In this document: one piece after another, positions 1-64,000 of the stretch | Position numbering within the stretch: the stretch's first letter is position 1 | How the letters are laid out: each line of letters begins with the position of its first letter | NCBI RefSeq assembly: GCF_900100255.1 | Contig: NZ_FMTS01000004.1 | Location: 248,001-312,000 of the forward strand | Reading direction: 5' to 3' | Source: Asticcacaulis taihuensis | Lineage (GTDB): Bacteria; Pseudomonadota; Alphaproteobacteria; Caulobacterales; Caulobacteraceae | DNA: 64,000 nt | Program-made: the position numbers and the translations under genes | Notes under the pieces: model-generated | The model's database searches: none | What the model saw: only the letters and a program-made list of their open reading frames with translations | What the model was told of the DNA's origin: nothing

Positions 1-587
1 TTCCACACATCCCAGGCCAGGATACGGTCGTCCCTGGCGAAGGCGCCGACAATGCCCTTGACGTAGGATTCGTACTTGCCCCAGCCGGCCTCATCCATCA
101 GCCCAGCCGTACCCGGCGACTGCACCCAGCCGGAATTGTGCACGCCAGGGATCGGCGGATGCTGCGGCCCCAGCTTCGGGTTCGGGTCCCAGCAGGAATC
201 GAACAGGACGAGCATCGGCTTGATATGGTGCTTGGCCGCCAGATCGAGCACGATGTTGATGCGCTTTTTGAACCCTTCCGGTTCCTGCGCCCATAGCTGG
301 TCCTGCAGGAAAATACGCATGGTGTTCATGCCGATGCCTTCGGCGTAACCGAACTCCTTGTCGATCTCGGCCGGATTGAAGGTATCGGCCTGCCACATCT
401 CGAACTGGTTGATGGCGTCGGTCGGCAGGAAGTTGGACCCCACCAGCCAGCGCTGCTTCGCGTACCACGCATTGGCTGCAGTAGGTGACCAGCGCGCCGT
501 CTCGGCATAGGCGGGGACGCAAGAAAGCGCCAGAAGAGCCGCACAGGTTACGCCCACGCGGAACAGATTCGCAGACAGAATATTCAC
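1..587 (-). CDS. Exported glycoside hydrolase, clan GH-A (cellulase-like), partial
   Basis: The gene runs off the left edge; its first 195 codons are visible. It opens with GTG at 585-587, preceded by GGAGGA at 593-598. I chose this start because it gives a clean signal peptide (hydrophobic core ending PAYAE). The mature part reads like a TIM-barrel glycosidase: KQRWLVGSNFLPT, then FGYAEGIGMNTMRIFLQDQ, KPMLVLFD and, at the edge, RILAWDVWN. The last is the usual lead-in to the Asn-Glu acid/base of GH5-type enzymes, but the catalytic Glu lies outside the window. It is probably a periplasmic or secreted hydrolase of the adjoining polysaccharide locus. It is transcribed away from the TonB receptor's start and sits downstream of that gene on the same strand. 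Family (GH5 versus a related GH-A family) and substrate cannot be fixed. Confidence 0.75.
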   Translation of the reverse strand, partial: MNILSANLFRVGVTCAALLALSCVPAYAETARWSPTAANAWYAKQRWLVGSNFLPTDAINQFEMWQADTFNPAEIDKEFGYAEGIGMNTMRIFLQDQLWAQEPEGFKKRINIVLDLAAKHHIKPMLVLFDSCWDPNPKLGPQHPPIPGVHNSGWVQSPGTAGLMDEAGWGKYESYVKGIVGAFARDDRILAWDVW

Positions 588-738
588 AGTGCTTCCTCCG
601 ATATTCTATTGGCTTATTTGATAGCCATTTTTTATTTCGCCCTGGTTACGGCGATGGGGCCGAATCCGTGCGGACCGGCCCCAAGAACTTGAAATCCAGC
701 AGTAATGAGAGGGCTGCAAGGCGCGGCCCCCTCATTCA

Positions 739-3489
739 TCAGTTATATTTGAAGCGGACAGACAGGCCATAGTAGCGGCCTTCGTCACGGATATCGCGGA
801 CGAACCGCTTACCCGCTTCGTACTCATGGAAGTTATGGAACGGCTTGGCCAGGATGTTAGAGACATCGAAGTTAAGCGTATAGGCATCGTTCGGCGAATA
901 GCTGAACGAATAGTCCAGACGGTTTACCGCTTCCGTACCTTCGCCTTCCCAGCCACCGCTGCGGTTATCATAGGAATTAATCCAGCGTGAACGGCCGTTA
1001 TACGAAAGACGGGTGGAAATCTTGTCCTTTTCATAGAAGACAGCCAGGTTATAGCTCCAGTTCGACACGCCAGGGATCTTTACCATCTGGCCTGCGCCAC
1101 CCAAGGCCGCGGGCAGTTCGTTATAGGCATCGATATAGGTCAGGTTCGACTGAACGCCGATACCATTCCATGCGCCCGGCAGGAAGTCGAAGAAGGTCTG
1201 GCCGGCAATTTCTATCCCCTTGATCTTACCGGCGCCGGCATTTTCAGGACGGGACACTTCAAGAACACCGTAGGTAGGATCATTCACCCGGCTGGTATAG
1301 TTGTTAATGAAGCCAAACAGGTCGTGGTAGAATACAGCCACGCTCGCCGACGTATTGCCCGACGGATAGTATTCCCAGGTAACATCGTAGTTTGTCGAAG
1401 TCAGCGGCTTCAGGTCCGGGTTACCGGCAGAACCATAGGCATCCGCCGCATTGGGGACGGGCGTGCCGTTTGGAACATACTGTGAAATGTTCAGCGCCGG
1501 ATTGAGCTGGCCAAAATCAGGGCGTGTCCGCGTCTTGGTAATGCCCAGTCGAATCTGCATCTGGTCATTCGGACGCAGGCGCATACTGACATTAGGCAGT
1601 ACATCGGTATAGTTTTGGCTGATGGTATGGGGAACCGCCGTGGTCACGCCATCCCAGGTGACACTGGAAACACCGCTGTATTTGCCCATCGTATTGACGA
1701 TGCGCACACCGATATTGCCATCGACCTCGGACTTGAAGAAATGGGTTTCATACCGCCCCTGGATATAGCCGGTGCGGGTCGCTTCCTTCGCGGTAAAGCC
1801 GCGATAGGGATTGTAGGGCATCAGGTCGGGTTGCCATTGGGTCTGCGTGTTTTTCCAGCCCTGGTCCGTGGGATTGAGCGCCACCAGTTGTGCGAGCGCG
1901 TCGCGGGTCACCGACAGGAGCGCCTGGCGGTTATCGACAATGCCCGCCCGTGACGGCTGCAAATAGCTCCGGAAACCCTGATCGCCGCCGCGGAAGGTAT
2001 CCTGCGTCAGCGAGAGTTCGCCCACCGGAATGGAATCGAACGGAATGGCGAGCGGCAGCACCCAGGCGTAGCGGTCATTGGCTTCATAGAAGGCATTGCG
2101 ATCCGAATAGCGCAGGCCGGCCTTCAACTGCTTGAAAATGCCCCATTCGGTGTCATAGACGGCATCTCCCCGCCACTGGATGCCATTGCCGCCCACCTTG
2201 TAGATACTTTCGTAGTAACCACGCCAGATATAATTGCTGGCATCCGACACATCCATGCCGACGGCATTCCAGGCCGTACCGCCATCAGACACAAAATTGA
2301 CGTTGATCGGATAGGACTTGTTGATCGCCGAGTCGAGGCTCCACGAAGAGTTCGAATAGAGGCTGTTGGTATAGGCCAGGTCGGTCGAGAGCTTCAGCTT
2401 GCCGCTGGTGAAGCTGCCGCCCACCGCGATCTGCTGCGTGTCGGTGCGGTCAAAACCGGTCGAGCGGTAGAACAGGATCGGATCGCCACCGGTATTGGTC
2501 ATACTGAGGACCTGGTCCGTTCCATCCTGAAGCACGACATTGCTCTTGGTGCCGTTCCAAAGAGGCGCCTGCGCCCAGTCGTTGGCATGTTCAGCCCGGT
2601 AGGCCTGCCAGAGCAGGTCGGCATAAACCTCGACCTGGTCATTCGGGCGCCATTGCAGGGTGGCGTTGGCGGAGGGCCGCCAGCGGTGACCGGTATCCAT
2701 ATAGACACCGACGGAATTGGGGAACCGGATCGTCTGGCCATTAACGTCGGCCGATCCGATATAGCCATCCGCCCAACGCACGGCATTACGGAAATCCTGC
2801 TCCGTATAGGAGAGGTTCAGCAGGGCGCCCATTTCACCGGCGCCGGTATTCCACCGGTCAGTAATCAGGACGTTGCCGTTGGTGTTGTACTTGCCGTTTT
2901 GGTCGTTATAGGTCTCACGGATGGCGCCATCGATTTCAAAGCCCTTGAAATCAAACGGGCGGCGTGTGCGGACATTGATCAGGCCGGCGAGGCCCGGTTC
3001 CAACAGGTCAGCCGTGCCGGACTTGTAGACTTCCATGCCGGCCAGAGCACCGGACGGGAAATCCTGCATCTGAACGCGACGCAGTTCGGCGGTTGAAATA
3101 TCGCGGCCGTTGACGGTCGTCGCCACATCCGGCAGGCCGCGCACCAGCACGCCGCTGCCTTCGTCACTGCCATGCGTGATCTGAACGCCCGGCAGGCGCG
3201 CCAGCGATTCGGCCGCGTTCACGTCCGGCAGCTTGCCGATATCTTCGGCCACGACGGCGTCGATGATCGAATCAGACCGGCGCTTGATTTGTTGAGCGGA
3301 GCGCAGACTGGCGCGATAGCCCTTGACCACGATGACGGTCGAATCGTCCTTATCCTTGGCTTTTTCGGTAGCCGTCTGATCGGTGCTGGCCGCAACCGTC
3401 CCTTGGGACGCCTCCTGGGCAAACGCGGCGCCGCCGGCCATCATCAGCACGATGGACGCAGACGCGAGTAATCTCATTTTGGACTTCAT
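739..3489 (-). CDS. TonB-dependent receptor, Xanthomonas/Caulobacter carbohydrate type
   Basis: This 916-residue outer-membrane active transporter imports a large substrate using TonB energy. The ATG at 3489 follows CAGGAGGG at proper spacing and starts a signal peptide ending near AAFAQE; an in-frame upstream ATG at 3540 lacks this. The mature N-terminus has the plug-domain run VVVKGYRASLRSAQQIK followed by DAVVAEDIGKLPDVNAAESL, typical of the TonB-Xanth-Caul family that takes up plant oligosaccharides. A beta-barrel fills the rest and the chain ends in an aromatic-rich strand (YYGLSVRFKYN). It lies beside GH35 and GH30 galactan-active enzymes, so arabinogalactan fragments are a reasonable substrate guess. 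Transcription probably starts in the AT-rich gap upstream. Confidence 0.93.
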   Translation of the reverse strand: MKSKMRLLASASIVLMMAGGAAFAQEASQGTVAASTDQTATEKAKDKDDSTVIVVKGYRASLRSAQQIKRRSDSIIDAVVAEDIGKLPDVNAAESLARLPGVQITHGSDEGSGVLVRGLPDVATTVNGRDISTAELRRVQMQDFPSGALAGMEVYKSGTADLLEPGLAGLINVRTRRPFDFKGFEIDGAIRETYNDQNGKYNTNGNVLITDRWNTGAGEMGALLNLSYTEQDFRNAVRWADGYIGSADVNGQTIRFPNSVGVYMDTGHRWRPSANATLQWRPNDQVEVYADLLWQAYRAEHANDWAQAPLWNGTKSNVVLQDGTDQVLSMTNTGGDPILFYRSTGFDRTDTQQIAVGGSFTSGKLKLSTDLAYTNSLYSNSSWSLDSAINKSYPINVNFVSDGGTAWNAVGMDVSDASNYIWRGYYESIYKVGGNGIQWRGDAVYDTEWGIFKQLKAGLRYSDRNAFYEANDRYAWVLPLAIPFDSIPVGELSLTQDTFRGGDQGFRSYLQPSRAGIVDNRQALLSVTRDALAQLVALNPTDQGWKNTQTQWQPDLMPYNPYRGFTAKEATRTGYIQGRYETHFFKSEVDGNIGVRIVNTMGKYSGVSSVTWDGVTTAVPHTISQNYTDVLPNVSMRLRPNDQMQIRLGITKTRTRPDFGQLNPALNISQYVPNGTPVPNAADAYGSAGNPDLKPLTSTNYDVTWEYYPSGNTSASVAVFYHDLFGFINNYTSRVNDPTYGVLEVSRPENAGAGKIKGIEIAGQTFFDFLPGAWNGIGVQSNLTYIDAYNELPAALGGAGQMVKIPGVSNWSYNLAVFYEKDKISTRLSYNGRSRWINSYDNRSGGWEGEGTEAVNRLDYSFSYSPNDAYTLNFDVSNILAKPFHNFHEYEAGKRFVRDIRDEGRYYGLSVRFKYN

Positions 3490-3540
3490 AAAGTTCCCTC
3501 CTGTTTCTTCTGTCGGCGTCACGGCGCCGGTTGAGGGCAT

Positions 3541-3562
3541 TTGTACGACAATATGATTTTAT
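3541..3562. promoter_or_regulatory. Candidate operator: TTGT-N3-ACAA palindrome next to TATGATTTTAT
   Basis: TTGTACGACAA (3541-3551) is an inverted repeat TTGT/ACAA with a 3-bp centre. That layout resembles operators known for FCD-type GntR regulators, one of which is encoded at 5966-6748. It abuts TATGATTTTAT (3552-3562). The pair lies about 50-75 bp upstream of the receptor ATG. TTGTACGA occurs again at 8593-8600 in the GH30/symporter gap. Assignment to the GntR protein is inference. Confidence 0.35.
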
Positions 3563-3786
3563 TATCAAATCAGATTTATATAGAATGACTAATGAGGCCG
3601 CGACGTAACAAATATGCAACAACGCGATACCCGCCCCAAGCATTAAAAGGCTATATAAAATCGCGTAAATTATTCAATTTATTGATTATATTAAGATATT
3701 TTAAAAGGTGCCACCTCTTACCCACCCACGACAGACAACAGAGGCAAACCACGCCTCGTAGCGAGGTAAAATTTAATCACACCATT

Positions 3787-3824
3787 TTGAAAATAATCGA
3801 CTCTTTAAAGCCGATTATTTTCAA
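3787..3824 (-). terminator. Inverted repeat downstream of GH35 gene, possible terminator
   Basis: Thirteen-base perfect arms at 3787-3799 and 3812-3824 flank a 12-base centre. It lies 57 bp beyond the GH35 stop in the direction of transcription. The stem is AT-rich (GAAAATAATCG core) and is followed by AAAATGG rather than a clear U tract, so a regulatory palindrome is an alternative. Confidence 0.4.
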
Positions 3825-3880
3825 TCCCTATTGCACAATGTAGTCAGTATTCCAAAATGCGGCATGAAGCCCGCAGGCAA

Positions 3881-5743
3881 CTATGCCTTCACCAGTCCCG
3901 GCAGGTCCCAGATTTCATTCGGTCCGCCCGCCAGGGTGCGCTCGCCCGCCTCACGCAGGTCCAGCACGACCACTTCATTAACGCCCGACTTTAGCCAAGG
4001 CCCCGGCACGAACATAGCGCGCTGAGGACCGACCGACCAGTAACGGCCGAGATTATGCCCGTTGACGAAGACATAGCCCTTGCCCCAGCCGCGCATATCC
4101 AGGAAAGTAAAGCCCGGCACAGCGCCATCCGCCGTCACATTGAAGGTGCCGCGATAGAAGGCCGGCCCGGCCACCGGTTTCGCGGCAAACGTCAGACCCG
4201 ATATATCATCGAAGGTGACGCCCGCCTGCTCCCAGCCGCTAAGTGGCGCACCATTCAACATGGCCTGCCCGATCAGGCCCTTCTGGTCGCGACCGATGTT
4301 TTTGCCGTAATTGCAATGGCCGTGGGTATCGACCCAAAGCTCCAGCACACCACCCTGCGGCACATCGATCGCCACAGAGGTTTCCTTCAGGCGGCGGTCG
4401 AGCGTTGCCACCGTGATCCCATTTACCCGCACCAGGGCGTAGTCACGGACATCATCGAATTTCAGCACGCCCGATAAGGGCTTTTCCGCGCGGTGACGAT
4501 AGACCATCAGGCCGTGCATCTGGCCCAAGGCATCAAGCGATTTCGGTGACGACTGATGCACCGGCTTACCGAGCAGCGACTCCAGGGGCGCCGCTTCCGT
4601 CAGGCGAAAACGTGGCACCGTAACCGGCACCTCGGCTGGCGGCAGGGGCGCAAAAGCTTCCGCCGGCAAATAATTCTGGAACAGGGCCTTGACCGCCGCA
4701 TATTTGGGCGTTGGCCGGCCGGCTTCATCCAGAATGGCGTCGTAGTCATAGCTGGAAATATCCGCGCTGTAGCCTTTGGAATCCCAGTTGGCGCCGGCAT
4801 ACCAGCCGAACGATGTACCGCCATGCAGCATGTAAAAACTGATCGACATCTTGCGGTCGAGCATCCATTTCAGGCTGTCGATAAGGGGCGGAATCTCCAT
4901 GGTCGCGTGTAGATCGCCGAAGGCGTCAAACCAACCGCCCCAAAGCTCGGAATTGAAGAAAGGTCCGTCGCTGCGCACCTTGGCGCGCGCCGCGAACTCC
5001 TCTTCCGCCTTGTAATTGGTGCCGAAATTGATGCCGGCGACGATGCCGGGCAAAGAGCCATTGGCGACAAACTGCGACGGATCCGCCGTGTAAAGCAGGC
5101 CCGTAAACCCGGCGTCGCGCTCGGCCTCCATGACCTGGCGCATATAGTCGTGATCCGCGCCGAAAGCGCCGTATTCGTTTTCGATCTGGGTGAGAATGAT
5201 CGGCCCGCCATTATCGATCAGCAGTGGCACCAGTTCCTGGCCGAGGCGCTTGAACCAGGCCTTCATTGGTCCGACAAATTTGGGATCGCTGGTGCGGGCG
5301 ATACCGCTTTCTTCCGGGAACAGCCAGGCGGGCAGGCCGCCACCGTCCCATTCGGCGCAGACATAAGGGCCGGGCCGCAGGTTCACCCACAGTCCCTCTT
5401 CCTGAGCAAGCCTGATATAGGCTGCAATATCGAGATTGCCGCTGAAATCATAGACACCCGGCGATGTTTCATGAGCATTCCAGAAGACATAGGTGGTCAG
5501 GGTATTGAGCCCCAGGGATTTCAGCTTGCGCAGGCGATCGCGCCAGTATTCGCGGGCAATGCGCGGATAGTGCATTTCGCCCGCCAGGATCTGGAACGGC
5601 TTGCCATCGAGCATGAACTGGTCATTCGCCACCGTAAAACGCGACGCGGTCTTTGCGCCGGCCGCACCGGACAGGGCAATCACGGCGCCGACGCCGCCCA
5701 CCGATGTCAGGAAATTCCGGCGCGTCTGCTTCATCTGGCTCAT
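3881..5743 (-). CDS. Beta-galactosidase, glycoside hydrolase family 35
   Basis: This 620-residue exported enzyme removes terminal beta-galactose. The ATG at 5743 has AGGAGG just upstream and begins a twin-arginine-like signal (KQTRRNFLTSVGG). The GH35 core is clear: FQILAGEMHYPRI, FWNAHETSPGVYDF, LRPGPYVCAEWDGGGLPAW. The acid/base Glu is about residue 190 in QIENEYG and the nucleophile about residue 266 in FFNSELWGGWFD. A C-terminal beta-sandwich region includes GWGKGYVFVNGHNLGRYW, the usual GH35 jelly-roll signature. It lies between the receptor and a GntR regulator, all on the minus strand, and probably releases galactose from arabinogalactan or galactan fragments in the periplasm. Exact linkage preference cannot be read from sequence. 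Confidence 0.93.
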   Translation of the reverse strand: MSQMKQTRRNFLTSVGGVGAVIALSGAAGAKTASRFTVANDQFMLDGKPFQILAGEMHYPRIAREYWRDRLRKLKSLGLNTLTTYVFWNAHETSPGVYDFSGNLDIAAYIRLAQEEGLWVNLRPGPYVCAEWDGGGLPAWLFPEESGIARTSDPKFVGPMKAWFKRLGQELVPLLIDNGGPIILTQIENEYGAFGADHDYMRQVMEAERDAGFTGLLYTADPSQFVANGSLPGIVAGINFGTNYKAEEEFAARAKVRSDGPFFNSELWGGWFDAFGDLHATMEIPPLIDSLKWMLDRKMSISFYMLHGGTSFGWYAGANWDSKGYSADISSYDYDAILDEAGRPTPKYAAVKALFQNYLPAEAFAPLPPAEVPVTVPRFRLTEAAPLESLLGKPVHQSSPKSLDALGQMHGLMVYRHRAEKPLSGVLKFDDVRDYALVRVNGITVATLDRRLKETSVAIDVPQGGVLELWVDTHGHCNYGKNIGRDQKGLIGQAMLNGAPLSGWEQAGVTFDDISGLTFAAKPVAGPAFYRGTFNVTADGAVPGFTFLDMRGWGKGYVFVNGHNLGRYWSVGPQRAMFVPGPWLKSGVNEVVVLDLREAGERTLAGGPNEIWDLPGLVKA

Positions 5744-5948
5744 TCGTTCCTCCTGGGTCAGGCCGCGCACTCATAAATACGCCCGACACTCACATTTAGT
5801 GCGATTAATTTATTCGCCGCCTGGAAGGAATCTTCAGAAAGCGCAACCTGACATACTGAGAAATGCGTAACTTCCACAGATGACAGGCCATTCCATAAGC
5901 GGCCGCGCCTATGAATTATCACACAATAAAAATACAGCAATTATAAAA

Positions 5949-5958
5949 TATGATTTAT
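5949..5958. promoter_or_regulatory. TATGATTTAT motif, recurrent in this locus
   Basis: This copy, with flank ATTATCAGATT, resembles ATTATCAAATCAGATT at 3561-3576. It lies at the 3' end of the GntR gene, about 206 bp upstream of the GH35 ATG. Further copies occur at 8561-8569 and 10638-10648 (opposite strand). A shared operator or promoter element is possible, but AT-rich gaps produce such matches by chance. Confidence 0.3.
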
Positions 5959-5965
5959 TATCAGA

Positions 5966-6748
5966 TTATCGCGCTTCGCCTTCGGCCTCACGCCGCTTTT
6001 GCGACCGGCGGGTGTCTTCCAGCGCCAGACGCACCAGAGTCTCCATTGACCAGCGCGCCGCCCGGCCGTCCCCAGCCTCGATGGCCTCAAATACGCGCGC
6101 ATGGTCCTGCCAACTGCTGCGCGAATCCTTGGGGTCCGTCGATTTCAGACGGGTAGACCAGGCAATGGCCGCGGCAATCGAACTGTTGAGCGAGATCAAA
6201 ACCTCGTTGCGGGTGGCAATCAGCAAAGTCTTGTGAAAATCGATGTCCGCCAAACGGCCGGTTTCGGTGGCCAGGGTCTCCACGCGCATCACCTCCAGGG
6301 CATGACGCATACGCTCGACCTCTTCCGCCGTGCGGCGCTCGGCCGCCAGTTCCGCCGCCGCCGGTTCATTGATCAGGCGCAGTTCAAACAGGCCGTGGAT
6401 AAAGTCCTCCGTCGGCGTGGTCTCGAACATCCAGCCCATGACTTCCGGATCGAGCAGATTCCAGTTCGTGCGTTCGCGCACGCGCGTGCCGCGCTTGGGC
6501 CGGCTATCGACAAAACCCTTGGCGGCCAGAATTTTCAAGGCTTCGCGGTAAGGCGTGCGGGAAATATTCAGCGCCTCGCTGGAATCGAGCTGGAATGGCA
6601 GGGCATCCCCCGGCCTGTAGACACCATTCAAGATATCGACGGCCAGCCGATGGGCAAGGGTGCCATGCAGGCGCCCATGAGAGACCGCTTCTTCATAGGT
6701 CGTATCACCAGCCCCCTCCTGTTCGGGACCATTTCCGTTCTCAATCAT
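5966..6748 (-). CDS. GntR-family transcriptional regulator, FadR/FCD subfamily
   Basis: This 260-residue DNA-binding regulator probably responds to a sugar or sugar acid. Residues about 25-90 form the winged helix (LAHRLAVDILNGVYRPGD, SRTPYREALKILAAKGF, RPKRGTRV). The C-terminal two thirds is the all-helical FCD ligand domain with DIDFHKTLLIATRN and a late HARVFEAIEAGD, giving the usual metal/ligand His residues. It is embedded between GH35 and GH30 genes on the same strand, so it most likely controls this locus. The ATG at 6748 follows GGGAGCGG at slightly long spacing. The ligand is unknown; candidate operators are the palindrome at 3541 and related motifs. Confidence 0.88.
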   Translation of the reverse strand: MIENGNGPEQEGAGDTTYEEAVSHGRLHGTLAHRLAVDILNGVYRPGDALPFQLDSSEALNISRTPYREALKILAAKGFVDSRPKRGTRVRERTNWNLLDPEVMGWMFETTPTEDFIHGLFELRLINEPAAAELAAERRTAEEVERMRHALEVMRVETLATETGRLADIDFHKTLLIATRNEVLISLNSSIAAAIAWSTRLKSTDPKDSRSSWQDHARVFEAIEAGDGRAARWSMETLVRLALEDTRRSQKRREAEGEAR

Positions 6749-6811
6749 GCTTCATACCGCTCCCATGCCTCTGCTTTATGAGCGAGGCCGCCTTCCGGTG
6801 CAAGACGGGAG

Positions 6812-8329
6812 TTAAGACCGAGCCGTCACAATAAAGGTGGTCACCGACAAGGGCGGCGCCAAAAGTCCCTCTGTCCCGCCGGCCAATACCGCCCGATGCG
6901 TCTGGTCCGTCACAATCCTGGTGACGCGATAGCCCGCTTTCAGACCGGGGAAGTCTATATCCAGGCGGCGCTCATAAAGCCCCGGATTGACATGGACAAC
7001 CACGAACGACTGGCCATCCGGTCGGACCGCCACAACCGTATCCGTATCATCCACCGGCAGGAACCGATCCCCCGGCCGGATATAGCGGGAGAAGTTGGCC
7101 ATGGCGCCGTATTTCGAGGTAATATTGATCTTCGGGTCTGTCGGATTGGTATAATCCATCTTGATCAGCCCCCAGTTCGATCCCTCGCCCGGCTCCATCG
7201 TCTGGCGCTCAACCGCCTGCCACAATACCCACGCCACCGGCTGCATACGGTTGATATCGCTGACGATCTGCTCGCCCAGAGCAATGGCCGGGCGCATATC
7301 GTCGAAATCCTGCGTCACATTGGGCGGCGACAGATCCACCTCCGACATCCACAGACGCTTGCCGGTCATCCGCGCGATATCGCGCACCGCCGTCTTGCCG
7401 GTCGTGTCGTAGCTGTGTGCATTGATCTGATCGATCGTGGCCCTGGCTGCATCGTCCAGCCCCGCCCAGTCCTGCACAAAGGTTTGCGCATTGGTCTCGT
7501 CAATGCCGGAAATCTGCGTGTCCGATTTCTGCGCGCGCAAGGCTTTGCGGACCGCCTTCAAGATCAGGGACTGCCGGGCCGGCGACCAGTGCGCTCCCTC
7601 CTGCGTATTGGCGGCATACCAGTAGGGCGTATTGGGCTCGTTGACCGGCGACAGGGTGCGGAAATGGATATGGTGCCGCTTTTCCAGTTCCAGCGTCACC
7701 CGAACCAGATAGTCGGTGAATTTATCTTCGTAACCGGGTCGCAGATTGTCATCAAGGCCGCTGGCATTGCCGGAAACCCGCCCGCTTACCGTCATGAAAT
7801 AAGGCGGCGAATTGGAAAATGCCTCGAAGATTTGCTCCCGTGCCGGCAACCGCACCCGGATGGCATCCAGCCACCAACGCTGCCCCGCATCCGCCGACCA
7901 GTCCCACTGCGACGCCTCATCGGGATTCCACCAGTCAGTACCGGTGGCACCGGCCGGCCGGCGCCAGAAGCCTGGAATACCGGCCCCCAGCCGCAGATAG
8001 GGTTCCGTTTCTGGCGCATTGCCACCACCGATATTATAACGGGCAATATTGAACTTCAGGCCGTCCGGCCCGTAAAGCAAATCCGCCAGTTGCTCTCGCT
8101 GCGCCGACGGCAGCTTCCCCGTCACATTGGCAAACCAGGCCAGGGCCGTGCCCCAGCCCTCAAAGGGCTTGCCGGGTTCGGTCCAGCGCGGAACGATGCT
8201 GACCGTCACGGCCTGGCTTGTTACTGAAGGCGCGGCCGCAACGGCCGGTAACGGACCAAGCATCGCGACAAGCAGGCTGGCCAGTCCATATACCCAGCCC
8301 CTTACTTCGCTCCTGATCCCGCGAGGCAT
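6812..8329 (-). CDS. Glycoside hydrolase family 30, endo-beta-1,6-galactanase-like
   Basis: This exported 505-residue enzyme should cut beta-1,6-galactan side chains of type II arabinogalactan. The ATG at 8329 sits just after GGAAGGAGGG; a slightly upstream ATG in the same frame overlaps that ribosome site and is rejected. A signal peptide ends near PAVAAAP. Family features are KPFEGWGTALAWFANV, FNIARYNIGGGN, AFSNSPPYFMTVSG, acid/base Glu about 231 in LSPVNEPN and nucleophile about 330 in LWMSEVDL. A C-terminal beta-sandwich follows. The best match in pattern is the GH30 endo-1,6-galactanase subfamily, although glucanase or xylanase subfamilies of GH30 share the fold. It is divergent from the sodium/solute symporter across a 555-bp gap. 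Confidence 0.85.
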   Translation of the reverse strand: MPRGIRSEVRGWVYGLASLLVAMLGPLPAVAAAPSVTSQAVTVSIVPRWTEPGKPFEGWGTALAWFANVTGKLPSAQREQLADLLYGPDGLKFNIARYNIGGGNAPETEPYLRLGAGIPGFWRRPAGATGTDWWNPDEASQWDWSADAGQRWWLDAIRVRLPAREQIFEAFSNSPPYFMTVSGRVSGNASGLDDNLRPGYEDKFTDYLVRVTLELEKRHHIHFRTLSPVNEPNTPYWYAANTQEGAHWSPARQSLILKAVRKALRAQKSDTQISGIDETNAQTFVQDWAGLDDAARATIDQINAHSYDTTGKTAVRDIARMTGKRLWMSEVDLSPPNVTQDFDDMRPAIALGEQIVSDINRMQPVAWVLWQAVERQTMEPGEGSNWGLIKMDYTNPTDPKINITSKYGAMANFSRYIRPGDRFLPVDDTDTVVAVRPDGQSFVVVHVNPGLYERRLDIDFPGLKAGYRVTRIVTDQTHRAVLAGGTEGLLAPPLSVTTFIVTARS

Positions 8330-8884
8330 ACGCCCTCCTTCCATGGCACGGTCGGATACTTTAGTGAGGAAAAAAGCCGTGTACAGCCTCGCTTAGCCAA
8401 CAAGGGGTGGTCGGTCAGGCAAGACAGTACACAGCAATGACCCAGGCGACAGCGGTCGAGTTAAGAAGGGACCAGGGAGACTGAACCTTTCTGGAACCTT
8501 AGGCGGAAACCGGCACCAAACGCGCACCAGCCACATAACCAGCCTACAGCCCACCGCAATTAAATCATACTTATTTTTCAACGCAAGCAAAATTGTACGA
8601 TCATTAAAAGGCGCATCTCGCCCCTGCTTATTGACGCATAACAAAAAAAATTGAATACAACGCCTACGCCTAAACACCAAAGTCTTGCAAGGCATGAAAT
8701 TGAGCCCTGTTGACATCCGGATTGCCGCGTACATTAATGCGATTAAATGTCGCAACATTTCGTTGTCACCATTGCCTCCGCCCAAAAGATCGAAGTGTAT
8801 GGACCTGCCTCTGGCAATGAATTACGAACGGGGTCCGGGTGCGCCGAAGCGTATCAAAGACCCGTTCGGCACAGGCGGGATGCG
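8330..8884. other. Divergent promoter gap between GH30 and symporter genes
   Basis: This 555-bp gap carries promoters for both sides. AT-rich stretches lie at about 8560-8650. They include TAAATCATA (8561-8569, reverse of TATGATTTA) and TTGTACGA (8593-8600), both echoed upstream of the TonB receptor. Frames reading into the symporter from 8747 lack a good ribosome site and look like leader sequence. No independent gene is supported. Confidence 0.5.
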
Positions 8885-10525
8885 ATGACTTCGAATTTTC
8901 TATCTCCCCTCGATATCGCCATCACCCTCATCTATGCGCTTGCCATTTTCAGCCTGGCGCAATTTGTTTCAAATCGCAGCGCCAATGTCCGGGCCAGCCC
9001 GAAGGGCTATTTCTTTGCCGGCAACCAGTTGCCCTGGTGGGCCATAGGCGCCTCCCTGATCGCCGCCAATATCTCGGCCGAGCAGATCATCGGCATGTCC
9101 GGTTCCGGTTTTCGCATCGGCCTGGCGGTCGCCTCCTACGAATGGATGTCGGCCGCCACCCTGCTGCTGGTCGGCAAGTTCGTGCTGCCCGTATTTTTCA
9201 GCACGGGCAGCCTCACCATGCCAGGCTTCCTCGCCCGGCGCTTCGGCCCCAGTGTTCGTTATCTGATGGCCATATTCTGGCTCGGCCAGTATATCCTGAT
9301 CAATCTCACCGCCATACTGTGGCTTGGCGGAACGGCGGTCACCACCGTCACCGGCATGGACCCGATGCTGGCCCTGATCCTGCTGGGATGTTTTGCCCTG
9401 GCCTATCAGTTTTCCGGCGGCCTGAAAGCTGTCGCCCTGACCGATGTGGTTCAGGTGTCGCTGCTGACCCTGGGCGGCCTGACCATTCTGGCGGTCACGC
9501 TGAGCCAGATCGGCGGCCAGGCTTCGCCATCAGGCATTGCCAACGGCTTTCGTGTCCTGATGACGCGCTTCCCCGACCATTTCCACATGATCCTGCCCAA
9601 AACCAGTCCGCACTACAAGGATCTGCCCGGCATCGCCGTCCTGGTCGGCGGCATGTGGATCATGAACCTGTCCTACTGGGGATTCAATCAGTACATCATC
9701 CAGCGCGCCCTGGCGGGGAAGTCCCTGCCGGAGGCGCAAAAGGGCATCGCCTTCGCCGCCTATCTCAAACTGCTGATGCCGGTGATCGTTGTCCTGCCCG
9801 GCATGGCCGCCCTCGTCCTGGCCCCTGACATCACCCGTTCCGATCAGGCCTACCCGACCATGATGACCCTGTTGCCACCTGGCTGTCTCGGCCTTGTTTT
9901 CGCTGCCCTCGCGGCGGCCATCGTCGCCTCTTCGGCCTCAAAGATCAATTCGATCGCCACCATCTTCACCATGGATATCGTCAAGCCGGCCTTCCCCGCG
10001 CTTTCGGATCAAACACTGGTATCCATCGGGCGGATTACCTCGGTCGGCGCTCTGGCGATTGCCATCCTGGTTGCCAAACCTCTACTCGGCAATTTCGATC
10101 AGGTCTTCCAGTTTGGTCAGAGCCTGACAGGGTTTTTCGCGCCGGGCATAGTGGTGATCTTCGCGCTCGGCATGTGCTGGAAACGCTGCACGACGGCCGG
10201 CGCGTTTTCAGCGATCGCCACAGGTTTTATCATGTCGTGCGCCTTTTACGGCGCCGCCCATCTCCATCAGCACCCGGAGATTGAGGGCGCCTTCCCCGCA
10301 TGGATCATCGCGCATATACCCGACATGCCGTTTATCAATCGGGTCGGCTGGGTATTCTGGATCTCATTGCTCACCTGTATCGGCGTCTCGCTGATGACGA
10401 GGGAGCCCTCTTCAGAAGCGGTCGTTGATTTGACCCGCATAGACTTTCGCACCACGCGCGCCTTCAATATCGCTGCCGCCGGCGTTCTGATTGTGCTGAC
10501 GATCATTTATGTCGTTCTATGGTGA
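8885..10525 (+). CDS. Sodium/solute symporter (SSS family), sugar type
   Basis: This 546-residue inner-membrane transporter couples Na+ entry to solute import. The ATG at 8885 follows AGGCGGGA and opens directly on the first membrane helix; the upstream extension to 8747 has no ribosome site. Family features are the first-helix region, GYFFAGNQLPWWAIGASLIAAN, ISAEQIIGMSGSGF, a run of about 14 membrane helices, and ASSASKINSIATIFTMDIVKP late in the chain, which resembles the SGLT-like helix 8-9 region. Its position beside GH35/GH30 enzymes suggests import of galactose or another released monosaccharide. Substrate is inferred from context. Confidence 0.88.
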   Translation: MTSNFLSPLDIAITLIYALAIFSLAQFVSNRSANVRASPKGYFFAGNQLPWWAIGASLIAANISAEQIIGMSGSGFRIGLAVASYEWMSAATLLLVGKFVLPVFFSTGSLTMPGFLARRFGPSVRYLMAIFWLGQYILINLTAILWLGGTAVTTVTGMDPMLALILLGCFALAYQFSGGLKAVALTDVVQVSLLTLGGLTILAVTLSQIGGQASPSGIANGFRVLMTRFPDHFHMILPKTSPHYKDLPGIAVLVGGMWIMNLSYWGFNQYIIQRALAGKSLPEAQKGIAFAAYLKLLMPVIVVLPGMAALVLAPDITRSDQAYPTMMTLLPPGCLGLVFAALAAAIVASSASKINSIATIFTMDIVKPAFPALSDQTLVSIGRITSVGALAIAILVAKPLLGNFDQVFQFGQSLTGFFAPGIVVIFALGMCWKRCTTAGAFSAIATGFIMSCAFYGAAHLHQHPEIEGAFPAWIIAHIPDMPFINRVGWVFWISLLTCIGVSLMTREPSSEAVVDLTRIDFRTTRAFNIAAAGVLIVLTIIYVVLW

Positions 10526-10688
10526 TAAATGGTCGGATGGGCAACGGACGCCATATAAATCATATTAATTGATGTTAAAAGTGAAATTGAAAACAATTTT
10601 ATTGAAATTACCTATGAAATCGCGCTTTTTAAAATTTATAAAATCATACTTAAAATGACCACATCCAGTTGAACGGATACACAATTCA
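10526..10688. promoter_or_regulatory. AT-rich promoter gap before MFS transporter
   Basis: This 163-bp gap is strongly AT-rich. It contains ATAAAATCATA (10638-10648), the reverse complement of the TATGATTTTAT motif seen upstream of the TonB receptor, about 41 bp before the MFS start. Confidence 0.4.
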
Positions 10689-11945
10689 ATGGGCACAACC
10701 CAGGACACGGGTATAAAGCCTGCCGCCGGTTCGACCGGCAGGACGCAATCTCCGCGCCAGGCCGGAACCATGCTCAGGCAAGCCATTTTTTATGGACTTC
10801 TGTGCGCCGGCACGGGGGCCAGCCTGCCATTTTTGCCTTCCTGGCTGCGGCAGAATGGGATGTCAGCCACGCAGATTGGCTGGATTCTGGCCGTTCCACT
10901 GATTGCCCGCGCCATCACCGGCCCCCTTTCCGGATTATGGGCGGATCGGTTCGTCAAGTATCGCACCCCTCTTCTGTGCCTGGCTCTGTCAGCCACCGCC
11001 GCCTATGCCCTGATGGGGGTCATTTCGGCCCCGCTAACCGAACGCTTCTATTGGTTCATCGGCCTGTTCAGCATCGGTTTTACCGCCATCGCCAGTATTA
11101 CACCACTGCTGGACGCGATGACCATGCAACTGGGACGCAGCGGCGGCTTCAGCTTTTCCTGGGTGAGGGCCAGCGGATCAGCCGCCTTCATCTTCGCCAA
11201 CATATCCCTGGGCTACCTGCTCCAGATGGTGGGCGTGGACGCGGTTCTGGCCTGGATGGTCGCCTCGGCCCTGCTGGTAAGCCTGGGGGCGAGGTTCCTG
11301 CTGCCCGCCAGCGCGCGAATCGATCCGTTATTGCTGCCGCGCCGGGATACTCCCAGTCTGACCCGCCTGGCCACCCTGCTGAAAAACAAGCGCTTCGTGT
11401 TCTTGATCATTGCCCTGGGCTGCCTGCAGGCGGCGCACAGCTACTACTACGCCTTTTCAACCCTGCTGTGGGAGAAGAATGGCCTGTCATCTACCCTTTG
11501 CGGCTACCTGTGGGCCTTCGCCGTCGTGAGCGAACTGGTCTTTCTGGGTCTGGGCGGACGGTTCCGCCACCGCCTCGGTCCCTGGCGACTGCTCATGCTG
11601 GGGGCCGCCGCCGGCGTTGTGCGCTGGGGCCTGATGTCGATCACATCCGACATCTGGCTTCTGTGGCCCATGCAGGCCCTGCACGGGCTTACCTTCGTCG
11701 CCGTATATCTGGCCGGCCTCGAACTGGTCTTCCTGCTGGTGCCTCAAGGCTATGAGGGCCTCGGCCAGGCGATCAACTCCGCCTATGCCAGCGGCACCCT
11801 GACCGGATTCGGCATGGTCTTCTCCGGCAACATCTATGAAGCTTTCGGCGCCCGCGGCTATGGCTTCATGGCGGCCCTGTGCCTGCTGGGCCTGGGCATA
11901 GTCTCAAGGCTTTACCTGACCCGAAACGACACAAAGGCGGACTAA
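10689..11945 (+). CDS. MFS transporter, PPP/LacY-like (MFS_1-like) family
   Basis: A 418-residue major facilitator with about 12 membrane helices. After a soluble N-terminal tail it reads FYGLLCAGTGASLPFLPSWL, then ISATQIG-like and PLSGLWADRF, the conserved loop of MFS proteins. The phenylpropionate-permease/oligosaccharide-symporter type is suggested by SFSWVRASGSAAFIFAN and QAAHSYYYAFSTLLWEKNG. In a galactan locus it may carry a disaccharide or nucleoside-like sugar. The start is uncertain: ATG 10689 lacks a clear ribosome site, while an internal ATG at 10770 is preceded by CCGGAACC and would give a 391-residue protein beginning at the first helix. Confidence 0.82.
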   Translation: MGTTQDTGIKPAAGSTGRTQSPRQAGTMLRQAIFYGLLCAGTGASLPFLPSWLRQNGMSATQIGWILAVPLIARAITGPLSGLWADRFVKYRTPLLCLALSATAAYALMGVISAPLTERFYWFIGLFSIGFTAIASITPLLDAMTMQLGRSGGFSFSWVRASGSAAFIFANISLGYLLQMVGVDAVLAWMVASALLVSLGARFLLPASARIDPLLLPRRDTPSLTRLATLLKNKRFVFLIIALGCLQAAHSYYYAFSTLLWEKNGLSSTLCGYLWAFAVVSELVFLGLGGRFRHRLGPWRLLMLGAAAGVVRWGLMSITSDIWLLWPMQALHGLTFVAVYLAGLELVFLLVPQGYEGLGQAINSAYASGTLTGFGMVFSGNIYEAFGARGYGFMAALCLLGLGIVSRLYLTRNDTKAD

Positions 11946-12322
11946 ACAGATGGAAGCCAGACCTTTGGGCTTGGCGGATAATGAGGGATACACTGTGCCT
12001 TGCGAAATTTCTTAAACAAGAACGCCCGGCTAACTCGGTTTATTTCAAACGGCTCCCCTGCGGGAGTAATTTTGGTTGCGAACGACCGCTGCCAACGTAG
12101 GCTGCACATGCTAACTTTCGTCGATTTAATCCCAGGTCGGCGCCACAAAGTGATTTTTCACTTTGCTGCAAGATGAATCCCCCTTTGTGCCTCGAAGCGG
12201 TCGTTTCACATAGTAGTGAGTATAGCCTAGAAGCGGATACTGGAGTTTTCAGGCGCATACGGCTCAAAGAGAGGTGACGTTCTTGAGACGAGAGGCGCCC
12301 GGCGTACCCGGCGCCTGGACAG
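11946..12322. other. Intergenic stretch between convergent MFS and SDR genes
   Basis: A 377-bp gap between the ends of two convergent genes. A small stem CTCCC-CTGC-GGGAG near 12052-12065 is followed by TAATTTT and may help termination of the MFS gene. Nothing else recognisable was seen; an open minus-strand frame here has no ribosome site and no family likeness. Confidence 0.4.
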
Positions 12323-13075
12323 CTAAATTTGTGCCTGACCGCCATCAACGAACAGCTCGACACCATTCACGAAACTGGCGTCATCGGACGCCAGGAAGAG
12401 AACCGCCTTCGCAATCTCGTCAGGTTGCCCCACACGACCGGCGGGGATCAGGCCAGCCAGATAGGCCTTGGTGCCTTCGGCCTGGTCGCCGCCGCCAAAC
12501 AAATCATTAAGGCCGGCGGTATCCGTCACGCCTGGACTGATGGCGTTGACCCGAATCTGGCGATCCTTCAGATCGAGTATCCAGTTGCGGGCGAAGTTGC
12601 GAATAGCGGCCTTGGTGGCGGAATAGACGCTAAAGGCCGGGGTTCCTGAGATGCTGGTTGTCGACGAGGTCAGCACAATTGCGCCGCCGTCCCGCAAAAG
12701 TGGCAAAGCCTTTTGGACCGTGAACAGGACACCCTTTACATTGGTATCGAACGTCGTCTGATAGTGCGCTTCCGTAATGGCGCCCAGGGCCGCGAACTCG
12801 CCGCCGCCGGCATTGGCGAAAACCACGTCAATGTGGCTGTGCCGCTGTTGGACAGCGTCATACAGGCGGTCGATATCCGAGAGATTGGCCATGTCGCCTC
12901 GCACGCCGGTGATCCGACCACCGATTGCCTTGACTGCAGCATCGAGCGCATCCTGGCGGCGACCGGTGATAAAAACCGAAGCCCCCGCCTCTATAAATGC
13001 CTTTGCTGTGGCCAAACCAATCCCACTGGTGCCGCCGGTTACCACCACAACCTTGTTTTCGAACGAGCGTGTCAT
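12323..13075 (-). CDS. Short-chain dehydrogenase/reductase (SDR), classical
   Basis: A 250-residue cytosolic NAD(P)H-dependent oxidoreductase. The ATG at 13075 follows GGAGACAGACA. The Rossmann motif TGGTSGIG is at residues 13-20. The later marks are VFANAGGGEF (NNAG-like), a catalytic Ser in LTSSTTSIS, YSATK (Tyr and Lys) and NAISPGVTDTAGL. It ends with the usual NGVELFVDGGQAQI. The Arg in ITGRR after strand 2 favours NADPH. It is divergent from a LysR regulator 116 bp away, a common arrangement in which the regulator controls the SDR in response to an electrophile or substrate. The natural substrate cannot be deduced. Confidence 0.9.
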   Translation of the reverse strand: MTRSFENKVVVVTGGTSGIGLATAKAFIEAGASVFITGRRQDALDAAVKAIGGRITGVRGDMANLSDIDRLYDAVQQRHSHIDVVFANAGGGEFAALGAITEAHYQTTFDTNVKGVLFTVQKALPLLRDGGAIVLTSSTTSISGTPAFSVYSATKAAIRNFARNWILDLKDRQIRVNAISPGVTDTAGLNDLFGGGDQAEGTKAYLAGLIPAGRVGQPDEIAKAVLFLASDDASFVNGVELFVDGGQAQI

Positions 13076-13131
13076 TGTCTGTCTCCATGTTTGGCGGCTT
13101 GATCGCCGCAGACGGCTGGAAGATAATTTCG

Positions 13132-13189
13132 GAACGATGCTGGCTGTAGTGGGCAAACATGCTACACATCGTTCCATATGGAGAACGAT
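13132..13189. promoter_or_regulatory. Three GAACGAT half-sites between divergent SDR and LysR genes
   Basis: GAACGAT occurs at 13132-13138 and 13183-13189, and inverted as ATCGTTC at 13168-13174. The last two make a palindrome with an 8-bp centre ending three bases before the LysR ATG. The layout (one distal half-site and a proximal inverted pair) fits a LysR recognition and activation site set controlling both genes. Binding is inferred. Confidence 0.5.
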
Positions 13190-13191
13190 TC

Positions 13192-14100
13192 ATGCGAAGC
13201 GACCTGAATGATCTGGCCTATTTCGCTGAAGTTATAACCCATGGCGGGTTCGCTGCCGCGGGGCGGGCCTTGCGTGAGCCCAAGTCGAAGCTCAGCCGTC
13301 GAATTGCCGCGCTGGAAGAGAGGCTGGGTGTGCGCCTGATCGAGCGCTCCAGCCGGCAGTTCCGCGTAACCGATGTCGGTCAGGCTTTCTATCAGCGCTG
13401 CCGCGCTGTGCAGAATGAGGCTGAACAGGCTGAGGCGCTTGTCGCGGACGCCCTCACCGAACCGCATGGGCTAATTCGCTTTAGCTGCCCGACCGGTTTG
13501 ATTGAATCTATCTCCTCGCCCGTGGCCAGGTTCCTGGACCGCTACCCTAAGGTTCGGCTGCAACTCGTCGCCACTGACCGTCCTGTGGATCTGATCGCTG
13601 AACGGATCGATCTGGCGTTACGGGTCCGGTTGTCACTCGACAGCGATGCTTCGCTCACCATGCGGACACTTGGCCAATCAACGCGTATTCTTGTGGCCGC
13701 CCCACAACTGGCTGGCCAGATCGGTGAGATCGAACAACTGACGGACTATCCCGTTCTCGTTTCCAATGACGACCAGGACGAAACCGAGTGGCCGATTGAA
13801 ACAAATGACGGTCGCACAAAACTGATCCGGCACACTGCGCGCATGGGCTGCACGGATTTCGGGGCCATACGATCCGCGGCGATTGCGGGTCTGGGTGTCG
13901 CTTTCCTGCCTGATCATGTTTGCCATGAAGCGCTGCGGAACGGCAGCCTTGTCCGCGTCCTGCCGGCATGGCGTGGCCTGAAGGGCATTGTACACCTCGT
14001 CTTTACGACCCGGCGCGGGCTGCCACCGGCCGTGCGTAAACTAATTGATCATCTGGCGGCTTGTTTTCCAAGGAACGTGCTCAGCCGAGCCAACGGCTGA
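13192..14100 (+). CDS. LysR-family transcriptional regulator
   Basis: This 302-residue regulator starts at ATG 13192 after GGAGAACG. Residues 1-60 form the winged helix (DLNDLAYFAEVITHGGFAAAGRAL, SRRIAALEERLGVRLIERSSRQF). The remainder is a periplasmic-binding-protein-like effector domain (LIRFSCPTGLIESISSPVARFL). The sequence resembles the group that controls divergent oxidoreductases in response to quinones or other electrophiles. It is transcribed divergently from the SDR gene with three repeated half-sites between them. The effector is unknown. Confidence 0.9.
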   Translation: MRSDLNDLAYFAEVITHGGFAAAGRALREPKSKLSRRIAALEERLGVRLIERSSRQFRVTDVGQAFYQRCRAVQNEAEQAEALVADALTEPHGLIRFSCPTGLIESISSPVARFLDRYPKVRLQLVATDRPVDLIAERIDLALRVRLSLDSDASLTMRTLGQSTRILVAAPQLAGQIGEIEQLTDYPVLVSNDDQDETEWPIETNDGRTKLIRHTARMGCTDFGAIRSAAIAGLGVAFLPDHVCHEALRNGSLVRVLPAWRGLKGIVHLVFTTRRGLPPAVRKLIDHLAACFPRNVLSRANG

Positions 14101-14176
14101 GTTAAGGGCTGCATCGCGTCCTTTGCGGACCAGTGGCGCATCCAAAAAGGTCACAACCGGACCTTAAGTGTCACAG

Positions 14177-14219
14177 AAGTGGAAAACCCACCGAACAATG
14201 TTCGGTGGGTTTTCCACTT
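14177..14219. terminator. Perfect 20-bp hairpin, bidirectional terminator
   Basis: The arms 14177-14196 and 14200-14219 pair perfectly around a 3-base loop (AAT). The arms contain GGAAAACCCACC and GGTGGGTTTTCC, so a T-rich segment lies inside the descending stem in both directions. It sits between the convergent LysR and autotransporter genes, as expected for a shared terminator. Confidence 0.85.
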
Positions 14220-14269
14220 GGCGTGTGAATTTTCGTATTCTTCTGTCTTTGCCAACGCGCCCCACGAGA

Positions 14270-17200
14270 TCAGAAACGGATCATCAGTGACGCCTTGGCG
14301 GAATGGTCGGTGAAGGTGTCCGAAACGCTGCCATTATAGGTGACATCCCAGATGAGATTCTTGCGCACGTAACGCAAGCCCGCTGAAAGAATCGCGGCAT
14401 CAGGTGCGATGGCGACACCTCTGATTGTCATCGTATCTGAGCCGCCCTCGAAACCCGCTGTCAGGGTCGGGGTCTGACCACTGAAAGCGTGACGCCAGCT
14501 CAGCGCCAAACGGGGTTGAACTGCGCCAGAGGCCGGGTCGCCTTCCAGACGGACCCCCAGTTCGCCAAAGCTCGTATCCTGTTTGCCGGGGTCAACATTC
14601 AAAGCCGTGGCGGCGCCCGTTTCCGAGGCCTTGTCGAAGTCCGCACTGGCGCGGCTCACCCCAGCGAACGGGGTGACGATGGCCCCTTCAATCTGGTAGG
14701 AGCGGCCGAATTCAGCCCAGATTTGCGACATTTCCCCCTTGGCCTTGCCGCTGACAGTGCCGCCAAGCGTACCGAGCGTCGTCTCACGGGTCAGGGTGTC
14801 ATCGACCTGGCCATATTGCGCACCTGCCTGAAGGGCCCAGCCATTCTGGCTGGTCCAGCGAATGCGGCCGGTCACGAAGACAATATCCCCCTTGATGTGG
14901 GCAGCGTCCCGGCCGCGTGTCGTCAGGGTGCCCGCACCGACCGAATAGTCGAGACTGCCTTGCTTCCAGCCGAAGCCGGCCGCCAGGCCGCTGTGATCGA
15001 CAGCGAGACTTTGCGTGCCATTGACGCCGCCGGCTTTGGCCGCAGAACCAAGCACCGTCGCCCACAGCCAGCTTCCATTTTCGGTGCCCGGCGCCAGATC
15101 GGTCTGGGCGCGCAGCATCTGAGACGTTTCGATGGTGGCGGAGGACAGGGTCGCCCAGGCTTCACCGGTCAAGCTGGCGAAGTTCGGAGAGACGTCTGTA
15201 TCGGCCAGAAGCAGGGCTTCCTCAAACAGCCCATTGCCCGGCCCCTGTGCCTGCAGCAGGCTGCCGACCGCCTTTTCGTTGGCCGTCCGGCCCAGATCCG
15301 CAAAGGCGACATCGTTGCGCGTCAGGGTGAGGGACACGGCATTTGCACTATAGGCCAGGGTCGGCGTCAGGAAGGCGAAGTTGCTGGTGACCGATCCGAA
15401 ATGACCATTGATGCCACCGGCCGCAGTCAGAATCGTGTAGTCCGTCTTGCCCTTGTAACGTCCCGCAGCCGCCAGGATGTTGACGCTGGCATCGCCCAGC
15501 GTGGCAACGCCCGTGACATCCACCAAGTCGGCATGGCCGGCATTATCCACCTCGACCTCCAGCGTCGATGCCGCATTGAGCGCCAGATCGCCATTGATCG
15601 TCAGGTGGCCGATCGAATTGCCGGCGCCGATCGTGCCCCCCTCAATGGTGGTGTCACCGACCGTGCCATTGCCGCCCAGCTTGGCGTCCTGGTTCACCGT
15701 TACATCGGCGCCATTGAATGTGCCGTTGACCGACAGGATGCCGCCATTGATCAGCAGGTCACCCGTGTAATTGCTGCCGTCGCCATTCAGCTTCAGGTCA
15801 CCGCTGCCGTCCTTTGCGAGTGTGCCGTCGCCACTCAGGCTGCCAGAGAATACACTGTTTGAAGACTGATTGACGGTCAGGTCTGTGCTTCCCAGGTTCA
15901 ACGCACCGGAATCCCCGGAAAGGGCCGCGATCGTCTGCTGGCCGCTGGTGTTTTGCGACAGGTCGATGGTGCCGCCGCCCAGATCCAGCTGCGTCGTGTC
16001 TGCCAGGGCGCCGGTCAGGGCTATGGCGCCGGCATTGACCTGGGTCACACCGGTAAAGTCATAGAGACCGGCAAAGGTCAGGGTGCCCGCGCCGTCTTTT
16101 TCGAGCAGGCCCGTGCCGCTGAAGGCCCCTGAGAAGGTGTAGTCGTCCGGTCGGTCAAAGATAAAAGTGCCGTTGTTGACCAGATCGCCGGTGAAAGCAC
16201 CTGCGGCCGTCCCGTCGCCAAGCTGGAAGACGCCGGCGCCATCGGTCTGGATATTGCCGCCATAAGTGCTGGTCAACAGCAGACGGCCGTTTTCAACAAA
16301 GGTACCGCCCGTATGCTGAATGCCCGCCACATCATCGAACAGAACAGTGGCTGGACCTTGCAGGTATACCTGGCCGGTGCCGGTGATGGACAGGTTCGCC
16401 AGGTCGCCGGGCTCGGTATCCGTATCGAGATCGAAGACGAGCGAACCGTCAAGTTGGACTGAACCTGTCTGGATGGCCAGATCGCCTTTGTGCTGCGCAA
16501 CAGTGAGTTCCGCGCCGGTTGCGATGGCGACGTCGTCAAAGGTGGACGGCGCCTTGTCCGCGCGCCATTGGCCGCTGTCGATAGACAGGTGCTCGGCATT
16601 AGTGAACGCCACCACTTCGCCCGTACCTTCGCCCGCGGCATAGACGGTATCGTCACCCGCGCCGAGATCGGCAATCCCGGTGACCGTGGACCCGGCCATC
16701 ATGGTGAAGCTGTCATCGCTGTCGCCCATGCTGACCGCCCGGCCATTGGCGGCAGAGATCGCGCCGTCATTGACCAGATGGGTCGTTCCGACGGTCAGGA
16801 TCGTGGCACTGTTGGTGCCAGTCCCGGCAACGGCTCCGGTCACATTGATTGTATTGACGCCATTATTGCTTTCCGCATGAATAGCTTCGCCCGCCGCCGA
16901 AATATTACCGCTGGTGATGTTCACATTTTCCGCGGCCTTCGCCCATAGGCCGCCGGCATTGGCGCCCGTGGCGGACAGGTTTTCAGACATGATCGATACA
17001 TCGCCGGAATTGGCGCGCGCTGAGATGCCGAGGCTGTTATCCCCCGTGGTCGTCAATGTGCCTGATGTCACCTGGGCATTACCGGCGGCGATGGCGTAGA
17101 TGGTCACGCCGCCATCCCCGGTCGCTTCCGCCTTACCGCTGGTAATGCTGACATTGCCGCCGGCCGAGCCACCAATGGCGCTGCCATAAAGGGCATCGGA

Positions 17201-18793
17201 ACGGGCATCCTGGCTGGTGATAGTGACATTGCCGTCCTGCGAAGTGCCGGTGATGGCATCGCCGGTGAAGGGGCCTGTCTGCCCCGTGCCCTTTACCTCT
17301 GTCTGGTCAGCGGTGATGGTGATATTGCCAGTGGTGGCCGTGGCAACTATGCCCGCGCCGCTGTCACCCGTGGTCACGACATGGCCGCTGGTGATCGTCA
17401 CATCGCCGGCGCCGCCACGCGCCGCAATGGCGGCGGAATCCTTGCTGGCCAGAGTGACATTGCCGGAATCGACCGTGATCTCACCGTTGCCGCGCGCGGA
17501 GATGCCGTAGCGGAAGTTGCCCTCGACCGAAACGTCCGTGCTGGTGACCTGGATGGCGCCATTTCCGCCTTCGACGATGATACCGCCCTGGGCGATGCGC
17601 AGTCCGTCGGGACCGGCGCCGCTGTCTGCGCCCGCGCCGGTAACGGTCACCGCATTGGACTCGATATTGACCGCGCCGGGTGTCGTCACCTTTATGGCGT
17701 TGCCGAGATTGCCGCCGGCCGAGACCGCACCTTCATTGCCAATATCGACGGCGCCCGTTGCCGTGACAGCGATACCCGAACCACCGGAGGTGATGGAAGC
17801 CTCATCGCCCAAGTTTACCATGACCGCACCGCCGGACGCGGTAATGCCCGTTTCCTGGTGTGAGACAAGGTCGCCGTTCAGCGTCACATCGACCTTTCCG
17901 CCGCCGGTCGAGGTGGCATTGAGACCGAACCGGTCGGATTGTGAATCCCCGAGCGTGACGCTGACATCTCCCTGGCCGCGCACGAGCGAGGCGTAGCCAC
18001 CGGGGCCGGCCTGAACGCTGCCGGCGGTAACTGTCACCTCGCCCTGATCGGAGAAGACATTGATCGCCGCCGCATTGTTCCCTGTTGCCGTCACTGTGCC
18101 GGCATCGAGCGTGGCGCCGGTGAGACCGCTGACATAAAGCGTCGCGGCCTGCTCGCCATGTGAAATGGCCTCATCGACCTTTACCTCAGCCGTCGTCCCG
18201 GCCAGCGCCACGGCGCCGGAACCATACTGACCGTAAGCCTCAAGATGGCCGCCTTCGATGACGACCGCCCCATTGGTCGAAACGCCCGCCACAGCATCCG
18301 ATGCGCCAAGCGGATCGTAGGTCAATCCGCGCACCACGGCATCCTGCGCACGAATGTGAACATCGCCATTGGTGGAAGTCGCCAGGACGCCCGCCGTTCC
18401 GTTCCCTGCCATATCCAGGCTGTCGACCTGGATATCGATATCGCCATCGCCTGAGGTCGCACGCACGGCAATGAGGTTACCCTGGCCGGTTGCCGTCAGC
18501 GTGCCAATCTGCGCCTTTACCGTGCCGGCGCCGCTTGTGGTGGTCGTGACCACTGAACCGGTGTCGCTCGAAGTGGCTGTCGCCGAGACATCGTCGATTG
18601 TCGCGTCAATGGAGGCCGTCCCGGCCTGTATGTCGACTGCCACCGGCGTGCCGGAGGCCGCGCTTTGGTCGACCGTTACATTGCTGGTCGAATGAATGAC
18701 GACCGGTGCGGCGGCCAGAGGCGCGGCCAGCAACGCCGACATGGCGGTGCCGGTTAATAAGACGCATTTTGACAGATTTCGGTTTTTTCTCAC
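14270..18793 (-). CDS. Large type V autotransporter with repeat-rich passenger
   Basis: A 1507-residue protein that should carry a surface passenger through its own outer-membrane barrel. I place the start at GTG 18793 after CAGGGG; the next residues RKNRNLSKCVLLTG lead a signal peptide ending at PLAAAP. The passenger (about residues 35-1200) is low in complexity, rich in Ala, Gly, Thr and Val, and repeats units such as NVTITSG and VTVTG, as in beta-helical adhesins. Passenger-associated strand repeats (GLLEKDGAGTLTFAG, GTLAKDGSGDLKLNG) precede the barrel. The last 260 or so residues are a standard autotransporter domain (GSWLWATVLGSA, WAEFGRSYQI, FAGVSRASADF) ending in MIRF. It is divergent from a LuxR-type regulator. 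Adhesion or biofilm is the likely role; no protease motif was recognised. Confidence 0.88.
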   Translation of the reverse strand: MRKNRNLSKCVLLTGTAMSALLAAPLAAAPVVIHSTSNVTVDQSAASGTPVAVDIQAGTASIDATIDDVSATATSSDTGSVVTTTTSGAGTVKAQIGTLTATGQGNLIAVRATSGDGDIDIQVDSLDMAGNGTAGVLATSTNGDVHIRAQDAVVRGLTYDPLGASDAVAGVSTNGAVVIEGGHLEAYGQYGSGAVALAGTTAEVKVDEAISHGEQAATLYVSGLTGATLDAGTVTATGNNAAAINVFSDQGEVTVTAGSVQAGPGGYASLVRGQGDVSVTLGDSQSDRFGLNATSTGGGKVDVTLNGDLVSHQETGITASGGAVMVNLGDEASITSGGSGIAVTATGAVDIGNEGAVSAGGNLGNAIKVTTPGAVNIESNAVTVTGAGADSGAGPDGLRIAQGGIIVEGGNGAIQVTSTDVSVEGNFRYGISARGNGEITVDSGNVTLASKDSAAIAARGGAGDVTITSGHVVTTGDSGAGIVATATTGNITITADQTEVKGTGQTGPFTGDAITGTSQDGNVTITSQDARSDALYGSAIGGSAGGNVSITSGKAEATGDGGVTIYAIAAGNAQVTSGTLTTTGDNSLGISARANSGDVSIMSENLSATGANAGGLWAKAAENVNITSGNISAAGEAIHAESNNGVNTINVTGAVAGTGTNSATILTVGTTHLVNDGAISAANGRAVSMGDSDDSFTMMAGSTVTGIADLGAGDDTVYAAGEGTGEVVAFTNAEHLSIDSGQWRADKAPSTFDDVAIATGAELTVAQHKGDLAIQTGSVQLDGSLVFDLDTDTEPGDLANLSITGTGQVYLQGPATVLFDDVAGIQHTGGTFVENGRLLLTSTYGGNIQTDGAGVFQLGDGTAAGAFTGDLVNNGTFIFDRPDDYTFSGAFSGTGLLEKDGAGTLTFAGLYDFTGVTQVNAGAIALTGALADTTQLDLGGGTIDLSQNTSGQQTIAALSGDSGALNLGSTDLTVNQSSNSVFSGSLSGDGTLAKDGSGDLKLNGDGSNYTGDLLINGGILSVNGTFNGADVTVNQDAKLGGNGTVGDTTIEGGTIGAGNSIGHLTINGDLALNAASTLEVEVDNAGHADLVDVTGVATLGDASVNILAAAGRYKGKTDYTILTAAGGINGHFGSVTSNFAFLTPTLAYSANAVSLTLTRNDVAFADLGRTANEKAVGSLLQAQGPGNGLFEEALLLADTDVSPNFASLTGEAWATLSSATIETSQMLRAQTDLAPGTENGSWLWATVLGSAAKAGGVNGTQSLAVDHSGLAAGFGWKQGSLDYSVGAGTLTTRGRDAAHIKGDIVFVTGRIRWTSQNGWALQAGAQYGQVDDTLTRETTLGTLGGTVSGKAKGEMSQIWAEFGRSYQIEGAIVTPFAGVSRASADFDKASETGAATALNVDPGKQDTSFGELGVRLEGDPASGAVQPRLALSWRHAFSGQTPTLTAGFEGGSDTMTIRGVAIAPDAAILSAGLRYVRKNLIWDVTYNGSVSDTFTDHSAKASLMIRF

Positions 18794-19005
18794 GATATAT
18801 TCCCCTGCTGGACAGCCTGGATTCCAGGCCGCTTTGGCTGCACTCGCCCGAAACATTCCGGGGTGCGCCTGAACTCAGGCAGGATGAAGCGGTCTTTATG
18901 ATCGCGCATCCCATGATCGTGGTATTTGGTTTCACTTGAAAATTTGACATGTCACCGATGACATGATTTGCTCGCATAACGGCATTTTGTAACTGGACGA
19001 GTGAG
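18794..19005. promoter_or_regulatory. Divergent promoter gap between autotransporter and LuxR genes
   Basis: A 212-bp gap that must hold both promoters. TTTCACTTGAAAATTTGACATG around 18930-18952 includes a TTGACA-like element on the plus strand. No operator stands out. Confidence 0.4.
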
Positions 19006-20097
19006 TTGGATTTCAGGCGCCTGGAAGCAGCAAAACATGCGCTCGCAAATGTGGCGTTCGCGCCGGACCAATGGGAGGACACGCTGAGGGAAGTGGCGGC
19101 CGCCTGCGGCACGGGGCGGGCGCAACTCGTGGCCTTCGGCGGGCCGAACTTCATACCCTTCAATCGGACAAATGATATCGATCCGGCTTTCATAACGGAT
19201 TTTCCGCAGATTGATGGCGGCAGTCCGGAGGTCAACTGGCGCGTGGCCTGCGCGGGCGCCCCCTTCCAACTGGCGCGTGAGACTGACTATGCCGAGGCCC
19301 GCAAACGCATCCGTCGGGGTGTTTATGACGATTTCGTCAGCCAGTTCGATCTGCCCTATGGCTGCCAGTGCGTACTCACGCAAAAACCCGGCCTGATGAT
19401 TGGCATGGCGGTCCTGCGTCATCACGCCGATGGCTGGAGCAGCTCGGAAGATTGCGAAAGCTTCCTGGCCCTGGCGCCACATGTGCTTGAGGCGGTCCGC
19501 ACGCAACTGGCGATCGGCGAGGAAGCAAGCCACCTTCTGTCAAACTCGCTCGATGCCATGCAGGCGTTAGCCCTGGTTCTCGATGGCTTTGGCCACATCC
19601 GGTCCATTACCCCGGCGGCCGATCTCATGCTGCGCAATGGGGACGTCTTACGGGCGTATGGTGAACGACTGAGCGCGGCGCGTATCGCCTCCGACCTTGT
19701 CCTGCAAAAGGCAATCGCCGATATCCTGTCAGAACGCGCAGCCTCCGCTCGACTTATCTTGCAGGGAGAGGATATGACGGAGGTTGCCTGCCATCTGGTC
19801 GCTTATCCGCGACGCGAGCATGAGTTCGGCTTCGCGCCGCGCATACTGGTGCTGTTGAAACAACCCGAACAGCTTGGCGCCTCTCATGCCGAGGATCTTG
19901 TCCGCATGTTCGGCCTGACCATATCCGAGGCCCACGTTGCCATTGCCGCAGCAAACGGCCTGTCGCGCGAACAGATCGCCAGGACGCGAAAGAAATCGGC
20001 CGGCACCGTCAACGCTCAGTTCAAATCCATATTTCGCAAGATGGATGTTAGCCGTGAGGCCGAGTTGGTGTCATTCATCAATCGTATTCTGCGCTAA
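19006..20097 (+). CDS. LuxR-family (C-terminal HTH) regulator
   Basis: A 363-residue regulator with an unrecognised N-terminal sensing part and a LuxR-type helix-turn-helix at the C-terminus (residues about 295-355: FGLTISEAHVAIAAANGLSR, TRKKSAGTVNAQFKSIFRK). The best start is TTG at 19006, eight bases after GGACGAG; the next in-frame ATG codons would remove much of the N-terminal domain. The middle segment (LDAMQALALVLDGFGHIRSI) resembles the PAS-like region of similar single-gene regulators. It is divergent from the autotransporter and is the natural candidate for its control. It lacks the autoinducer-binding domain pattern of LuxI/LuxR quorum regulators, so another signal is likely. Confidence 0.78.
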   Translation: MDFRRLEAAKHALANVAFAPDQWEDTLREVAAACGTGRAQLVAFGGPNFIPFNRTNDIDPAFITDFPQIDGGSPEVNWRVACAGAPFQLARETDYAEARKRIRRGVYDDFVSQFDLPYGCQCVLTQKPGLMIGMAVLRHHADGWSSSEDCESFLALAPHVLEAVRTQLAIGEEASHLLSNSLDAMQALALVLDGFGHIRSITPAADLMLRNGDVLRAYGERLSAARIASDLVLQKAIADILSERAASARLILQGEDMTEVACHLVAYPRREHEFGFAPRILVLLKQPEQLGASHAEDLVRMFGLTISEAHVAIAAANGLSREQIARTRKKSAGTVNAQFKSIFRKMDVSREAELVSFINRILR

Positions 20098-20890
20098 ATG
20101 AAATAGAAGGAGGCACTGAATTTTGAGTTCGGTAATCGGGGCGCATAGCAGGCTGTCGATTTGGCGCCACGATGCTGATATTCTCTTCTCAGTCGATGTC
20201 CCGGCCTGTAAGCGGATGTTCCGCTGCATCATATTCTGGAGGTTGGGAATAAGCTCGCTATGTCGTTGAGAGGTATGCTCCAACAAATATTCCTGTGCCA
20301 AATGGTAATGATTCAATCGTGTGTCCCCGTTACGGTATTTTCGTCCACGTCAATCACACTGACACTGTAGCTGTGAGTACCCGGGGGGATTGAACATAGG
20401 TGCGATCAACCCTTTCGCTAATGTCCTTCCAAAGCAGCTTGTCTTCATCGCCATCGAGCAGGACTTGAAGCACATGGGGATCGTCAAAAGTGGCGTGAGT
20501 GGATATTGTGCCGCCAGTCGGCAGCCTTCAACGCATTTGCCTTCGGGCACGAGCGCGCCCGACGACACACTTATCGCGAAATGACAGCCGAACTGAGCAC
20601 TCACCAGAAATACCAGCTTGGCCAACCAGCTCTAAAATAAATAGTCCGGCTTCGTGCCTGCAAGCCCATCACCTGCATGGCAGGTTATCTTGACGCCCAT
20701 CCGCATTGACCGGATGCTGATTGCCAATAAGAATATGCTGCGCTGGCAGCAGTGGCATAAAGAGGGCATCTGCCTATCGATCAGGGGGGGGCTTGGATGA
20801 ACGGCTGGCGCAGTCTCCCGGTCGGATGAATAGCCCAGCTAGATCGAGACCAGGCTTTCACCAGCCCGCTATTGCCATCCAGAATGGGGA
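20098..20890. other. Gene-poor stretch with decayed coding remnants
   Basis: This 793-bp stretch lies between the LuxR-type gene and the GH43 gene. No intact convincing gene is present. On the minus strand, protein-like text is split over frames (see the remnant at 20313-20535), followed by an 81-codon frame starting TTG at 20316 that overlaps the end of the LuxR-type gene; it has no family likeness. On the plus strand a short protein-like run (IRIDRMLIANKNMLRWQQWH) near 20699-20758 soon meets a stop. A run of nine G lies at about 20785. Decay of inserted or former genes is the simplest reading. Confidence 0.4.
20313..20535 (-). pseudogene. Frameshifted coding remnant, unidentified
   Basis: Minus-strand translation gives GGTISTHATFDDPHVLQVLL, continuing DGDEDKLLWKDISERVD, then after a shift of frame PPGTHSYSVSVIDVDENTV before a stop at 20313-20315. 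The composition looks like real protein, but the pieces lie in two frames and no start is available upstream. I do not recognise the family. It may be the tail of a gene lost by deletion. A sequencing error or chance is possible. Confidence 0.3.
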
Positions 20891-22342
20891 TCAGGGAGTC
20901 CGGAAGAGCCACCGCCCGGCATCACTCTTCAGATCGAACCGCACAAGTGCGGGCGTGCTGGCACCTACAGCCATCAGAGCCACAGGCCCGGTGGCGCCTG
21001 GCGCTGATTTGGGCATGATCCGATAAGAGCCATCTGTTAGCTGGTCGATCCGCCAAAGCTGTTCAGGGGCGCCGGTGAAGATGGGCGTGACCTCCACCTT
21101 CGAATTCGCCGCTGCGGTCAGGGTACGGTCGGTCCCAGCCAGGACGATCTTGTAATAAGGCGTTCCCATGACGCCGCCCGCCTCGGGTACTGGCGTGACC
21201 GTCCACTGCTGATGCGGGCGGATCATATAGTCGCCAAGGTCGACATCAATGCGGCCCGCCGGCCAGGCAGCCGAATCCTGCTCCAGGGTCTGGTTGGGGA
21301 TCGGACCCACGCGTTCTGTCGGTGCGGCCATAAAGCTGCGTCGACGATCGAAATCCATCCTTACGAAGTCTGTGGCAATCTGGAGAGCGAAGCCGCTGCG
21401 TTCGGATTCAATCTCAAAGGTCCCAGCCTTGATATTTTCGCCCTCGACCGGCCAGCCATCCTTCCATAGCAGAGGCGCGATGGCCAGCACACTGCGACCG
21501 CTGCGGTCCAGGTCGGCTTCGTAGTGCATCGAGAATTTTTCGACGCCGTCGCCAAGTTCGATAAGGTCGAAATGTCCCGGCCCGTATTGTCGTCCCCGGC
21601 CATTGGCGACCAGCTTACCGCCTCCCCTGAGCAAAGGGATGCCCATGTTGTCCAGGTAAGGGCCTTGTACACTACGGGACCGGCCAACCCGTATATTGTA
21701 GGACGAGTTGGGGCCATCACAGCAGGTGCCGTGGGTTCCCAGCAGATAGTACCAACCATCTCGGTACATCATGGCCGTCGCTTCCATATCGATGGCTACC
21801 GCCACCGGCTGGTTGCCGGCGATCCTCTGCCCGGTCTTCGGGTCGAGTTCGACGAGTTGGATGTAGCCGTAATAGGTGCCGTAACTCAGCCACAGCCGAC
21901 CATCGGCATAGAGAAAGGCGGGGTCGATTGCGTCCGTGGCTTCCACGCCGTCGCTCGTCGCCACATCGCCAACCTCGTGAAATTCATATTCAGGTGATTT
22001 CGGATCCAGCGACTTAGTCCACATGAGCTTGATTGCGCCGGCGTGGCCGCCGTTCATCCCACCGCCACCGGCGGCGTAGGCCACATAAAAGCGGTCGCCG
22101 ATCTTGATGACGTCGGGCGCCAGGCCGCGCCCCGGTCTTTCGGCGCCGGCATGCCAGGTCCAGCCGTCATCGGAGACCAGACTGCCGGTGCCGGTGCCAT
22201 AGGTATAGTATTTCCCGTCGGACGCCGTGATCGTCGCCGGATCGTGAATGAAAGGCTCGCCGGCAAGCTGAGCCGCAGCGGGTAACGCCGTCAGGCAGGA
22301 CAGGACGGAAAGGACGGCCACCGCCCGGAGTGTTGGCTTCAT
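20891..22342 (-). CDS. Arabinan endo-1,5-alpha-L-arabinanase-like, GH43
   Basis: A 483-residue exported glycosidase. The ATG at 22342 follows GGGAGATG and begins a signal peptide ending PAAAQ. The five-bladed propeller motifs are present: HDPATITASDGKYYTYGTG with catalytic base Asp about 34, ATDAIDPAFLYADGRLWLSYG with the pKa-tuning Asp about 140, and DMEATAMMYRDGWYYLLGTHG with acid Glu about 187. A roughly 170-residue C-terminal beta-rich domain follows. The pattern matches GH43 arabinanases acting on alpha-1,5-arabinan side chains of pectin or arabinogalactan. It is followed on the minus strand by nothing recognisable and preceded, 45 bp away, by the small exported protein gene, so these two form an operon under the LacI-like site at 23244. 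Confidence 0.9.
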   Translation of the reverse strand: MKPTLRAVAVLSVLSCLTALPAAAQLAGEPFIHDPATITASDGKYYTYGTGTGSLVSDDGWTWHAGAERPGRGLAPDVIKIGDRFYVAYAAGGGGMNGGHAGAIKLMWTKSLDPKSPEYEFHEVGDVATSDGVEATDAIDPAFLYADGRLWLSYGTYYGYIQLVELDPKTGQRIAGNQPVAVAIDMEATAMMYRDGWYYLLGTHGTCCDGPNSSYNIRVGRSRSVQGPYLDNMGIPLLRGGGKLVANGRGRQYGPGHFDLIELGDGVEKFSMHYEADLDRSGRSVLAIAPLLWKDGWPVEGENIKAGTFEIESERSGFALQIATDFVRMDFDRRRSFMAAPTERVGPIPNQTLEQDSAAWPAGRIDVDLGDYMIRPHQQWTVTPVPEAGGVMGTPYYKIVLAGTDRTLTAAANSKVEVTPIFTGAPEQLWRIDQLTDGSYRIMPKSAPGATGPVALMAVGASTPALVRFDLKSDAGRWLFRTP

Positions 22343-22387
22343 GGAGCATCTCCCGTTATCTGCGCGCCGTTCCGGCGTCATTGCGGC

Positions 22388-23101
22388 TTAATCCAAGCGA
22401 GTGGTTATATCGCGGACCGGCTGACCATTTTCGTCGATGAACCGGACGCAAAAATCGCTAAACCCCGGCCCATTGATGACGGCGCCGCGAACGATATTGC
22501 GCCCCTTGTGCAGGGTGATCGGTGCGGATACGACATCGTCCATCACCATACGGCGGTCGCCAAACAGGCCGGCGGCCTCCTCGCCATTGACCCACCACAT
22601 CGAAGCTGAGTTCGAACCGACGGCCAGGCGGATATTTCGGATCTCGCGCGGACTGTCGATCATCGTTTCCGCCCAGAAAATAACGCCATAAACCGGCTTG
22701 TTCAGGCCTTGCGCGAAAGAGAACAGCTTGACGTCAAACAGCTTGGCGTCAAGCGCATACCAACGCAGGCTCTCGCCGCCCATCTGCACCGTAGTGCCTG
22801 CCTTTGGCTGGGCCGCCGTTCCCCCGGGAAAGCCGCTAATGGCCAGCGCATCGCGCACATAGGCGCCGGTAAAGCCCGTATTACTGGCATTGGGCTTGGT
22901 AATCGGTTCCAGAAGCAGCCACCGCTGCAAGAATCCCTGGTCATCCGGCGCCTTTGGCCCGGCGGTTGCCGGTTCAAAGAAGGGCGTCATCCCACGCGTG
23001 TCCAGCGGCGGCATATCCCGCGACTCCGCGCCCCAGGCGAAGGCTGTGCCCCCTAGCAGCAAGGCCAGCACTGTCAGGGCCAGCTTTGAAATCGTCCTCA
23101 T
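22388..23101 (-). CDS. Exported sugar-binding-like hypothetical protein
   Basis: A 237-residue protein with a signal peptide (MRTISKLALTVLALLLGGTA, cleavage near AWGAE). The ATG at 23101 is preceded by GGGAGCAGGGAAT. The mature part begins with a short linker rich in Pro. It then has FLQRWLLLEPI and a C-terminal beta-rich segment with WWVNGEEAAGLFGDRRMV, ITLHKGRNIVRGAVING and FCVRFIDENGQPV. This last region resembles the galactose-binding-like jelly-roll found in GH2 sugar-binding domains. No catalytic motif is visible. It precedes the GH43 gene by 45 bp on the same strand and is probably a periplasmic accessory to arabinan breakdown. Function is inferred only. Confidence 0.7.
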   Translation of the reverse strand: MRTISKLALTVLALLLGGTAFAWGAESRDMPPLDTRGMTPFFEPATAGPKAPDDQGFLQRWLLLEPITKPNASNTGFTGAYVRDALAISGFPGGTAAQPKAGTTVQMGGESLRWYALDAKLFDVKLFSFAQGLNKPVYGVIFWAETMIDSPREIRNIRLAVGSNSASMWWVNGEEAAGLFGDRRMVMDDVVSAPITLHKGRNIVRGAVINGPGFSDFCVRFIDENGQPVRDITTRLD

Positions 23102-23243
23102 ATTCCCTGCTCCCGTCGTCCCTGTTGAGCGACCATGCGACCGTAAACGATAAGGCACCGGCCTGCCCGGCGCGGCCGAGGTGCATCACCGGCTATATGA
23201 CCTGGGTTCGCCCGTCTCCCTGACCCCAATTTGCGTTTGGGTT

Positions 23244-23257
23244 TGTTAGCGCTACCA
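23244..23257. promoter_or_regulatory. LacI-family operator-like palindrome
   Basis: TGTTAGCGCTACCA differs by one base from the ideal palindrome TGTTAGCGCTAACA, a typical LacI/GalR-family operator with a central CG. It lies in the 286-bp gap between the divergent GH43 operon (start 23101) and GH39 gene (start 23388), so one repressor could control both. No LacI regulator is encoded in the window. Confidence 0.6.
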
Positions 23258-23387
23258 GACTAAGAGCAACTTGACGGCACTGTCAATCACCAATTGTCTG
23301 ACATGACGGTTGACGGGCGAACCTTTTTTCGTGCATCTATCACCAATAAAAATAACTTGCGGACTACGCTCGCCAGGGAGAACACAG

Positions 23388-24977
23388 ATGTATACATGTC
23401 GCGGCCTGCTGGCCTTGGCTTTCTCAACAATCGCTATGGTACTTTCCACCGCTCCCGTCTCGGCGGCGCCCGCTGCGGTCCGAACGGTCAAGGCCGATGT
23501 CTCGCATACGCTTGGCCCCCATTCAGACGTACCCTTGAAGGTCGTCGGCGCCGGACGGGCGGCCGAGGGTCTGAGAGCTGACTGGCAGGGACAACTGGAC
23601 ACTGTGCAGGATGAGATTGGTTTCAAATATCTGCGCATGCACGGCATCCTCAATGACGAAATGGCCGTCTATGACGAGGACAAGCAAGGCAACCCGATCT
23701 ATAATTTCCAGTATGTCGATGCGCTATATGACGCCCTGCTTGAAAAGAAGATCCGGCCGTTTGTTGAACTGACCTTCATGCCGTCCAAGCTGGCCGATGG
23801 GACCACGACCGTTTTCTGGTGGAAGGGCAATACGTCCCTGCCGAAGGACTACGCGAAGTGGGCCGGCCTGATGCGCGCCCTGATGGTTCACTGGAAAGAG
23901 CGCTACGGAGAGGCGGAAATCTCCAAGTGGTATTATGAGGTTTGGAACGAGCCTGACATCCGGGGGTTCTGGCCACACCCGCTCGAAGACTATTTCAAGC
24001 TCTACAAGACGACTTCCGAAGCGATACGCGCCGAGTGCGCCAAATGCCGCATCGGTGGCCCTGCCACAGCGGTGCCCTACGCCTCTGAGCAGGCGTTCGA
24101 AAAGTGGATTATCGAAAATCCAGCGCCGATCGACTTCATCGCCCTGCACGCCTACGGTGTTGAACAAGGCTTCCTTGATGAGGACGGCACGGCAGGCACG
24201 ATCATCGATCCGGACCCCGAGCGCGTTGCCGGCCGGATGCGGCATTCGCGCGAACTGATGGATGCGGGCCCGCTCCGCGACAAAGAGCTCCACTTCACCG
24301 AATGGAGTTCATCCTACACGCCTACCGACTATATGCACGACCAGTATCACCAGGCCAGTTTCATCATGAACGTGGTCAAGCGCGCCACGCCACACGTCGA
24401 TTCGCTGTCCTACTGGACTTTCACCGACATCTTCGAAGAGAACGGTCCACGCTTCACCCCCTTCCACGGTGGCTTCGGCATGCTGAACCTTCAGGGGATC
24501 AAGAAGCCGTCCTTCCACGCCTTCAGGTTCCTGAAGCGATTGGGTGACACGGACGTCGAAAGCAATGATGCGGCGTCATGGGTGACCAAGTCTAAGGACG
24601 GGTCGGTCCAGGCGCTGGTCTGGGACTATTCGCCCGTCGTCCCGCCCAAGGGCCAGACCGACCAGGTCTTCTACAAGAAGGAACAGCCGACGACTGACAA
24701 GGGCAATTTGGCCCTGGAGATTACCGACATGACGAACGGTACTTACCGGCTGGACATCTACCAGATCGGTTACAAGCAGAACGATCCCTACACAGCCTAT
24801 GTCGAAATGGGATCGCCAAACCAATTGACGCGTACGCAAGTCAGCGACCTTAATGCCGTCAGTACGGGTGCGCCTGTTTTCACTGGGAAGGTGACCATAG
24901 CAAATGGTCAGTTCCGCCGCGAAGTGCCACTCCGGGCCAATGACGTTTACGAGTTTGTTCTGACGCCTCTGGAATGA
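23388..24977 (+). CDS. Glycoside hydrolase family 39, beta-xylosidase-like
   Basis: A 529-residue exported enzyme. The ATG at 23388 follows GGGAGAACACAG and starts a signal peptide ending near PVSAAPA. GH39 marks: FKYLRMHGILNDEMAVY, FVELTFMPSKLADG, KWYYEVWNEPD with acid/base Glu about 188, and HFTEWSSSY with nucleophile Glu about 305. A C-terminal beta-domain ends at VYEFVLTPLE. Known GH39 members cleave beta-xylosides, alpha-iduronides or, in newer members, arabinosides. Linked here to a GH43 arabinanase across a LacI-type operator, it may remove terminal sugars of arabinan- or arabinogalactan-derived oligomers. The precise substrate is open. Confidence 0.87.
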   Translation: MYTCRGLLALAFSTIAMVLSTAPVSAAPAAVRTVKADVSHTLGPHSDVPLKVVGAGRAAEGLRADWQGQLDTVQDEIGFKYLRMHGILNDEMAVYDEDKQGNPIYNFQYVDALYDALLEKKIRPFVELTFMPSKLADGTTTVFWWKGNTSLPKDYAKWAGLMRALMVHWKERYGEAEISKWYYEVWNEPDIRGFWPHPLEDYFKLYKTTSEAIRAECAKCRIGGPATAVPYASEQAFEKWIIENPAPIDFIALHAYGVEQGFLDEDGTAGTIIDPDPERVAGRMRHSRELMDAGPLRDKELHFTEWSSSYTPTDYMHDQYHQASFIMNVVKRATPHVDSLSYWTFTDIFEENGPRFTPFHGGFGMLNLQGIKKPSFHAFRFLKRLGDTDVESNDAASWVTKSKDGSVQALVWDYSPVVPPKGQTDQVFYKKEQPTTDKGNLALEITDMTNGTYRLDIYQIGYKQNDPYTAYVEMGSPNQLTRTQVSDLNAVSTGAPVFTGKVTIANGQFRREVPLRANDVYEFVLTPLE

Positions 24978-25644
24978 GTTCTGCCCAGACGCCGTTAGAA
25001 CTAATGGCGGTTTTGAAGTATTTCCGATCCGGCCTGGCGCCACTTCTGTCTGCCTGCAGAAATGCTTCGACAACGAAAAGGATCAGGTCGACCACCGGTT
25101 TGGCGACGCCGCAGGCGGCTTCAATACGCCCGGCATAAACTTTAAGCGCCTTGATTAGCAGTTTTGCAATGACCGCTTTGGGCCAACACCGGCCGCAATC
25201 AGCCGGCTTCGTCATTCCCCTTTGTTCATAATTTTCCACCTGTGTCTTTTGGGTTCTAAGGTATCTATATTTTAGCAAGTGTTGAATTTCAGGCACAGAG
25301 AAGCCCGCTTTCGCGGGCTTCTAAGTCATTGTTTCTGTTATGGCTTTGGTTGCGGCGGCGCGCAGCCAAAGGCGTCGCACTCCAATCACTTTTATAGAAA
25401 TATTGCCTGCTCTAAGGAAACGGCGCAAGAACTTCAAGACTGTAGGCTTTCCCAGACCTCCGGAGCGTCTCGGGGGCACTGGTAACGCTTAGAACCAAAC
25501 CCTTTCTCAGAACAATCTCCGATTCGCGCCCCATTCCGGACATCTGAGCGATAAAGACCAAGCCTGCCCAAACCTTGACAAAAATCATACGGCGAGCCCA
25601 ACAATTGCAGTTCTCACTCAAGAAGCAATATGGAACCCTCGCGA
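24978..25644. other. Intergenic stretch between convergent GH39 and hydrolase genes
   Basis: A 667-bp gap between two convergent stops. It contains a strong hairpin at 25299-25322 (listed separately). Several short frames occur on both strands, but none has a ribosome site or recognisable motif. The unusually long convergent gap may contain decayed sequence. Confidence 0.45.
25299..25322. terminator. Hairpin terminator AGAAGCCCGC/GCGGGCTTCT
   Basis: Ten-base perfect arms (25299-25308 and 25313-25322) enclose a 4-base TTTC loop. This GC stem ending in CTTCT is the usual form of intrinsic terminators in such genomes. It lies between the convergent GH39 and alpha/beta hydrolase genes and could serve both. 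Confidence 0.7.
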
Positions 25645-26949
25645 TTATTTTTCGGGCCGATATGAGCGTCTGTAAGGGCCATCTATCTTACCGGTGATAA
25701 AATCGCCGACCAGCCGAAAGTAACCGTCCGTGACGCGTGTATTGTGTCTGCTTCCATCCGGCGCCTCAACGAATTCGTACATGCCGTGGTCGGTGTCGGG
25801 GAAGACATAGACATCGACCGTCTTTCCGTCTTTCCTGTAGCGTTTCAAGGCCGCGACCGTCGCTGTTATCGGCGCCTCGCGGTCTTTTTCGGCAATGACC
25901 CACAACAGGGGAATGTTCAACGCGCTCAGCGTCGCCGTTGAATTATAGTCCCAGATGATTTCCAGATTGTCGAATACCGCGCGTCCTACGCGGTGCAGGT
26001 CGCGGTCGCTCATTCGCAGCATGTCGCCGCTATATTCTCCGTTGATCAGCCGAGGCCATTTTTCGTCCGCCGTTTCTTGGCGCAGCTTCTCCAGCGCATC
26101 GAAACCGGAAGTAAAATGCGACGCAACAATCGCAGCCGTAGCCGCCGACAACGCCCTGATCTCCGCCATATCGTGATCATCCAGATGCAGGGTCTGCGCC
26201 TCCATGAGCATTTGCTCCCGATCTTCATCGATCGGCGACGTAACCAGCCCAAATCCGACGGCGACAAAATCGACTTTCGAGCGCGTCGCCGCAAGTGGTG
26301 CCACCCAGCCGCCTTGACTTTGCCCCCAATAACCTGATCTGTTGAAACGTCCTTGTGCCAGAACTTGCGCATGCGCCATAGCCGCCGCCGCGTCGTCAGC
26401 CAGTAACTCGAAGTTCTGCGTGTAAAATCCACCCGACTGGCCGGTCCCGCGTTTGTCGTAAGTAAAGACGGTTATACCTTGCGCCGCCAGTAAATAGGCA
26501 CGGTTGTTGCCGATGGCCGGTTCGGTTTCCGAGCCGTGAACCATCACGACCAGCGGACGGACAGGCGGAACGTCCTGTCCCGTCGGCTCAAGAAGTTCAC
26601 CAACGAGTACAGCCCCTGCTACCGGGATCTCTTCGCGGGTTCGCTTGAAACTTCTCTTCTCAAGCCGCACCTGTCCGGCCACCCCCGTCTTGAGGATCAC
26701 GTATCCTGGGCCGCAGGATACAGGGCCGTCCTGCGACAAGGTGCTTCCATACCGGCCGTCCAGAAGCAGGTAGCCAAGTCCCGGCGAAGGAATCCAGTCC
26801 TTTACTTCCAGAACAACCACATCCTGGTCAGGCGCTCCGTAGGCGCCCGCCTCGCAGATGGGTTCCGCGCCACGCGCCGCGGGAGCGGTCGAAAGAACAA
26901 GCATTGCCAACATCACACAAAGGCGCAGGCTTTTGAAAAAAACAGGCAT
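25645..26949 (-). CDS. Exported alpha/beta hydrolase (acyl/peptide hydrolase type)
   Basis: A 434-residue protein. The ATG at 26949 follows GGAGACGATTCG and starts a signal peptide ending RGAEP. The frame is open far upstream, but those residues overlap the amidohydrolase gene and are not credible. After an N-terminal beta domain, the hydrolase fold shows VVMVHGSETEPA (oxyanion region), FTYDKRGTGQSGG and the nucleophile elbow GYWGQSQGGWVAP, with a likely acid in VIAEKDREAP and a His in FPDTDHGMYEF. It probably hydrolyses an ester or amide in the periplasm. It lies 46 bp behind an exported amidohydrolase gene on the same strand, so the two may act on the same peptide-like substrate. Confidence 0.82.
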   Translation of the reverse strand: MPVFFKSLRLCVMLAMLVLSTAPAARGAEPICEAGAYGAPDQDVVVLEVKDWIPSPGLGYLLLDGRYGSTLSQDGPVSCGPGYVILKTGVAGQVRLEKRSFKRTREEIPVAGAVLVGELLEPTGQDVPPVRPLVVMVHGSETEPAIGNNRAYLLAAQGITVFTYDKRGTGQSGGFYTQNFELLADDAAAAMAHAQVLAQGRFNRSGYWGQSQGGWVAPLAATRSKVDFVAVGFGLVTSPIDEDREQMLMEAQTLHLDDHDMAEIRALSAATAAIVASHFTSGFDALEKLRQETADEKWPRLINGEYSGDMLRMSDRDLHRVGRAVFDNLEIIWDYNSTATLSALNIPLLWVIAEKDREAPITATVAALKRYRKDGKTVDVYVFPDTDHGMYEFVEAPDGSRHNTRVTDGYFRLVGDFITGKIDGPYRRSYRPEK

Positions 26950-26995
26950 ATCGAATCGTCTCCGGCGTCTTCCGACACCGCCCCTTGACATAGGT

Positions 26996-28450
26996 TCAGT
27001 TGTTGGCCGCATCGTTCGCGACTCTCGAAAGCCGCATGGCGAGGTCCTCTTCGGAATGCCATTTTCCATGAGTGAAAACGCCACGGACGTCCGCCGCATT
27101 GCGAATATCGACGAGGGGATTCCCGCCCAGCAGAATGAAATCGGCCCGCTTGCCGACTTCGATCGTTCCGGCCTGGCCGAACTCTCCGAGATATTTCGCT
27201 CCATTGACCGTCGCCGCCTGCAAGGTCTCATAGGGTGTCAGACCGGCTTTGACGAATAACTCCATCTCCTGGTGCTGTGCATAGCCTGGCACCAGCGCAC
27301 CAAAGACATCGGAACCGATCAGCAGCGGAACGCCGGCGTCATGGAGCTCCCTGGTCAGGGTAAGCAGCATGTCCATGTTCTGGTCGAAGTGGTGTTCGAC
27401 GGTCGTGTGATCGCCGATGGAGAGCAAGAATTTCGAGAAGACCGGAACAAGGCCGGCGCGATATTCGTTTTTATCGTTGTCCAGACTTTCACGACGTATG
27501 CCGTCGGGCAGATATTGCAGGCGGGAATCGCTCGCCAGGGCGTGAAACCGGTCGTCAGAAACGTATATCGGGATCATGGAATAGATCACCATCGTCGGGT
27601 CCCAATAGACGCCGGATTGCGCGATCTGCGTCACCACGCCCGCGCGATAGGCGTGGTCCTGGAGCCGTGAAATATTGTGGTAATAGGCGGTGAGGAAGTT
27701 ATCGATGTTGCCGTCCGCCTCGACGCCGAATTTCGCTTCCTCGCCAAGAGCCGCGTCCTGCGAGATGTAGAGCAATTCCTCCACGTGTTCGACGCTGTCC
27801 ATACGAAGCGTTTGCGCGAGAGGCATCATGTGCTGGCCATGTCCCCGGATACGCAATCCGCGCGCCCGGGCGCCGCTGATGATCGCGTCATAGAGTTCAG
27901 GCGACAGATCTCCGTGAATCTTGACAGCGTCATACCCCCGCTCGACATGTTCCTGGAGTACCTGATCTACAGTGCTCATTGAGACATTGCTGCTATCTAG
28001 CTGGGGGCCGCTGACCAGATAGCGCGGGCCGTCCATCGTGCCAGCAGCTATGCCCGCCCGAAGCGCCAGATGGTCAATCTTGCCGCCGCCGTCCGCTATG
28101 CCCATATTGAAGATCGTCGTGACGCCCTGCGCCAGATTGAGATCGAAGAAATCCTGGGGCGGCATTCGCAGATGCACGTGCATATCGGACAACCCAGGCA
28201 TCAGATACCTTCCCCGACCGTCGATGTGCTTTGCTGAGGTGTACAGGGCTGATGTATGGATATCCGTGATACCGACAATCTTCCCGTCACGCACAATGAC
28301 AGACCGGTCGGACAAAACGGTTTCCCTCGTCATCGGCACCACGTTGACATGGTCAAAGATAAAGTCCGCTTTTTGAATTTCGGCGGCGTAAACGTCTGAA
28401 GATGTGACCGTTAAAAAGAACAAGCCCAAAAGGCCGAGTATTTTTCGCAT
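26996..28450 (-). CDS. Exported metal-dependent amidohydrolase
   Basis: A 484-residue hydrolase of the imidazolonepropionase-like amidohydrolase superfamily. The ATG at 28450 follows AGGGGG; an in-frame GTG at 28486 lacks a ribosome site. A signal peptide ends near SDVYAAE. Metal-site motifs are MPGLSDMHVHLRM (HxH), a carboxylated-Lys candidate in YDAVKIHGDL, HGQHMM and VEHVEE histidines, and LIGSDVFG. A C-terminal composite-sandwich section holds IEVGKRADFILLGGNPL. Such exported family members often act as dipeptidases. It heads a two-gene unit with the alpha/beta hydrolase downstream. Confidence 0.87.
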   Translation of the reverse strand: MRKILGLLGLFFLTVTSSDVYAAEIQKADFIFDHVNVVPMTRETVLSDRSVIVRDGKIVGITDIHTSALYTSAKHIDGRGRYLMPGLSDMHVHLRMPPQDFFDLNLAQGVTTIFNMGIADGGGKIDHLALRAGIAAGTMDGPRYLVSGPQLDSSNVSMSTVDQVLQEHVERGYDAVKIHGDLSPELYDAIISGARARGLRIRGHGQHMMPLAQTLRMDSVEHVEELLYISQDAALGEEAKFGVEADGNIDNFLTAYYHNISRLQDHAYRAGVVTQIAQSGVYWDPTMVIYSMIPIYVSDDRFHALASDSRLQYLPDGIRRESLDNDKNEYRAGLVPVFSKFLLSIGDHTTVEHHFDQNMDMLLTLTRELHDAGVPLLIGSDVFGALVPGYAQHQEMELFVKAGLTPYETLQAATVNGAKYLGEFGQAGTIEVGKRADFILLGGNPLVDIRNAADVRGVFTHGKWHSEEDLAMRLSRVANDAANN

Positions 28451-28475
28451 GTAACCCCCTACATTATTTGCCTTA

Positions 28476-28491
28476 ATGACGCTCACGTCAT
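28476..28491. promoter_or_regulatory. Small palindrome ATGACG-N4-CGTCAT upstream of amidohydrolase
   Basis: Six-base inverted arms (28476-28481, 28486-28491) lie 26-41 bp upstream of the amidohydrolase ATG, where a repressor or start-site-proximal factor could bind. There is no second copy nearby. Confidence 0.3.
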
Positions 28492-29148
28492 CAGTGATCG
28501 CATATGTGTCTATAGGAGACTCGAAACTGGTAATCTGGATGCAATATATTTGATTAAATTTATGTAATACTACAATCCGTTTCTATATTTACTATTTTAA
28601 TTTATAGTCGAAGATACTTTTAGTTAAATGTGATTTGACGCTCTATCGTACGTTATGTTCCCAAAAATTTTTGAAGAAAGGCACGCGCTGACTTCGTCTT
28701 TGCGCCCCGAAGCAGAACTGTAACCGAAGCAGTGTCATTATATAGGATTCGCCCCCAGAAGCGGACCTGAGGCAACGCGAGTGCAAAGGTTTCAGCCGTC
28801 CGAGCTCTCATGTCAAATCGATTGGCCGATCTGATGACGGTTATCTTGGATGATAAAAACTCCGATCGGGTTGGGTCCACTTCGCCAGCAGTTCTACAAG
28901 CGCAATGACATTTTGATCGTAGATGGCCGCGCGGTTTTGGCGGATGTCGCCGCGGCAGGCTTCGTCTGTCGTCTGCTTCGCGAAGGCATCGTCAAGTTAA
29001 CGGCGCAGGGTCGCGATGAGGCGAAGCCATTGGTCTCTAGGCAGCTTTTGTTGCCATCGCCCACGCATCATGAGCCCGACCTCGCAGGATGCGATGGCCG
29101 TGTCGTGATATCAGATGGGGGTTGCAAGTTAAATGTGTTGTATACGGC
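28492..29148. other. AT-rich then decayed stretch beside the truncated IS
   Basis: About 28500-28650 is AT-rich and probably contains the amidohydrolase promoter. From 28845 to 29126, minus-strand translation is protein-like but interrupted by a stop: EVGLMMRGRWQQKLPRDQW and further LRLIATLRR, stop, then AIYDQNVIALVELLAKWTQP and DRSFYHPR, stop. I do not recognise it. An opposite-strand frame of 101 codons (28850-29155) runs to the IS junction and is equally unrecognised. The stretch ends where the IS6-type transposase is cut, so rearrangement is likely. Confidence 0.4.
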
Positions 29149-29733
29149 TCAGTAGGTGGAGAGGAATCTCTGAGCAGATCCCTGGCTCTTAAATTTCTGC
29201 TGCTTTCGCTCTCGTCGCCGGATCGGCAAATGGCTATTCTCAGCCCGGTTATTGCCGAGTGATCCGCCGGTGCGATGCCGCGCTGAAATGCCCAGTTTCG
29301 TCATGGCGACACGGTATGAACCCAGCTTATCGGTCGTCACGGATTGGGGCTGGATGCCTTGATTTTTTGGCAGTCTCCGCAATAACTTATAGGCTGCGTG
29401 GGCGTTGCGGCGCTTCTGAACCAGGACATCCAGAACCTCACCTTCATCATCAACGGCCCGCCACAAATACATCCGCCTGCCGCTGATCATCATCATTTCG
29501 TCGAGATGCCATCGGCCCGACGACTGGCCTTTGCGAGATCTCAAATTGCTGGCGATGAGAGGTCCGAACTTAATCGTCCACATCCGGATCGTTTCGTAGC
29601 TGACCTCAATTCCGCGCTGAGCCAGCAATTCTTCGATGTCACGTAAACTTAAAGTGAAACGGAAATACAGCCAGACGGTATATCGGATGACCTCGGGCGG
29701 GAACCGATGGCGCTTAAACGACAAGCCCTGCAT
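29149..29733 (-). pseudogene. IS6-family transposase, C-terminally truncated
   Basis: The frame encodes 194 residues of an IS6/IS26-type DDE transposase: FKRHRFPPEVIRYTVWLYFR at the start, RWHLDE (first Asp), TTDKLGSY (second Asp) and NNRAENSHLPIRRRER (Glu). Intact relatives are about 235-255 residues and continue past RFLST with a conserved tail; here the frame stops at RFLSTY, so the last 40 or so residues and that IS end are gone. Upstream, the outer end probably lies near 29801, where GGTGCTGTCAG reads inward, but the partner repeat is missing and cannot confirm it. It marks the left border of the nitrate-respiration island. Confidence 0.85.
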
Positions 29734-29801
29734 TCAAATCTCGCTCCAACTGACCCTTGCGGCCTTTACCGGAGACAGGTTAGCATTAGACTGACAGCAC
29801 C
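29149..29801 (-). mobile_element. Remnant of an IS6-family insertion sequence
   Basis: The element is represented by its transposase gene and about 70 bp of upstream sequence. One end is deleted within the transposase. The right boundary at about 29801 is a guess from the inward-reading GGTGCTGTCAG. It is unlikely to move on its own. Confidence 0.55.
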
Positions 29802-29891
29802 TCCAAAAGGGGACATTGAGCTTAAAAGCTCGGCTGGGTAGCGCACAGCCTGACGTGTTGTCACATTCCGCACAGTATCATCCGACCGACG

Positions 29892-30578
29892 TCAGAAGTT
29901 GCGAAATTGGATATTCAGCCTCTTCCTGGAAATATCCGTCAAATCCAGTCGCGTCGATGGCGCTTGCAGATTGCCAAGCGTCGGCCCCATCCGGAAATTT
30001 TGCAGGATGAATGTCCCCCGAAAACCGATGTCCTCCAGGAGGCTGATCATCGCCTCAACATCGGCGCGATCAAGCAGGTCGGCGTGGATCGTGGTCCGCA
30101 CTTCGTTATTTATCGGCGCCGCCGTCAAAAGCCTGAGCGAACGCAGAAACTCGGTCCATCTGGTCATACCGGTAACCGCCTCGAACTTCGCTTCCGGCGC
30201 CTTGAAATCCAGGGCGATAAAATCAACCAGACCCCCATCCAGAAGCCGCTCCAGCATGTCGGGATTGGTGCCGTTGGTATCGATCTTGACCTTGAAATCG
30301 AGGTTCTTCAGGTATTTCGCCAACTGCGGCAGTGCCGGCGACAGCGTGCATTCGCCGCCCGACAGGACAACCCCTTCCAGCCGGTCCCGGCGCGAAGCCA
30401 GGAACCGCTGGATTTTCTCCGCCGGCAGCTTGGCCAGTGTGCCCTTCACCAGCTCCGGATTATGGCAATAGCCGCACGCCATATTGCAGCCGGAAAACCA
30501 CAGGATGCAGGCCGTATGCCCTGGATAGTCCTGGAAGGTGAAGGGCGTCAGGCCGGTGATGGGCAGTTTGCGCCACAT
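29892..30578 (-). CDS. nrdG: Anaerobic ribonucleotide reductase activating protein
   Basis: A 228-residue radical-SAM activase that installs the glycyl radical on NrdD. The cluster-binding motif CNMACGYC (C31, C35, C38) fits the CxxxCxxC pattern. GEC follows in LSGGECTLSPALPQL, with TNGTNPDMLERLLDGG and a partial barrel. Its N-terminus GLTPFTFQDYPGHTACILWFSGC is typical of the longer NrdG-type activases. The start lies 4 bp beyond the nrdD stop, so the two are co-transcribed and probably coupled. It uses reduced flavodoxin or a similar donor and works only without oxygen, which matches the island's theme. Confidence 0.93.
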   Translation of the reverse strand: MWRKLPITGLTPFTFQDYPGHTACILWFSGCNMACGYCHNPELVKGTLAKLPAEKIQRFLASRRDRLEGVVLSGGECTLSPALPQLAKYLKNLDFKVKIDTNGTNPDMLERLLDGGLVDFIALDFKAPEAKFEAVTGMTRWTEFLRSLRLLTAAPINNEVRTTIHADLLDRADVEAMISLLEDIGFRGTFILQNFRMGPTLGNLQAPSTRLDLTDISRKRLNIQFRNF

Positions 30579-30582
30579 GGCC

Positions 30583-32574
30583 TTAGCCTGCCGCCTCGCC
30601 GCGGAACAACGGCAGGTTGGACGCCCCTTCCCGGAAATGCAGGCGTTCCTTGTGCTCGCCTTTCTTGCCGAGATTGAAGCTGGCGACCGGCCGGTGATAA
30701 CCCATTACCCGCGTCCAGACGAGCGTCTCTTTGTGACAAGTGGGGCAGTGCGCCTGTTCGCCGGCGAGATAGCCGTGGGTTTCACAGACCGAAAACACCG
30801 GCGTGATGGTGATATAGGGCAGCCGGTAATTCTCGATCACCTTGCGCACCAGACACTTGCACGCCTCGCCCGACGAGATGCGTTCGCTCATATAGAGATG
30901 CAGCACCGTCCCCCCGGTATATCTGCATTGCAGGTCGTCCTGCAGATCGAGGGCTTCAAACGGGTCTTCGGTAAACCCGACAGGCAACTGGCTGGAATTG
31001 GTGTAATAGATGTTGTCATCGAAGCCGGCCTGGAGGATGCCGGGGTAATATTTTGCGTCCTCCTTGGCGAAGCGGTAGGTCGTGCCTTCCGCCGGCGTGG
31101 CCTCCAGATTGTAGAGATGGCCAGTCTCTTCCTGATAGACCTTCAGGCGGGCACGCATGACATCGAGAATATCCTGGCACAGGGCAATGCCGCGCGGGTC
31201 CGTAACGTCATAGGCGTCGCCGGTAAAATTGCGCACCATCTCGGTCATGCCGTTGACACCGATCGTGCTGAAATGATTGCGGAAGTGCGGCAGATAACGG
31301 CGCGTATAGGGATAGAGACCACGATCATACATCTCCTGCACGAAGACTCGTTTCTTCTCCAGCGAGGCCCGCGCTAGGTCCATCAGCCTGTCGATTTCGG
31401 CCAGCAGGCCGGGCCTGTCGCCTTTGAACCGGTATCCGAGACGCGCCATGTTAAGCGTCACCACCCCGATGGAACCGGTCATTTCGGCCGACCCGAACAG
31501 GCCATTGCCGCGCTTTTGCAATTCGCGCAGGTCCAGTTGCAGCCGGCAGCACATGCTGCGCACGGCATGGGGCGCATAGGCGTCCGGATTGGGTTCCCGC
31601 TCGCCATCGGCATTGAGCCGGTACTGGCTGCCGATGAAATTCTGGAAGTAGGAACTGCCGATCTTGGCGGTATTTTCAAACAGGGCCGCCGCCACCGGGC
31701 TGTCCCAGTTGAAATCCTCCATGACATTTACAGTCGGGATCGGAAAGGTGAAGGGCTGGCCCTGCGCATCGCCTTCGGTCATCACCTCATAGTAGGCGAT
31801 CACAATCTGCTCCATTTCAGGCTGGAAATGGATATAGGTCATGTCTTCGAGCGCCGCCGCGCCCCTGCGCCTGGCCTCGGCCAGAAGGTCCGGGTCTTCG
31901 AGGCCCTTGAACAGGTGGAGCGTGTCGGCTGTCGGGAAGTTGTCGCGCAGGTCCGGCGGCACGGTAATATCCAGGGTGATGTTGGTGAAGGGACTTTGCC
32001 CCCAGCGCGCCGGCACGTTCAGATTATAGACAAAGCTTTTGATAGCCTTCTTGATGTCATTGAACGACAGGCGGTCTTTGAAGACATAGGGTGCCAGATA
32101 GGTATCGAACGAACTGAAAGCCTGGGCACCGGCCCATTCCGATTGCAGGATGCCGAGGAAGTTGGCCATCTGGCCCAGCGCTTCGCGGAAATGCCGCGGC
32201 GCCCGGCTGGCCACCTTGCCCGGAACGCCATTGAAGCCTTCATCCAGCAGGGCGCGCAGGCTCCAGCCGGCGCAATAGCCGGTCAGGCAGTCCAGGTCGT
32301 GAATGTGCAGATCGGCGCGCCGATGGGCGTGGGCTTCTTCGGGGCCATACACATGGTCCAGCCAGTAATTGGCAATGATTTTCCCCGCCGCATTATTGAT
32401 CAGGCCGGCATTGCTGTAGGCGGTATTGGCATTGGCGTTCACCCGCCAGTCCTGCCGCAGGATATATTCCTCGACCGTCTGCTTACAGTCGACGAGACCT
32501 TCGGGGATACCCGACCCAGAGCGGGGAGAAAACAGGAAATCAAGGGGGCGCAGTGCGCTTTCGCCGTCAGCCAT
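30583..32574 (-). CDS. nrdD: Anaerobic (class III) ribonucleoside-triphosphate reductase
   Basis: This 663-residue glycyl-radical enzyme makes dNTPs without oxygen. The ATG at 32574 follows GGAGG; a longer frame upstream overlaps promoter elements. Glycyl radical Gly is about residue 625 in RVMGYHRP, followed by FNLGKKGEHKER. A zinc site lies just before (CETHGYLAGEQAHCPTCH). HIHDLDCLTGYCAGWSL and SSFDTYLAPYV belong to the catalytic barrel. The chain begins at the barrel entry (PEGLVDCKQTVEEYILRQDW) with no room for the usual N-terminal ATP-cone, so dATP feedback control through that domain is probably absent. An FNR-like box and a TATATG -10 element precede it. Confidence 0.93.
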   Translation of the reverse strand: MADGESALRPLDFLFSPRSGSGIPEGLVDCKQTVEEYILRQDWRVNANANTAYSNAGLINNAAGKIIANYWLDHVYGPEEAHAHRRADLHIHDLDCLTGYCAGWSLRALLDEGFNGVPGKVASRAPRHFREALGQMANFLGILQSEWAGAQAFSSFDTYLAPYVFKDRLSFNDIKKAIKSFVYNLNVPARWGQSPFTNITLDITVPPDLRDNFPTADTLHLFKGLEDPDLLAEARRRGAAALEDMTYIHFQPEMEQIVIAYYEVMTEGDAQGQPFTFPIPTVNVMEDFNWDSPVAAALFENTAKIGSSYFQNFIGSQYRLNADGEREPNPDAYAPHAVRSMCCRLQLDLRELQKRGNGLFGSAEMTGSIGVVTLNMARLGYRFKGDRPGLLAEIDRLMDLARASLEKKRVFVQEMYDRGLYPYTRRYLPHFRNHFSTIGVNGMTEMVRNFTGDAYDVTDPRGIALCQDILDVMRARLKVYQEETGHLYNLEATPAEGTTYRFAKEDAKYYPGILQAGFDDNIYYTNSSQLPVGFTEDPFEALDLQDDLQCRYTGGTVLHLYMSERISSGEACKCLVRKVIENYRLPYITITPVFSVCETHGYLAGEQAHCPTCHKETLVWTRVMGYHRPVASFNLGKKGEHKERLHFREGASNLPLFRGEAAG

Positions 32575-32621
32575 GGAAACCTCCAGAATCAAAATATGGA
32601 CACAGTGTTTGCGCAAACCAC

Positions 32622-32660
32622 CATATATTGACACGAAAGCCTGACATTGATCCCTGTCAA
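32622..32660 (-). promoter_or_regulatory. FNR-like box and -10 element of nrdDG
   Basis: TTGATCCCTGTCAA (32647-32660) matches the FNR/Dnr consensus TTGAT-N4-ATCAA with one mismatch. TATATG on the minus strand at 32622-32627 forms a plausible -10 element 29 bp from the box centre. This is the class II layout (box near -40) expected for activation by an FNR-type protein. Confidence 0.75.
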
Positions 32661-32733
32661 ACAGGCAGGTGACATTCTCGGACGAAGCCGCAAGAGCGCG
32701 CAGGACAGGCGGGCAATTGCCCTTTCACCCGGC

Positions 32734-32765
32734 AAAAAAAGTGCCCGCATAAAAGCGGGCACTTT
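32734..32765 (-). terminator. Intrinsic terminator of the alternative oxidase gene
   Basis: Perfect 11-bp arms (32738-32748, 32755-32765) enclose six bases. On the minus strand the stem is followed directly by seven T (32734-32740). It lies 20 bp beyond the oxidase stop and insulates nrdD from read-through. Confidence 0.9.
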
Positions 32766-32785
32766 AACGACAGACCGGGCCGGTT

Positions 32786-33490
32786 TCAGGCGGCTTCTTT
32801 GCGGGAAAGGCCGACGATTTCGAGATCGTGCTCAGGATAAGGGGCGATCACCTGTCCGGCGGGGGCTACGCCTTTCAGCTCGTTGGAGAAGCCATGGTTG
32901 ACGTCACGATGGTGAGCCTCGTCGGCACGCACCAGCAGTACAACGTCCCGCAGGGTGGCATTGGCCGGCATCTTCCAGTAGCGCAGGGCGATCGCCGGCG
33001 CCGGCACATTGGCGCTGCGCCCTTCATCGATCTCCGCCAGATAGTGCGTATAGCTGATGACCGCCTCCTCCTCGAAATAGCCGACCACGCGGTGCGCGGT
33101 TTTCGCCGAGACGAGGTACAGAAGGAAGAAGGCGACATAGAAGACCCACTGAACCGCGATGATGACAAAGCGCTCGAACAGGGTCGGCCGGGCGATCTCG
33201 ACGAAGGTCATCAGGTGCATACGCTCGTTTTCGGCCTCCTCCATCAGGGTCCGGATCCAGCCATTGTCATCGGTCATACGGCGCAGGCACTTCAGGTGAT
33301 TGATCGTGGCACCGACCATGCCGGGGACCGCTGCCACCGTTTCGAGCACAACGGCGCGATGACCATAGCGCTTTGCGAAGAAGGTGTCGGCGCAAAAACG
33401 CAACAGCTTGGTGAAGCCCAGGGCGAAGTGATCAGAAAAGCCACGAGGCTTATGGTGGACGGACAGGTCGATGAAAAGTTCGTTGGTCAT
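32786..33490 (-). CDS. aox: Alternative oxidase (di-iron ubiquinol oxidase)
   Basis: A 234-residue monotopic membrane oxidase that passes electrons from ubiquinol to oxygen without pumping protons. All di-iron ligands are visible: Glu50 in [10 protein letters not shown], Glu89 and His92 in NERMH, the Glu run at 140-142 in [13 protein letters not shown], and Glu191/His194 in [12 protein letters not shown]. The Tyr residues near the site (YTHY) are kept. The N-terminal regulatory Cys region of plant enzymes is absent, as in other bacterial forms. An ideal FNR-like box lies 120 bp upstream, and a strong terminator follows the gene. AOX resists nitric oxide and cyanide, so its presence beside nitrate reductase and NO-tolerance genes suggests respiration during nitrosative stress at the oxic/anoxic edge. 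Confidence 0.93.
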
Positions 33491-33609
33491 GTCAAACTCC
33501 TGAATAACATGACGTTTGTATAGAGGCTACCGAACCGCCGCGCATTGACATAAAAGATACGCGGCCGGCAAGATCGTCAATCCAAAGATCGCAATTCTTG
33601 ACGCCGGAA

Positions 33610-33623
33610 TTGATATTTATCAA
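33610..33623. promoter_or_regulatory. Ideal FNR/Dnr box TTGATATTTATCAA
   Basis: The sequence matches TTGAT-N4-ATCAA exactly. It is 120 bp upstream of the aox ATG and 289 bp upstream of moaD. Which direction it serves is not settled; no clear -10 at class II distance is visible for aox, so activation from a farther position or repression is possible. Confidence 0.75.
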
Positions 33624-33727
33624 TTATTTGACGCCCCAAACCCGGAAGCGCCTGCTTTTGCCGGCAATCAGCATAAGACCCTGTGCCGCGCCAGGTCTGG
33701 CTCGATCATTTGCCGGGCTGCGCAGGC

Positions 33728-33741
33728 TTGATATTCGTCAA
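33728..33741 (+). promoter_or_regulatory. FNR-like box TTGATATTCGTCAA upstream of moaD
   Basis: This is a one-mismatch match to the FNR consensus, 171 bp upstream of the moaD ATG. A CATATG element about 35 bp downstream could serve as -10. Confidence 0.6.
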
Positions 33742-33911
33742 ATCTGGCGCTGATCACAAAATGGCGCCCGACATATGTCAACCGCCCGCCCCAAATGCCT
33801 GTGCGGTCGGCTTGATCCTCTTTAATGCCGGCCTGTCAAAACAGGCCATATTGCGCGCATCTCGCCGCGCGGCACACGGGCAGCCTGCACATCACACTTT
33901 TTTGGAACACC

Positions 33912-34160
33912 ATGATCGATATTCTGTTTTTTGGCCGCATGGCGGACCTCATGCGGGAACGACGCGTACGCCTCGACCTGACCGATGCCCACGGCAGCCT
34001 CTTCCGGCTTCGGGAAGAGATTTTCCAGGATTTGGTGGACAGTGGAAGGATCACGCCCGGCCTGATCCGCATGAGCGTCAACCAGGTGGTGACGCACAGT
34101 GATCAGCCTCTGTCCGATGGCGACGAGGTTGCCTTCTTTTCGGTATTCTCAGGTGGCTGA
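33912..34160 (+). CDS. moaD: Molybdopterin synthase sulfur-carrier subunit
   Basis: An 82-residue beta-grasp protein that donates sulfur for molybdopterin synthesis after thiocarboxylation of its C-terminal Gly. The chain begins MIDILFFGRMADLMRERRVR and ends FSVFSGG, with the required Gly-Gly. The middle has GLIRMSVNQVV and LSDGDEVAFF, the usual MoaD/ThiS signature. I use ATG 33912; the upstream frame to 33825 lies in the hairpin-containing leader. It stands alone on the plus strand, and its stop is 8 bp from the end of the convergent carbonic anhydrase-like gene. It supplies cofactor for NarG together with moaA and moaB in this island; moaC and moaE must be elsewhere. Confidence 0.88.
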   Translation: MIDILFFGRMADLMRERRVRLDLTDAHGSLFRLREEIFQDLVDSGRITPGLIRMSVNQVVTHSDQPLSDGDEVAFFSVFSGG

Positions 34161-34168
34161 GGCGTGGT

Positions 34169-34813
34169 TTAAGGCGCCGTCATCATGTCCGCCGACGCCG
34201 CACTGGCTCTTCTCGATGGGCGCGGCGTTCTGGGGCCGGCAATGCCGGGATCCCTCAGCAGGCCATCCCGCGCCGACCACATAGCCCCGTCGATCTTGAG
34301 GCTGCCCACTGCCAGGCGTGCCTCGACCAACGGATGTTCAGCCAGGTTGCGGACCTGCATCCGGACATTCAGTTCACACAGGGTCTGGATCTGCGCCTCC
34401 TCGCTGACGATTTCGTCAAGCTGGCGCCGGTGCTGCCGGAACAGGCTGCGGATGGGGCTGGACCAGTAGTCGGCCGCGCCCAGCGCCTTGCCGCGCAGGA
34501 CATGCCTGAGGCAATGGCAGCCATAGTGACCGCACACGACAATGCGCTCGATCTGAAGGCTGTCAATCGCATAGGCGAGCGTTGCCAGCAGGTTTGCATC
34601 CTGCGCCGAAACCTGATTGCCGAGATTTCGGTGGACCAGGCAGCCCTCCCTGCCGAAGGGGGCGATTTCCAGCGATGAATGCGGATTATCGCTGCAGCCG
34701 ATCCATAAGATGCGGGGATCAGGTGTCTTGCCGATGCCGGTGAAAACGTGCGGGTCCGCCTGTGTCTGTTCGGCGACCCAGGCCAGGTTTTTCCTGAAGA
34801 TCGAACTGCTCAT
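34169..34813 (-). CDS. Beta-carbonic-anhydrase-like protein with altered active site
   Basis: A 214-residue protein of the beta-carbonic anhydrase fold. The zinc ligands are in place: C40 in LWIGCSD, H96 and C99 in VVCGHYGC. Typical neighbours VHRNLGNQV and DANLLATLAYAIDSL are kept. However, the catalytic dyad motif CSDSR reads CSDNP: Asp42 remains but the Arg that orients it is Pro44. That Arg holds Asp in the active state in known enzymes, so ordinary CO2 hydration may be weak or lost. The ATG overlaps the hemerythrin stop (ATGA), so the two are coupled. It ends the long nar operon. It could buffer bicarbonate, or be a zinc protein with another small-molecule role. Confidence 0.8.
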   Translation of the reverse strand: MSSSIFRKNLAWVAEQTQADPHVFTGIGKTPDPRILWIGCSDNPHSSLEIAPFGREGCLVHRNLGNQVSAQDANLLATLAYAIDSLQIERIVVCGHYGCHCLRHVLRGKALGAADYWSSPIRSLFRQHRRQLDEIVSEEAQIQTLCELNVRMQVRNLAEHPLVEARLAVGSLKIDGAMWSARDGLLRDPGIAGPRTPRPSRRASAASADMMTAP

Positions 34814-35361
34814 TCCTTTACTCCGTCGAGAAGACGCCCGCGACGCGCGGCCAGGCGCGCGCTCAGGGCCTGAAGGTCGCAAGCTTGCAGGCGCAGCCGC
34901 GCTATCGGCAGGATGACGGCATTTTCCAGCGCGATATGCTTACGCTCATGCACCGCGAATTCGGTCAGAAGCGTTCGCAGCCCCGCATTCAGGGCCGGAG
35001 ATTTCCGCTCTGACCGCGCTCTGATCAGGGCCGCCAGCAGGGTGGAGACCCGGTCGCCATCCGACTGGTGTTCGCCACTCAGGACACCGAGCACATGTTC
35101 GAGATCATCATCGGGCACCGCGCGCCGGCGAAGCAGCGGAAACAGGTCCTCCTCTTCATCCAGCACATGCAGCGGCATGTCATGTTCCAGAAAGGCGATG
35201 ACCTCGTTCATGCCCTCTTCGTTATAAGCCGCCGCTGTCGCCAGGCTGTCGATAAGCCGGCACAATTGCCGGTGACGGTAATGTTCGGCGAACAGCCAGT
35301 TCAGCGGCTCGTGAATCAAGGAGTCCGGCAGCTTTTCGATTTCCGTTTCCTGAGCGTCCAT
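34810..35361 (-). CDS. Hemerythrin-type (HHE) non-heme di-iron protein
   Basis: A 183-residue four-helix bundle. Iron ligands follow the HHE pattern: His27 (FAEHYRH), His60 with Glu69/70 (LEHDMPLHVLDEEEDLFP), His98 (LSGEHQSDGD), and His138/His142 with Glu146 (AVHERKHIALENAVILP). The ATG at 35361 has GGAGACACAG upstream. It is the eighth gene of the nar operon, 41 bp after the PpiC-like gene, and overlaps the carbonic anhydrase-like gene by four bases. Such proteins bind oxygen or NO or guard iron sites. Here it may scavenge NO formed from nitrite or protect the Fe-S-rich reductase. Confidence 0.88.
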   Translation of the reverse strand: MDAQETEIEKLPDSLIHEPLNWLFAEHYRHRQLCRLIDSLATAAAYNEEGMNEVIAFLEHDMPLHVLDEEEDLFPLLRRRAVPDDDLEHVLGVLSGEHQSDGDRVSTLLAALIRARSERKSPALNAGLRTLLTEFAVHERKHIALENAVILPIARLRLQACDLQALSARLAARRGRLLDGVKE

Positions 35362-35402
35362 AACTGTGTCTCCAGATAATTAGCAGCCAGAGCCATAAAT
35401 CA

Positions 35403-36482
35403 TCAGGCTTTCCTGATGAGGGAGAAGGTCTTCCTGGCTGGCGTCAGGCGCTTTTTCAGAACGCAGGTCACGCTGGCCAGCAAGGGGTCTTCCGCGCCCT
35501 GGGCGGCCGATACGAGCTGGGTAAAGGACTCGTCATCGGCATTATCCAGGAAATCGCGCACCTCATGCCGGATAAAGTCGGCAACGGAGGCGCCCTTGAG
35601 ATCGGCGGCGGCCGCCACCTTGTCCGCCAGTTCCGGGTCGACAGCGGCCAGCCACGGCGCGATCCGCCCGGCCAGGGTGTCGTCATCGATCATGGCGCCC
35701 AGGGAAAGGCTTGGCCGTTCGACCTGGCCAGCCTCACCCATGCGCAGGGCGATGCCTTGGCTGCGGGCCGCCTCGACGAGCGTTTCGACATATCGGGCCG
35801 ACGCGGCGATCCATGCGCGGCTTTCCAGATGCATCCGGATACGGTCCCGCACGGCTTCATAGGGCAGCCGCTGGCGCGCCACCCGACGGTCCAGCCGCAG
35901 GATATGCCAACCGAAACGCGAAGCGACCGGTTCGGGATAGATGGCGCCCACGGGCATGGACAGCAGGGTTTCCTCGACCTCAGCCACCAGATCGCCGATC
36001 TGCAACTGGCCCAGCGAACCCCCGACCTCCGCCGAGGGACACTGCGACAGCGCCCTGGCCAGGCCTTCAAACGCAGTGGGTTCGCCCAGAAGCTGCTTCA
36101 CCAGGTCGAATGCCACATCGCGCGCCGATTCCTGGATAAGGATGTGCGAGGCTTCGTAAAGTTCGGGCGTGAAGAAGTGCTGGGGCCGGGCGTCGAAGAA
36201 GCGCCGGCATTCCGCCTCCGTCGGCGCGGCCGGGGTCAGCTCGCGGGCAAAGAGCTGACGGATCAGCGCCTCCTCGGTGGTTTCTATCCGGCCGCTGTCA
36301 TCGCTTTCCGGCGCTGGTTCAAGTCCCAGTGCCGACGCCCGGTTCAGCAGCAGCGCCTTGACGGCCAGGGCATGGGCCGCCTGTTTGTGCGCCTCGGCCG
36401 AGGTCGGTGCGGGATGGTTCGGCATCTCCTCACGGATCAGTTTTTCGGGGATTTCCACCCCGTCTATGACAAAAACGTCCAT
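35403..36482 (-). CDS. PpiC/parvulin-type peptidyl-prolyl isomerase of the nar operon
   Basis: A 359-residue protein with an N-terminal helical chaperone-like part, a parvulin domain at about residues 105-215 (LYEASHILIQ, FEGLARALSQCPSAEVGGSL, LGQLQIGDLV, YPEPVASRFGWHILRLDRR) and a C-terminal helical extension. It lacks a signal peptide, so it acts in the cytosol, as NifM does for nitrogenase. It begins 4 bp after narI. A parvulin at this place is known in several narGHJI operons and probably assists folding or maturation of the nitrate reductase subunits. The C-terminal extension (ADKVAAAADLKGASVADFIR) has no family I can name. Confidence 0.85.
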   Translation of the reverse strand: MDVFVIDGVEIPEKLIREEMPNHPAPTSAEAHKQAAHALAVKALLLNRASALGLEPAPESDDSGRIETTEEALIRQLFARELTPAAPTEAECRRFFDARPQHFFTPELYEASHILIQESARDVAFDLVKQLLGEPTAFEGLARALSQCPSAEVGGSLGQLQIGDLVAEVEETLLSMPVGAIYPEPVASRFGWHILRLDRRVARQRLPYEAVRDRIRMHLESRAWIAASARYVETLVEAARSQGIALRMGEAGQVERPSLSLGAMIDDDTLAGRIAPWLAAVDPELADKVAAAADLKGASVADFIRHEVRDFLDNADDESFTQLVSAAQGAEDPLLASVTCVLKKRLTPARKTFSLIRKA

Positions 36483-36486
36483 AAGC

Positions 36487-37194
36487 CTATCTCCGCTTGG
36501 GTTGCGTCATATCGCGGCGGGTGCGCACAAGCTGCCAGCCACGACGGTTGAGATACCAGACCGGCGCCGACAGCATGTGGACCAGGCGGGTGAACGGGAA
36601 GACCAGCAGGATGGTCATGCCGAGCAGCAGATGCGCCTTGAAGACCAATGACACATCGCGGACATAGGCCGCGGCGCCGCCCTGGAAGCTGAATATGCCC
36701 TGCGCCCAGGTCATGAATTTCACCATTTCGCTGCCGTCGAGATGCTGAGCGGACACAGGGATGGTGGCCAGGCCGAGGCAAAGCTGAACGGTCAGAAGCG
36801 CCAGTATGGCGATATCGGCAAAACTCGATGTCTTGCGGATACGAGCATCAAACAGGCGCCTGTGCAGCAGCAGCAGTGCCCCCATCAGTCCGAATACGCC
36901 GGCAATGCCGCCGGCGATCATGGCCAGCAATTGCTTGGCCATGTGCGGCACGCCGAAATATTCAAAGACGGCGATCGGCGTCAGCAGACCGACGAGATGG
37001 CCGACGAAAATGACCAGTATGCCGAGATGGAAAAGCACCGATCCGGCGACGAGCTGCTTGCGGCGCAGAAGCTGAGACGAGCCCGAACGCCAGGTATATT
37101 GCTCGCGGTCGAAGCGCAGGATCGAGCCCAGAGCCAGCACCGACAGGGCGATATAGGGATAGACCCCGAACAGGAGGTTATTGACGGTTTCCAT
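36487..37194 (-). CDS. narI: Respiratory nitrate reductase gamma subunit (cytochrome b)
   Basis: A 235-residue membrane cytochrome that takes electrons from quinol and passes them to NarH. Five membrane helices are visible, with heme-ligand histidines in FHLGILVIFVGHLVG and VFKAHLLLGMTILLVFPFTR (also LVHMLSAP). I place the start at ATG 37194, eight bases after GGAG; a GTG at 37200 overlapping the narJ stop is the alternative. It follows narJ directly and precedes the PpiC gene, in the usual GHJI order. Quinol oxidation here makes ubiTUV-derived ubiquinol the natural donor under anoxia. Confidence 0.93.
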   Translation of the reverse strand: METVNNLLFGVYPYIALSVLALGSILRFDREQYTWRSGSSQLLRRKQLVAGSVLFHLGILVIFVGHLVGLLTPIAVFEYFGVPHMAKQLLAMIAGGIAGVFGLMGALLLLHRRLFDARIRKTSSFADIAILALLTVQLCLGLATIPVSAQHLDGSEMVKFMTWAQGIFSFQGGAAAYVRDVSLVFKAHLLLGMTILLVFPFTRLVHMLSAPVWYLNRRGWQLVRTRRDMTQPKRR

Positions 37195-37196
37195 GA

Positions 37197-37895
37197 TCAC
37201 GCTCCTCTGGCGATAGCGGGTTTAGGGGGGACGCGCATGGCCTCAACCAGCGCTTCGGCCTTGGGACAGCCAGCCTCGCCGGGCCCGAAGGTCACCGCGC
37301 TTTCTTCCCAGGTCTTGTCGAGCGCTTCGAGATCGTCAGGATCCTGTTCCGGTTCCGCCAGCAGGGCGGCAACCACGCCGGCTTCGGCGCGCACACCGGC
37401 CAGGGCCACGAGGCTGTCGAAGACCGCCTGATAACGGCTGTCGCGCTTCTTCAGCCGGACCGCCATGGCTTCGAGCACATGCACGGCCTCCCCAAGGAAA
37501 GACGCCGCCTCGGCCTGAGGCAGAATCGACAGGAACTCCAGGAATACCGGCAGAAAATCAGGCAGCTCATTGGCATCGAGCTCAAGCCCCCGGCTGCGGT
37601 ACAGCTCAAGCAGGGCAACCATCGCCTGGCCGCGTTCACGGCTTTCGCCGTGGACATGCTCATAAAGATTGAGCGAAAGGGAGCGCGTGCGGTCGAAGAT
37701 ATCGATATAGCACTCCTGAAGGTCGTAAAGGTCGTCCGCGGCGATTTCGGCGATCAGGGCGTCAACCGCCTTGCGGTTTGCCGCCGGCAGGAGATTTTCC
37801 TCGCGCAATACCTGCGAAATAGCCCCGACGGTCTCCTTGACCGCCGGGGTCGGGTAGGACAGCAGGCAGGCCAGTCCTCGATATGTAAGGGCCAT
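37197..37895 (-). CDS. narJ: Nitrate reductase assembly chaperone
   Basis: A 232-residue cytosolic chaperone of the TorD/NarJ family that holds NarG until the molybdenum cofactor and Fe-S clusters are in place. Typical text includes YRGLACLLSYPTPAV, ECYIDIFDRTRSLSLNLYEH, HGESRERGQAMVALLELYRS and ELPDFLPVFLEFLS. The all-helical composition and length fit the family. It starts 3 bp after the narH stop and ends against the narI start. Confidence 0.95.
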   Translation of the reverse strand: MALTYRGLACLLSYPTPAVKETVGAISQVLREENLLPAANRKAVDALIAEIAADDLYDLQECYIDIFDRTRSLSLNLYEHVHGESRERGQAMVALLELYRSRGLELDANELPDFLPVFLEFLSILPQAEAASFLGEAVHVLEAMAVRLKKRDSRYQAVFDSLVALAGVRAEAGVVAALLAEPEQDPDDLEALDKTWEESAVTFGPGEAGCPKAEALVEAMRVPPKPAIARGA

Positions 37896-37898
37896 GGC

Positions 37899-39422
37899 TT
37901 ACGCCTCCTTCACTGTGGGCACGGCGGCCGGTTTCTTGATCTTGCCGAACAGGCCGAACTCGGTCTGGCCGCCGGAACAGCCATTGCCGAAGGTGAAGCC
38001 GCACGACCCGCGCAGGTCATAGGCATCTTCCGCCGCCTCGCGGTGCGTGGTCGGGATGACGAAGCGATCCTCGTAATTGGCGATCGCCATGATTTTATAC
38101 ATGTCCTCGACCTGGGCGACCGAGAGTCCAACCTTTTCAACCAGGGGCACGTCGATGCGGCCTTCGATCGTCTTGGTGCGCATGTAGCAGCGCATGGTCA
38201 TCATGCGTTGCAGGCCGGTGATCACCGGGGCCTCAACGCCGGCCGTCAGCAGGTTGGCCAGGTATTTGGCCGGGATGCGCAGCGAATGGACATCCGGCAT
38301 TTCGCCGTCCATTTCCAGCGCGCCCGCCGAGGCCGCAGACTGGATCGGCGACAGGGGCGGCACATACCAGACCATCGGCAGGGTGCGGTATTCCGGGTGC
38401 AGCGGGAAGGCGATTTTCCAGTCCATCGCCATCTTGTAGACCGGACTGTGGCGCGCGGCCTCAAGCCAGGCTTCGGGGATGCCATCGAGGCGCGCCTGGG
38501 CGATCACCTTCGGGTCATGCGGATCGAGGAAGACATCGAGCTGGGCCTGGTAAAGGTCTTCATCCGGCACCGAAGCCGCCGCTTCGATCCGGTCGGCGTC
38601 ATAAAGCAGGACGCCGAGATAGCGAATGCGACCGACGCAGGTTTCCGAGCAGACCGTCGGCAGGCCGACCTCGATGCGCGGGAAGCAGAAGGTGCATTTC
38701 TCCGACTTGCCCGAACTCCAGTTGTAATAGATCTTCTTGTACGGGCAGGCCGAAACGCACATGCGCCAGCCGCGGCATTTGTCCTGGTCGATCAGGACGA
38801 TGCCGTCTTCCTCGCGTTTGTAGATGGCGCCGGATGGGCACGCCGCGACGCAGGCGGGGTTTAGGCAGTGCTCGCACAGGCGCGGGAGGTACATCATGAA
38901 GGTGTTCTCGAATTCGCCGTACATGGCTTTTTCGATGCCTTCGAAATTGTAGTCCTTCGAGCGCTTGGAAAATTCGCCGCCGAGGATTTCCTCCCAGTTC
39001 GGGCCGCGCTCGATCTTCTCCATGCGTTCGCCGGTGATCTTCGAACGCGGACGCGCCGTCGGGAACGCCTTCAGTTCGGGCGCCGTTTGTAAGTGGCCGT
39101 AATCAAAATCGAACGGCTCGTAATAGTCGTCGATTTCCGGCAGGTCGGGGTTGGCGAATATCTTCGACAGGATGCGCCATTTGGCGCCCATGCGCGGTTC
39201 GATCTTACCACTGGCCTTGCGTACCCAGCCGCCGTTCCACTTTTTCTGGTTCTCCCACTCTTTGGGATAGCCGACGCCAGGCTTGGTCTCGACATTGTTG
39301 AACCAGGCGTATTCGACGCCTTCGCGGTTGGTCCAGACGTTCTTGCACGTCACGGAACAGGTATGACAGCCGATGCACTTATCGAGATTGAGCACCATGC
39401 CGATCTGGGCACGTATCTTCAT
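37899..39422 (-). CDS. narH: Respiratory nitrate reductase beta subunit (iron-sulfur)
   Basis: A 507-residue cytosolic electron-transfer subunit with four Fe-S clusters. The first Cys group is CIGCHTCSVTC with C16, C19, C22 and C26. Later groups are CEHCLNPACVAACPSG, CRGWRMCVSACPYKK (with Trp in place of one Cys, marking the 3Fe-4S site) and CTFC with CSETCVGR. The ATG at 39422 overlaps the narG stop in an ATGA junction, which decides the start over a longer upstream reading. It links NarI hemes to the NarG active site. Confidence 0.96.
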   Translation of the reverse strand: MKIRAQIGMVLNLDKCIGCHTCSVTCKNVWTNREGVEYAWFNNVETKPGVGYPKEWENQKKWNGGWVRKASGKIEPRMGAKWRILSKIFANPDLPEIDDYYEPFDFDYGHLQTAPELKAFPTARPRSKITGERMEKIERGPNWEEILGGEFSKRSKDYNFEGIEKAMYGEFENTFMMYLPRLCEHCLNPACVAACPSGAIYKREEDGIVLIDQDKCRGWRMCVSACPYKKIYYNWSSGKSEKCTFCFPRIEVGLPTVCSETCVGRIRYLGVLLYDADRIEAAASVPDEDLYQAQLDVFLDPHDPKVIAQARLDGIPEAWLEAARHSPVYKMAMDWKIAFPLHPEYRTLPMVWYVPPLSPIQSAASAGALEMDGEMPDVHSLRIPAKYLANLLTAGVEAPVITGLQRMMTMRCYMRTKTIEGRIDVPLVEKVGLSVAQVEDMYKIMAIANYEDRFVIPTTHREAAEDAYDLRGSCGFTFGNGCSGGQTEFGLFGKIKKPAAVPTVKEA

Positions 39423-42400
39423 TGACCGGCCTCCTTCTTGCTGAGTTTCTTTTCGAGCCAGTCGATTTTCTTCATCTTCCGCACGACGACGCATTCGTCG
39501 CGGTTGGAACCGACCGTGCCGTAATAGTTGAAGCCGTAGGCGAGCTGGGCATAACCGCCGATCATGTGGGTCGGCTTGGGCACTACACGCGTGACCGAAT
39601 TGTGGATGCCGCCGCGCTGGCCGGTGATCTCCGATCCCGGCGTGTTCACGATCTTCTCCTGGGCGTGGTACATGAAGATCGTGCCTTCCAGCATCCGCTG
39701 CGAGACGACCGCTCGCGCGGTCAGCGCCCCGTTGGCGTTGAACACCTCCACCCAGTCGTTATCCTCGATCCCGACCTTGCGGGCGTCGGTTTCCGACAGC
39801 CAGACGACCGGGCCGCCCCGGTTGAGGGTCAGCATCATCAGGTTGTCGGAATAGGTCGAGTGAATGCCCCATTTCTGGTGCGGCGTAATGAAGTTGAGGA
39901 CGATTTCCGCCTCGCCATTGCTTTTCTCGCCCTTGACCCAGGTCGTTTTCAGGTCGACCGGCGGCTTGTAGACACACAGGCCCTCGCCGAAGGCCCGCAT
40001 CCACAGATGGTCCTGGTAGAGCTGCTGGCGGCCGGTCAGGGTCCGCCATGGGATCAGTTCATGGACATTGGTATAGCCGGCATTGTAGCAGACGTGCTCG
40101 CTCTCGATGCCCGACCAGGTGGGCGACGAAATGATCTTTCTCGGCTGGGCCACGATATCGCGGAAGCGGATCTTTTCGTCCTCCTTCGGCAGGGCCAGGT
40201 GATCGTGCTTGCGGCCGGTCTGCTTTTCGAGCGCCCGCCACGACTTGACCGCGACCTCGCCATTGGTTTCCGGCGCCAGCATCATGATCGCCTCGGCGGC
40301 ATCGATATCGGTTTCGATGCGCGCCAGCCCTTCGCTGATGCCTTTTTCCGTTACCCGACCATTGAGATCCTTCAGTGCGTGAACCTCGTGTTCAGTGTTC
40401 CAGGCGATGCCCTTGCCGCCATTGCCGGTCTTTTCCAGCAGGGGGCCAAGCGAGGTGAAGCGCTTATAGAGATTGGGATAGTCACGCTCGACAACCGTGA
40501 CCTGCGACATGGTCTTGCCGGGGATGGGCTCGCATTCGCCTTTATACCAGTCCCTGACGTCGAACGGCTGGGCCATTTCGCCGGCCGTATCGTGCTGGAT
40601 CGGCGTCAGGACCACATCCTTTTCCAGGCCCAGCACTTCGGGGGCCACGGCCGAAAAGGTCTTCGCCAGCCCCTTGAAGATCGCCCAGTCTGAGCGTGCT
40701 TCCCAAGCCGGATCGACCGCCGCCGTCAGCGGGTGGATGAAGGGGTGCATGTCCGAGGTATTGAGGTCGTGCTTTTCGTACCAGGTCGCCGTCGGCAGGA
40801 CGACATCGGAATAGACCGCCGTGGTCGACATGCGGAAATCGAGGGTCACGAGCAGGTCAAGCTTTCCCTCCGGCGCATGATCGTGCCAGACGACATCCTT
40901 CGGCTTCTGCTTGCCGGTCTGGCCCAGATCCTTGCCCTGCACGCCGTGGCTGGCGCCCAGCAGGTGCTTGAGGAAATATTCATGCCCCTTGCCCGATGAT
41001 CCCAGCAGGTTCGAGCGCCAGACAAACATGTTGCGCGGCCAGTTGACCGGATTGTCCGGGTCCATGCAGCTCAGTTTCAGCGAGCGGTCCTTCAGTGACC
41101 TAGCGACATAATCCTTCGCATCTATGCCCGCCTCGGCGGCCTGCCGCGCGATCTCCAGCGAATTGGTTTCCAGAGCCGGCGCCGAAGGCAGCCAGCCCAT
41201 GCGCTCGGCGCGGACATTGTAATCGATCAGCGAGACGTTCCAGTCGCCTTCCGGCGCGGTCGGCGACAGGAGTTCGCTGGCCGATACGGTTTCGTAACGC
41301 CACTGATCGGTGTGGGCATAGAAGTAGGAGGTGCCGTTCTGCTGGCGCGGCGGCTTGGCCCAGTCGGTGGCGAAGGCGATCGGCGCCCAGCCGGTCTGCG
41401 GCCGCAGTTTTTCCTGGCCGACATAGTGCGCCCACCCGCCACCGGACTGCCCGACGCAGCCGCACATGACCAGCATGTTGATGACGGCGCGGTAGTTCAT
41501 GTCCATGTGGAACCAGTGGTTCATCGCCGCACCGATAATGACCATCGACTTGCCGTTGGTCTTTTCGGCATTGGTGGCGAAACCGCGCGCCACAGCGATG
41601 ATCTTGTCACGCGACACCGTGGTGATCTTTTCAGCCCAGGCCGGCGAATAAGGCTGCGGGTCATCGAAATCCGTCGGCATGTAGTCGCCGCCGAAGCCCT
41701 GGTCGACGCCGTAATTGGCGAGGAACAGGTCGTAGACGCTGGCGACGACCGCCTCGCCTTCCTTCAGTTGCATCCGCTTGACCGGCACGTTGCGCACCAG
41801 CACATCCGGATGGTCGGTCGAGGCGAAACCATTGCTGGCCGAATTGGCGAAATACGGGAAGCCGACACCGGCGACCTCATCGTGCGCGCCCTTCAGACCC
41901 AGGCGCAGGCGGGTCTCAGCGCCGTTGGCGGCCTTTTCTTCGAGGTTCCATTTGCCATCCTCGCCCCAGCGGAAGCCGATCGAGCCCAGCGGCACCACGA
42001 CCTGCCCGGTCGTTTCGTCTATGGCGACCGTCTTCCAGTCGGGGTTATTGGCTTCGTCCATGTCACCGATAAAATCGGAGGCGCGCAGCAGGCGTTCCGG
42101 GATCAGGTAGCCATCCTTCTTCACCAGGCGGACCAGCATCGGCATGTCGGAATATTTGCGCAGGTAATCGCGGAAATACGGCACCTGGCGATCCTGATGG
42201 AACTCTTTCAGGATCACATGACCGAAGGCCATGCCGAGCGCCGCGTCCGTGCCCTGTTTGACCGCCAGCCAGATGTCGCCGAACTTCGACGCTTCCGAAT
42301 AGTCAGGGCAGATGACCGCCGACTTCACGCCCTTGTAGCGGGCCTCGGTGTAGAAATGGGCATCGGGCGTGCGGGTCTGCGGCACGTTCGAGCCCCACAG

Positions 42401-43150
42401 CAGCAGGAAGCCGGAATTATACCAGTCGGCCGATTCCGGCACGTCGGTCTGTTCGCCCCAGGTCTGAGGGGAAGACGGCGGCAGGTCGCAATACCAGTCA
42501 TAGAAGGAGCCGCAGACCCCGCCCAGCAGTTGCAGATAGCGGGCGCCGGCGGCATAGGAGACCATCGACATGGCCGGGATCGGCGAGAAGCCGAACACGC
42601 GGTCGGGGCCATAGCGCCTGACGGTATAGGCATTGGCGGCGGCGATGATCTCGTTGACCTCATCCCAGTTGGCCCTGACAAAACCGCCGGCGCCGCGCAT
42701 CTTCGTATAGCTGTCGCGTTTCTTCGGGTCGCGCTGGATCGATTCCCAGGCCGCGACCGGCGCCAGCTTCGCCCTCGCCTCACGCCACAGCTTCAGCAGC
42801 CGCGAGCGGACGAGCGGGTATTTCACGCGGTTGGCCGAATAGAGATACCAGCTATAGCTGGCGCCGCGCGCGCAGCCGCGCGGTTCGTGGTTCGGCAGGT
42901 CCGGCCGGGTGCGCGGATAATCGGTCTGCTGAGTTTCCCAGGTGACGATCCCGCCCTTGACGTAGATCTTCCACGAGCACGAACCGGTGCAGTTCACGCC
43001 GTGGGTGGAACGCACGATCTTGTCGTGGCGCCAGCGGTCGCGGTAGGCTTCCTCCCAGGTGCGGTCGTCGTCATTCAGGACGCCGTGCCCGCTGGAGAAC
43101 AGTTCGGTCTTGCGTTTGAAAAAGGCGAGACGGTCAAGAGTATGGGACAT
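39419..43150 (-). CDS. narG: Respiratory nitrate reductase alpha subunit (Mo-bisMGD)
   Basis: A 1243-residue catalytic subunit that reduces nitrate to nitrite at the cytosolic face. The His50-coordinated FS0 cluster motif is HGVNCTGSCSW (H50, C54, C58), with the last Cys at 93. The molybdenum ligand Asp is residue 222 in YDWYCDLPPSSPQTWGEQTD, the same number as in the Escherichia coli enzyme. Length and motifs are of the membrane-bound NarG type, not periplasmic Nap. There is no Tat signal, only the NarG-type SHTLDRLAFFKRK opening. It follows narK2 by 3 bp and overlaps narH by four bases. Confidence 0.97.
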   Translation of the reverse strand: MSHTLDRLAFFKRKTELFSSGHGVLNDDDRTWEEAYRDRWRHDKIVRSTHGVNCTGSCSWKIYVKGGIVTWETQQTDYPRTRPDLPNHEPRGCARGASYSWYLYSANRVKYPLVRSRLLKLWREARAKLAPVAAWESIQRDPKKRDSYTKMRGAGGFVRANWDEVNEIIAAANAYTVRRYGPDRVFGFSPIPAMSMVSYAAGARYLQLLGGVCGSFYDWYCDLPPSSPQTWGEQTDVPESADWYNSGFLLLWGSNVPQTRTPDAHFYTEARYKGVKSAVICPDYSEASKFGDIWLAVKQGTDAALGMAFGHVILKEFHQDRQVPYFRDYLRKYSDMPMLVRLVKKDGYLIPERLLRASDFIGDMDEANNPDWKTVAIDETTGQVVVPLGSIGFRWGEDGKWNLEEKAANGAETRLRLGLKGAHDEVAGVGFPYFANSASNGFASTDHPDVLVRNVPVKRMQLKEGEAVVASVYDLFLANYGVDQGFGGDYMPTDFDDPQPYSPAWAEKITTVSRDKIIAVARGFATNAEKTNGKSMVIIGAAMNHWFHMDMNYRAVINMLVMCGCVGQSGGGWAHYVGQEKLRPQTGWAPIAFATDWAKPPRQQNGTSYFYAHTDQWRYETVSASELLSPTAPEGDWNVSLIDYNVRAERMGWLPSAPALETNSLEIARQAAEAGIDAKDYVARSLKDRSLKLSCMDPDNPVNWPRNMFVWRSNLLGSSGKGHEYFLKHLLGASHGVQGKDLGQTGKQKPKDVVWHDHAPEGKLDLLVTLDFRMSTTAVYSDVVLPTATWYEKHDLNTSDMHPFIHPLTAAVDPAWEARSDWAIFKGLAKTFSAVAPEVLGLEKDVVLTPIQHDTAGEMAQPFDVRDWYKGECEPIPGKTMSQVTVVERDYPNLYKRFTSLGPLLEKTGNGGKGIAWNTEHEVHALKDLNGRVTEKGISEGLARIETDIDAAEAIMMLAPETNGEVAVKSWRALEKQTGRKHDHLALPKEDEKIRFRDIVAQPRKIISSPTWSGIESEHVCYNAGYTNVHELIPWRTLTGRQQLYQDHLWMRAFGEGLCVYKPPVDLKTTWVKGEKSNGEAEIVLNFITPHQKWGIHSTYSDNLMMLTLNRGGPVVWLSETDARKVGIEDNDWVEVFNANGALTARAVVSQRMLEGTIFMYHAQEKIVNTPGSEITGQRGGIHNSVTRVVPKPTHMIGGYAQLAYGFNYYGTVGSNRDECVVVRKMKKIDWLEKKLSKKEAGQ

Positions 43151-43153
43151 GGT

Positions 43154-44563
43154 TTATTCCGCCGCTTTGAGGGTGGTGGGAGACTGGGCGCCACTGAGGA
43201 TGGAGCCCTTGCGCACATAGGTGGCCCAGTTCAGGACCGCGCAGGTGATGTAGAAGGTCAGGAAAACGACCAGGGCCGTGTTGGCGTTGCCGGTATCTTT
43301 CAGCGACTGGCCAAACGCCATCGGGATGAATACGCCGCCAAAGGCACCGAAGGCCGAGGTGAAGCCGACAATGGCCGCGCTTTCCATTTCAGCCGACTGA
43401 AGGCGTTCGGCCGGTGTCGCGGCCGGCATCAGGCGGGCCATGCTGGCGCGTACAATCGCCGGGATCATCTGGAAGGTCGAGGCGTTGCCGACGCCGGTCC
43501 AGAAGAAGAGCCACATGAAGCTGGCGAAAAATATCTGGAAGTTCGCCGGCCCGCCAAAAGCGCCCACGCCCCTGAGCGTGCAGACAACGCCCAGGATCAG
43601 CGCGCCAAAGGTGACCTGGGTCACATTCTGGCCGCCCCACCGGTCGGATATCCAGCCGGTCAGGGCGCGCGAAAGCGCACCAACCAGGGGGCCCAGGAAG
43701 GCGATCTTCAGCACCAGCACATCCGGAAACAGGGTCTTGGCCAGGAGCGGAAAGGCCGCCGAAAAACCGATGAAGGAACCGAACGTGCCAAGGTAGAGCC
43801 AGCACATGATCCAGTTGTGGCGGCGGCGGAAAACGACCGACTGGGCCTTGAACGATGCCTTCGCCGTGGAGATATCGTTCATGCCGAACCAGGCGGCGGC
43901 CGCGGCGGCGAGGATGAACGGCACCCAGATGAAGGCGGCGTTTTGCAGGTAAAGCTGGCTGGCGACACCCTTGTCATGGATGGTGAGACCGGCGCCAAAG
44001 ACCGGGGCAAAAAAGCCGCTGGTTATGATTACCGGCACAACAAACTGCATCAGGCTGACACCGAGATTGCCGAAGCCGGCATTGATCGCCAGAGCATTCC
44101 CCTTCTGCGCCTTCGGGAAGAAGAAGCCGATATTGCTCATCGAGGAAGCGAAGTTGCCGCCGCCGAACCCGCACAGCAGGGCGAGAAGAACAAACATCGC
44201 ATACGGCGTTTCCGGGTGCTGGACGGCAAGACCGATCCCCACCGCCGGCACGGCCAGTGACAAGGTGGTCAGCACGGTCCACAGCCGCCCGCCCAGGATC
44301 GGCACGATAAAGCTGTAAAAGATGCGTAGCGTGGCGCCGGAAAGCGCCGGCAGCGCCGTCAGCCAGAACAACTGGTCGGTCGTGAAGCGAAACCCGACGA
44401 GCTTCAGCTTGGCCACGACCATGGACCAGACCATCCAGACGGCGAAGGCCAGGGTCAGGTTGGGCACGGAAATCCACAGGTTGCGCGCCGCTATGCTGCG
44501 GCCCTTGCCTTGCCAGTAGTCCGGGTCTTCGGGCTTCCAGTCGGTGAGCAAATGATTTGCCAT
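43154..44563 (-). CDS. narK: Nitrate/nitrite transporter, NarK2 type
   Basis: A 469-residue MFS protein with about 12 helices. The sequence starts with a soluble Trp-rich tail (TDWKPEDPDYWQGKGRSIA). It carries the nitrate signature GFGGGNFASSMSNIGFFFP in helix 5 and NAGFGNLGVSLMQF, with a second signature-like stretch SAFGAFGGVFIPMAFG in helix 11, plus Arg in RIFYSFIVPILGGR. This matches the NarK2 class of nitrate/nitrite antiporters. It pairs with an upstream NarK1-type gene (12 bp away), which elsewhere is often fused to it. Confidence 0.92.
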   Translation of the reverse strand: MANHLLTDWKPEDPDYWQGKGRSIAARNLWISVPNLTLAFAVWMVWSMVVAKLKLVGFRFTTDQLFWLTALPALSGATLRIFYSFIVPILGGRLWTVLTTLSLAVPAVGIGLAVQHPETPYAMFVLLALLCGFGGGNFASSMSNIGFFFPKAQKGNALAINAGFGNLGVSLMQFVVPVIITSGFFAPVFGAGLTIHDKGVASQLYLQNAAFIWVPFILAAAAAAWFGMNDISTAKASFKAQSVVFRRRHNWIMCWLYLGTFGSFIGFSAAFPLLAKTLFPDVLVLKIAFLGPLVGALSRALTGWISDRWGGQNVTQVTFGALILGVVCTLRGVGAFGGPANFQIFFASFMWLFFWTGVGNASTFQMIPAIVRASMARLMPAATPAERLQSAEMESAAIVGFTSAFGAFGGVFIPMAFGQSLKDTGNANTALVVFLTFYITCAVLNWATYVRKGSILSGAQSPTTLKAAE

Positions 44564-44575
44564 TGGTGCGTCTCC

Positions 44576-45907
44576 TTAAGACTTGGCGGCGGGCGCCTGG
44601 CCCATGCCGACCAGTTCAGGCAGTTCGGGAAGTGTGGACATGCCGGGAAAACGGGCCTGCTCCATGCGGCGGATGGCGAAATGCATCCACAGAAGCGCCG
44701 AGCCGACCAGGACGAACAGCAGCATGAAGCAACTGGTCCAGATACCGGTGATGTCGTTGAGGAAGCCGAAGGTGATCGGCAGGATGAAACCGCCAAGGCC
44801 ACCGACCATGCCGACCACGCCGCCGACGGCGCCGACGCGATCGGGGTAATAGACAGGAATGTGTTTGTAGACCGCAGCCTTGCCCAGGCTCATGAAGAAG
44901 CCGAGCACAAAAATGATCATCGTGAAAGGCACCAACCCGGTCGCTATCCGGAAGGCAATGGGGCCCTTTACGCCATCCACCACATAGCTGGCCGACGGAT
45001 AGGCGAGAAGGAAGCAGCAGATGAGGCTGACCCCGAAGGTCAGATACATGACCTTGCGGGCGCCGATCCGGTCAGCCAGCCAACCGCCGGCGGCCCGGAA
45101 CAAAGACGCCGGAATGGAATAGGCCGCTGCGAACAGGCCCGCCGTCCGGACATCCAGGCTGTAAACACCGACCAGGTAATGCGGTAGCCAGAGAGCAAGC
45201 GAAACGAAGCCGCCGAACACAAAGAAATAGTAGAGGGCAAAGCGCCACACCTGCAGGTTCCGCAACGGTGCGAGCTGGGTCAGCATGGGCACGGCCTTTA
45301 CGCCGCTTTTCCGCCGCGACACCAGGTCCGGGTCATCCTTGGTGGTAAAGAAGAAGACGAGCGCCATGACGAAGAGACCAAGAGCCCAGTATTGGGCGAC
45401 AGCGGTCCAGCCGAAGGCGACCATCACCATCGGCGCGACGATCTTGGTGAAGGCCGAACCGATATTGCCGGCGCCGAAGATGCCAAGAACCGTGCCTTGC
45501 CGGCTTTTCGGATAGAAACGCGAAACATAGGCCACGCCCACCGCGAACGACCCGCCGGAAATGCCCACGCCCAGAGCGGCCAGAAGAAATTGCGGATAGG
45601 TGTGGGCAAAGGACAGAAGATAGGTGGCCGCGGCCGCCGCCAGCATGACCAGCAGGTTGACGACCCGTCCGCCAAACTGGTCGGTCCAGACGCCAAGGAA
45701 CAGCCTGACCAGTGAGCCGGTCAGGATCGGCGTGCCGGCCAGCAGGCCGAATTCGGCATCGTTCAGATGGAGGTCCGTCTTGATTTGAATGCCGATGATG
45801 GCAAAGATCGTCCAGACCGCAAAACAGGCCGTGAATGAAAGGGTACTCACCCAGAGTGCGGCAAAGGCGCCCGGTGCGGGTTTGTCGGAAACGGAAACCA
45901 TATACAT
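44576..45907 (-). CDS. Nitrate transporter, NarK1 type
   Basis: A 443-residue MFS protein, first gene of the nar operon. It holds SFTACFAVWTIFAIIGIQIK, RLFLGVWTDQFGGR, GISGGSFAVGVAYVSRFYP (nitrate signature form) and GMVGGLGGFILPITFG late. The composition fits the NarK1 class, thought to import nitrate with protons at first exposure, before antiport by NarK2. The ATG at 45907 follows CAGGGG by about five bases; ATG two codons later is possible. An ideal FNR-like box is 65 bp upstream. Confidence 0.92.
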   Translation of the reverse strand: MYMVSVSDKPAPGAFAALWVSTLSFTACFAVWTIFAIIGIQIKTDLHLNDAEFGLLAGTPILTGSLVRLFLGVWTDQFGGRVVNLLVMLAAAAATYLLSFAHTYPQFLLAALGVGISGGSFAVGVAYVSRFYPKSRQGTVLGIFGAGNIGSAFTKIVAPMVMVAFGWTAVAQYWALGLFVMALVFFFTTKDDPDLVSRRKSGVKAVPMLTQLAPLRNLQVWRFALYYFFVFGGFVSLALWLPHYLVGVYSLDVRTAGLFAAAYSIPASLFRAAGGWLADRIGARKVMYLTFGVSLICCFLLAYPSASYVVDGVKGPIAFRIATGLVPFTMIIFVLGFFMSLGKAAVYKHIPVYYPDRVGAVGGVVGMVGGLGGFILPITFGFLNDITGIWTSCFMLLFVLVGSALLWMHFAIRRMEQARFPGMSTLPELPELVGMGQAPAAKS

Positions 45908-45944
45908 CTACCCCTGAGACAGGCCAATGGTGTTGTCACGGCAG

Positions 45945-45985
45945 AAATACGAGAGAGAAAGCAGAATTCACTTGATGATTATCAA
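45945..45985 (-). promoter_or_regulatory. FNR box and -10 element of the nar operon
   Basis: TTGATGATTATCAA (45972-45985) matches the FNR consensus exactly. Reading on the minus strand, GTATTT at 45945-45950 provides a -10 about 31 bp from the box centre, the class II activator layout. It should drive narK1 to the carbonic anhydrase-like gene. Confidence 0.8.
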
Positions 45986-46086
45986 GTTTTAAAACCATGT
46001 CTGTCAGGCGATAACTATAATCAACCGCGACACAGTATCCATTTGTCTTATTTAAACAATTCGATTGCTGTTTTTGCTTCAATCAA

Positions 46087-46100
46087 TTGACAATTATCAA
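46087..46100. promoter_or_regulatory. FNR-like box TTGACAATTATCAA, middle of gap
   Basis: A one-mismatch match to the consensus, 180 bp from narK1 and 136 bp from the fnr-like ATG. It may be an upstream activating or repressing site for either direction. Confidence 0.6.
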
Positions 46101-46167
46101 CCCTTGGATATAGCCAGACGGCTATTAAAAAGTCAGTAAAACGCCTGGCAAAGCTTGCGATTTTGGC

Positions 46168-46181
46168 TTGACATTTATCAA
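46168..46181 (+). promoter_or_regulatory. FNR-like box TTGACATTTATCAA before fnr-like gene
   Basis: A one-mismatch box 55 bp upstream of the regulator's ATG, suggesting autoregulation. A good -10 TATAAT is at 46215-46220, 43 bp from the box centre, a little longer than class II spacing. The resulting leader would be only about 10 bases. Confidence 0.65.
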
Positions 46182-46235
46182 TTGCAGCAGCAATGCTGAG
46201 TTGAACTCCCCAGCTATAATGAGTCAGTCCCGCCA

Positions 46236-47012
46236 ATGAGAGATGTCGATCTTAACCGAATTCGCGGCCTGCAATTATTCGCCGGCATGAGTGACGCCCG
46301 ATTCACGGACGCGACCGGCGGTGCCTTTCTGCAAAACTTTCCGGCCAATGCCACCCTGCTTTATGAAGGCGATCCGGTCGACTTCCTCTATATCTTGCTG
46401 GAAGGCACGGTTGAGCTACAGGGCACCTGGAAGGACAAGGAAAGCACACTGGCGATTCTCAGGCCCATTTCGACCTTCATCCTGGCGGCCGTGGTGCTGG
46501 ACGCCAATGCCCTGATGTCGGCCCGCACGCTTGAGAAGTCGCAGATTCTTATGCTTTCAGCCGAGTCGCTGCGGCGCACGATGAATGAAGATCCGGCCTT
46601 TGCCGTGGCCGTCGCCCAGGAAGTTTCCGGCTGCTATCGCGGCCTGGTCCGTTCCATCAAGAACCAGAAGCTGCGCAGCGGCGCCGAGCGGCTGGCCAAT
46701 TACCTCCTGACGCTTCAGGTGCGCCAGGGTGGCGTGGAAACGGTCACACTGCCTCACGAAAAGCGCACCCTCGCCTCACTGCTGGGCATGACGGCCGAAA
46801 ACCTGTCGCGCGCCTTCGCCACCCTGTCTGATTACGGCGTCGAAGTGCAGGGCGCGGAAGTCAAACTCGCCCGACCGGTGCCTCTCAGACGCCTCGCGGC
46901 GCCCAGTCCGCTGCTCGACAATCACATGCCGCCAGGCAAGGGGACGACTGGCAAGGCCGCCAAGGAGATGTGGCCGCCTTCTGAGCGGTCATGCAGCGCC
47001 GAAAGAGGCTAA
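46236..47012 (+). CDS. Crp/Fnr-family regulator, Dnr-like, lacking the Fe-S cysteines
   Basis: A 258-residue regulator with an N-terminal cyclic-nucleotide-type beta-barrel (about residues 10-125), a dimer helix, and a C-terminal winged helix. The recognition helix MTAENLSRAFATL keeps Glu188, Ser191 and Arg192, the residues that read TTGAT in FNR. The N-terminal CxxCxxxxxC cluster of true FNR is missing; only one Cys lies in the core (about 133). This resembles the Dnr/NnrR group that senses NO through heme. A C-terminal tail of about 40 residues beyond the helix-turn-helix is unusual. It is divergent from the nar operon, and seven matching boxes occur in the island. Ribosome site is weak. 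Confidence 0.85.
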   Translation: MRDVDLNRIRGLQLFAGMSDARFTDATGGAFLQNFPANATLLYEGDPVDFLYILLEGTVELQGTWKDKESTLAILRPISTFILAAVVLDANALMSARTLEKSQILMLSAESLRRTMNEDPAFAVAVAQEVSGCYRGLVRSIKNQKLRSGAERLANYLLTLQVRQGGVETVTLPHEKRTLASLLGMTAENLSRAFATLSDYGVEVQGAEVKLARPVPLRRLAAPSPLLDNHMPPGKGTTGKAAKEMWPPSERSCSAERG

Positions 47013-48001
47013 CCGCCTAACTCCGCCAGATGCCGGAGGTCGCCGGGCAGATTGTCCTTCAGCCTGTGGCCGACCGGTTTGCCGGTCAGGGCGCCGGATA
47101 TCCGTTCAATAAGCGCCGGCCGGTCATCCGCCTTTTGCAACAGGTCACGCAGATCGCAGCCCCCTTCCCCGAAGAGGCACAGGCGCAGCTTGCCGCGGGC
47201 AGTCACCCGCAGCCGGTTGCAACCGTCGCAGAATCCGGCGGCATAGGGCGCGATCAGACCGATGCGCCCCGCATAGTCGGGATGGGCATATTCATTCGCC
47301 GGCCCGCCGTCCTTCAGTTTCGGCTGCAATTGCCAGCCTGACGCTTCGAGCCAGTCGGTAACGATGCTGCCCCTGACGTGATTGGCGGCAAAATAGTCGG
47401 CATTATCGCCTGTGCGCATCAGTTCGATGAACCGCACCGCGACCGGCCTGTGACGCACAAATTCCGCCCAGACATCAAAGTCTGCCTCGGCCGTATCCTT
47501 AAGCAGGACCGCATTGAGCTTTACCGAAGTGAAATCCAGGCCGAGCGCCCTGTCAATTCCCGCCAGGACGGCCGGCAGCCTGTCATGCCCGGTAATGTGA
47601 CGAAACCGCTCGCGGTCAAGCGAATCGACGCTGACATTCAGATGGCTGAGGCCGGCATTGCGCCACTGCGCGACCCGACGATCCAGGTTCCAGCCATTGG
47701 TGGTCATGGCGATCTTCGTGATGCCCTCGACCGCGGCCAGATGCGCGATTACCTCGGCCAGGTCCGGCCGAACGCTGGGCTCTCCCCCGGTCAGGCGAAT
47801 TTTCGACACGCCGACCTCAGCGAATGCGGCGGCCAGGTTCGCTGTTTCAGCGGGGGTCAGGAAGCTGAGCGGCCCGGTTTTCTTCCATCCGTCCGGCAGG
47901 CAATAGGTGCAGCGGAAATTGCAGACCTCGGTGACGGAGAGCCGCACATAGGAGAAGCGGCGGCCGAACCCGTCCGACAGATTGCGAGCCTCGAAGGCCA
48001 T
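47009..48001 (-). CDS. moaA: GTP 3',8-cyclase, molybdenum cofactor biosynthesis
   Basis: A 330-residue radical-SAM enzyme for the first step of molybdopterin synthesis. The N-terminal cluster motif is CNFRCTYC (C27, C31, C34). The C-terminal second cluster is GFCDGCNRLRVTARGKLRLC, and the chain ends in Gly-Gly (LAELGG), which is needed for activity in MoaA. The ATG at 48001 follows GAGGGAG; the frame continues upstream but that part covers the promoter. It overlaps the convergent fnr-like stop by three or four bases. An FNR-like box lies at 48180. Confidence 0.94.
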   Translation of the reverse strand: MAFEARNLSDGFGRRFSYVRLSVTEVCNFRCTYCLPDGWKKTGPLSFLTPAETANLAAAFAEVGVSKIRLTGGEPSVRPDLAEVIAHLAAVEGITKIAMTTNGWNLDRRVAQWRNAGLSHLNVSVDSLDRERFRHITGHDRLPAVLAGIDRALGLDFTSVKLNAVLLKDTAEADFDVWAEFVRHRPVAVRFIELMRTGDNADYFAANHVRGSIVTDWLEASGWQLQPKLKDGGPANEYAHPDYAGRIGLIAPYAAGFCDGCNRLRVTARGKLRLCLFGEGGCDLRDLLQKADDRPALIERISGALTGKPVGHRLKDNLPGDLRHLAELGG

Positions 48002-48179
48002 GAAAACTCCCTCGCAAAACAAAGAGCGGCAGGTCACCCCACCGCTCTGACCAGCACACTCAGGCGAATGGCCGTGATCTGCCGCGACGGGGTGGCGAAG
48101 GGGAACGCGCCACCGGTGCGGTGTCACAGACCTTAAGGCCGGCGCCCGGCCGCGTCATTGACAGGTCCGTCCGCCCTGC

Positions 48180-48193
48180 TTGACATTCATCAA
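48180..48193 (-). promoter_or_regulatory. FNR-like box TTGACATTCATCAA upstream of moaA
   Basis: A one-mismatch box, 179 bp upstream of the moaA ATG and two bases beyond the nnrS stop. It would allow moaA to be switched on separately from the upstream genes. Confidence 0.65.
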
Positions 48194-48194
48194 T

Positions 48195-49379
48195 TCAAGC
48201 CCGCCGGCGGGCGGTAACCAGCCTGGGTCCGTAGACCAAGACGAAGCCGCCGAACGCTGCCATCCACAGCATGGCCGAGAGGATCAGGCCGGACATATAG
48301 ACCTGAGGCACCAGGGCGGCCCCTACTCTCACCAGGGCCGCCGCATTGACCAGAAGGTAAATAATGAGCGTTCCGCGGCCAGCCGTCAGGGGCCGTCCGG
48401 TGTGTCCGAGGCTGGACCGCGTCATGACGGCCAGGGTCATCACGCCGATGGCGCCGGCAGTCAGTGCGTGAAGCCCCGCCTGCATCGGCACCGCGCCCGG
48501 CGGATTGACCGCCTGCCCCAGCGCCGCCAGGCCCAGCAAGACCAGGCCGATGACCAGCCAGGCGTAACCGACATGCAGGATCCACAACAGCGGCTCCTTG
48601 CGCGTGGCTAGTCCCCGCCACCGGCTGAGGCGCCAGCCATTGAGTCCGCCCGCCGCCAGGAGCGCGCCACCGCTCCACGGCGAGGCGGGAACCAGGCCCC
48701 AGCCCAGCAAAGCCACTGCCGTCATGACCATGACGAGCAGATCCCGGCGGTTGAAAGCCGGCGGCATGAGGGCCATACCGGCCTTTTTCAGCCAGTTGGT
48801 GGTGAAACTCGGAATGATGCGGCCGCCGATCAGCGCAACCAGGGTCAGAATGACCCCAAGCGCCAGGCGGATCGTCACCTGCGTCTCCCCGCTGTGAAAG
48901 GCTATATTGGCCAGGGCCAGCAGCGATACCATGACCGCCACCTGCAGGTTGCGCCAGTTCTTCCCGGTCAGTATCTCGCGCCAGATCACCACGGCAAATA
49001 CGCACAGGAAAGCGCTGTCGGCAAGCGCTGCCGTCAGGCCGTCATGGGCCGGGGACAACATGGCCAGTCGACCAATAGCCCACAGCCCGAAAAGCAGAGC
49101 CAACGGGACGCCTGTAACCGGCAGCCTGCCCGTCCAGTTCGGCACAGCGGTCAGCAGGAACCCGGCAATGATGCCGCAGATATAGCCGAACAGCATCTCA
49201 TGGGCGTGCCAGGCCACATCGATCCGCAAAGCAACCGTCTGGCCACCGGAATATATCCATATCCACAGCGGCACCATGAGCGCCGACCAGGTTGCGGCAA
49301 ACAGATAGAAGGGCCTGAAGCCCGCACTGAACAGGGATAGGCCCGTGAAGGCTCTCATTTGCTGCGCAGTCGTCGCCAT
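48195..49379 (-). CDS. nnrS: NnrS heme-copper membrane protein
   Basis: A 394-residue protein with about 12 membrane helices. Family features are FSAGFRPFYLFAATWSAL, WHAHEMLFGYICGIIAGFLLT, GRLAMLSPAH, IGGRIIPSFTTNWLKKAG, HALTAGAIGVMTLAVMTRSSLGHTGR, giving the conserved His/Arg set thought to hold heme and copper. NnrS protects cells against nitric oxide and is widely regulated by NO sensors. The ATG at 49379 follows GGAGTTTG. It lies 65 bp after ubiV and before moaA on the same strand. Confidence 0.94.
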   Translation of the reverse strand: MATTAQQMRAFTGLSLFSAGFRPFYLFAATWSALMVPLWIWIYSGGQTVALRIDVAWHAHEMLFGYICGIIAGFLLTAVPNWTGRLPVTGVPLALLFGLWAIGRLAMLSPAHDGLTAALADSAFLCVFAVVIWREILTGKNWRNLQVAVMVSLLALANIAFHSGETQVTIRLALGVILTLVALIGGRIIPSFTTNWLKKAGMALMPPAFNRRDLLVMVMTAVALLGWGLVPASPWSGGALLAAGGLNGWRLSRWRGLATRKEPLLWILHVGYAWLVIGLVLLGLAALGQAVNPPGAVPMQAGLHALTAGAIGVMTLAVMTRSSLGHTGRPLTAGRGTLIIYLLVNAAALVRVGAALVPQVYMSGLILSAMLWMAAFGGFVLVYGPRLVTARRRA

Positions 49380-49444
49380 GACGCAAACTCCGTGTTTTTA
49401 TTCATAATAATGCTTATCACTCGCAGTTAACAGGTGACAGAGTG

Positions 49445-50344
49445 TCACGCGCATCGCGCGGCCTGACTGCCCGGCTTCCCGAGCAGGTAACCGGAAACGA
49501 GAGGCCCAGGCAGCGCCAGCGCTTTCAGGCGGGCATTCAACTCGACGGCCTCCATGGCGTTCCAGGCAAAGGCATCGAACAGTCGGGCGACCGCGATCAT
49601 ATCCACGGAATGCGGGCTGAGCCTCAGGGTCGTCACGCCGCCCGCCGTCAGCCGGTCGATGGAAACACCCGGTACATGGACGCCGTTCGACAGGGTCTGG
49701 ATGCCGTTGATGGCCAGAAAATCCTGGTCCTCGACGGTCCGGACGGACCGTCCGTCCGGGTCGCGGTCACAGACAAACTGACAGGCATCCTTATGGAGAT
49801 TGTGGGCGCGCGCGTGATAGCACCGCCCGGAAAGAGCCAGCGGCAGCCGCCCGAAGGCATGGATTTCAATGGGCAGGTCCGGGACGCTTTTGTGAATGGC
49901 GCCGATGGCGTCGAGCGACAGTTCTATATTGGCGCACAGCCGGACACACCCCATCGCCACAAGCTGCCTCGCCGCCAGTTCGTTATAGACATTGAGGAAC
50001 GGCCCTGCGACGAAGGGCCGCCGGCCGCGCCTCAGGAGGACCGACATGTCATTGACCTCGATCTCGTCTTCGACGGCGGCCAAGGCGCCCGACATGGACT
50101 GCTCCCGCTCGGTTGCCGGCAAGGCCAGGCTGGAAAAGACCACGGTCTTGCCGGCGCCGATCAGGCGCTCGGCGGCACGCGCCAGGACGGGGCCTAAAAA
50201 CGGTATCCTCTTGGAGCATACGACTTCCCCCAGATAGACGCGGTCAAACGGGCTTTCATCGGCTATCCGTGCGTAGAAAGCCTCCGTGACTTCAGGAGAC
50301 CAATTGAAGAGCAAAGGGCCCAGGCTCAGTTTTGCTACCGCCAT
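49445..50344 (-). CDS. ubiV: Oxygen-independent ubiquinone hydroxylation factor UbiV (U32 family)
   Basis: A 299-residue 4Fe-4S protein that works with UbiU to hydroxylate ubiquinone precursors without oxygen. The four cluster cysteines are C43, C175, C188 and C192, with the same spacing after the second one (13 and 4) as in Escherichia coli UbiV. SLGPLLFNWSPEVT and YLGEVVCSKRIPF are family text. Its start overlaps the end of ubiU by ten bases, so it is translationally coupled. This gives the cell ubiquinone for NarI when oxygen is absent. Confidence 0.93.
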   Translation of the reverse strand: MAVAKLSLGPLLFNWSPEVTEAFYARIADESPFDRVYLGEVVCSKRIPFLGPVLARAAERLIGAGKTVVFSSLALPATEREQSMSGALAAVEDEIEVNDMSVLLRRGRRPFVAGPFLNVYNELAARQLVAMGCVRLCANIELSLDAIGAIHKSVPDLPIEIHAFGRLPLALSGRCYHARAHNLHKDACQFVCDRDPDGRSVRTVEDQDFLAINGIQTLSNGVHVPGVSIDRLTAGGVTTLRLSPHSVDMIAVARLFDAFAWNAMEAVELNARLKALALPGPLVSGYLLGKPGSQAARCA

Positions 50345-51339
50345 GATTTTCTGTACGCTCCAGACGTTTCCTTTCGCCCCTCGGCAAGATCGGCCAGCAT
50401 ATCGGCATAGGGCGCGGTCGGTCGGCCGGCTTCGAGGGCGTCTATCGCCTGCCGGAACGCCCGCGCCACGCGCGATACATATGCCTTCCCCCTTTGCCGC
50501 CCTTCGACCTTGACGGCGGTGACACCGGCGCGCTTCAGGCCCGCCAGCATATCCATGGCGTTAAGACTCACCGGGTCTTCAAACAGATAGGCGGGCTTAT
50601 CATCGATGACAAAACGGCTCTTGCACAGGGTGGGATATCCGGCCGGTTCGCCCGGCGCGTGGCGATCAATGGCGAAATCGCCCAGCCGGGCCGTCGTCAT
50701 GCCCTGGGATTCGACAAAGCGGACGGAATCAGGCGGCGAACATACACCTGTCAGATTGGGCGATCCCGGCGCGGCGTAGGATGACAACGCGCAGCGGCCT
50801 TCCGCCATGACGCACAGGCCGCCATAAACGAACGCCTCGATTTCCACATCGACCGCGCGGGTCAGGCGCGTGACTTCTTCAACGCTGAGCACGCGCGGCA
50901 GCACCACACGCTTGACGCCAAAGGTCTCGGCATAGAAGGCGATTGCCTGGGGTGTGCCCGCCGCGGCCTGGACGGAGAGATGAAGCCGCAAATCCGGCCA
51001 GACCGAATGCGCATAGGCCAGGACGCCCAGGTCGGCGGCGATAACCGCATCCACTCCGGATCGCGCCGCGCAGTCGACGGCCCTTTGCCATTCCCCCGTA
51101 TCGCCGGCCCTGGCAAAGGTATTGATGGCCAGCAGGAGCTTGCCGCCCTTCTCGTGCGTCCAGTTGACGGCCGCCGCCAGTTCGGCGGCATCCAGGTTCA
51201 GGCCGGGAAAGTTCCGGGCGTTGGTCTCGTCGCGCAGGCCGCAATAAACACTGTCGGCGCCGCCTTCGATGGCCGCGCGCAGCATGGGCGCCGAGCCGGC
51301 GGGGCATACCAGTTCCAGCTTCCGTTTAGACGGCGCCAT
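50335..51339 (-). CDS. ubiU: Oxygen-independent ubiquinone hydroxylation factor UbiU (U32 family)
   Basis: A 334-residue U32-family protein, partner of UbiV. Cluster ligands C176, C183, C200 and C239 reproduce the 7, 17 and 39 spacing of Escherichia coli UbiU exactly. VCPAGSAPMLRAAIEGGADSVY is the typical opening and EAFVYGGLCVMAEGRCALSS the core. It overlaps ubiT upstream by 14 bases and ubiV downstream by ten, making a compact T-U-V operon. The prenyl-donor oxygen here probably comes from prephenate rather than O2. Confidence 0.94.
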   Translation of the reverse strand: MAPSKRKLELVCPAGSAPMLRAAIEGGADSVYCGLRDETNARNFPGLNLDAAELAAAVNWTHEKGGKLLLAINTFARAGDTGEWQRAVDCAARSGVDAVIAADLGVLAYAHSVWPDLRLHLSVQAAAGTPQAIAFYAETFGVKRVVLPRVLSVEEVTRLTRAVDVEIEAFVYGGLCVMAEGRCALSSYAAPGSPNLTGVCSPPDSVRFVESQGMTTARLGDFAIDRHAPGEPAGYPTLCKSRFVIDDKPAYLFEDPVSLNAMDMLAGLKRAGVTAVKVEGRQRGKAYVSRVARAFRQAIDALEAGRPTAPYADMLADLAEGRKETSGAYRKSWR

Positions 51340-51847
51340 GGCGCATCCCGAAAGGCAATCCGGCGACCAACCGGTTGAAGGCGGGTTTCAGTCTGGCGGG
51401 CAGTCCCAGAATATCGCCCGGTCCCAGTTCGGCGGCCTCCAGGGCATTGCGCATAGCCAGCGCCGCATCGGTTGCACCCTCCAGCCTTATGTCGCCGCCG
51501 AAGAAGCTGGAATCCGCGTCTATCGTCCCGTCGAACAGGCCAAGCAGCGTCTTAAGATTTCCGCTGATCCTGACCGAATAAGCCTTGTCCTCCTGCCCCG
51601 TGACGATTTCGACGATACCCTGCCGCGCCAATGGCTTCAGCCGGAAGGCAAAAGGCATATCCATGGGCGCGATCAGGAATACGGCGTTCTGGAAGCGGCC
51701 AAGTTTTTGAAAGACATCAGGCCGTTCCCTGACCACCCGCCTGAGTGACGCCGTCAAAAGGGCATTAAGCGGCAGGGCCGCCGTTTTGAAAAACCAGCGC
51801 GGAGGCGCTGGCAAGGCCCGGAACGAGCCGAGGGATTTGGGACGCAT
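51326..51847 (-). CDS. ubiT: UbiT, SCP2-domain lipid-binding factor for anaerobic ubiquinone synthesis
   Basis: A 173-residue protein with an SCP2 sterol-carrier fold, the anaerobic counterpart of UbiJ that carries hydrophobic ubiquinone precursors. FSCP2-like text includes LNALLTASLRRVVRERPDVF, AFRLKPLARQG and SFFGGDIRLEGATDAALAMRN. I chose ATG 51847 because it opens at the conserved PKSLGSFRALPAPPRW segment; the frame extends to 51931 without a ribosome site. The site at 51847 itself has no clear Shine-Dalgarno. It is the first gene of ubiTUV. Confidence 0.87.
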   Translation of the reverse strand: MRPKSLGSFRALPAPPRWFFKTAALPLNALLTASLRRVVRERPDVFQKLGRFQNAVFLIAPMDMPFAFRLKPLARQGIVEIVTGQEDKAYSVRISGNLKTLLGLFDGTIDADSSFFGGDIRLEGATDAALAMRNALEAAELGPGDILGLPARLKPAFNRLVAGLPFGMRHGAV

Positions 51848-52042
51848 AGGACTGGACGACTTTCCGCAGGTGAATGCCGCAGGCTTCGCAATATTGCCGC
51901 GGCACAGGCAAGCTTTGCCGACATGCCGCACCCCCGAAGTTTATCAAGCGGATGGCCGAAAAGCCTTAGGCGGCGAATTGACAGCCTTTAATGCCGCCGT
52001 GCGCGGGGGCGGCTATGGACATCCCAGTGAAGGAGTTTCGAT
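51848..52042. promoter_or_regulatory. Divergent promoter gap between ubiT and RIC genes
   Basis: A 195-bp gap. No complete FNR-like box was found; TTTATCAA (near 51940) and TTGACAGCC (near 51978) are half-site-like sequences only. They may be degenerate sites or chance. Confidence 0.4.
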
Positions 52043-52735
52043 ATGACCATACCAGATACCATAGTCCCGGATACATTAGTCCCGGACACTTTGGTCAAAG
52101 ACATCGCCGTGGCAGTGCCGGGCGCCACGGCCGTCTTCCGGCGTTACAAGATAGATTTCTGCTGCAAAGGCGGTGTGCCCCTAAGCGAGGCCGCAACCGC
52201 CCGCGGCGTCGACCTGGCGCTTGTGCTTGGTGATCTTGCGGCTCTGAATGGGGATGAAACCGAAGCGCCGGATGCGACCGAAGCGCTCATCCCGTATATA
52301 GTCGAGCGTTATCACGAGGTTCATCGCGCCGAGTTCCCCGAAGCGATCCGCATGGCACGCCGCGTCGAGGCCGTTCACCGCGACAGCCCTGACTGTCCGC
52401 ACGGGCTAGGTGATCTTCTGGCCATCATGGCCCATGAACTCGACGAGCACCAGGCCATCGAGGAGCAGATGCTGTTCCCCGCCATGCTGGGCAGCCATTA
52501 TGACCTGACCCATCCGGTTGCGCGCATGATGAGCGACCACGAAGATCTCGGCGAGCAACTCGAAGCCCTGGCGCGACTGACCACGGACTTCGTTCCGCCT
52601 CACGGCGCCTGCACGACCTGGCGCGCGCTCTATGCCGCCTGCCAGAAGCTGGATACGGATCTGCGCGTCCACATGCATCTGGAGAACAACATCCTGTTCC
52701 CCCGCTTTGCGGACCTGCCCCCCGTGACGGCCTAA
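52043..52735 (+). CDS. ytfE: RIC di-iron protein, repair of iron centers (YtfE/ScdA/DnrN)
   Basis: A 230-residue hemerythrin-like protein that restores Fe-S clusters damaged by NO or peroxide. The N-terminal ScdA domain has DFCCKGG (C40, C41), and the C-terminal bundle bears the iron ligands in YIVERYHEVHRAEFPE, MAHELDEHQAIEEQMLFP, MSDHEDLGEQL and VHMHLENNILFP. The ATG at 52043 follows AAGGAG. The N-terminus carries three tandem PDT[IL]V units at residues 4-18, encoded by near-identical 15-base repeats. It is followed 9 bp later by moaB in one operon and is divergent from ubiTUV. Confidence 0.94.
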   Translation: MTIPDTIVPDTLVPDTLVKDIAVAVPGATAVFRRYKIDFCCKGGVPLSEAATARGVDLALVLGDLAALNGDETEAPDATEALIPYIVERYHEVHRAEFPEAIRMARRVEAVHRDSPDCPHGLGDLLAIMAHELDEHQAIEEQMLFPAMLGSHYDLTHPVARMMSDHEDLGEQLEALARLTTDFVPPHGACTTWRALYAACQKLDTDLRVHMHLENNILFPRFADLPPVTA

Positions 52736-52744
52736 GGCAGCGCC

Positions 52745-53281
52745 ATGGCCGGTATTAATCCAGACCTCCCCTTCTACCCCCTTAATATCGCTGTCCTGAC
52801 GATTTCGGATACCCGCGACATGACAACAGACACCTCCGGCGCCTTGCTGGCGGAGCGTCTGGTCGCGGCAGGCCACACCCTGACAGACCGCGTCATCGTG
52901 GCGGATGATGTCGACGCCATTCGCGGCCAGATCGGCAAGTGGGTGGCCGACGAGGGCATCGACGTCGTGCTGACGACCGGCGGCACGGGGTTCGCTCCGC
53001 GCGACGTAACCCCGGAGGCCATCCGTCCCTTGTTCCGACGTGAAATGGAAGGCTTCGGCGTGGTGTTTCATCATGCCAGCCTGGCAACCGTCGGCGTTGC
53101 GACGCTTCAGTCACGCGCCTTCGCCGGTCAGGCGGAAGATACATTCGTCTTCTGCCTGCCCGGCTCGACCGGCGCCTGCCGGGATGGCTGGGACCTGGTG
53201 CTGGCCATGGAACTCGACAGCCGCTTCCGCCCCTGTTCCCTGGTCGGCCAGATACCCCGTTATCGCGGGATTTGTCCGTAG
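52745..53281 (+). CDS. moaB: Molybdopterin adenylyl-transferase-like MoaB/MogA protein
   Basis: A 178-residue protein of the MoaB/Mog fold that adenylates molybdopterin before molybdenum insertion. Marks are IAVLTISDTRD, LTTGGTGFAPRDVTPEAI and a C-terminal CLPGSTGACRDGWDLVL. This makes the set moaA, moaB and moaD in the island. It is 9 bp after the RIC gene and thus shares its promoter. The IS3-type element lies 277 bp downstream. MoaB versus MogA naming is a matter of subfamily. Confidence 0.92.
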   Translation: MAGINPDLPFYPLNIAVLTISDTRDMTTDTSGALLAERLVAAGHTLTDRVIVADDVDAIRGQIGKWVADEGIDVVLTTGGTGFAPRDVTPEAIRPLFRREMEGFGVVFHHASLATVGVATLQSRAFAGQAEDTFVFCLPGSTGACRDGWDLVLAMELDSRFRPCSLVGQIPRYRGICP

Positions 53282-53558
53282 CAATCGATTTAGGTTACTG
53301 TTGCTAGTAATGATGGTCAGGGTGTGCTGATCCCGGCTAACGTACTTGAAGGTGTGACGCCCGAGATGCGTATCTATGCCAAGGTATCTTTCTTCAGTCG
53401 TCCGCGCCAAGGGTACGGATGACTCTACGGCTGCGCCAAACGCGTTAATTCGGGCACTTGTTCCAATGATACATCCTATTTTAGGTTGCAGAACGGGGCT
53501 GGCAAACAAAAACCCCTCGGCATCTGCCTTGGGGGTCTTTGTGGCTTCTGGCGAATTT
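53282..53558. other. Stretch between moaB and the IS3-type element
   Basis: A 277-bp stretch with no recognised gene. It contains an imperfect hairpin at about 53511-53534 (CCCC-GGCA with a two-base mismatch pair, then TGCC-GGGG). On the minus strand this is followed by five T, so it may be a terminator. Open frames on both strands run through it from the IS but show no family likeness. Confidence 0.4.
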
Positions 53559-54499
53559 TGAACCGCCCCGGGTTTGCCGGAGGCCGATTTATAAAAGTTA
53601 CGCGGCCATCTCTTCGTGTCGAGATCGGCATAGTACATTTGTTCAGCCTCAGCCGGCGGTATATTGCCTATAGGCTCAAGAAGCCGTCGATGATTAAACC
53701 AATCAACCCATTCGAGTGTGGCAAACTCGACGGCTTCAAAGTTTCGCCATGGGCCTTTGCGGTGGATGACCTCGGCCTTGTAAAGTCCGTTGATGGTTTC
53801 AGCCAGGGCGTTGTCGTAGGAATCGCCCACGCTTCCGACTGAGGGTTCGATACCGGCCTCGGCCAGGCGCTCAGTGTATTTTATAGAAATATACTGACTT
53901 CCGCGGTCCGAATGGTGCACCAGGCCTCCGCGATGAACAGGTCTGCGATCATAGATCGCTTGCTCCAATGCATCGAGGACGAAGCTGGCATGGGCCGTAC
54001 GACTGGCGCGCCAGCCGACGATCCTGCGGGCATAGGTGTCGATGACGAACGCCACATAGACAAAGCCCTGCCAGGTGGCGACGTACGTAAAGTCCGACAC
54101 CCATAGCCGGTTGGGTGGTGCGCGGAACTGCCGGTTGACATGATCCATCGGGCAAGGCGCCGCCTTATCGGAAACCGTTGTACGAACAGGCTTTCCACGG
54201 ATGACACCATGCAGACCAAGGCCACGCATCAATCGCTCGACTGTACAGCGGGCTACCATGATCCCCTCGCGTCTCATCTGGCGCCAGACCTTGCGCACGC
54301 CATAGACCTCGTAGTTCTCGGCAAACACGCGTGCGACCTCCGGCTTGAGTTCCAGATCACGCTTCGCCCGCGCCGACAGTCGAGCCGGATCATTGCGCTG
54401 AGCGACGCGTTCAAAATAGGAAGATGGGGCAATCGGCAAAACCCTGCAGATCGGCTCGACCCCGTACGCCTCCCGGTGATCATCGACGAACGCAATCAT
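53559..54499 (-). CDS. IS3-family transposase OrfB (integrase catalytic part)
   Basis: The DDE integrase domain is intact: RLWVSDFTYVATWQGF (first Asp), LVHHSDRGSQYISI (second Asp), GDSYDNALAETINGLYKAE (Glu). An HTH_21-like segment (YEVYGVRKVWRQMRREG) lies before it. About 313 codons fall inside the element. No stop occurs before the terminal repeat: the frame continues through the repeat (SGKPGAVQ) into flanking DNA and ends at 53111, opposite moaB. The start ATG at 54499 overlaps the orfA stop. Normal expression would need frameshifting from orfA, which is damaged. Confidence 0.88.
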
Positions 54500-54824
54500 C
54501 GCTTGAACGGGCGGTCGAACTCCGCCTGGGCGAAATAAGCGCTGGCCTTGCGCAAAATCTCATTGGCCTGCCGAAGCTCCCGGTTCTCCCGTTCCAGGGC
54601 CTTCATCTTCTCGGCCAAATCAGTCGGAACGCCGGCGCGCTTGCCGGTATCAACCTCGGTCTTCTTGATCCAGTCGTTCAAAGTGGCCGGTGCACAGCCG
54701 ATCTTCTGAGCCACCGACAAGATGGCGCCCACCGCGAAGGGTAATCTGCTTCATGATCGAGCACCATCCGAACAGAACGTTCGCGGATCTCGGGGGAAAA
54801 TTTGTTTGTCGTTTTGTTTGTCAT
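54496..54824 (-). pseudogene. IS3-family OrfA with a one-base deletion
   Basis: It starts at ATG 54824 ([19 protein letters not shown]) and reads correctly to [11 protein letters not shown] near 54735. The frame then slips: the expected continuation [19 protein letters not shown] follows in the next frame from about 54729, through the leucine-zipper part (KALERENRELRQANEILRKA) to the stop at 54496. One missing base at GGGCGCC explains it. The element is thus probably unable to move by itself unless frameshifting rescues it. Confidence 0.8.
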
Positions 54825-54925
54825 AGCCCTATCTACTCACGAGTTAGGGCCTCCGGCAAACCCGGGGCGGTTCAGTCACCAGTAGGTTCCCACTAACTTA
54901 TATTTTCCAGAATTGTCGTTGAATT

Positions 54926-55372
54926 TCAGCTCGCATGTCTGAGGCGCTTGTTTTGTTCAAACTGATGCAAATCGAGGGCAAGACGAACAACCTGATCACT
55001 GGTAAGCCTTGTGGGATCTATCGCGCCGCCGATGCCATGTTCGAGATACACCTCCTGCATCTCAGGTGTGCGCAAGGCGCCAGCCATGGTCCAGTTCGGA
55101 AACAACCGATCCTTGACGTCGCGTGTATTGAGAATTGACGCGGAGCTGTGACGCGGATCAGTGGCAATTCGCTGGTAGGTCGTGGTGACAGCATCACGAT
55201 CACCTTCTAGTATTTGTATAAACCACGTCTTATCAAAAATCAGGTAGCCGGTTATACCGTCGCGGCTGTTATTGTGCTGCGATTTTGCGAGGATTTCTCG
55301 CAGGTTTGTCAGCATCTCCCGATCACTCCCATCGACAGTGTTGCGGCTGTAATAGATGAGTTGATAGACCAT
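54926..55372 (-). CDS. BLUF-domain blue-light sensor protein
   Basis: A 148-residue flavin photoreceptor with a BLUF domain over residues 1-95 and a short helical tail. Conserved parts are QLIYYSR (Tyr 7 or 8 and Ser 9 near the flavin), SQHNNSRDGITGYLIF (Asn, Arg), WFIQILEGDRDAV with Gln53, and FPNWTMAG with the late Trp/Met pair. The ATG at 55372 follows AGGAGACA. There is no output domain, so it works through a partner protein. GGDEF-EAL and EAL genes lie just upstream on the same strand and are obvious candidates. It is the last gene before the IS3 element. Confidence 0.92.
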   Translation of the reverse strand: MVYQLIYYSRNTVDGSDREMLTNLREILAKSQHNNSRDGITGYLIFDKTWFIQILEGDRDAVTTTYQRIATDPRHSSASILNTRDVKDRLFPNWTMAGALRTPEMQEVYLEHGIGGAIDPTRLTSDQVVRLALDLHQFEQNKRLRHAS

Positions 55373-55405
55373 TCGAATGTCTCCTGTGCGGAATATTAGC
55401 CCCGC

Positions 55406-55446
55406 TACGAAGTGATGTTTGAGCCGGAATAGGCGATGACTTCGTA
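55406..55446. promoter_or_regulatory. Inverted repeat TACGAAGT-N25-ACTTCGTA upstream of BLUF gene
   Basis: Eight-base perfect arms (55406-55413, 55439-55446) lie 34-74 bp upstream of the BLUF ATG. They could be two operator half-sites or a leader hairpin. There is no second copy nearby. Confidence 0.35.
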
Positions 55447-55552
55447 ACAATTGTAGATACAGATAAGGTCTGAATAATCTCTAAATCTCGGATGAATAAA
55501 CATTAGAAAATTCAATGAGATGAGCCAAAAAAACACGTCTGGCCACCGCCGC

Positions 55553-57814
55553 TTAAGCAACGTCCCTTTGTGTTGTCAGCGCCCTCAACCAGAGTTGCGC
55601 CTCCGTCTGCGGCAATGGATGGCTGAACAGATACCCCTGACCGTAGCCACAACCATAGGACTTCAGAGCAGTCAGTTCATCTTCCTGCTCGATACCCTCT
55701 GCAACCACGTCGAGTTCCATAACCCGCGCGAGTAGCAGAATGGCCTGAACGATCGCGTTGTCATCAGGACGACGTAGACAACCGTTCACAAAGGTTCTGT
55801 CTATCTTGATGACGTCGACCGGGAAGGTTCTCAGGTGGCTCAGCGATGCGAAGCCAGTCCCGAAGTCATCGAGTGCGATACGCACACCCGCCGCTTTCAG
55901 CGCCTTTAAAGCCGAAAGGACTTTGTCTGAATCCTCATTTAGAAAGACGCGTTCGGTAATCTCGATTTCCAGGCTTTGCGGCGGCAGGCCGGCGGTCTGA
56001 AGCTTTCGAACGGTTTCATGAACGAAAGCGTCATTCTGGAATTCGCTCCCACTCAGATTCACGGCTATATGACCAAACGCCAGTGAGTTGGCGCGCCATT
56101 CCGCCGCCTGCCGTATCGCTTCGTCGATAACAAATGTACCTATGCGACGGGACAATTCCGGATCGTTTAAGGCAGCCTCGAATTCCCCCGGCGCTGTCAC
56201 GCTGCCGTCAGCCTTGCGTAGCCTGAGCAAGGCTTCAAACCCCACATGTGCGCCCGTGCTCAACGCCACCTTCGGCTGGTAAAACAGTTCCAGCTTATCT
56301 TTATTTAACGCGGTTGCTACGCCGATAACCGTTTCGATGCGACGTTTCGCGACCGATTTCATCTTTGGCGTGTAGACATGATACGTGTTCTTTCCGGAGT
56401 CTTTCGCCGCATAAAGGGCTAGGTCGGCTTCCGACAAAACGTCATCGGCATCGGCCGCCTCGCTTCCATTCCAGATCCGAAGCCCGACAGAAGCACTTAA
56501 CTGAAAAGACTGGCTCCGCCACGTAACCGGCTTGCGGAACTCAGAAACCAGCCTGCGGGCGATGGCCTCAAATTCGGCATGGTCCGTCACATTCGACATG
56601 AGTATGGCAAATTCATCCCCGCCTAAGCGGGCGACAATATCTGATTTCCGGCAGCACCGGCGAAGTCGGCGTCCCATGGTTTTGAGAATATGATCCCCCG
56701 CCTGATGGCCAAACGAGTCATTGACGTGTTTGAAACCGTCGAGATCGATCATAAACAGAGCCCTTAAACCCGCACCGCCCGGACTGAGGACGGCTTCGTC
56801 CAGGCTGGTGCGAAGGACATAGCGGTTTGACAGACCAGTCAGGGAATCTCGCGTCGCCAAGAACTGGGTCTGATCCCAAAGCTCGCGCTGCTCCGTTATA
56901 TCCTGCTTCATGCCGTAGCGGCGAACAATGACCCCATCCTCGACCTCGACCTCACAGGAGACCCGCATCCAGCGGCGCTGCCCATCTGCCAAGATAACCG
57001 GACCTTCAAATGTATAGCCCGTCAGATTGGCGTTAGATTTTTCTATTTCCTTTTGAAGCTTTTTTCTAACCGCCGGCGGATAGAGATTATAAATGTCTTC
57101 GGGATCGACGGGCACCGTGTTTGACATCCCATGGATATCATACATGCCTTTCGTCCAGACGAGATCGCCCGTGACCGGGTTAATTTCCCAGGCCCCGATC
57201 TTGGCGAGCTTTGATGCCTGTTCGAAAACACGATTTTGCCTGGAAATTTCAAGCATCTGCTGCTTTATCAGGACTGTTTGCTGCGCTTGGGTTTCCATCA
57301 AAGCGACGATCTGGTTGGCCTTCTCGCGCTGCTCGTACAGCGACCGGACGACCAGGGCCAGGTCTTCAAGTTTACGTATGTCGTCGTCCGAAAAACGCCT
57401 GGGCTCGCGATCAATCACGCAAATCGTCCCAAGAGGCAGGCCCTGTTGCAAACTCACAGGCACGCCCGCATAAAATCGTATATGCGGCGATCCGGTCACC
57501 AGTTCGTTAGCAATAAACCGGTCGTCAAGCCAGGTGTCGTTAACGACGAAAGGGACGTTCAGTGCGACCGGATAATTGCAAAACGCTTCACTGCGAACGG
57601 TCTCTGTTACGTCCAGGCCGCATCTCGCCTTGAACCATTGACGATCCTTGTCGAGCAGGCACACCAAAGCGATCGGGACATTGAACATGGACTGCGCCAA
57701 ACGCGCAACCGCCTCGAATTCAGGTTCTGGCTGGGTATCAAGTATTTTAAGGTCGCACAAAGCGTCAACTCTTTGCGCCTCATTTTCTCTGACGGGGTAG
57801 AAACTGGACGCCAT
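55553..57814 (-). CDS. GAF-PAS-GGDEF-EAL c-di-GMP turnover protein
   Basis: A 753-residue cytosolic signalling protein. Order: GAF at about 20-165 (FNVPIALVCLLDKDRQWFKAR, FYAGVPVSLQQGLPLGTICV), a coiled linker, PAS at about 195-315 (IGAWEINPVTGDLVW), GGDEF at about 325-490 with RLGGDEFAIL intact, and EAL at about 505-745 with GFEALLRL, EITERVF, LDDFGTGFASL and EGIEQEDEL. Both synthase and phosphodiesterase motifs appear complete. No membrane segment is present. It lies between the EAL gene and the BLUF gene on the minus strand. A ribosome site is not obvious; GTATAATGG directly before the start may indicate a leaderless transcript. Confidence 0.92.
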   Translation of the reverse strand: MASSFYPVRENEAQRVDALCDLKILDTQPEPEFEAVARLAQSMFNVPIALVCLLDKDRQWFKARCGLDVTETVRSEAFCNYPVALNVPFVVNDTWLDDRFIANELVTGSPHIRFYAGVPVSLQQGLPLGTICVIDREPRRFSDDDIRKLEDLALVVRSLYEQREKANQIVALMETQAQQTVLIKQQMLEISRQNRVFEQASKLAKIGAWEINPVTGDLVWTKGMYDIHGMSNTVPVDPEDIYNLYPPAVRKKLQKEIEKSNANLTGYTFEGPVILADGQRRWMRVSCEVEVEDGVIVRRYGMKQDITEQRELWDQTQFLATRDSLTGLSNRYVLRTSLDEAVLSPGGAGLRALFMIDLDGFKHVNDSFGHQAGDHILKTMGRRLRRCCRKSDIVARLGGDEFAILMSNVTDHAEFEAIARRLVSEFRKPVTWRSQSFQLSASVGLRIWNGSEAADADDVLSEADLALYAAKDSGKNTYHVYTPKMKSVAKRRIETVIGVATALNKDKLELFYQPKVALSTGAHVGFEALLRLRKADGSVTAPGEFEAALNDPELSRRIGTFVIDEAIRQAAEWRANSLAFGHIAVNLSGSEFQNDAFVHETVRKLQTAGLPPQSLEIEITERVFLNEDSDKVLSALKALKAAGVRIALDDFGTGFASLSHLRTFPVDVIKIDRTFVNGCLRRPDDNAIVQAILLLARVMELDVVAEGIEQEDELTALKSYGCGYGQGYLFSHPLPQTEAQLWLRALTTQRDVA

Positions 57815-57886
57815 TATACACCACGCTTACTATTACAATTGAAGGAAGGCCTTTAGACCAACCGAACCGGCAGGCCGTCTGAGGGA

Positions 57887-58666
57887 TCAGGCGCAGGCCC
57901 TGTTTTCCGGCTGCTTCGACGTCGGCCAGACAGGATTTGTAAGGGCGGCGACAGATGGCTTGCCGAGCAGGTAGCCCTGCATGAGTTCGACGCCCATATC
58001 GCGCAGAACATCAAATTCCCCCGCCGTCTCAATACCTTCACATATCACCCGGATATCCAGGTCTTTCAGCATCGCTAATGTATTGCTAAGGATAGTGCGC
58101 TTTACACGGTCCGTATCGATGTCGCGGATAAGTTCCATATCGATCTTGACGAGATCCGGCTGAAATTTCGACAGCAAGCCCAGGCCCGCATAGCCTGAGC
58201 CGAAATCATCGATGGCTGTCTGGAACCCCATTGCACGATATGAGCGCAGGATATTCAGCAGATGGTCGGTATCCAGCTTTTCGGTTTCGGTGAATTCGAA
58301 AATGATCCGTTTTAACGGGAAATCATATTTCATCGCCGTCGCCAGGGTCAGGCGGATACAGGCCCGCGGCTCATAAACGGCATTGGGGAGAAAGTTGATC
58401 GACAGGCTTGTGCCGTCATCGGCAAACTTCAATCCCGCAGCCAGTTCGATCGCTTTGACGCGGCAGGTCTGGTCAAAAGCGTAACGATTTTGATCAGATA
58501 CCTGTCCCAGAATGTGGCCGGCCCCCTCGCCATTAATTCCGCGCACCAGCGCTTCCTGCGCGAACACGGTGCCATCAGCGACGTTCAAGATTGGCTGAAA
58601 AGCCATCGTGATAGGCATTTCAAAGCCGGCGCCATCCTGGCAGCCGATGCACTTCTGACCACTCAT
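57887..58666 (-). CDS. EAL-domain c-di-GMP phosphodiesterase
   Basis: A 259-residue protein that is essentially one EAL domain. Metal and catalytic residues are kept: QEALVRG (the EAL Glu), SINFLPNAV, FEFTETEKLD, AIDDFGSGYAGLGLL and EGIETAGEFD. The N-terminal CIGCQDGAGFEMPITMAFQP has two Cys whose purpose is unknown. The ATG at 58666 follows GGGAGG. It resembles the phosphodiesterase half of BLUF-EAL proteins such as BlrP1 and YcgF, here encoded separately from a BLUF protein three genes' length downstream. It is the first gene of the cluster. Confidence 0.9.
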   Translation of the reverse strand: MSGQKCIGCQDGAGFEMPITMAFQPILNVADGTVFAQEALVRGINGEGAGHILGQVSDQNRYAFDQTCRVKAIELAAGLKFADDGTSLSINFLPNAVYEPRACIRLTLATAMKYDFPLKRIIFEFTETEKLDTDHLLNILRSYRAMGFQTAIDDFGSGYAGLGLLSKFQPDLVKIDMELIRDIDTDRVKRTILSNTLAMLKDLDIRVICEGIETAGEFDVLRDMGVELMQGYLLGKPSVAALTNPVWPTSKQPENRACA

Positions 58667-59047
58667 ACCAGACCTCCCTTACTTTTGAACTGAAAGGGTA
58701 CGTCAGACCGGTAAAAATTCAGCGAACAGCCTTCAATTTAAAGATATAATGGTCAACCTTTGAGGATCCCCCCCCACATCCGTCTCGCTAATGATGCCCC
58801 AAAGACTTGAACAATCGGGACATCTCTAGGGTCACAATCTAGGCCAAGCGAGTGACCTCGAACCGGTTGAAACGATATAAGGCGCGCTTTTGCTAACCGG
58901 GTTTTAGCCATAACTCAGGATGAAAGGCATTCCGCTCCTTTTACGCCACGTTGTGCGACGGCCTCACATTGCTATTTTATGGCCTGAGCCTCCATTACAG
59001 GTATGGCCGCATGCCCTGCGTGGTCGGCCAATCAAAAGGAGACGATC
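58667..59047. other. Gap between divergent EAL and DUF2171 genes
   Basis: A 381-bp gap. It holds promoters for both genes, a run of eight C at about 58769, and no convincing gene; frames read across it from 58920 have no ribosome site. No sigma-factor consensus could be fixed by eye. Confidence 0.45.
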
Positions 59048-59305
59048 ATGGCAGAAGTTGCAGATATTAAAGAACACGCTGAAATCATTGGCGCCGATGG
59101 TGTTCACGTCGGTACGGTGGACCACGTCGACGGTGGCCGCATCAAACTCACCAAGCTGGACCCGGAAAGCAATACGCATAAGGGGCATCACCATTATATC
59201 GATTTGGGCCTGGTTGCGGGCATCGACGGGGACAGGGTGCGGCTTTCCGCCAACGCTGACGTCGCCGTGGCGCTCGAAGAAGAGGAAGACGGCAAAAACA
59301 TCTGA
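59048..59305 (+). CDS. DUF2171 (PRC-barrel-like) small protein
   Basis: An 85-residue cytosolic protein. The ATG at 59048 follows AAAAGGAGACG. The sequence is that of the DUF2171 family: EHAEIIGADGVHVGTVDHVD, IKLTKLDPESN, HHHYIDLGLVAGIDGDRVRL and a highly acidic tail (EEEEDGKNI). The fold resembles a PRC barrel. The function is unknown; members commonly appear with stress-response genes in alphaproteobacteria, which fits its small neighbours. Confidence 0.82.
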   Translation: MAEVADIKEHAEIIGADGVHVGTVDHVDGGRIKLTKLDPESNTHKGHHHYIDLGLVAGIDGDRVRLSANADVAVALEEEEDGKNI

Positions 59306-59521
59306 TCCCTCATTTCTACAACGCGATTACGTCGGTACTTATCAAGACCAGAAAGACAGACCTGTCTCGACGGGTATCGGGCCACGAACAGATGCCAAGG
59401 TCCTCAGACAGGGACTCAAGGTGGGGCTGTCCGGCCGCGTGCCTGCGACATGGTGAGACGGGTGGCGCATTGGCTTGGCGTTACGTGCCAAATCCTTATA
59501 AAATAAATGCTAGTTTAGCGA

Positions 59522-59710
59522 ATGACACATACCCCAATCGCTATCGCTAAAACCCCACATCCTTTCGGTCTCTACACCGGACTTGTTCTCGCCCTGATCG
59601 TTATAGCGGGTATCGCCATGGTGTTTATCAATGCCGATACCGACGCCCACCGCGTTTCGGTAGGCATTCAGAACGCGCATATCGACGGGATGGACGCGCC
59701 GCGACCATGA
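59522..59710 (+). CDS. Small single-pass membrane protein, hypothetical
   Basis: A 62-residue protein with one clear membrane helix (YTGLVLALIVIAGIAMVFI) after a short polar N-terminus. It has no recognised family. The ATG at 59522 lacks a clear ribosome site but is preceded by an AT-rich segment (TTATAAAATAAATG) that may be a promoter. It sits among other small stress-type genes. Moderate trust only. Confidence 0.5.
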   Translation: MTHTPIAIAKTPHPFGLYTGLVLALIVIAGIAMVFINADTDAHRVSVGIQNAHIDGMDAPRP

Positions 59711-59907
59711 ATTAGGGCGGATAGCCCTACAAGACAGCAAGACGTCGCGTGCCATGGTTCACGTTCACGTCCGTTGGCCATTCCTGTAGAATGCAAGCCG
59801 TTCCGATTAAACACAGGCAAGCCCGACTTAGCGAGCGGTCAAACCAACAGTGCAAATGGCGCCTCGATCCCGACGCAGGGGCCCGGCTCCTCAATCAGGA
59901 AATTTTC

Positions 59908-60162
59908 ATGAGCCTTGAAACACTTATTATTTGGCTTGTAATTGGCGCGATCGCCGGTTGGATTGCGGGCGCCATTGTCAAGGGCGGCGGTTTCGGCCTT
60001 ATCGGCGATATCATCGTGGGTATTGTTGGCGCCGTCATCGGTGGCTGGTTGGCCGGCGTTTTGGGCATACATATCGGCGGCGGTGTTGTTGCCACGATCA
60101 TTACGGCGACCGGCGGGGCCATTGTGCTTCTCTTACTCGTGAGACTGATCCGGCGGGCCTGA
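59908..60162 (+). CDS. GlsB/YeaQ/YmgE-family stress membrane protein
   Basis: An 84-residue protein with three glycine-rich membrane helices: LIIWLVIGAIAGWIAGAIVK, GLIGDIIVGIVGAVIGGWLA and GGAIVLLLLVRLIRRA. This matches the transglycosylase-associated/YeaQ family found in general stress regulons. The ATG at 59908 follows CAGGAAATTT; a longer upstream frame to 59749 lacks such a site. Its physiological role is not known. Confidence 0.88.
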   Translation: MSLETLIIWLVIGAIAGWIAGAIVKGGGFGLIGDIIVGIVGAVIGGWLAGVLGIHIGGGVVATIITATGGAIVLLLLVRLIRRA

Positions 60163-60329
60163 TCCGGCGGCGCCTGGTGAAGGATGGGGCGGAGTGAAAC
60201 GTGCTTTCGCATGATCGAATCCGATCAGCTTTTATCGCAGGGATCCGCGCCCGCCTTTGGCGGAGACCGCGCCTTGTTTTGCCCGGCCTCAGCCATAAAA
60301 TCCTGAGGTGCAGGATCGCCCGGAATCAA

Positions 60330-60357
60330 AAAGGCCGAACCCAAGGGTTCGGCCTTT
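60330..60357 (-). terminator. Intrinsic terminator of the cold-shock gene
   Basis: Thirteen-base perfect arms (60330-60342, 60345-60357) enclose two bases. On the minus strand the stem is followed by T5 in TTTTTGATT. It lies 31 bp beyond the cspA-like stop. Confidence 0.88.
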
Positions 60358-60388
60358 AAAATAAATTGCGCTGATTGACGCGAAAGAC

Positions 60389-60598
60389 TTATGCCGCTTC
60401 GAGTTGCTCGGCCGACATCTTGCCGGACTTCGCGTCGCGTTGCAGCTCATAGGTGATTTGCTGACCCTCGTTGAGGCCATTCATGCCTGCGCGTTCAACC
60501 GCGCTGATATGAACAAAGACATCCTGGCCGCCATTTGACGGTTCGATGAAACCAAAACCCTTTGTGGAATTAAACCACTTAACTGTACCTGCGCTCAT
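60389..60598 (-). CDS. cspA: Cold-shock domain protein
   Basis: A 69-residue single-stranded nucleic-acid-binding protein. RNP1 is KGFGFIEP and RNP2 is VFVHISAVE, within the opening [15 protein letters not shown]. It acts as an RNA chaperone, unwinding structured mRNA. The ATG at 60598 follows AAAAGGG. The gene has a strong promoter about 140-170 bp upstream and a long leader with a stable hairpin, as is usual for temperature-controlled csp mRNAs. A clear terminator follows. Confidence 0.94.
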
Positions 60599-60631
60599 AA
60601 TGAACCCTTTTCAATGACAGTATTATACGTA

Positions 60632-60766
60632 CCCATGCGAATGCATGGGCACCTCTCGAACAAATTTTGAATGGGGATTCGCTAGGTGCGCTTGTTAAGC
60701 ACAAAAGAAAACGGCAGACAATCTACGTCGAAGGCACATATATACTACATTTTTCTTGAAGGTCAA
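60632..60766 (-). promoter_or_regulatory. Promoter and structured 5' leader of the cold-shock gene
   Basis: On the minus strand TTGACC (60761-60766) and TATATA (60739-60744) are 16 bp apart, a good sigma-70-type promoter. Transcription from about 60731 gives a leader near 130 nt. A hairpin CCCATGC-GAAT-GCATGGG (60632-60649) lies about 34 bp before the start codon. The arrangement suggests post-transcriptional temperature control. Confidence 0.65.
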
Positions 60767-60953
60767 CTATCAAATAAATTATTTTCAAAATTATAATATC
60801 GAACAAACGCTGAAATTAAAGTATCATAAAAATAATAAAGGGGGCACTATTTTCATTCCACCTTCGACGCGTACCGGTATTTCTTAAAAACCAAAAAGGC
60901 AATGCGTGCCCCGCAGGCCCTGACGCCGGAGAATGCGACGGAGGGAAGAAAGT
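60767..60953. other. AT-rich gap between divergent cold-shock and kinase genes
   Basis: A strongly AT-rich 187-bp stretch (many TATAA/ATTATT-like runs) that must contain the histidine-kinase promoter. No specific operator or gene was recognised. Confidence 0.4.
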
Positions 60954-62135
60954 ATGCGTTTGTCGGTTTTTATAAGAGAAAACACCGATCGGATTATCAA
61001 GGATTGGGAAGCCTTCGGGCGCACCATTACCACTGACAACGGTCCACTGACTCCGTTCAGGTTACGCGATCATATCATGGCCATCCTTGCTTTTATCGCC
61101 GACGACATGGACTCTTCACAGTCCAGGGCAGAACAGGTCAAAAAATCGCGTGGGGAAAAGCCGCACAGTCTTAAAACCACCGCCGCTGAGGTCCACGCGT
61201 CCTCTCGCCACGACGACGGATATGACATGGATCAAATGGTCTCTGAATATCGGGCCTTACGCGCAAGCATCGTAAAACTGTGGCTGACGCAGCAGACAGC
61301 CCGTTCAGATACCGATATTGCCGACCTCACACGCTTTCACGAGGCCATCGATCAGAGTCTGACCGAGTCTATTCGCGGCTACACGGTAAAGCTTGATGCG
61401 GCGCGCAATCTCTTTTTGGGTATTCTCGGTCACGACATACGCAATCCACTCGGCGCGATTTCCATGTCGGCACAGGTCATGCTGAGAATGGGACCCTCTG
61501 GCGAACGCGAGAAGATGATGCTGAACCAGATCCGCGAGAGCACCGAGCGTGCAAATGAAATTGTCAGCAACCTGCTCGATCTGATGCGCTCGCGACTGGG
61601 AACCGGGCTCCCAATCATACGGACGTTAATGGACGTCGGCTCGATGGGGCAGAAGATCGTCGATGAGATGAGGTCGATGCACCCTCACCGACAGTTCGCC
61701 ATTGATATCCAGCGTAATCTGGCCGGAGAGTGGGACGCGCCGAGACTGGGACAGGTTCTCTCAAACCTGTTGAGCAATGCTGTTCAGTACGGCTTCACAG
61801 ACTCGCCCATAACGGTCAGAATTGCAGGACTGCCTGATCGGGTGGAAATGTCCGTACACAATTCGGGCACGCCCATCCCCAAAGAGGCCGCCGCCCGGAT
61901 TTTTGACGCTCTGACCCGCGTTCAGGTCGGCGAAACCGGCGAACACAACGCCGATACCCAGAACCTGGGTCTCGGCCTTTACATTACCAAACAGATTATA
62001 ATCGCGCATGGCGGAACCATATCCGTCACTTCCGATGACACGGCAACGGTCTTTACGACAGTCCTGCCACGTCAGGTATCGGTAATTTCGACCTGTCGTC
62101 AGGCAATCGACGGTCCCCAACGGTATCCTTACTAA
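60954..62135 (+). CDS. Sensor histidine kinase, soluble
   Basis: A 393-residue cytosolic kinase. The ATG at 60954 follows GGAGGGAAG. The N-terminal 145 residues are helical and resemble the RsbT-co-antagonist/globin-like sensing parts of similar kinases (FIRENTDRIIKDWEAFGRTI, DMDQMVSEYRALRASIVKLW). The phospho-acceptor is His160 in LGHDIRNPLGAI. An ATPase domain follows with LSNLLSNAVQYG, VHNSGTPIPKEAAARIFDAL and NLGLGLYITKQIIIAHGG. No membrane segment is present. A single-domain response regulator lies 94 bp downstream and is the probable partner. Confidence 0.88.
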   Translation: MRLSVFIRENTDRIIKDWEAFGRTITTDNGPLTPFRLRDHIMAILAFIADDMDSSQSRAEQVKKSRGEKPHSLKTTAAEVHASSRHDDGYDMDQMVSEYRALRASIVKLWLTQQTARSDTDIADLTRFHEAIDQSLTESIRGYTVKLDAARNLFLGILGHDIRNPLGAISMSAQVMLRMGPSGEREKMMLNQIRESTERANEIVSNLLDLMRSRLGTGLPIIRTLMDVGSMGQKIVDEMRSMHPHRQFAIDIQRNLAGEWDAPRLGQVLSNLLSNAVQYGFTDSPITVRIAGLPDRVEMSVHNSGTPIPKEAAARIFDALTRVQVGETGEHNADTQNLGLGLYITKQIIIAHGGTISVTSDDTATVFTTVLPRQVSVISTCRQAIDGPQRYPY

Positions 62136-62229
62136 TTATCCGGTATCCCTGATCCATGTTGATCAGTCCTCCTGGCGGTTCCGGTCCAGCACAAGCCACC
62201 GATTGAAATAGCCAGTCTAGGATATCCAG

Positions 62230-62634
62230 ATGCCCCCTTCCCCGAACATAATCAGCGCCCCCCGGACCAAGATTCTCGTGGTGGACGACAATCGCCCCGC
62301 GGCTATGAGTTTAACCTGGGCGATGGAGACGCAAGGCTACGACGTCATGACCTGTTTTGACGGACCTGAAGCCCTATCCATCGCCGACGACTTTCTGCCG
62401 CAAGTCATCCTGCTGGATATCGGTATGCCCGTAATGGACGGTCTTGAAGTCTGCCGCCGCATTCGCGCCGATCCCTTGCTAAGTGGCACTGTCGTCTACG
62501 CCCAGACGGCCTGGGGCGATGCTCTAATGCGCAAGCAAACCCGGGAAGCCGGCTTCGATCGCCATATCACCAAACCCATAAATCTCGATTCCCTCTTAGT
62601 ACTCATCGGGTCCGATGAGCAGAGACGCCATTAG
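62230..62634 (+). CDS. Single-domain response regulator
   Basis: A 134-residue CheY-like receiver with no output domain. The acidic pair is in VVDDNRP (Asp 19/20), phospho-acceptor Asp63 in LLDIGMPVMDG, Thr93 in AQTAWG, and Lys115 in TKPINLD. It lies 94 bp after the histidine kinase and is likely phosphorylated by it, then passing the signal on by protein contact. No ribosome site of usual strength is seen before ATG 62230. Confidence 0.9.
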   Translation: MPPSPNIISAPRTKILVVDDNRPAAMSLTWAMETQGYDVMTCFDGPEALSIADDFLPQVILLDIGMPVMDGLEVCRRIRADPLLSGTVVYAQTAWGDALMRKQTREAGFDRHITKPINLDSLLVLIGSDEQRRH

Positions 62635-62665
62635 GCATATGAGCACTTGCGAGAGAACCAAAGGC

Positions 62666-63592
62666 TTACCCGGCGGCACTCGCAATGTCTTGCGATATAC
62701 TTAGAACGCGCTTTTGCAGTCTCGGTGCAACGAAATCGAGGAAAGCCCGCAATTTCAACGGCTGCTGCTGGTGCGGAGCGTGGACGAGGTGCACCGGCAA
62801 CGCCGGAGGCGTCCAATCCGCCAATATCGGCAACAGTAAACCCGCCCTGATGCTGGCTGCCGCCTGGTAGGACAGCACCCGGGCAATTCCCACGCCCGCG
62901 ATCGCACCGGCGACGACGCCTTCCGCGGTGCTGACCGAAAAGCGAGGATTAATCGTAACTTGCCGCAGGGTATTTCCTTCGACGAATGGCCATTCCCGGT
63001 ACCGCTGCAGGCCTTCGAACGCGATGCAGTCATGTTCGGCAAGCGCATCAGGTGTCTCAGGCCTGCCCCGACGTTCAAAATAATCCGGGCTACCGCAGAT
63101 AACCCATCGGATCTCGCCGACCCTGCGTGCGACCAGAGCACTATCCGGCAGGCGACCGATTCTGACCGCGACGTCGACATGGCTTTCTACGAGATCAATG
63201 ACACTGTCGGACAGAACGAGGCGCACTGTCACGTCGGGATAGGCGGCGAGAAAATCGTGGACGATCGGCGCGACATTGAGTGTACCGAACGCGATGGGCG
63301 CCGTGACGAGCAATTCGCCACGCGGTGCACGGTACTCCCCGGACGCAGCGCGCTCCGCTTCGGATAATTCCTCAAGCACCCTCCGAGCTGAAGCGATATA
63401 GGCCGTACCAGCCTCGGTAAGCAGGAGTTTGCGGCTTGTGCGAACGACGAGTTGCGAACCGAGAAAGGCCTCAAGATCGGAAACGCGGCGGCTAACGGTT
63501 GGAAGGGGTACGTTAAGGGATCGGGATGCTGCCGACAAGCTTCCGCCATCCACTGCCGCGACCAGCGTGCGCATAGCCTCGAACCTGTCCAT
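62666..63592 (-). CDS. LysR-family transcriptional regulator
   Basis: A 308-residue LysR protein. The winged helix (residues 1-60) reads MDRFEAMRTLVAAVDGGSL, SAASRSLNVPLPTVSRRVSDLE and ends VRTSRKLLLTEAG. The effector domain follows (LLVTAPIAFGTLNVAPIVHDF, VDVAVRIGRLPDSALVARRV). The ATG at 63592 follows GAGGGAGT. It is divergent from the carboxymuconolactone-decarboxylase-type gene, 114 bp away, and probably regulates it. The group is the CrgA-like branch, whose effectors vary. Confidence 0.92.
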   Translation of the reverse strand: MDRFEAMRTLVAAVDGGSLSAASRSLNVPLPTVSRRVSDLEAFLGSQLVVRTSRKLLLTEAGTAYIASARRVLEELSEAERAASGEYRAPRGELLVTAPIAFGTLNVAPIVHDFLAAYPDVTVRLVLSDSVIDLVESHVDVAVRIGRLPDSALVARRVGEIRWVICGSPDYFERRGRPETPDALAEHDCIAFEGLQRYREWPFVEGNTLRQVTINPRFSVSTAEGVVAGAIAGVGIARVLSYQAAASIRAGLLLPILADWTPPALPVHLVHAPHQQQPLKLRAFLDFVAPRLQKRVLSISQDIASAAG

Positions 63593-63706
63593 ACTCCCTC
63601 TCGTTTTATGGAAGTGAGACTTTCGTACTTAGCATCTGACTGCGAAATGCGGAGGGGTCTAATTCTATGACGCCACAACAACTCAACCTGTCAAGGAGAC
63701 AAGCAC

Positions 63707-64000
63707 ATGTCACGCATTCCCACTCCCGCCATCGAACAGACCCCGGAAAAATCCCAGCCCCTGCTTGCGGCGGTTCGGAAGCAACTCGGCTCCGTTCCCA
63801 ACCTCTTTCGCATCGTCGCCAACAGCCCGGCGGCACTGGAAGGCTATCTAGGCCTCTCCGGCGCGCTTGGCCAAGGCGCGCTGGCTGCGCAGACCCGTGA
63901 GCGAATTGCGCTGGCGATCGCAGAGGTGAATGATTGCGGCTACTGCCTTTCGGCCCATACTTACATCGCACGCAACCTCGCCAAGCTGGACGATGCGGAA
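63707..64000 (+). CDS. Carboxymuconolactone decarboxylase/AhpD-family protein, partial
   Basis: The first 98 codons are visible before the window ends. The ATG at 63707 follows AAGGAGA. The CxxC centre is C77 and C80 with His84 in NDCGYCLSAHTYIARN, the redox motif of AhpD-type peroxidases. The opening PTPAIEQTPEKSQPLLAAV and GSVPNLFRIVANSPAALEGY is typical of the uncharacterised peroxidase-related subgroup. It probably reduces peroxides or another oxidant and is likely controlled by the divergent LysR regulator. Confidence 0.88.
   Translation, partial: MSRIPTPAIEQTPEKSQPLLAAVRKQLGSVPNLFRIVANSPAALEGYLGLSGALGQGALAAQTRERIALAIAEVNDCGYCLSAHTYIARNLAKLDDAE

Follow-up and report, generated by a model that had tools for sequence, protein, structure and literature searches.

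It has long been asked why bacteria retain an oxidase that pumps no protons. For the alternative oxidase (AOX), one of the closest described systems is that of Sphingopyxis granuli TFA, where aox was found to be upregulated 450-fold in anoxia with nitrate by RT-qPCR and was also raised by NO (PMC6472365). In that paper, the gene is placed among those that are probably NO-induced and is described as mainly NO-regulated (PMC6472365). The TFA gene group that includes aox was also expressed even less in a narG mutant than in an fnr mutant, so that NO was probably more important than Fnr. The Fnr box of TFA is given as TTGAc/t-N4-g/aTCAA, and FtrB is there likened to the nitrate/nitrite regulator NarR (PMC7713065). 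Another described case is Vibrio fischeri, whose AOX is tied to the NO response and to the NsrR repressor (PMC1274295, and citations in PMC6472365). AOX is also listed as a low-affinity oxidase, with O2 Km values above the Pasteur point (PMC6431628). Since NO-linked aox induction in nitrate respiration has already been reported for TFA (PMC6472365), the physiology discussed below is not new, and both the AOX enzyme and its role with NO are of known kinds. No report of aox–nar linkage in Caulobacteraceae was found among the literature matches listed. As far as our limited searches show, what is new is an aox gene lying under a nitrate island's own boxes, together with the breadth of regulator exchange around aox.

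The oxidase and its nitrate island

The window, which is the whole 64,000-nucleotide stretch of the Asticcacaulis taihuensis genome that was analysed, contains a nitrate island with the following genes (positions are those of the window):

29892-30578, minus strand: nrdG-type activase (TIGR02495 over cut-off)
30583-32634, minus strand: nrdD, anaerobic ribonucleotide reductase (NCBIfam PRK08270 and NrdD over cut-off; likely ATG near 32574, by reading)
32786-33490, minus strand: aox, di-iron alternative (quinol) oxidase of 234 aa (PF01786; solved AOX homologues)
33912-34160, plus strand: moaD-like gene (ThiS/MoaD; PF02597 on the longer ORF 33825-34160, start by reading)
34169-34882, minus strand: beta-carbonic anhydrase (PF00484)
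34810-35361, minus strand: haemerythrin-domain protein (PF01814)
35403-36482, minus strand: PPIase, in nifM's place in the nar operon (PF00639)
36487-37200, minus strand: narI (TIGR00351 over cut-off)
37197-37895, minus strand: narJ (TIGR00684 over cut-off)
37899-39422, minus strand: narH (ORF, named by reading and position)
39419-43150, minus strand: narG (TIGR01580, 2143.9 bits)
43154-45907, minus strand: two narK-type transporters (43154-44563 and 44576-45907; best models narU/narK, under cut-off)
46236-47012, plus strand: FtrB/NarR-like Crp/Fnr regulator (NCBIfam PRK09392, FtrB, 346.3 bits; cut-off 211)
47009-48127, minus strand: moaA (TIGR02666 over cut-off)
48195-49379, minus strand: nnrS (PF05940)
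49445-51931, minus strand: ubiV, ubiU and ubiT, O2-independent ubiquinone synthesis (ubiU NF047963 over cut-off)
52043-52735, plus strand: RIC/ScdA/YtfE-like Fe-S repair protein (PF04405 and PF01814)

The first-pass annotation had recognized a complete AOX with all of its Glu and His ligands between nrdDG and moaD, and this description was borne out. The aox ORF begins with ATG, is complete, and encodes a protein that scores 283.6 bits against PF01786 (E 1.3e-84; Pfam cut-off 22.7), with residues 11-203 aligning to three solved mitochondrial AOX chains (3vv9, 9kun and 9m2a; E 2e-52 to 4e-52). Using the positions that we take to be the di-iron ligands of trypanosome AOX, the six ligands (four Glu, two His) can be read from the alignment as E50, E89, H92, E140, E191 and H194, all of which are invariant among six aligned AOX sequences of the genus. 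Both the score and the six ligands thus place the protein in the AOX family. It is an ordinary, probably active AOX that would oxidise ubiquinol with O2 without pumping protons, and it would presumably be NO-resistant. No other AOX was found in the genome (3.97 Mb, 19 contigs searched).

Every neighbour of aox had also been said to serve anoxic life, which does not hold for the beta-carbonic anhydrase, a gene without such meaning. For narH, stretches of 92-99% identity occur in three other genomes of the genus (G010, G022 and G017), each beside narG. The names ubiV and ubiT were given by position, the Pfam domains being Peptidase_U32 and SCP2. The RIC/ScdA-like protein scores 222.7 bits with the YtfE model and 201.4 bits with RIC, both under cut-off. 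A moaB gene, named by reading, belongs to the island beyond it. Next to moaB, at the right edge, is an IS-like element (named by reading) with perfect 27-nt inverted repeats at 53559-53585 and 54848-54874, and a transposase-like gene, also named by reading, occupies 29149-29733 at the left edge.

As for other oxidases, the only COX1-family genes in the genome are ctaD (aa3) and cyoB (bo3). The PF00115 model behind this count presumably also catches subunit I of cbb3 oxidases, and it does match NorB at a representative locus from a relative. A PF00115 search of the genome found no NorB, the NO reductase by which a denitrification cluster would be recognized, and no flavohaemoglobin passed the cut-off, there being two weak partial matches. 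One cytochrome bd is encoded. Cytochrome bd is NO-tolerant in other bacteria, and thus AOX need not be the sole escape.

FNR-type boxes and their likely reader

Seven FNR-type boxes occur in the island, as follows:

32647-32660, minus strand: box TTGATCCCTGTCAA, upstream of nrdD
33610-33623, minus strand: perfect FNR-type box TTGATATTTATCAA (also entered as TTGATAAATATCAA), TTGAT-N4-ATCAA by pattern match, upstream of aox
33728-33741, plus strand: second box TTGATATTCGTCAA in the aox/moaD divergent gap, closer to moaD
45972-46181, no strand given: three boxes (starts 45972, 46087 and 46168) in the narK/ftrB gap
48180-48193, minus strand: box TTGATGAATGTCAA, between nnrS and moaA, upstream of moaA

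The ideal box that had been reported upstream of aox is indeed a perfect match, centred at -126.5 bp from the aox ATG. In the whole genome (3,967,832 bases), the pattern TTGAYN4RTCAA occurs at 26 sites and a reversed control pattern at two. Seven of the 26 fall within 32647-48193, a 15.5-kb interval picked post hoc, where 0.10 would be expected (binomial p ~9e-12). Besides single sites at nrdD and between nnrS and moaA, the seven include two from the aox/moaD gap and three from the narK/ftrB gap. This clustering is not chance, and the aox promoter carries one of these above-chance sites. By eye, the spacer reads ATTY in four of the seven (those of aox, moaD, moaA and one in the narK/ftrB gap) and in none of the other 19; AT-rich gaps may be a partial cause of this common spacer. 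A link of the 48180 box to nnrS was considered and dropped because the site is upstream of moaA. A one-mismatch box at 6186 of the window lies outside the island and is absent from the genome pattern set.

Wide conservation of the box was not found before orthologous aox genes. The sister genome (G017) alone keeps it, as one of six other loci in the genus. In an aligned stretch between an ftrB-like gene and aox, G001 has a degenerate box, TTAACAAAAATCAA, at -108.5 with one mismatch to the Y/R pattern, and G020 has another, TTACCAAAGATCAA, at -106.5 with two. No box within two mismatches of TTGAT-N4-ATCAA was found in the 400 bp searched at the aox genes of G009, G010 and G024, the start of the last having been set 15 bp inside the gene. 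Among 79 of the best 80 AOX loci (G001, G009 and G010 included; 350 bp each), a perfect box occurs in two, and five (those two among them) have a box that deviates at no more than one position; mononucleotide shuffles gave 0.0 and 0.75, respectively.

Control by a classical FNR was not supported. Neither a classical ([4Fe-4S]) FNR nor a FixK was found in the genome, which encodes three cNMP-domain proteins: a 605-aa protein with a patatin-like look (by reading), the island FtrB, and a Crp-type protein on contig C16 (L150:5117-5875). The last of these has several Cys and is matched best by the NCBIfam FtrB model at 66 bits (cut-off 211), with Fnr at 42 bits. PF13545 finds four matches in the genome, FtrB alone being strong. 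The first 100 residues of FtrB contain no Cys, so it is not a classical FNR. In G001 and G020, an ftrB-like gene with 68-69% identity to the island FtrB lies directly beside aox, and no narG was found in G020; a gene of this type is present in one of the 80 nearest AOX loci (L026, the G001 locus). Thus, an FtrB-type regulator occurs both in the island and next to aox in some relatives. Four Rrf2 matches were recorded in the genome, none on the window's contig, and three are over cut-off. With none of these three having NsrR as its best model, NsrR control looks unavailable. Taken together, the lack of N-terminal Cys, the NarR likeness, the aox-adjacent homologues and the want of an NsrR-best Rrf2 protein over cut-off favour FtrB, and the island FtrB/NarR-like protein is the likelier activator at the aox box. 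The inducing signal could be either low oxygen or nitrate/NO.

A separate six-box cluster lies on C16:134001-154000 (L150 positions 3375, 4959, 7500, 9534, 14015 and 17807), with mostly GC-rich spacers. It surrounds the Crp-type gene and genes that, by reading, resemble acetate kinase, universal stress, Hsp20 and sulfide:quinone reductase genes. This may be a second, separate low-oxygen regulon, with cross-talk possible.

aox and its company in relatives

Linkage of aox to the nitrate genes had been proposed as something that relatives should share. Placement of aox 15-33 kb from narG recurs in five mapped genomes of the family, and immediate adjacency was seen only in the window genome and its sister. 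The sister G017 has the same gene order from moaB to nrdG, with a 99% identical aox in one piece. Its ubiV, nnrS, moaA, narG and narJ match in pieces (frame-broken), and its aox, nrdD, narH and narI are whole; the frame breaks are either assembly errors or decay. In G022, nrdG, nrdD, the haemerythrin gene and nar are present, and aox, moaD and the carbonic anhydrase gene are missing between them. Asticcacaulis AC460 (G010) has a similar nar cluster on the 222417-base contig C32 and its aox on another contig. No aox was found in the stretches fetched of the G022 and G010 nar islands. The narG of G010 is split over both ends of C32, which is therefore probably a circular plasmid; the contig carries nar, ubiTUV, nnrS and RIC-like genes. 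In A. aquaticus (G001, L026), an ftrB-like gene, aox and ccoNOP-like genes (by reading) lie together.

In a FastTree tree of 89 of the 90 AOX sources, the window AOX is sister to that of G017 (0.995) within a six-member Asticcacaulis clade (0.90), with G024 outside. No fewer than three kinds of neighbourhood are found among the six genes of this clade, and hence either aox itself or the DNA around it has moved within Asticcacaulis. A transfer of narG and narH was also considered, on the basis of their 92% identity between the window genome and G010 versus 81% for AOX; this is not proof, other island genes being 44-84% identical.

On a broader scale, AOX and narG tend to be found in the same genomes. 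Within the genus, AOX is present in 7 of 25 genomes, narG in 6 and both in 5. Across 390 Caulobacteraceae genomes, AOX occurs in 129 and narG in 74 (E 1e-90 or better; 94 at E 1e-3, and 70 over the model cut-off), with ten partial AOX matches in seven genomes. AOX was found in 50 of the 74 genomes with narG versus 79 of the 316 without it. These counts (both 50, narG only 24, AOX only 79, neither 237) give an odds ratio of 6.25 and p 1e-11 for related genomes that are not independent. Stratified over four genera (321 of the 390 genomes), with strata set by listing ranges from the first to the last listed member, the odds ratio is 4.95; in g13, a large genus, the excess is not significant (5, 6, 18, 37; p 0.32). 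The two genes share a contig in 13 of the 50 genomes that have both, and in 10 of the 13 they are within 50 kb of each other, against 1.4 for random placement. Six such regions were mapped. In five (G318, G102, G346, G324 and G073), aox is 15-33 kb from narG in similar islands that share a set of carbonic anhydrase, haemerythrin, PPIase, nar, narK and ftrB genes (the G324 stretch ends at the PPIase) and contain mixes of ubiTUV, fixLJ, fixK, hemN and globin genes. In the sixth, G293, the distance is 41 kb, and no query family was found between narK and aox.

The immediate neighbours of aox were surveyed at the best 80 of 392 encoding loci, which are 76-82% identical and come from close relatives only. 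ORFs were called by codon usage, which missed AOX in one of 84 sources (L097); a length-based caller was set aside, having recovered AOX in 32 loci only and lost the rest to opposite-strand ORFs. At least one listed NO or low-oxygen family (fixJ alone uncounted) lies within 3 kb of aox in 64 of the 80, and 16 have none. Summed over families and loci, there are 177 matches within 3 kb (459 kb) versus 7 at 6-10 kb (479 kb), a test that is descriptive since the families were partly picked after the clusters had been seen. Within 3 kb, group-III-type globins occur at 38 loci, DUF1971 at 37, Rrf2/NsrR-like regulators at 33, FixL-like proteins at 18, flavohaemoglobin at 17, FixJ-like at 16, hemN at 6 and NorB at 5, with others fewer. 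An nrdD gene was found at none of the 80 loci, either within 3 kb or at 6-10 kb. Of the two neighbours that the first-pass annotation suggested looking for, nnrS does occur near aox in some relatives, and narG (half or more of the gene) was found at 0 of the 80 loci, in flanks of up to 10 kb, many of them shorter.

Query labels for ccoN, narH, moaB, ubiV, ubiT and the transposase were given by reading or position. At representative loci, the globin and DUF1971 assignments are supported by Pfam and that of NorB by Pfam only; FixJ and the flavohaemoprotein pass their cut-offs, and FixL and FixK, although the best-matching models for their proteins, stay under cut-off. The representative Rrf2 protein is matched best by NsrR at 142.7 bits (cut-off 182) with RirA close at 136.2, hence "NsrR-like." In six loci from Brevundimonas and other alphaproteobacteria (L056, L070, L073, L074, L077 and L081), aox is immediately followed by a hemN-like gene, FixLJ-like genes are divergently oriented, and norB/nnrS or fixK-like/ccoN-like genes come next. 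AOX matches were also found in 22 of 72,556 plasmid records; among the 15 rows listed, three Azospirillum plasmid matches overlap an annotated group III truncated haemoglobin gene. These surveys support an association of this AOX lineage with genes for NO and low oxygen.

A possible role, its rivals and described systems

An NO- and nitrate-linked branch had been proposed for this AOX, with a part in keeping electrons flowing to traces of oxygen. The first half of that idea is favoured by the NO and low-oxygen genes at 64 of 80 loci, the co-occurrence with narG and the island boxes. The trace-oxygen half is not, as AOX is listed as low-affinity (PMC6431628), which makes NO-poisoned or re-oxygenated cells the likelier setting. 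We accordingly think it rather probable that AOX is an NO-resistant quinol oxidase held ready for cells that are NO- or nitrite-poisoned, micro-oxic or re-aerated. In this lineage, aox would have come under the FNR-type boxes that also serve the nitrate-respiration genes, read most likely by the island FtrB/NarR-like protein, and would thus be co-controlled with nar. As oxygen falls and nitrate is used, NarGHI would make nitrite and, indirectly, NO, both of which would inhibit the haem-copper oxidases (aa3 and bo3). AOX, which would still work under NO because it has no haem, could then pass electrons from the quinol pool supplied by UbiTUV to O2 when NO-exposed cells are micro-oxic or have been re-oxygenated. 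Its partners would be NnrS and the RIC-like protein, in a genome where neither NorB nor a flavohaemoglobin over cut-off was found. We infer the identity of the regulator, the inducing signal, the NO resistance of this protein and the benefit at oxic–anoxic transitions.

A variant compatible with this reading, to which we give nearly even chances, concerns the signal: aox would be controlled by NO, nitrate or nitrite through FtrB or the C16 Crp-type protein, and anoxia alone would do little. The NarR likeness of FtrB noted for TFA (PMC7713065), its lack of N-terminal Cys, the mainly NO-dependent regulation of the TFA gene (PMC6472365) and the want of an NsrR-best Rrf2 protein all point this way, although the C16 protein, with its several Cys and its own six-box cluster, could be an O2 or redox sensor. 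A different function for AOX would be respiratory protection. It would consume O2 as anoxia sets in, or when oxygen suddenly returns, and so shield the glycyl-radical enzyme NrdD and the radical-SAM proteins NrdG and MoaA, the NO link being secondary. Here aox does adjoin nrdDG, with FNR-type boxes at both, and a non-pumping oxidase can run fast even when the proton gradient is full. Nevertheless, this is unlikely, for nrdD was found at none of the 80 loci where NO-related genes are abundant, AOX is of low affinity (PMC6431628), and the genome has a cytochrome bd. Cytochrome bd is a better O2 scavenger than AOX.

It is also conceivable that a lineage-native aox simply ended up next to an acquired nar island through rearrangement, the two having no function in common. 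The window AOX does group with others of the genus from several contexts (support 0.90-0.93), in G022 nrdD adjoins the haemerythrin gene, with no aox, moaD or carbonic anhydrase gene separating them, and transposase-like genes (by reading) lie on both sides of the island. A passenger of this kind would hardly be expected to have a perfect box in its promoter in an island holding 7 of the 26 genomic boxes, or to recur with narG, and in linkage to it, in other genera; we regard this explanation as quite improbable.

A broader and more tentative proposal would be that alphaproteobacterial AOX is a portable electron escape valve, repeatedly re-wired to the host's NO or low-oxygen regulator (Rrf2/NsrR-like, FixLJ/FixK or FtrB). 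In this Asticcacaulis lineage it might have joined the nitrate regulon to give feed-forward protection, being produced together with NarG before NO appears, in cells where NorB, flavohaemoglobin and NsrR were not found. Across the nearest 80 loci, the neighbouring regulator changes and the NO and low-oxygen company mostly stays, which suggests, for this one AOX group, a testable answer to why a non-pumping oxidase is kept. The window may be a compact case, with NO tolerance, anaerobic quinone supply and nitrate respiration under one box, and since NorB and flavohaemoglobin were not found in the genome, a single deletion could show the benefit of AOX.

Of the described systems, TFA shares several features with this one. 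It has a nar operon with nifM and moa genes and a divergent ftrB (PMC6472365, PMC7713065 and PMC4741004), and nearby gene numbers belong to ubiUV (yhbUV in PMC6472365), fixK and the anaerobic nrd gene nrdZ; its aox responds to anoxia with nitrate and to NO, and its Fnr box has the pattern of the window box. The same sources also show differences. The TFA aox (SGRAN_1792) lies outside the nar-ftrB-ubiUV-fixK-nrdZ island (SGRAN_3844-3862), whereas in the window aox belongs to the island and has a perfect box of its own; and TFA has nsrR, cbb3 and norB, whereas no norB, cbb3 or NsrR-best protein was found here. In V. fischeri, the regulator is the repressor NsrR, in contrast to the FNR-type box and probably Crp/Fnr-type activator of the window; no nsrR gene was found near aox or among the over-cut-off Rrf2 proteins of the A. 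taihuensis genome. The trHb-aox-DUF1971-hmp operons of sphingomonads and Reyranella, with their Rrf2/NsrR-like regulators, share the AOX subfamily (76-82%) and the NO setting with the window but have another regulator and other partners. Finally, the FixLJ-like/aox loci of Brevundimonas, Phenylobacterium and Caulobacter, some with hemN, norB, nnrS or fixK-like genes, and those of further Caulobacteraceae in which nar lies 15-33 kb off, encode the same AOX family with low-oxygen wiring and, in part, the same island genes. They differ in that FixLJ/FixK-like genes lie near aox in several, and aox is not placed between nrdD and nar as it is in the window.
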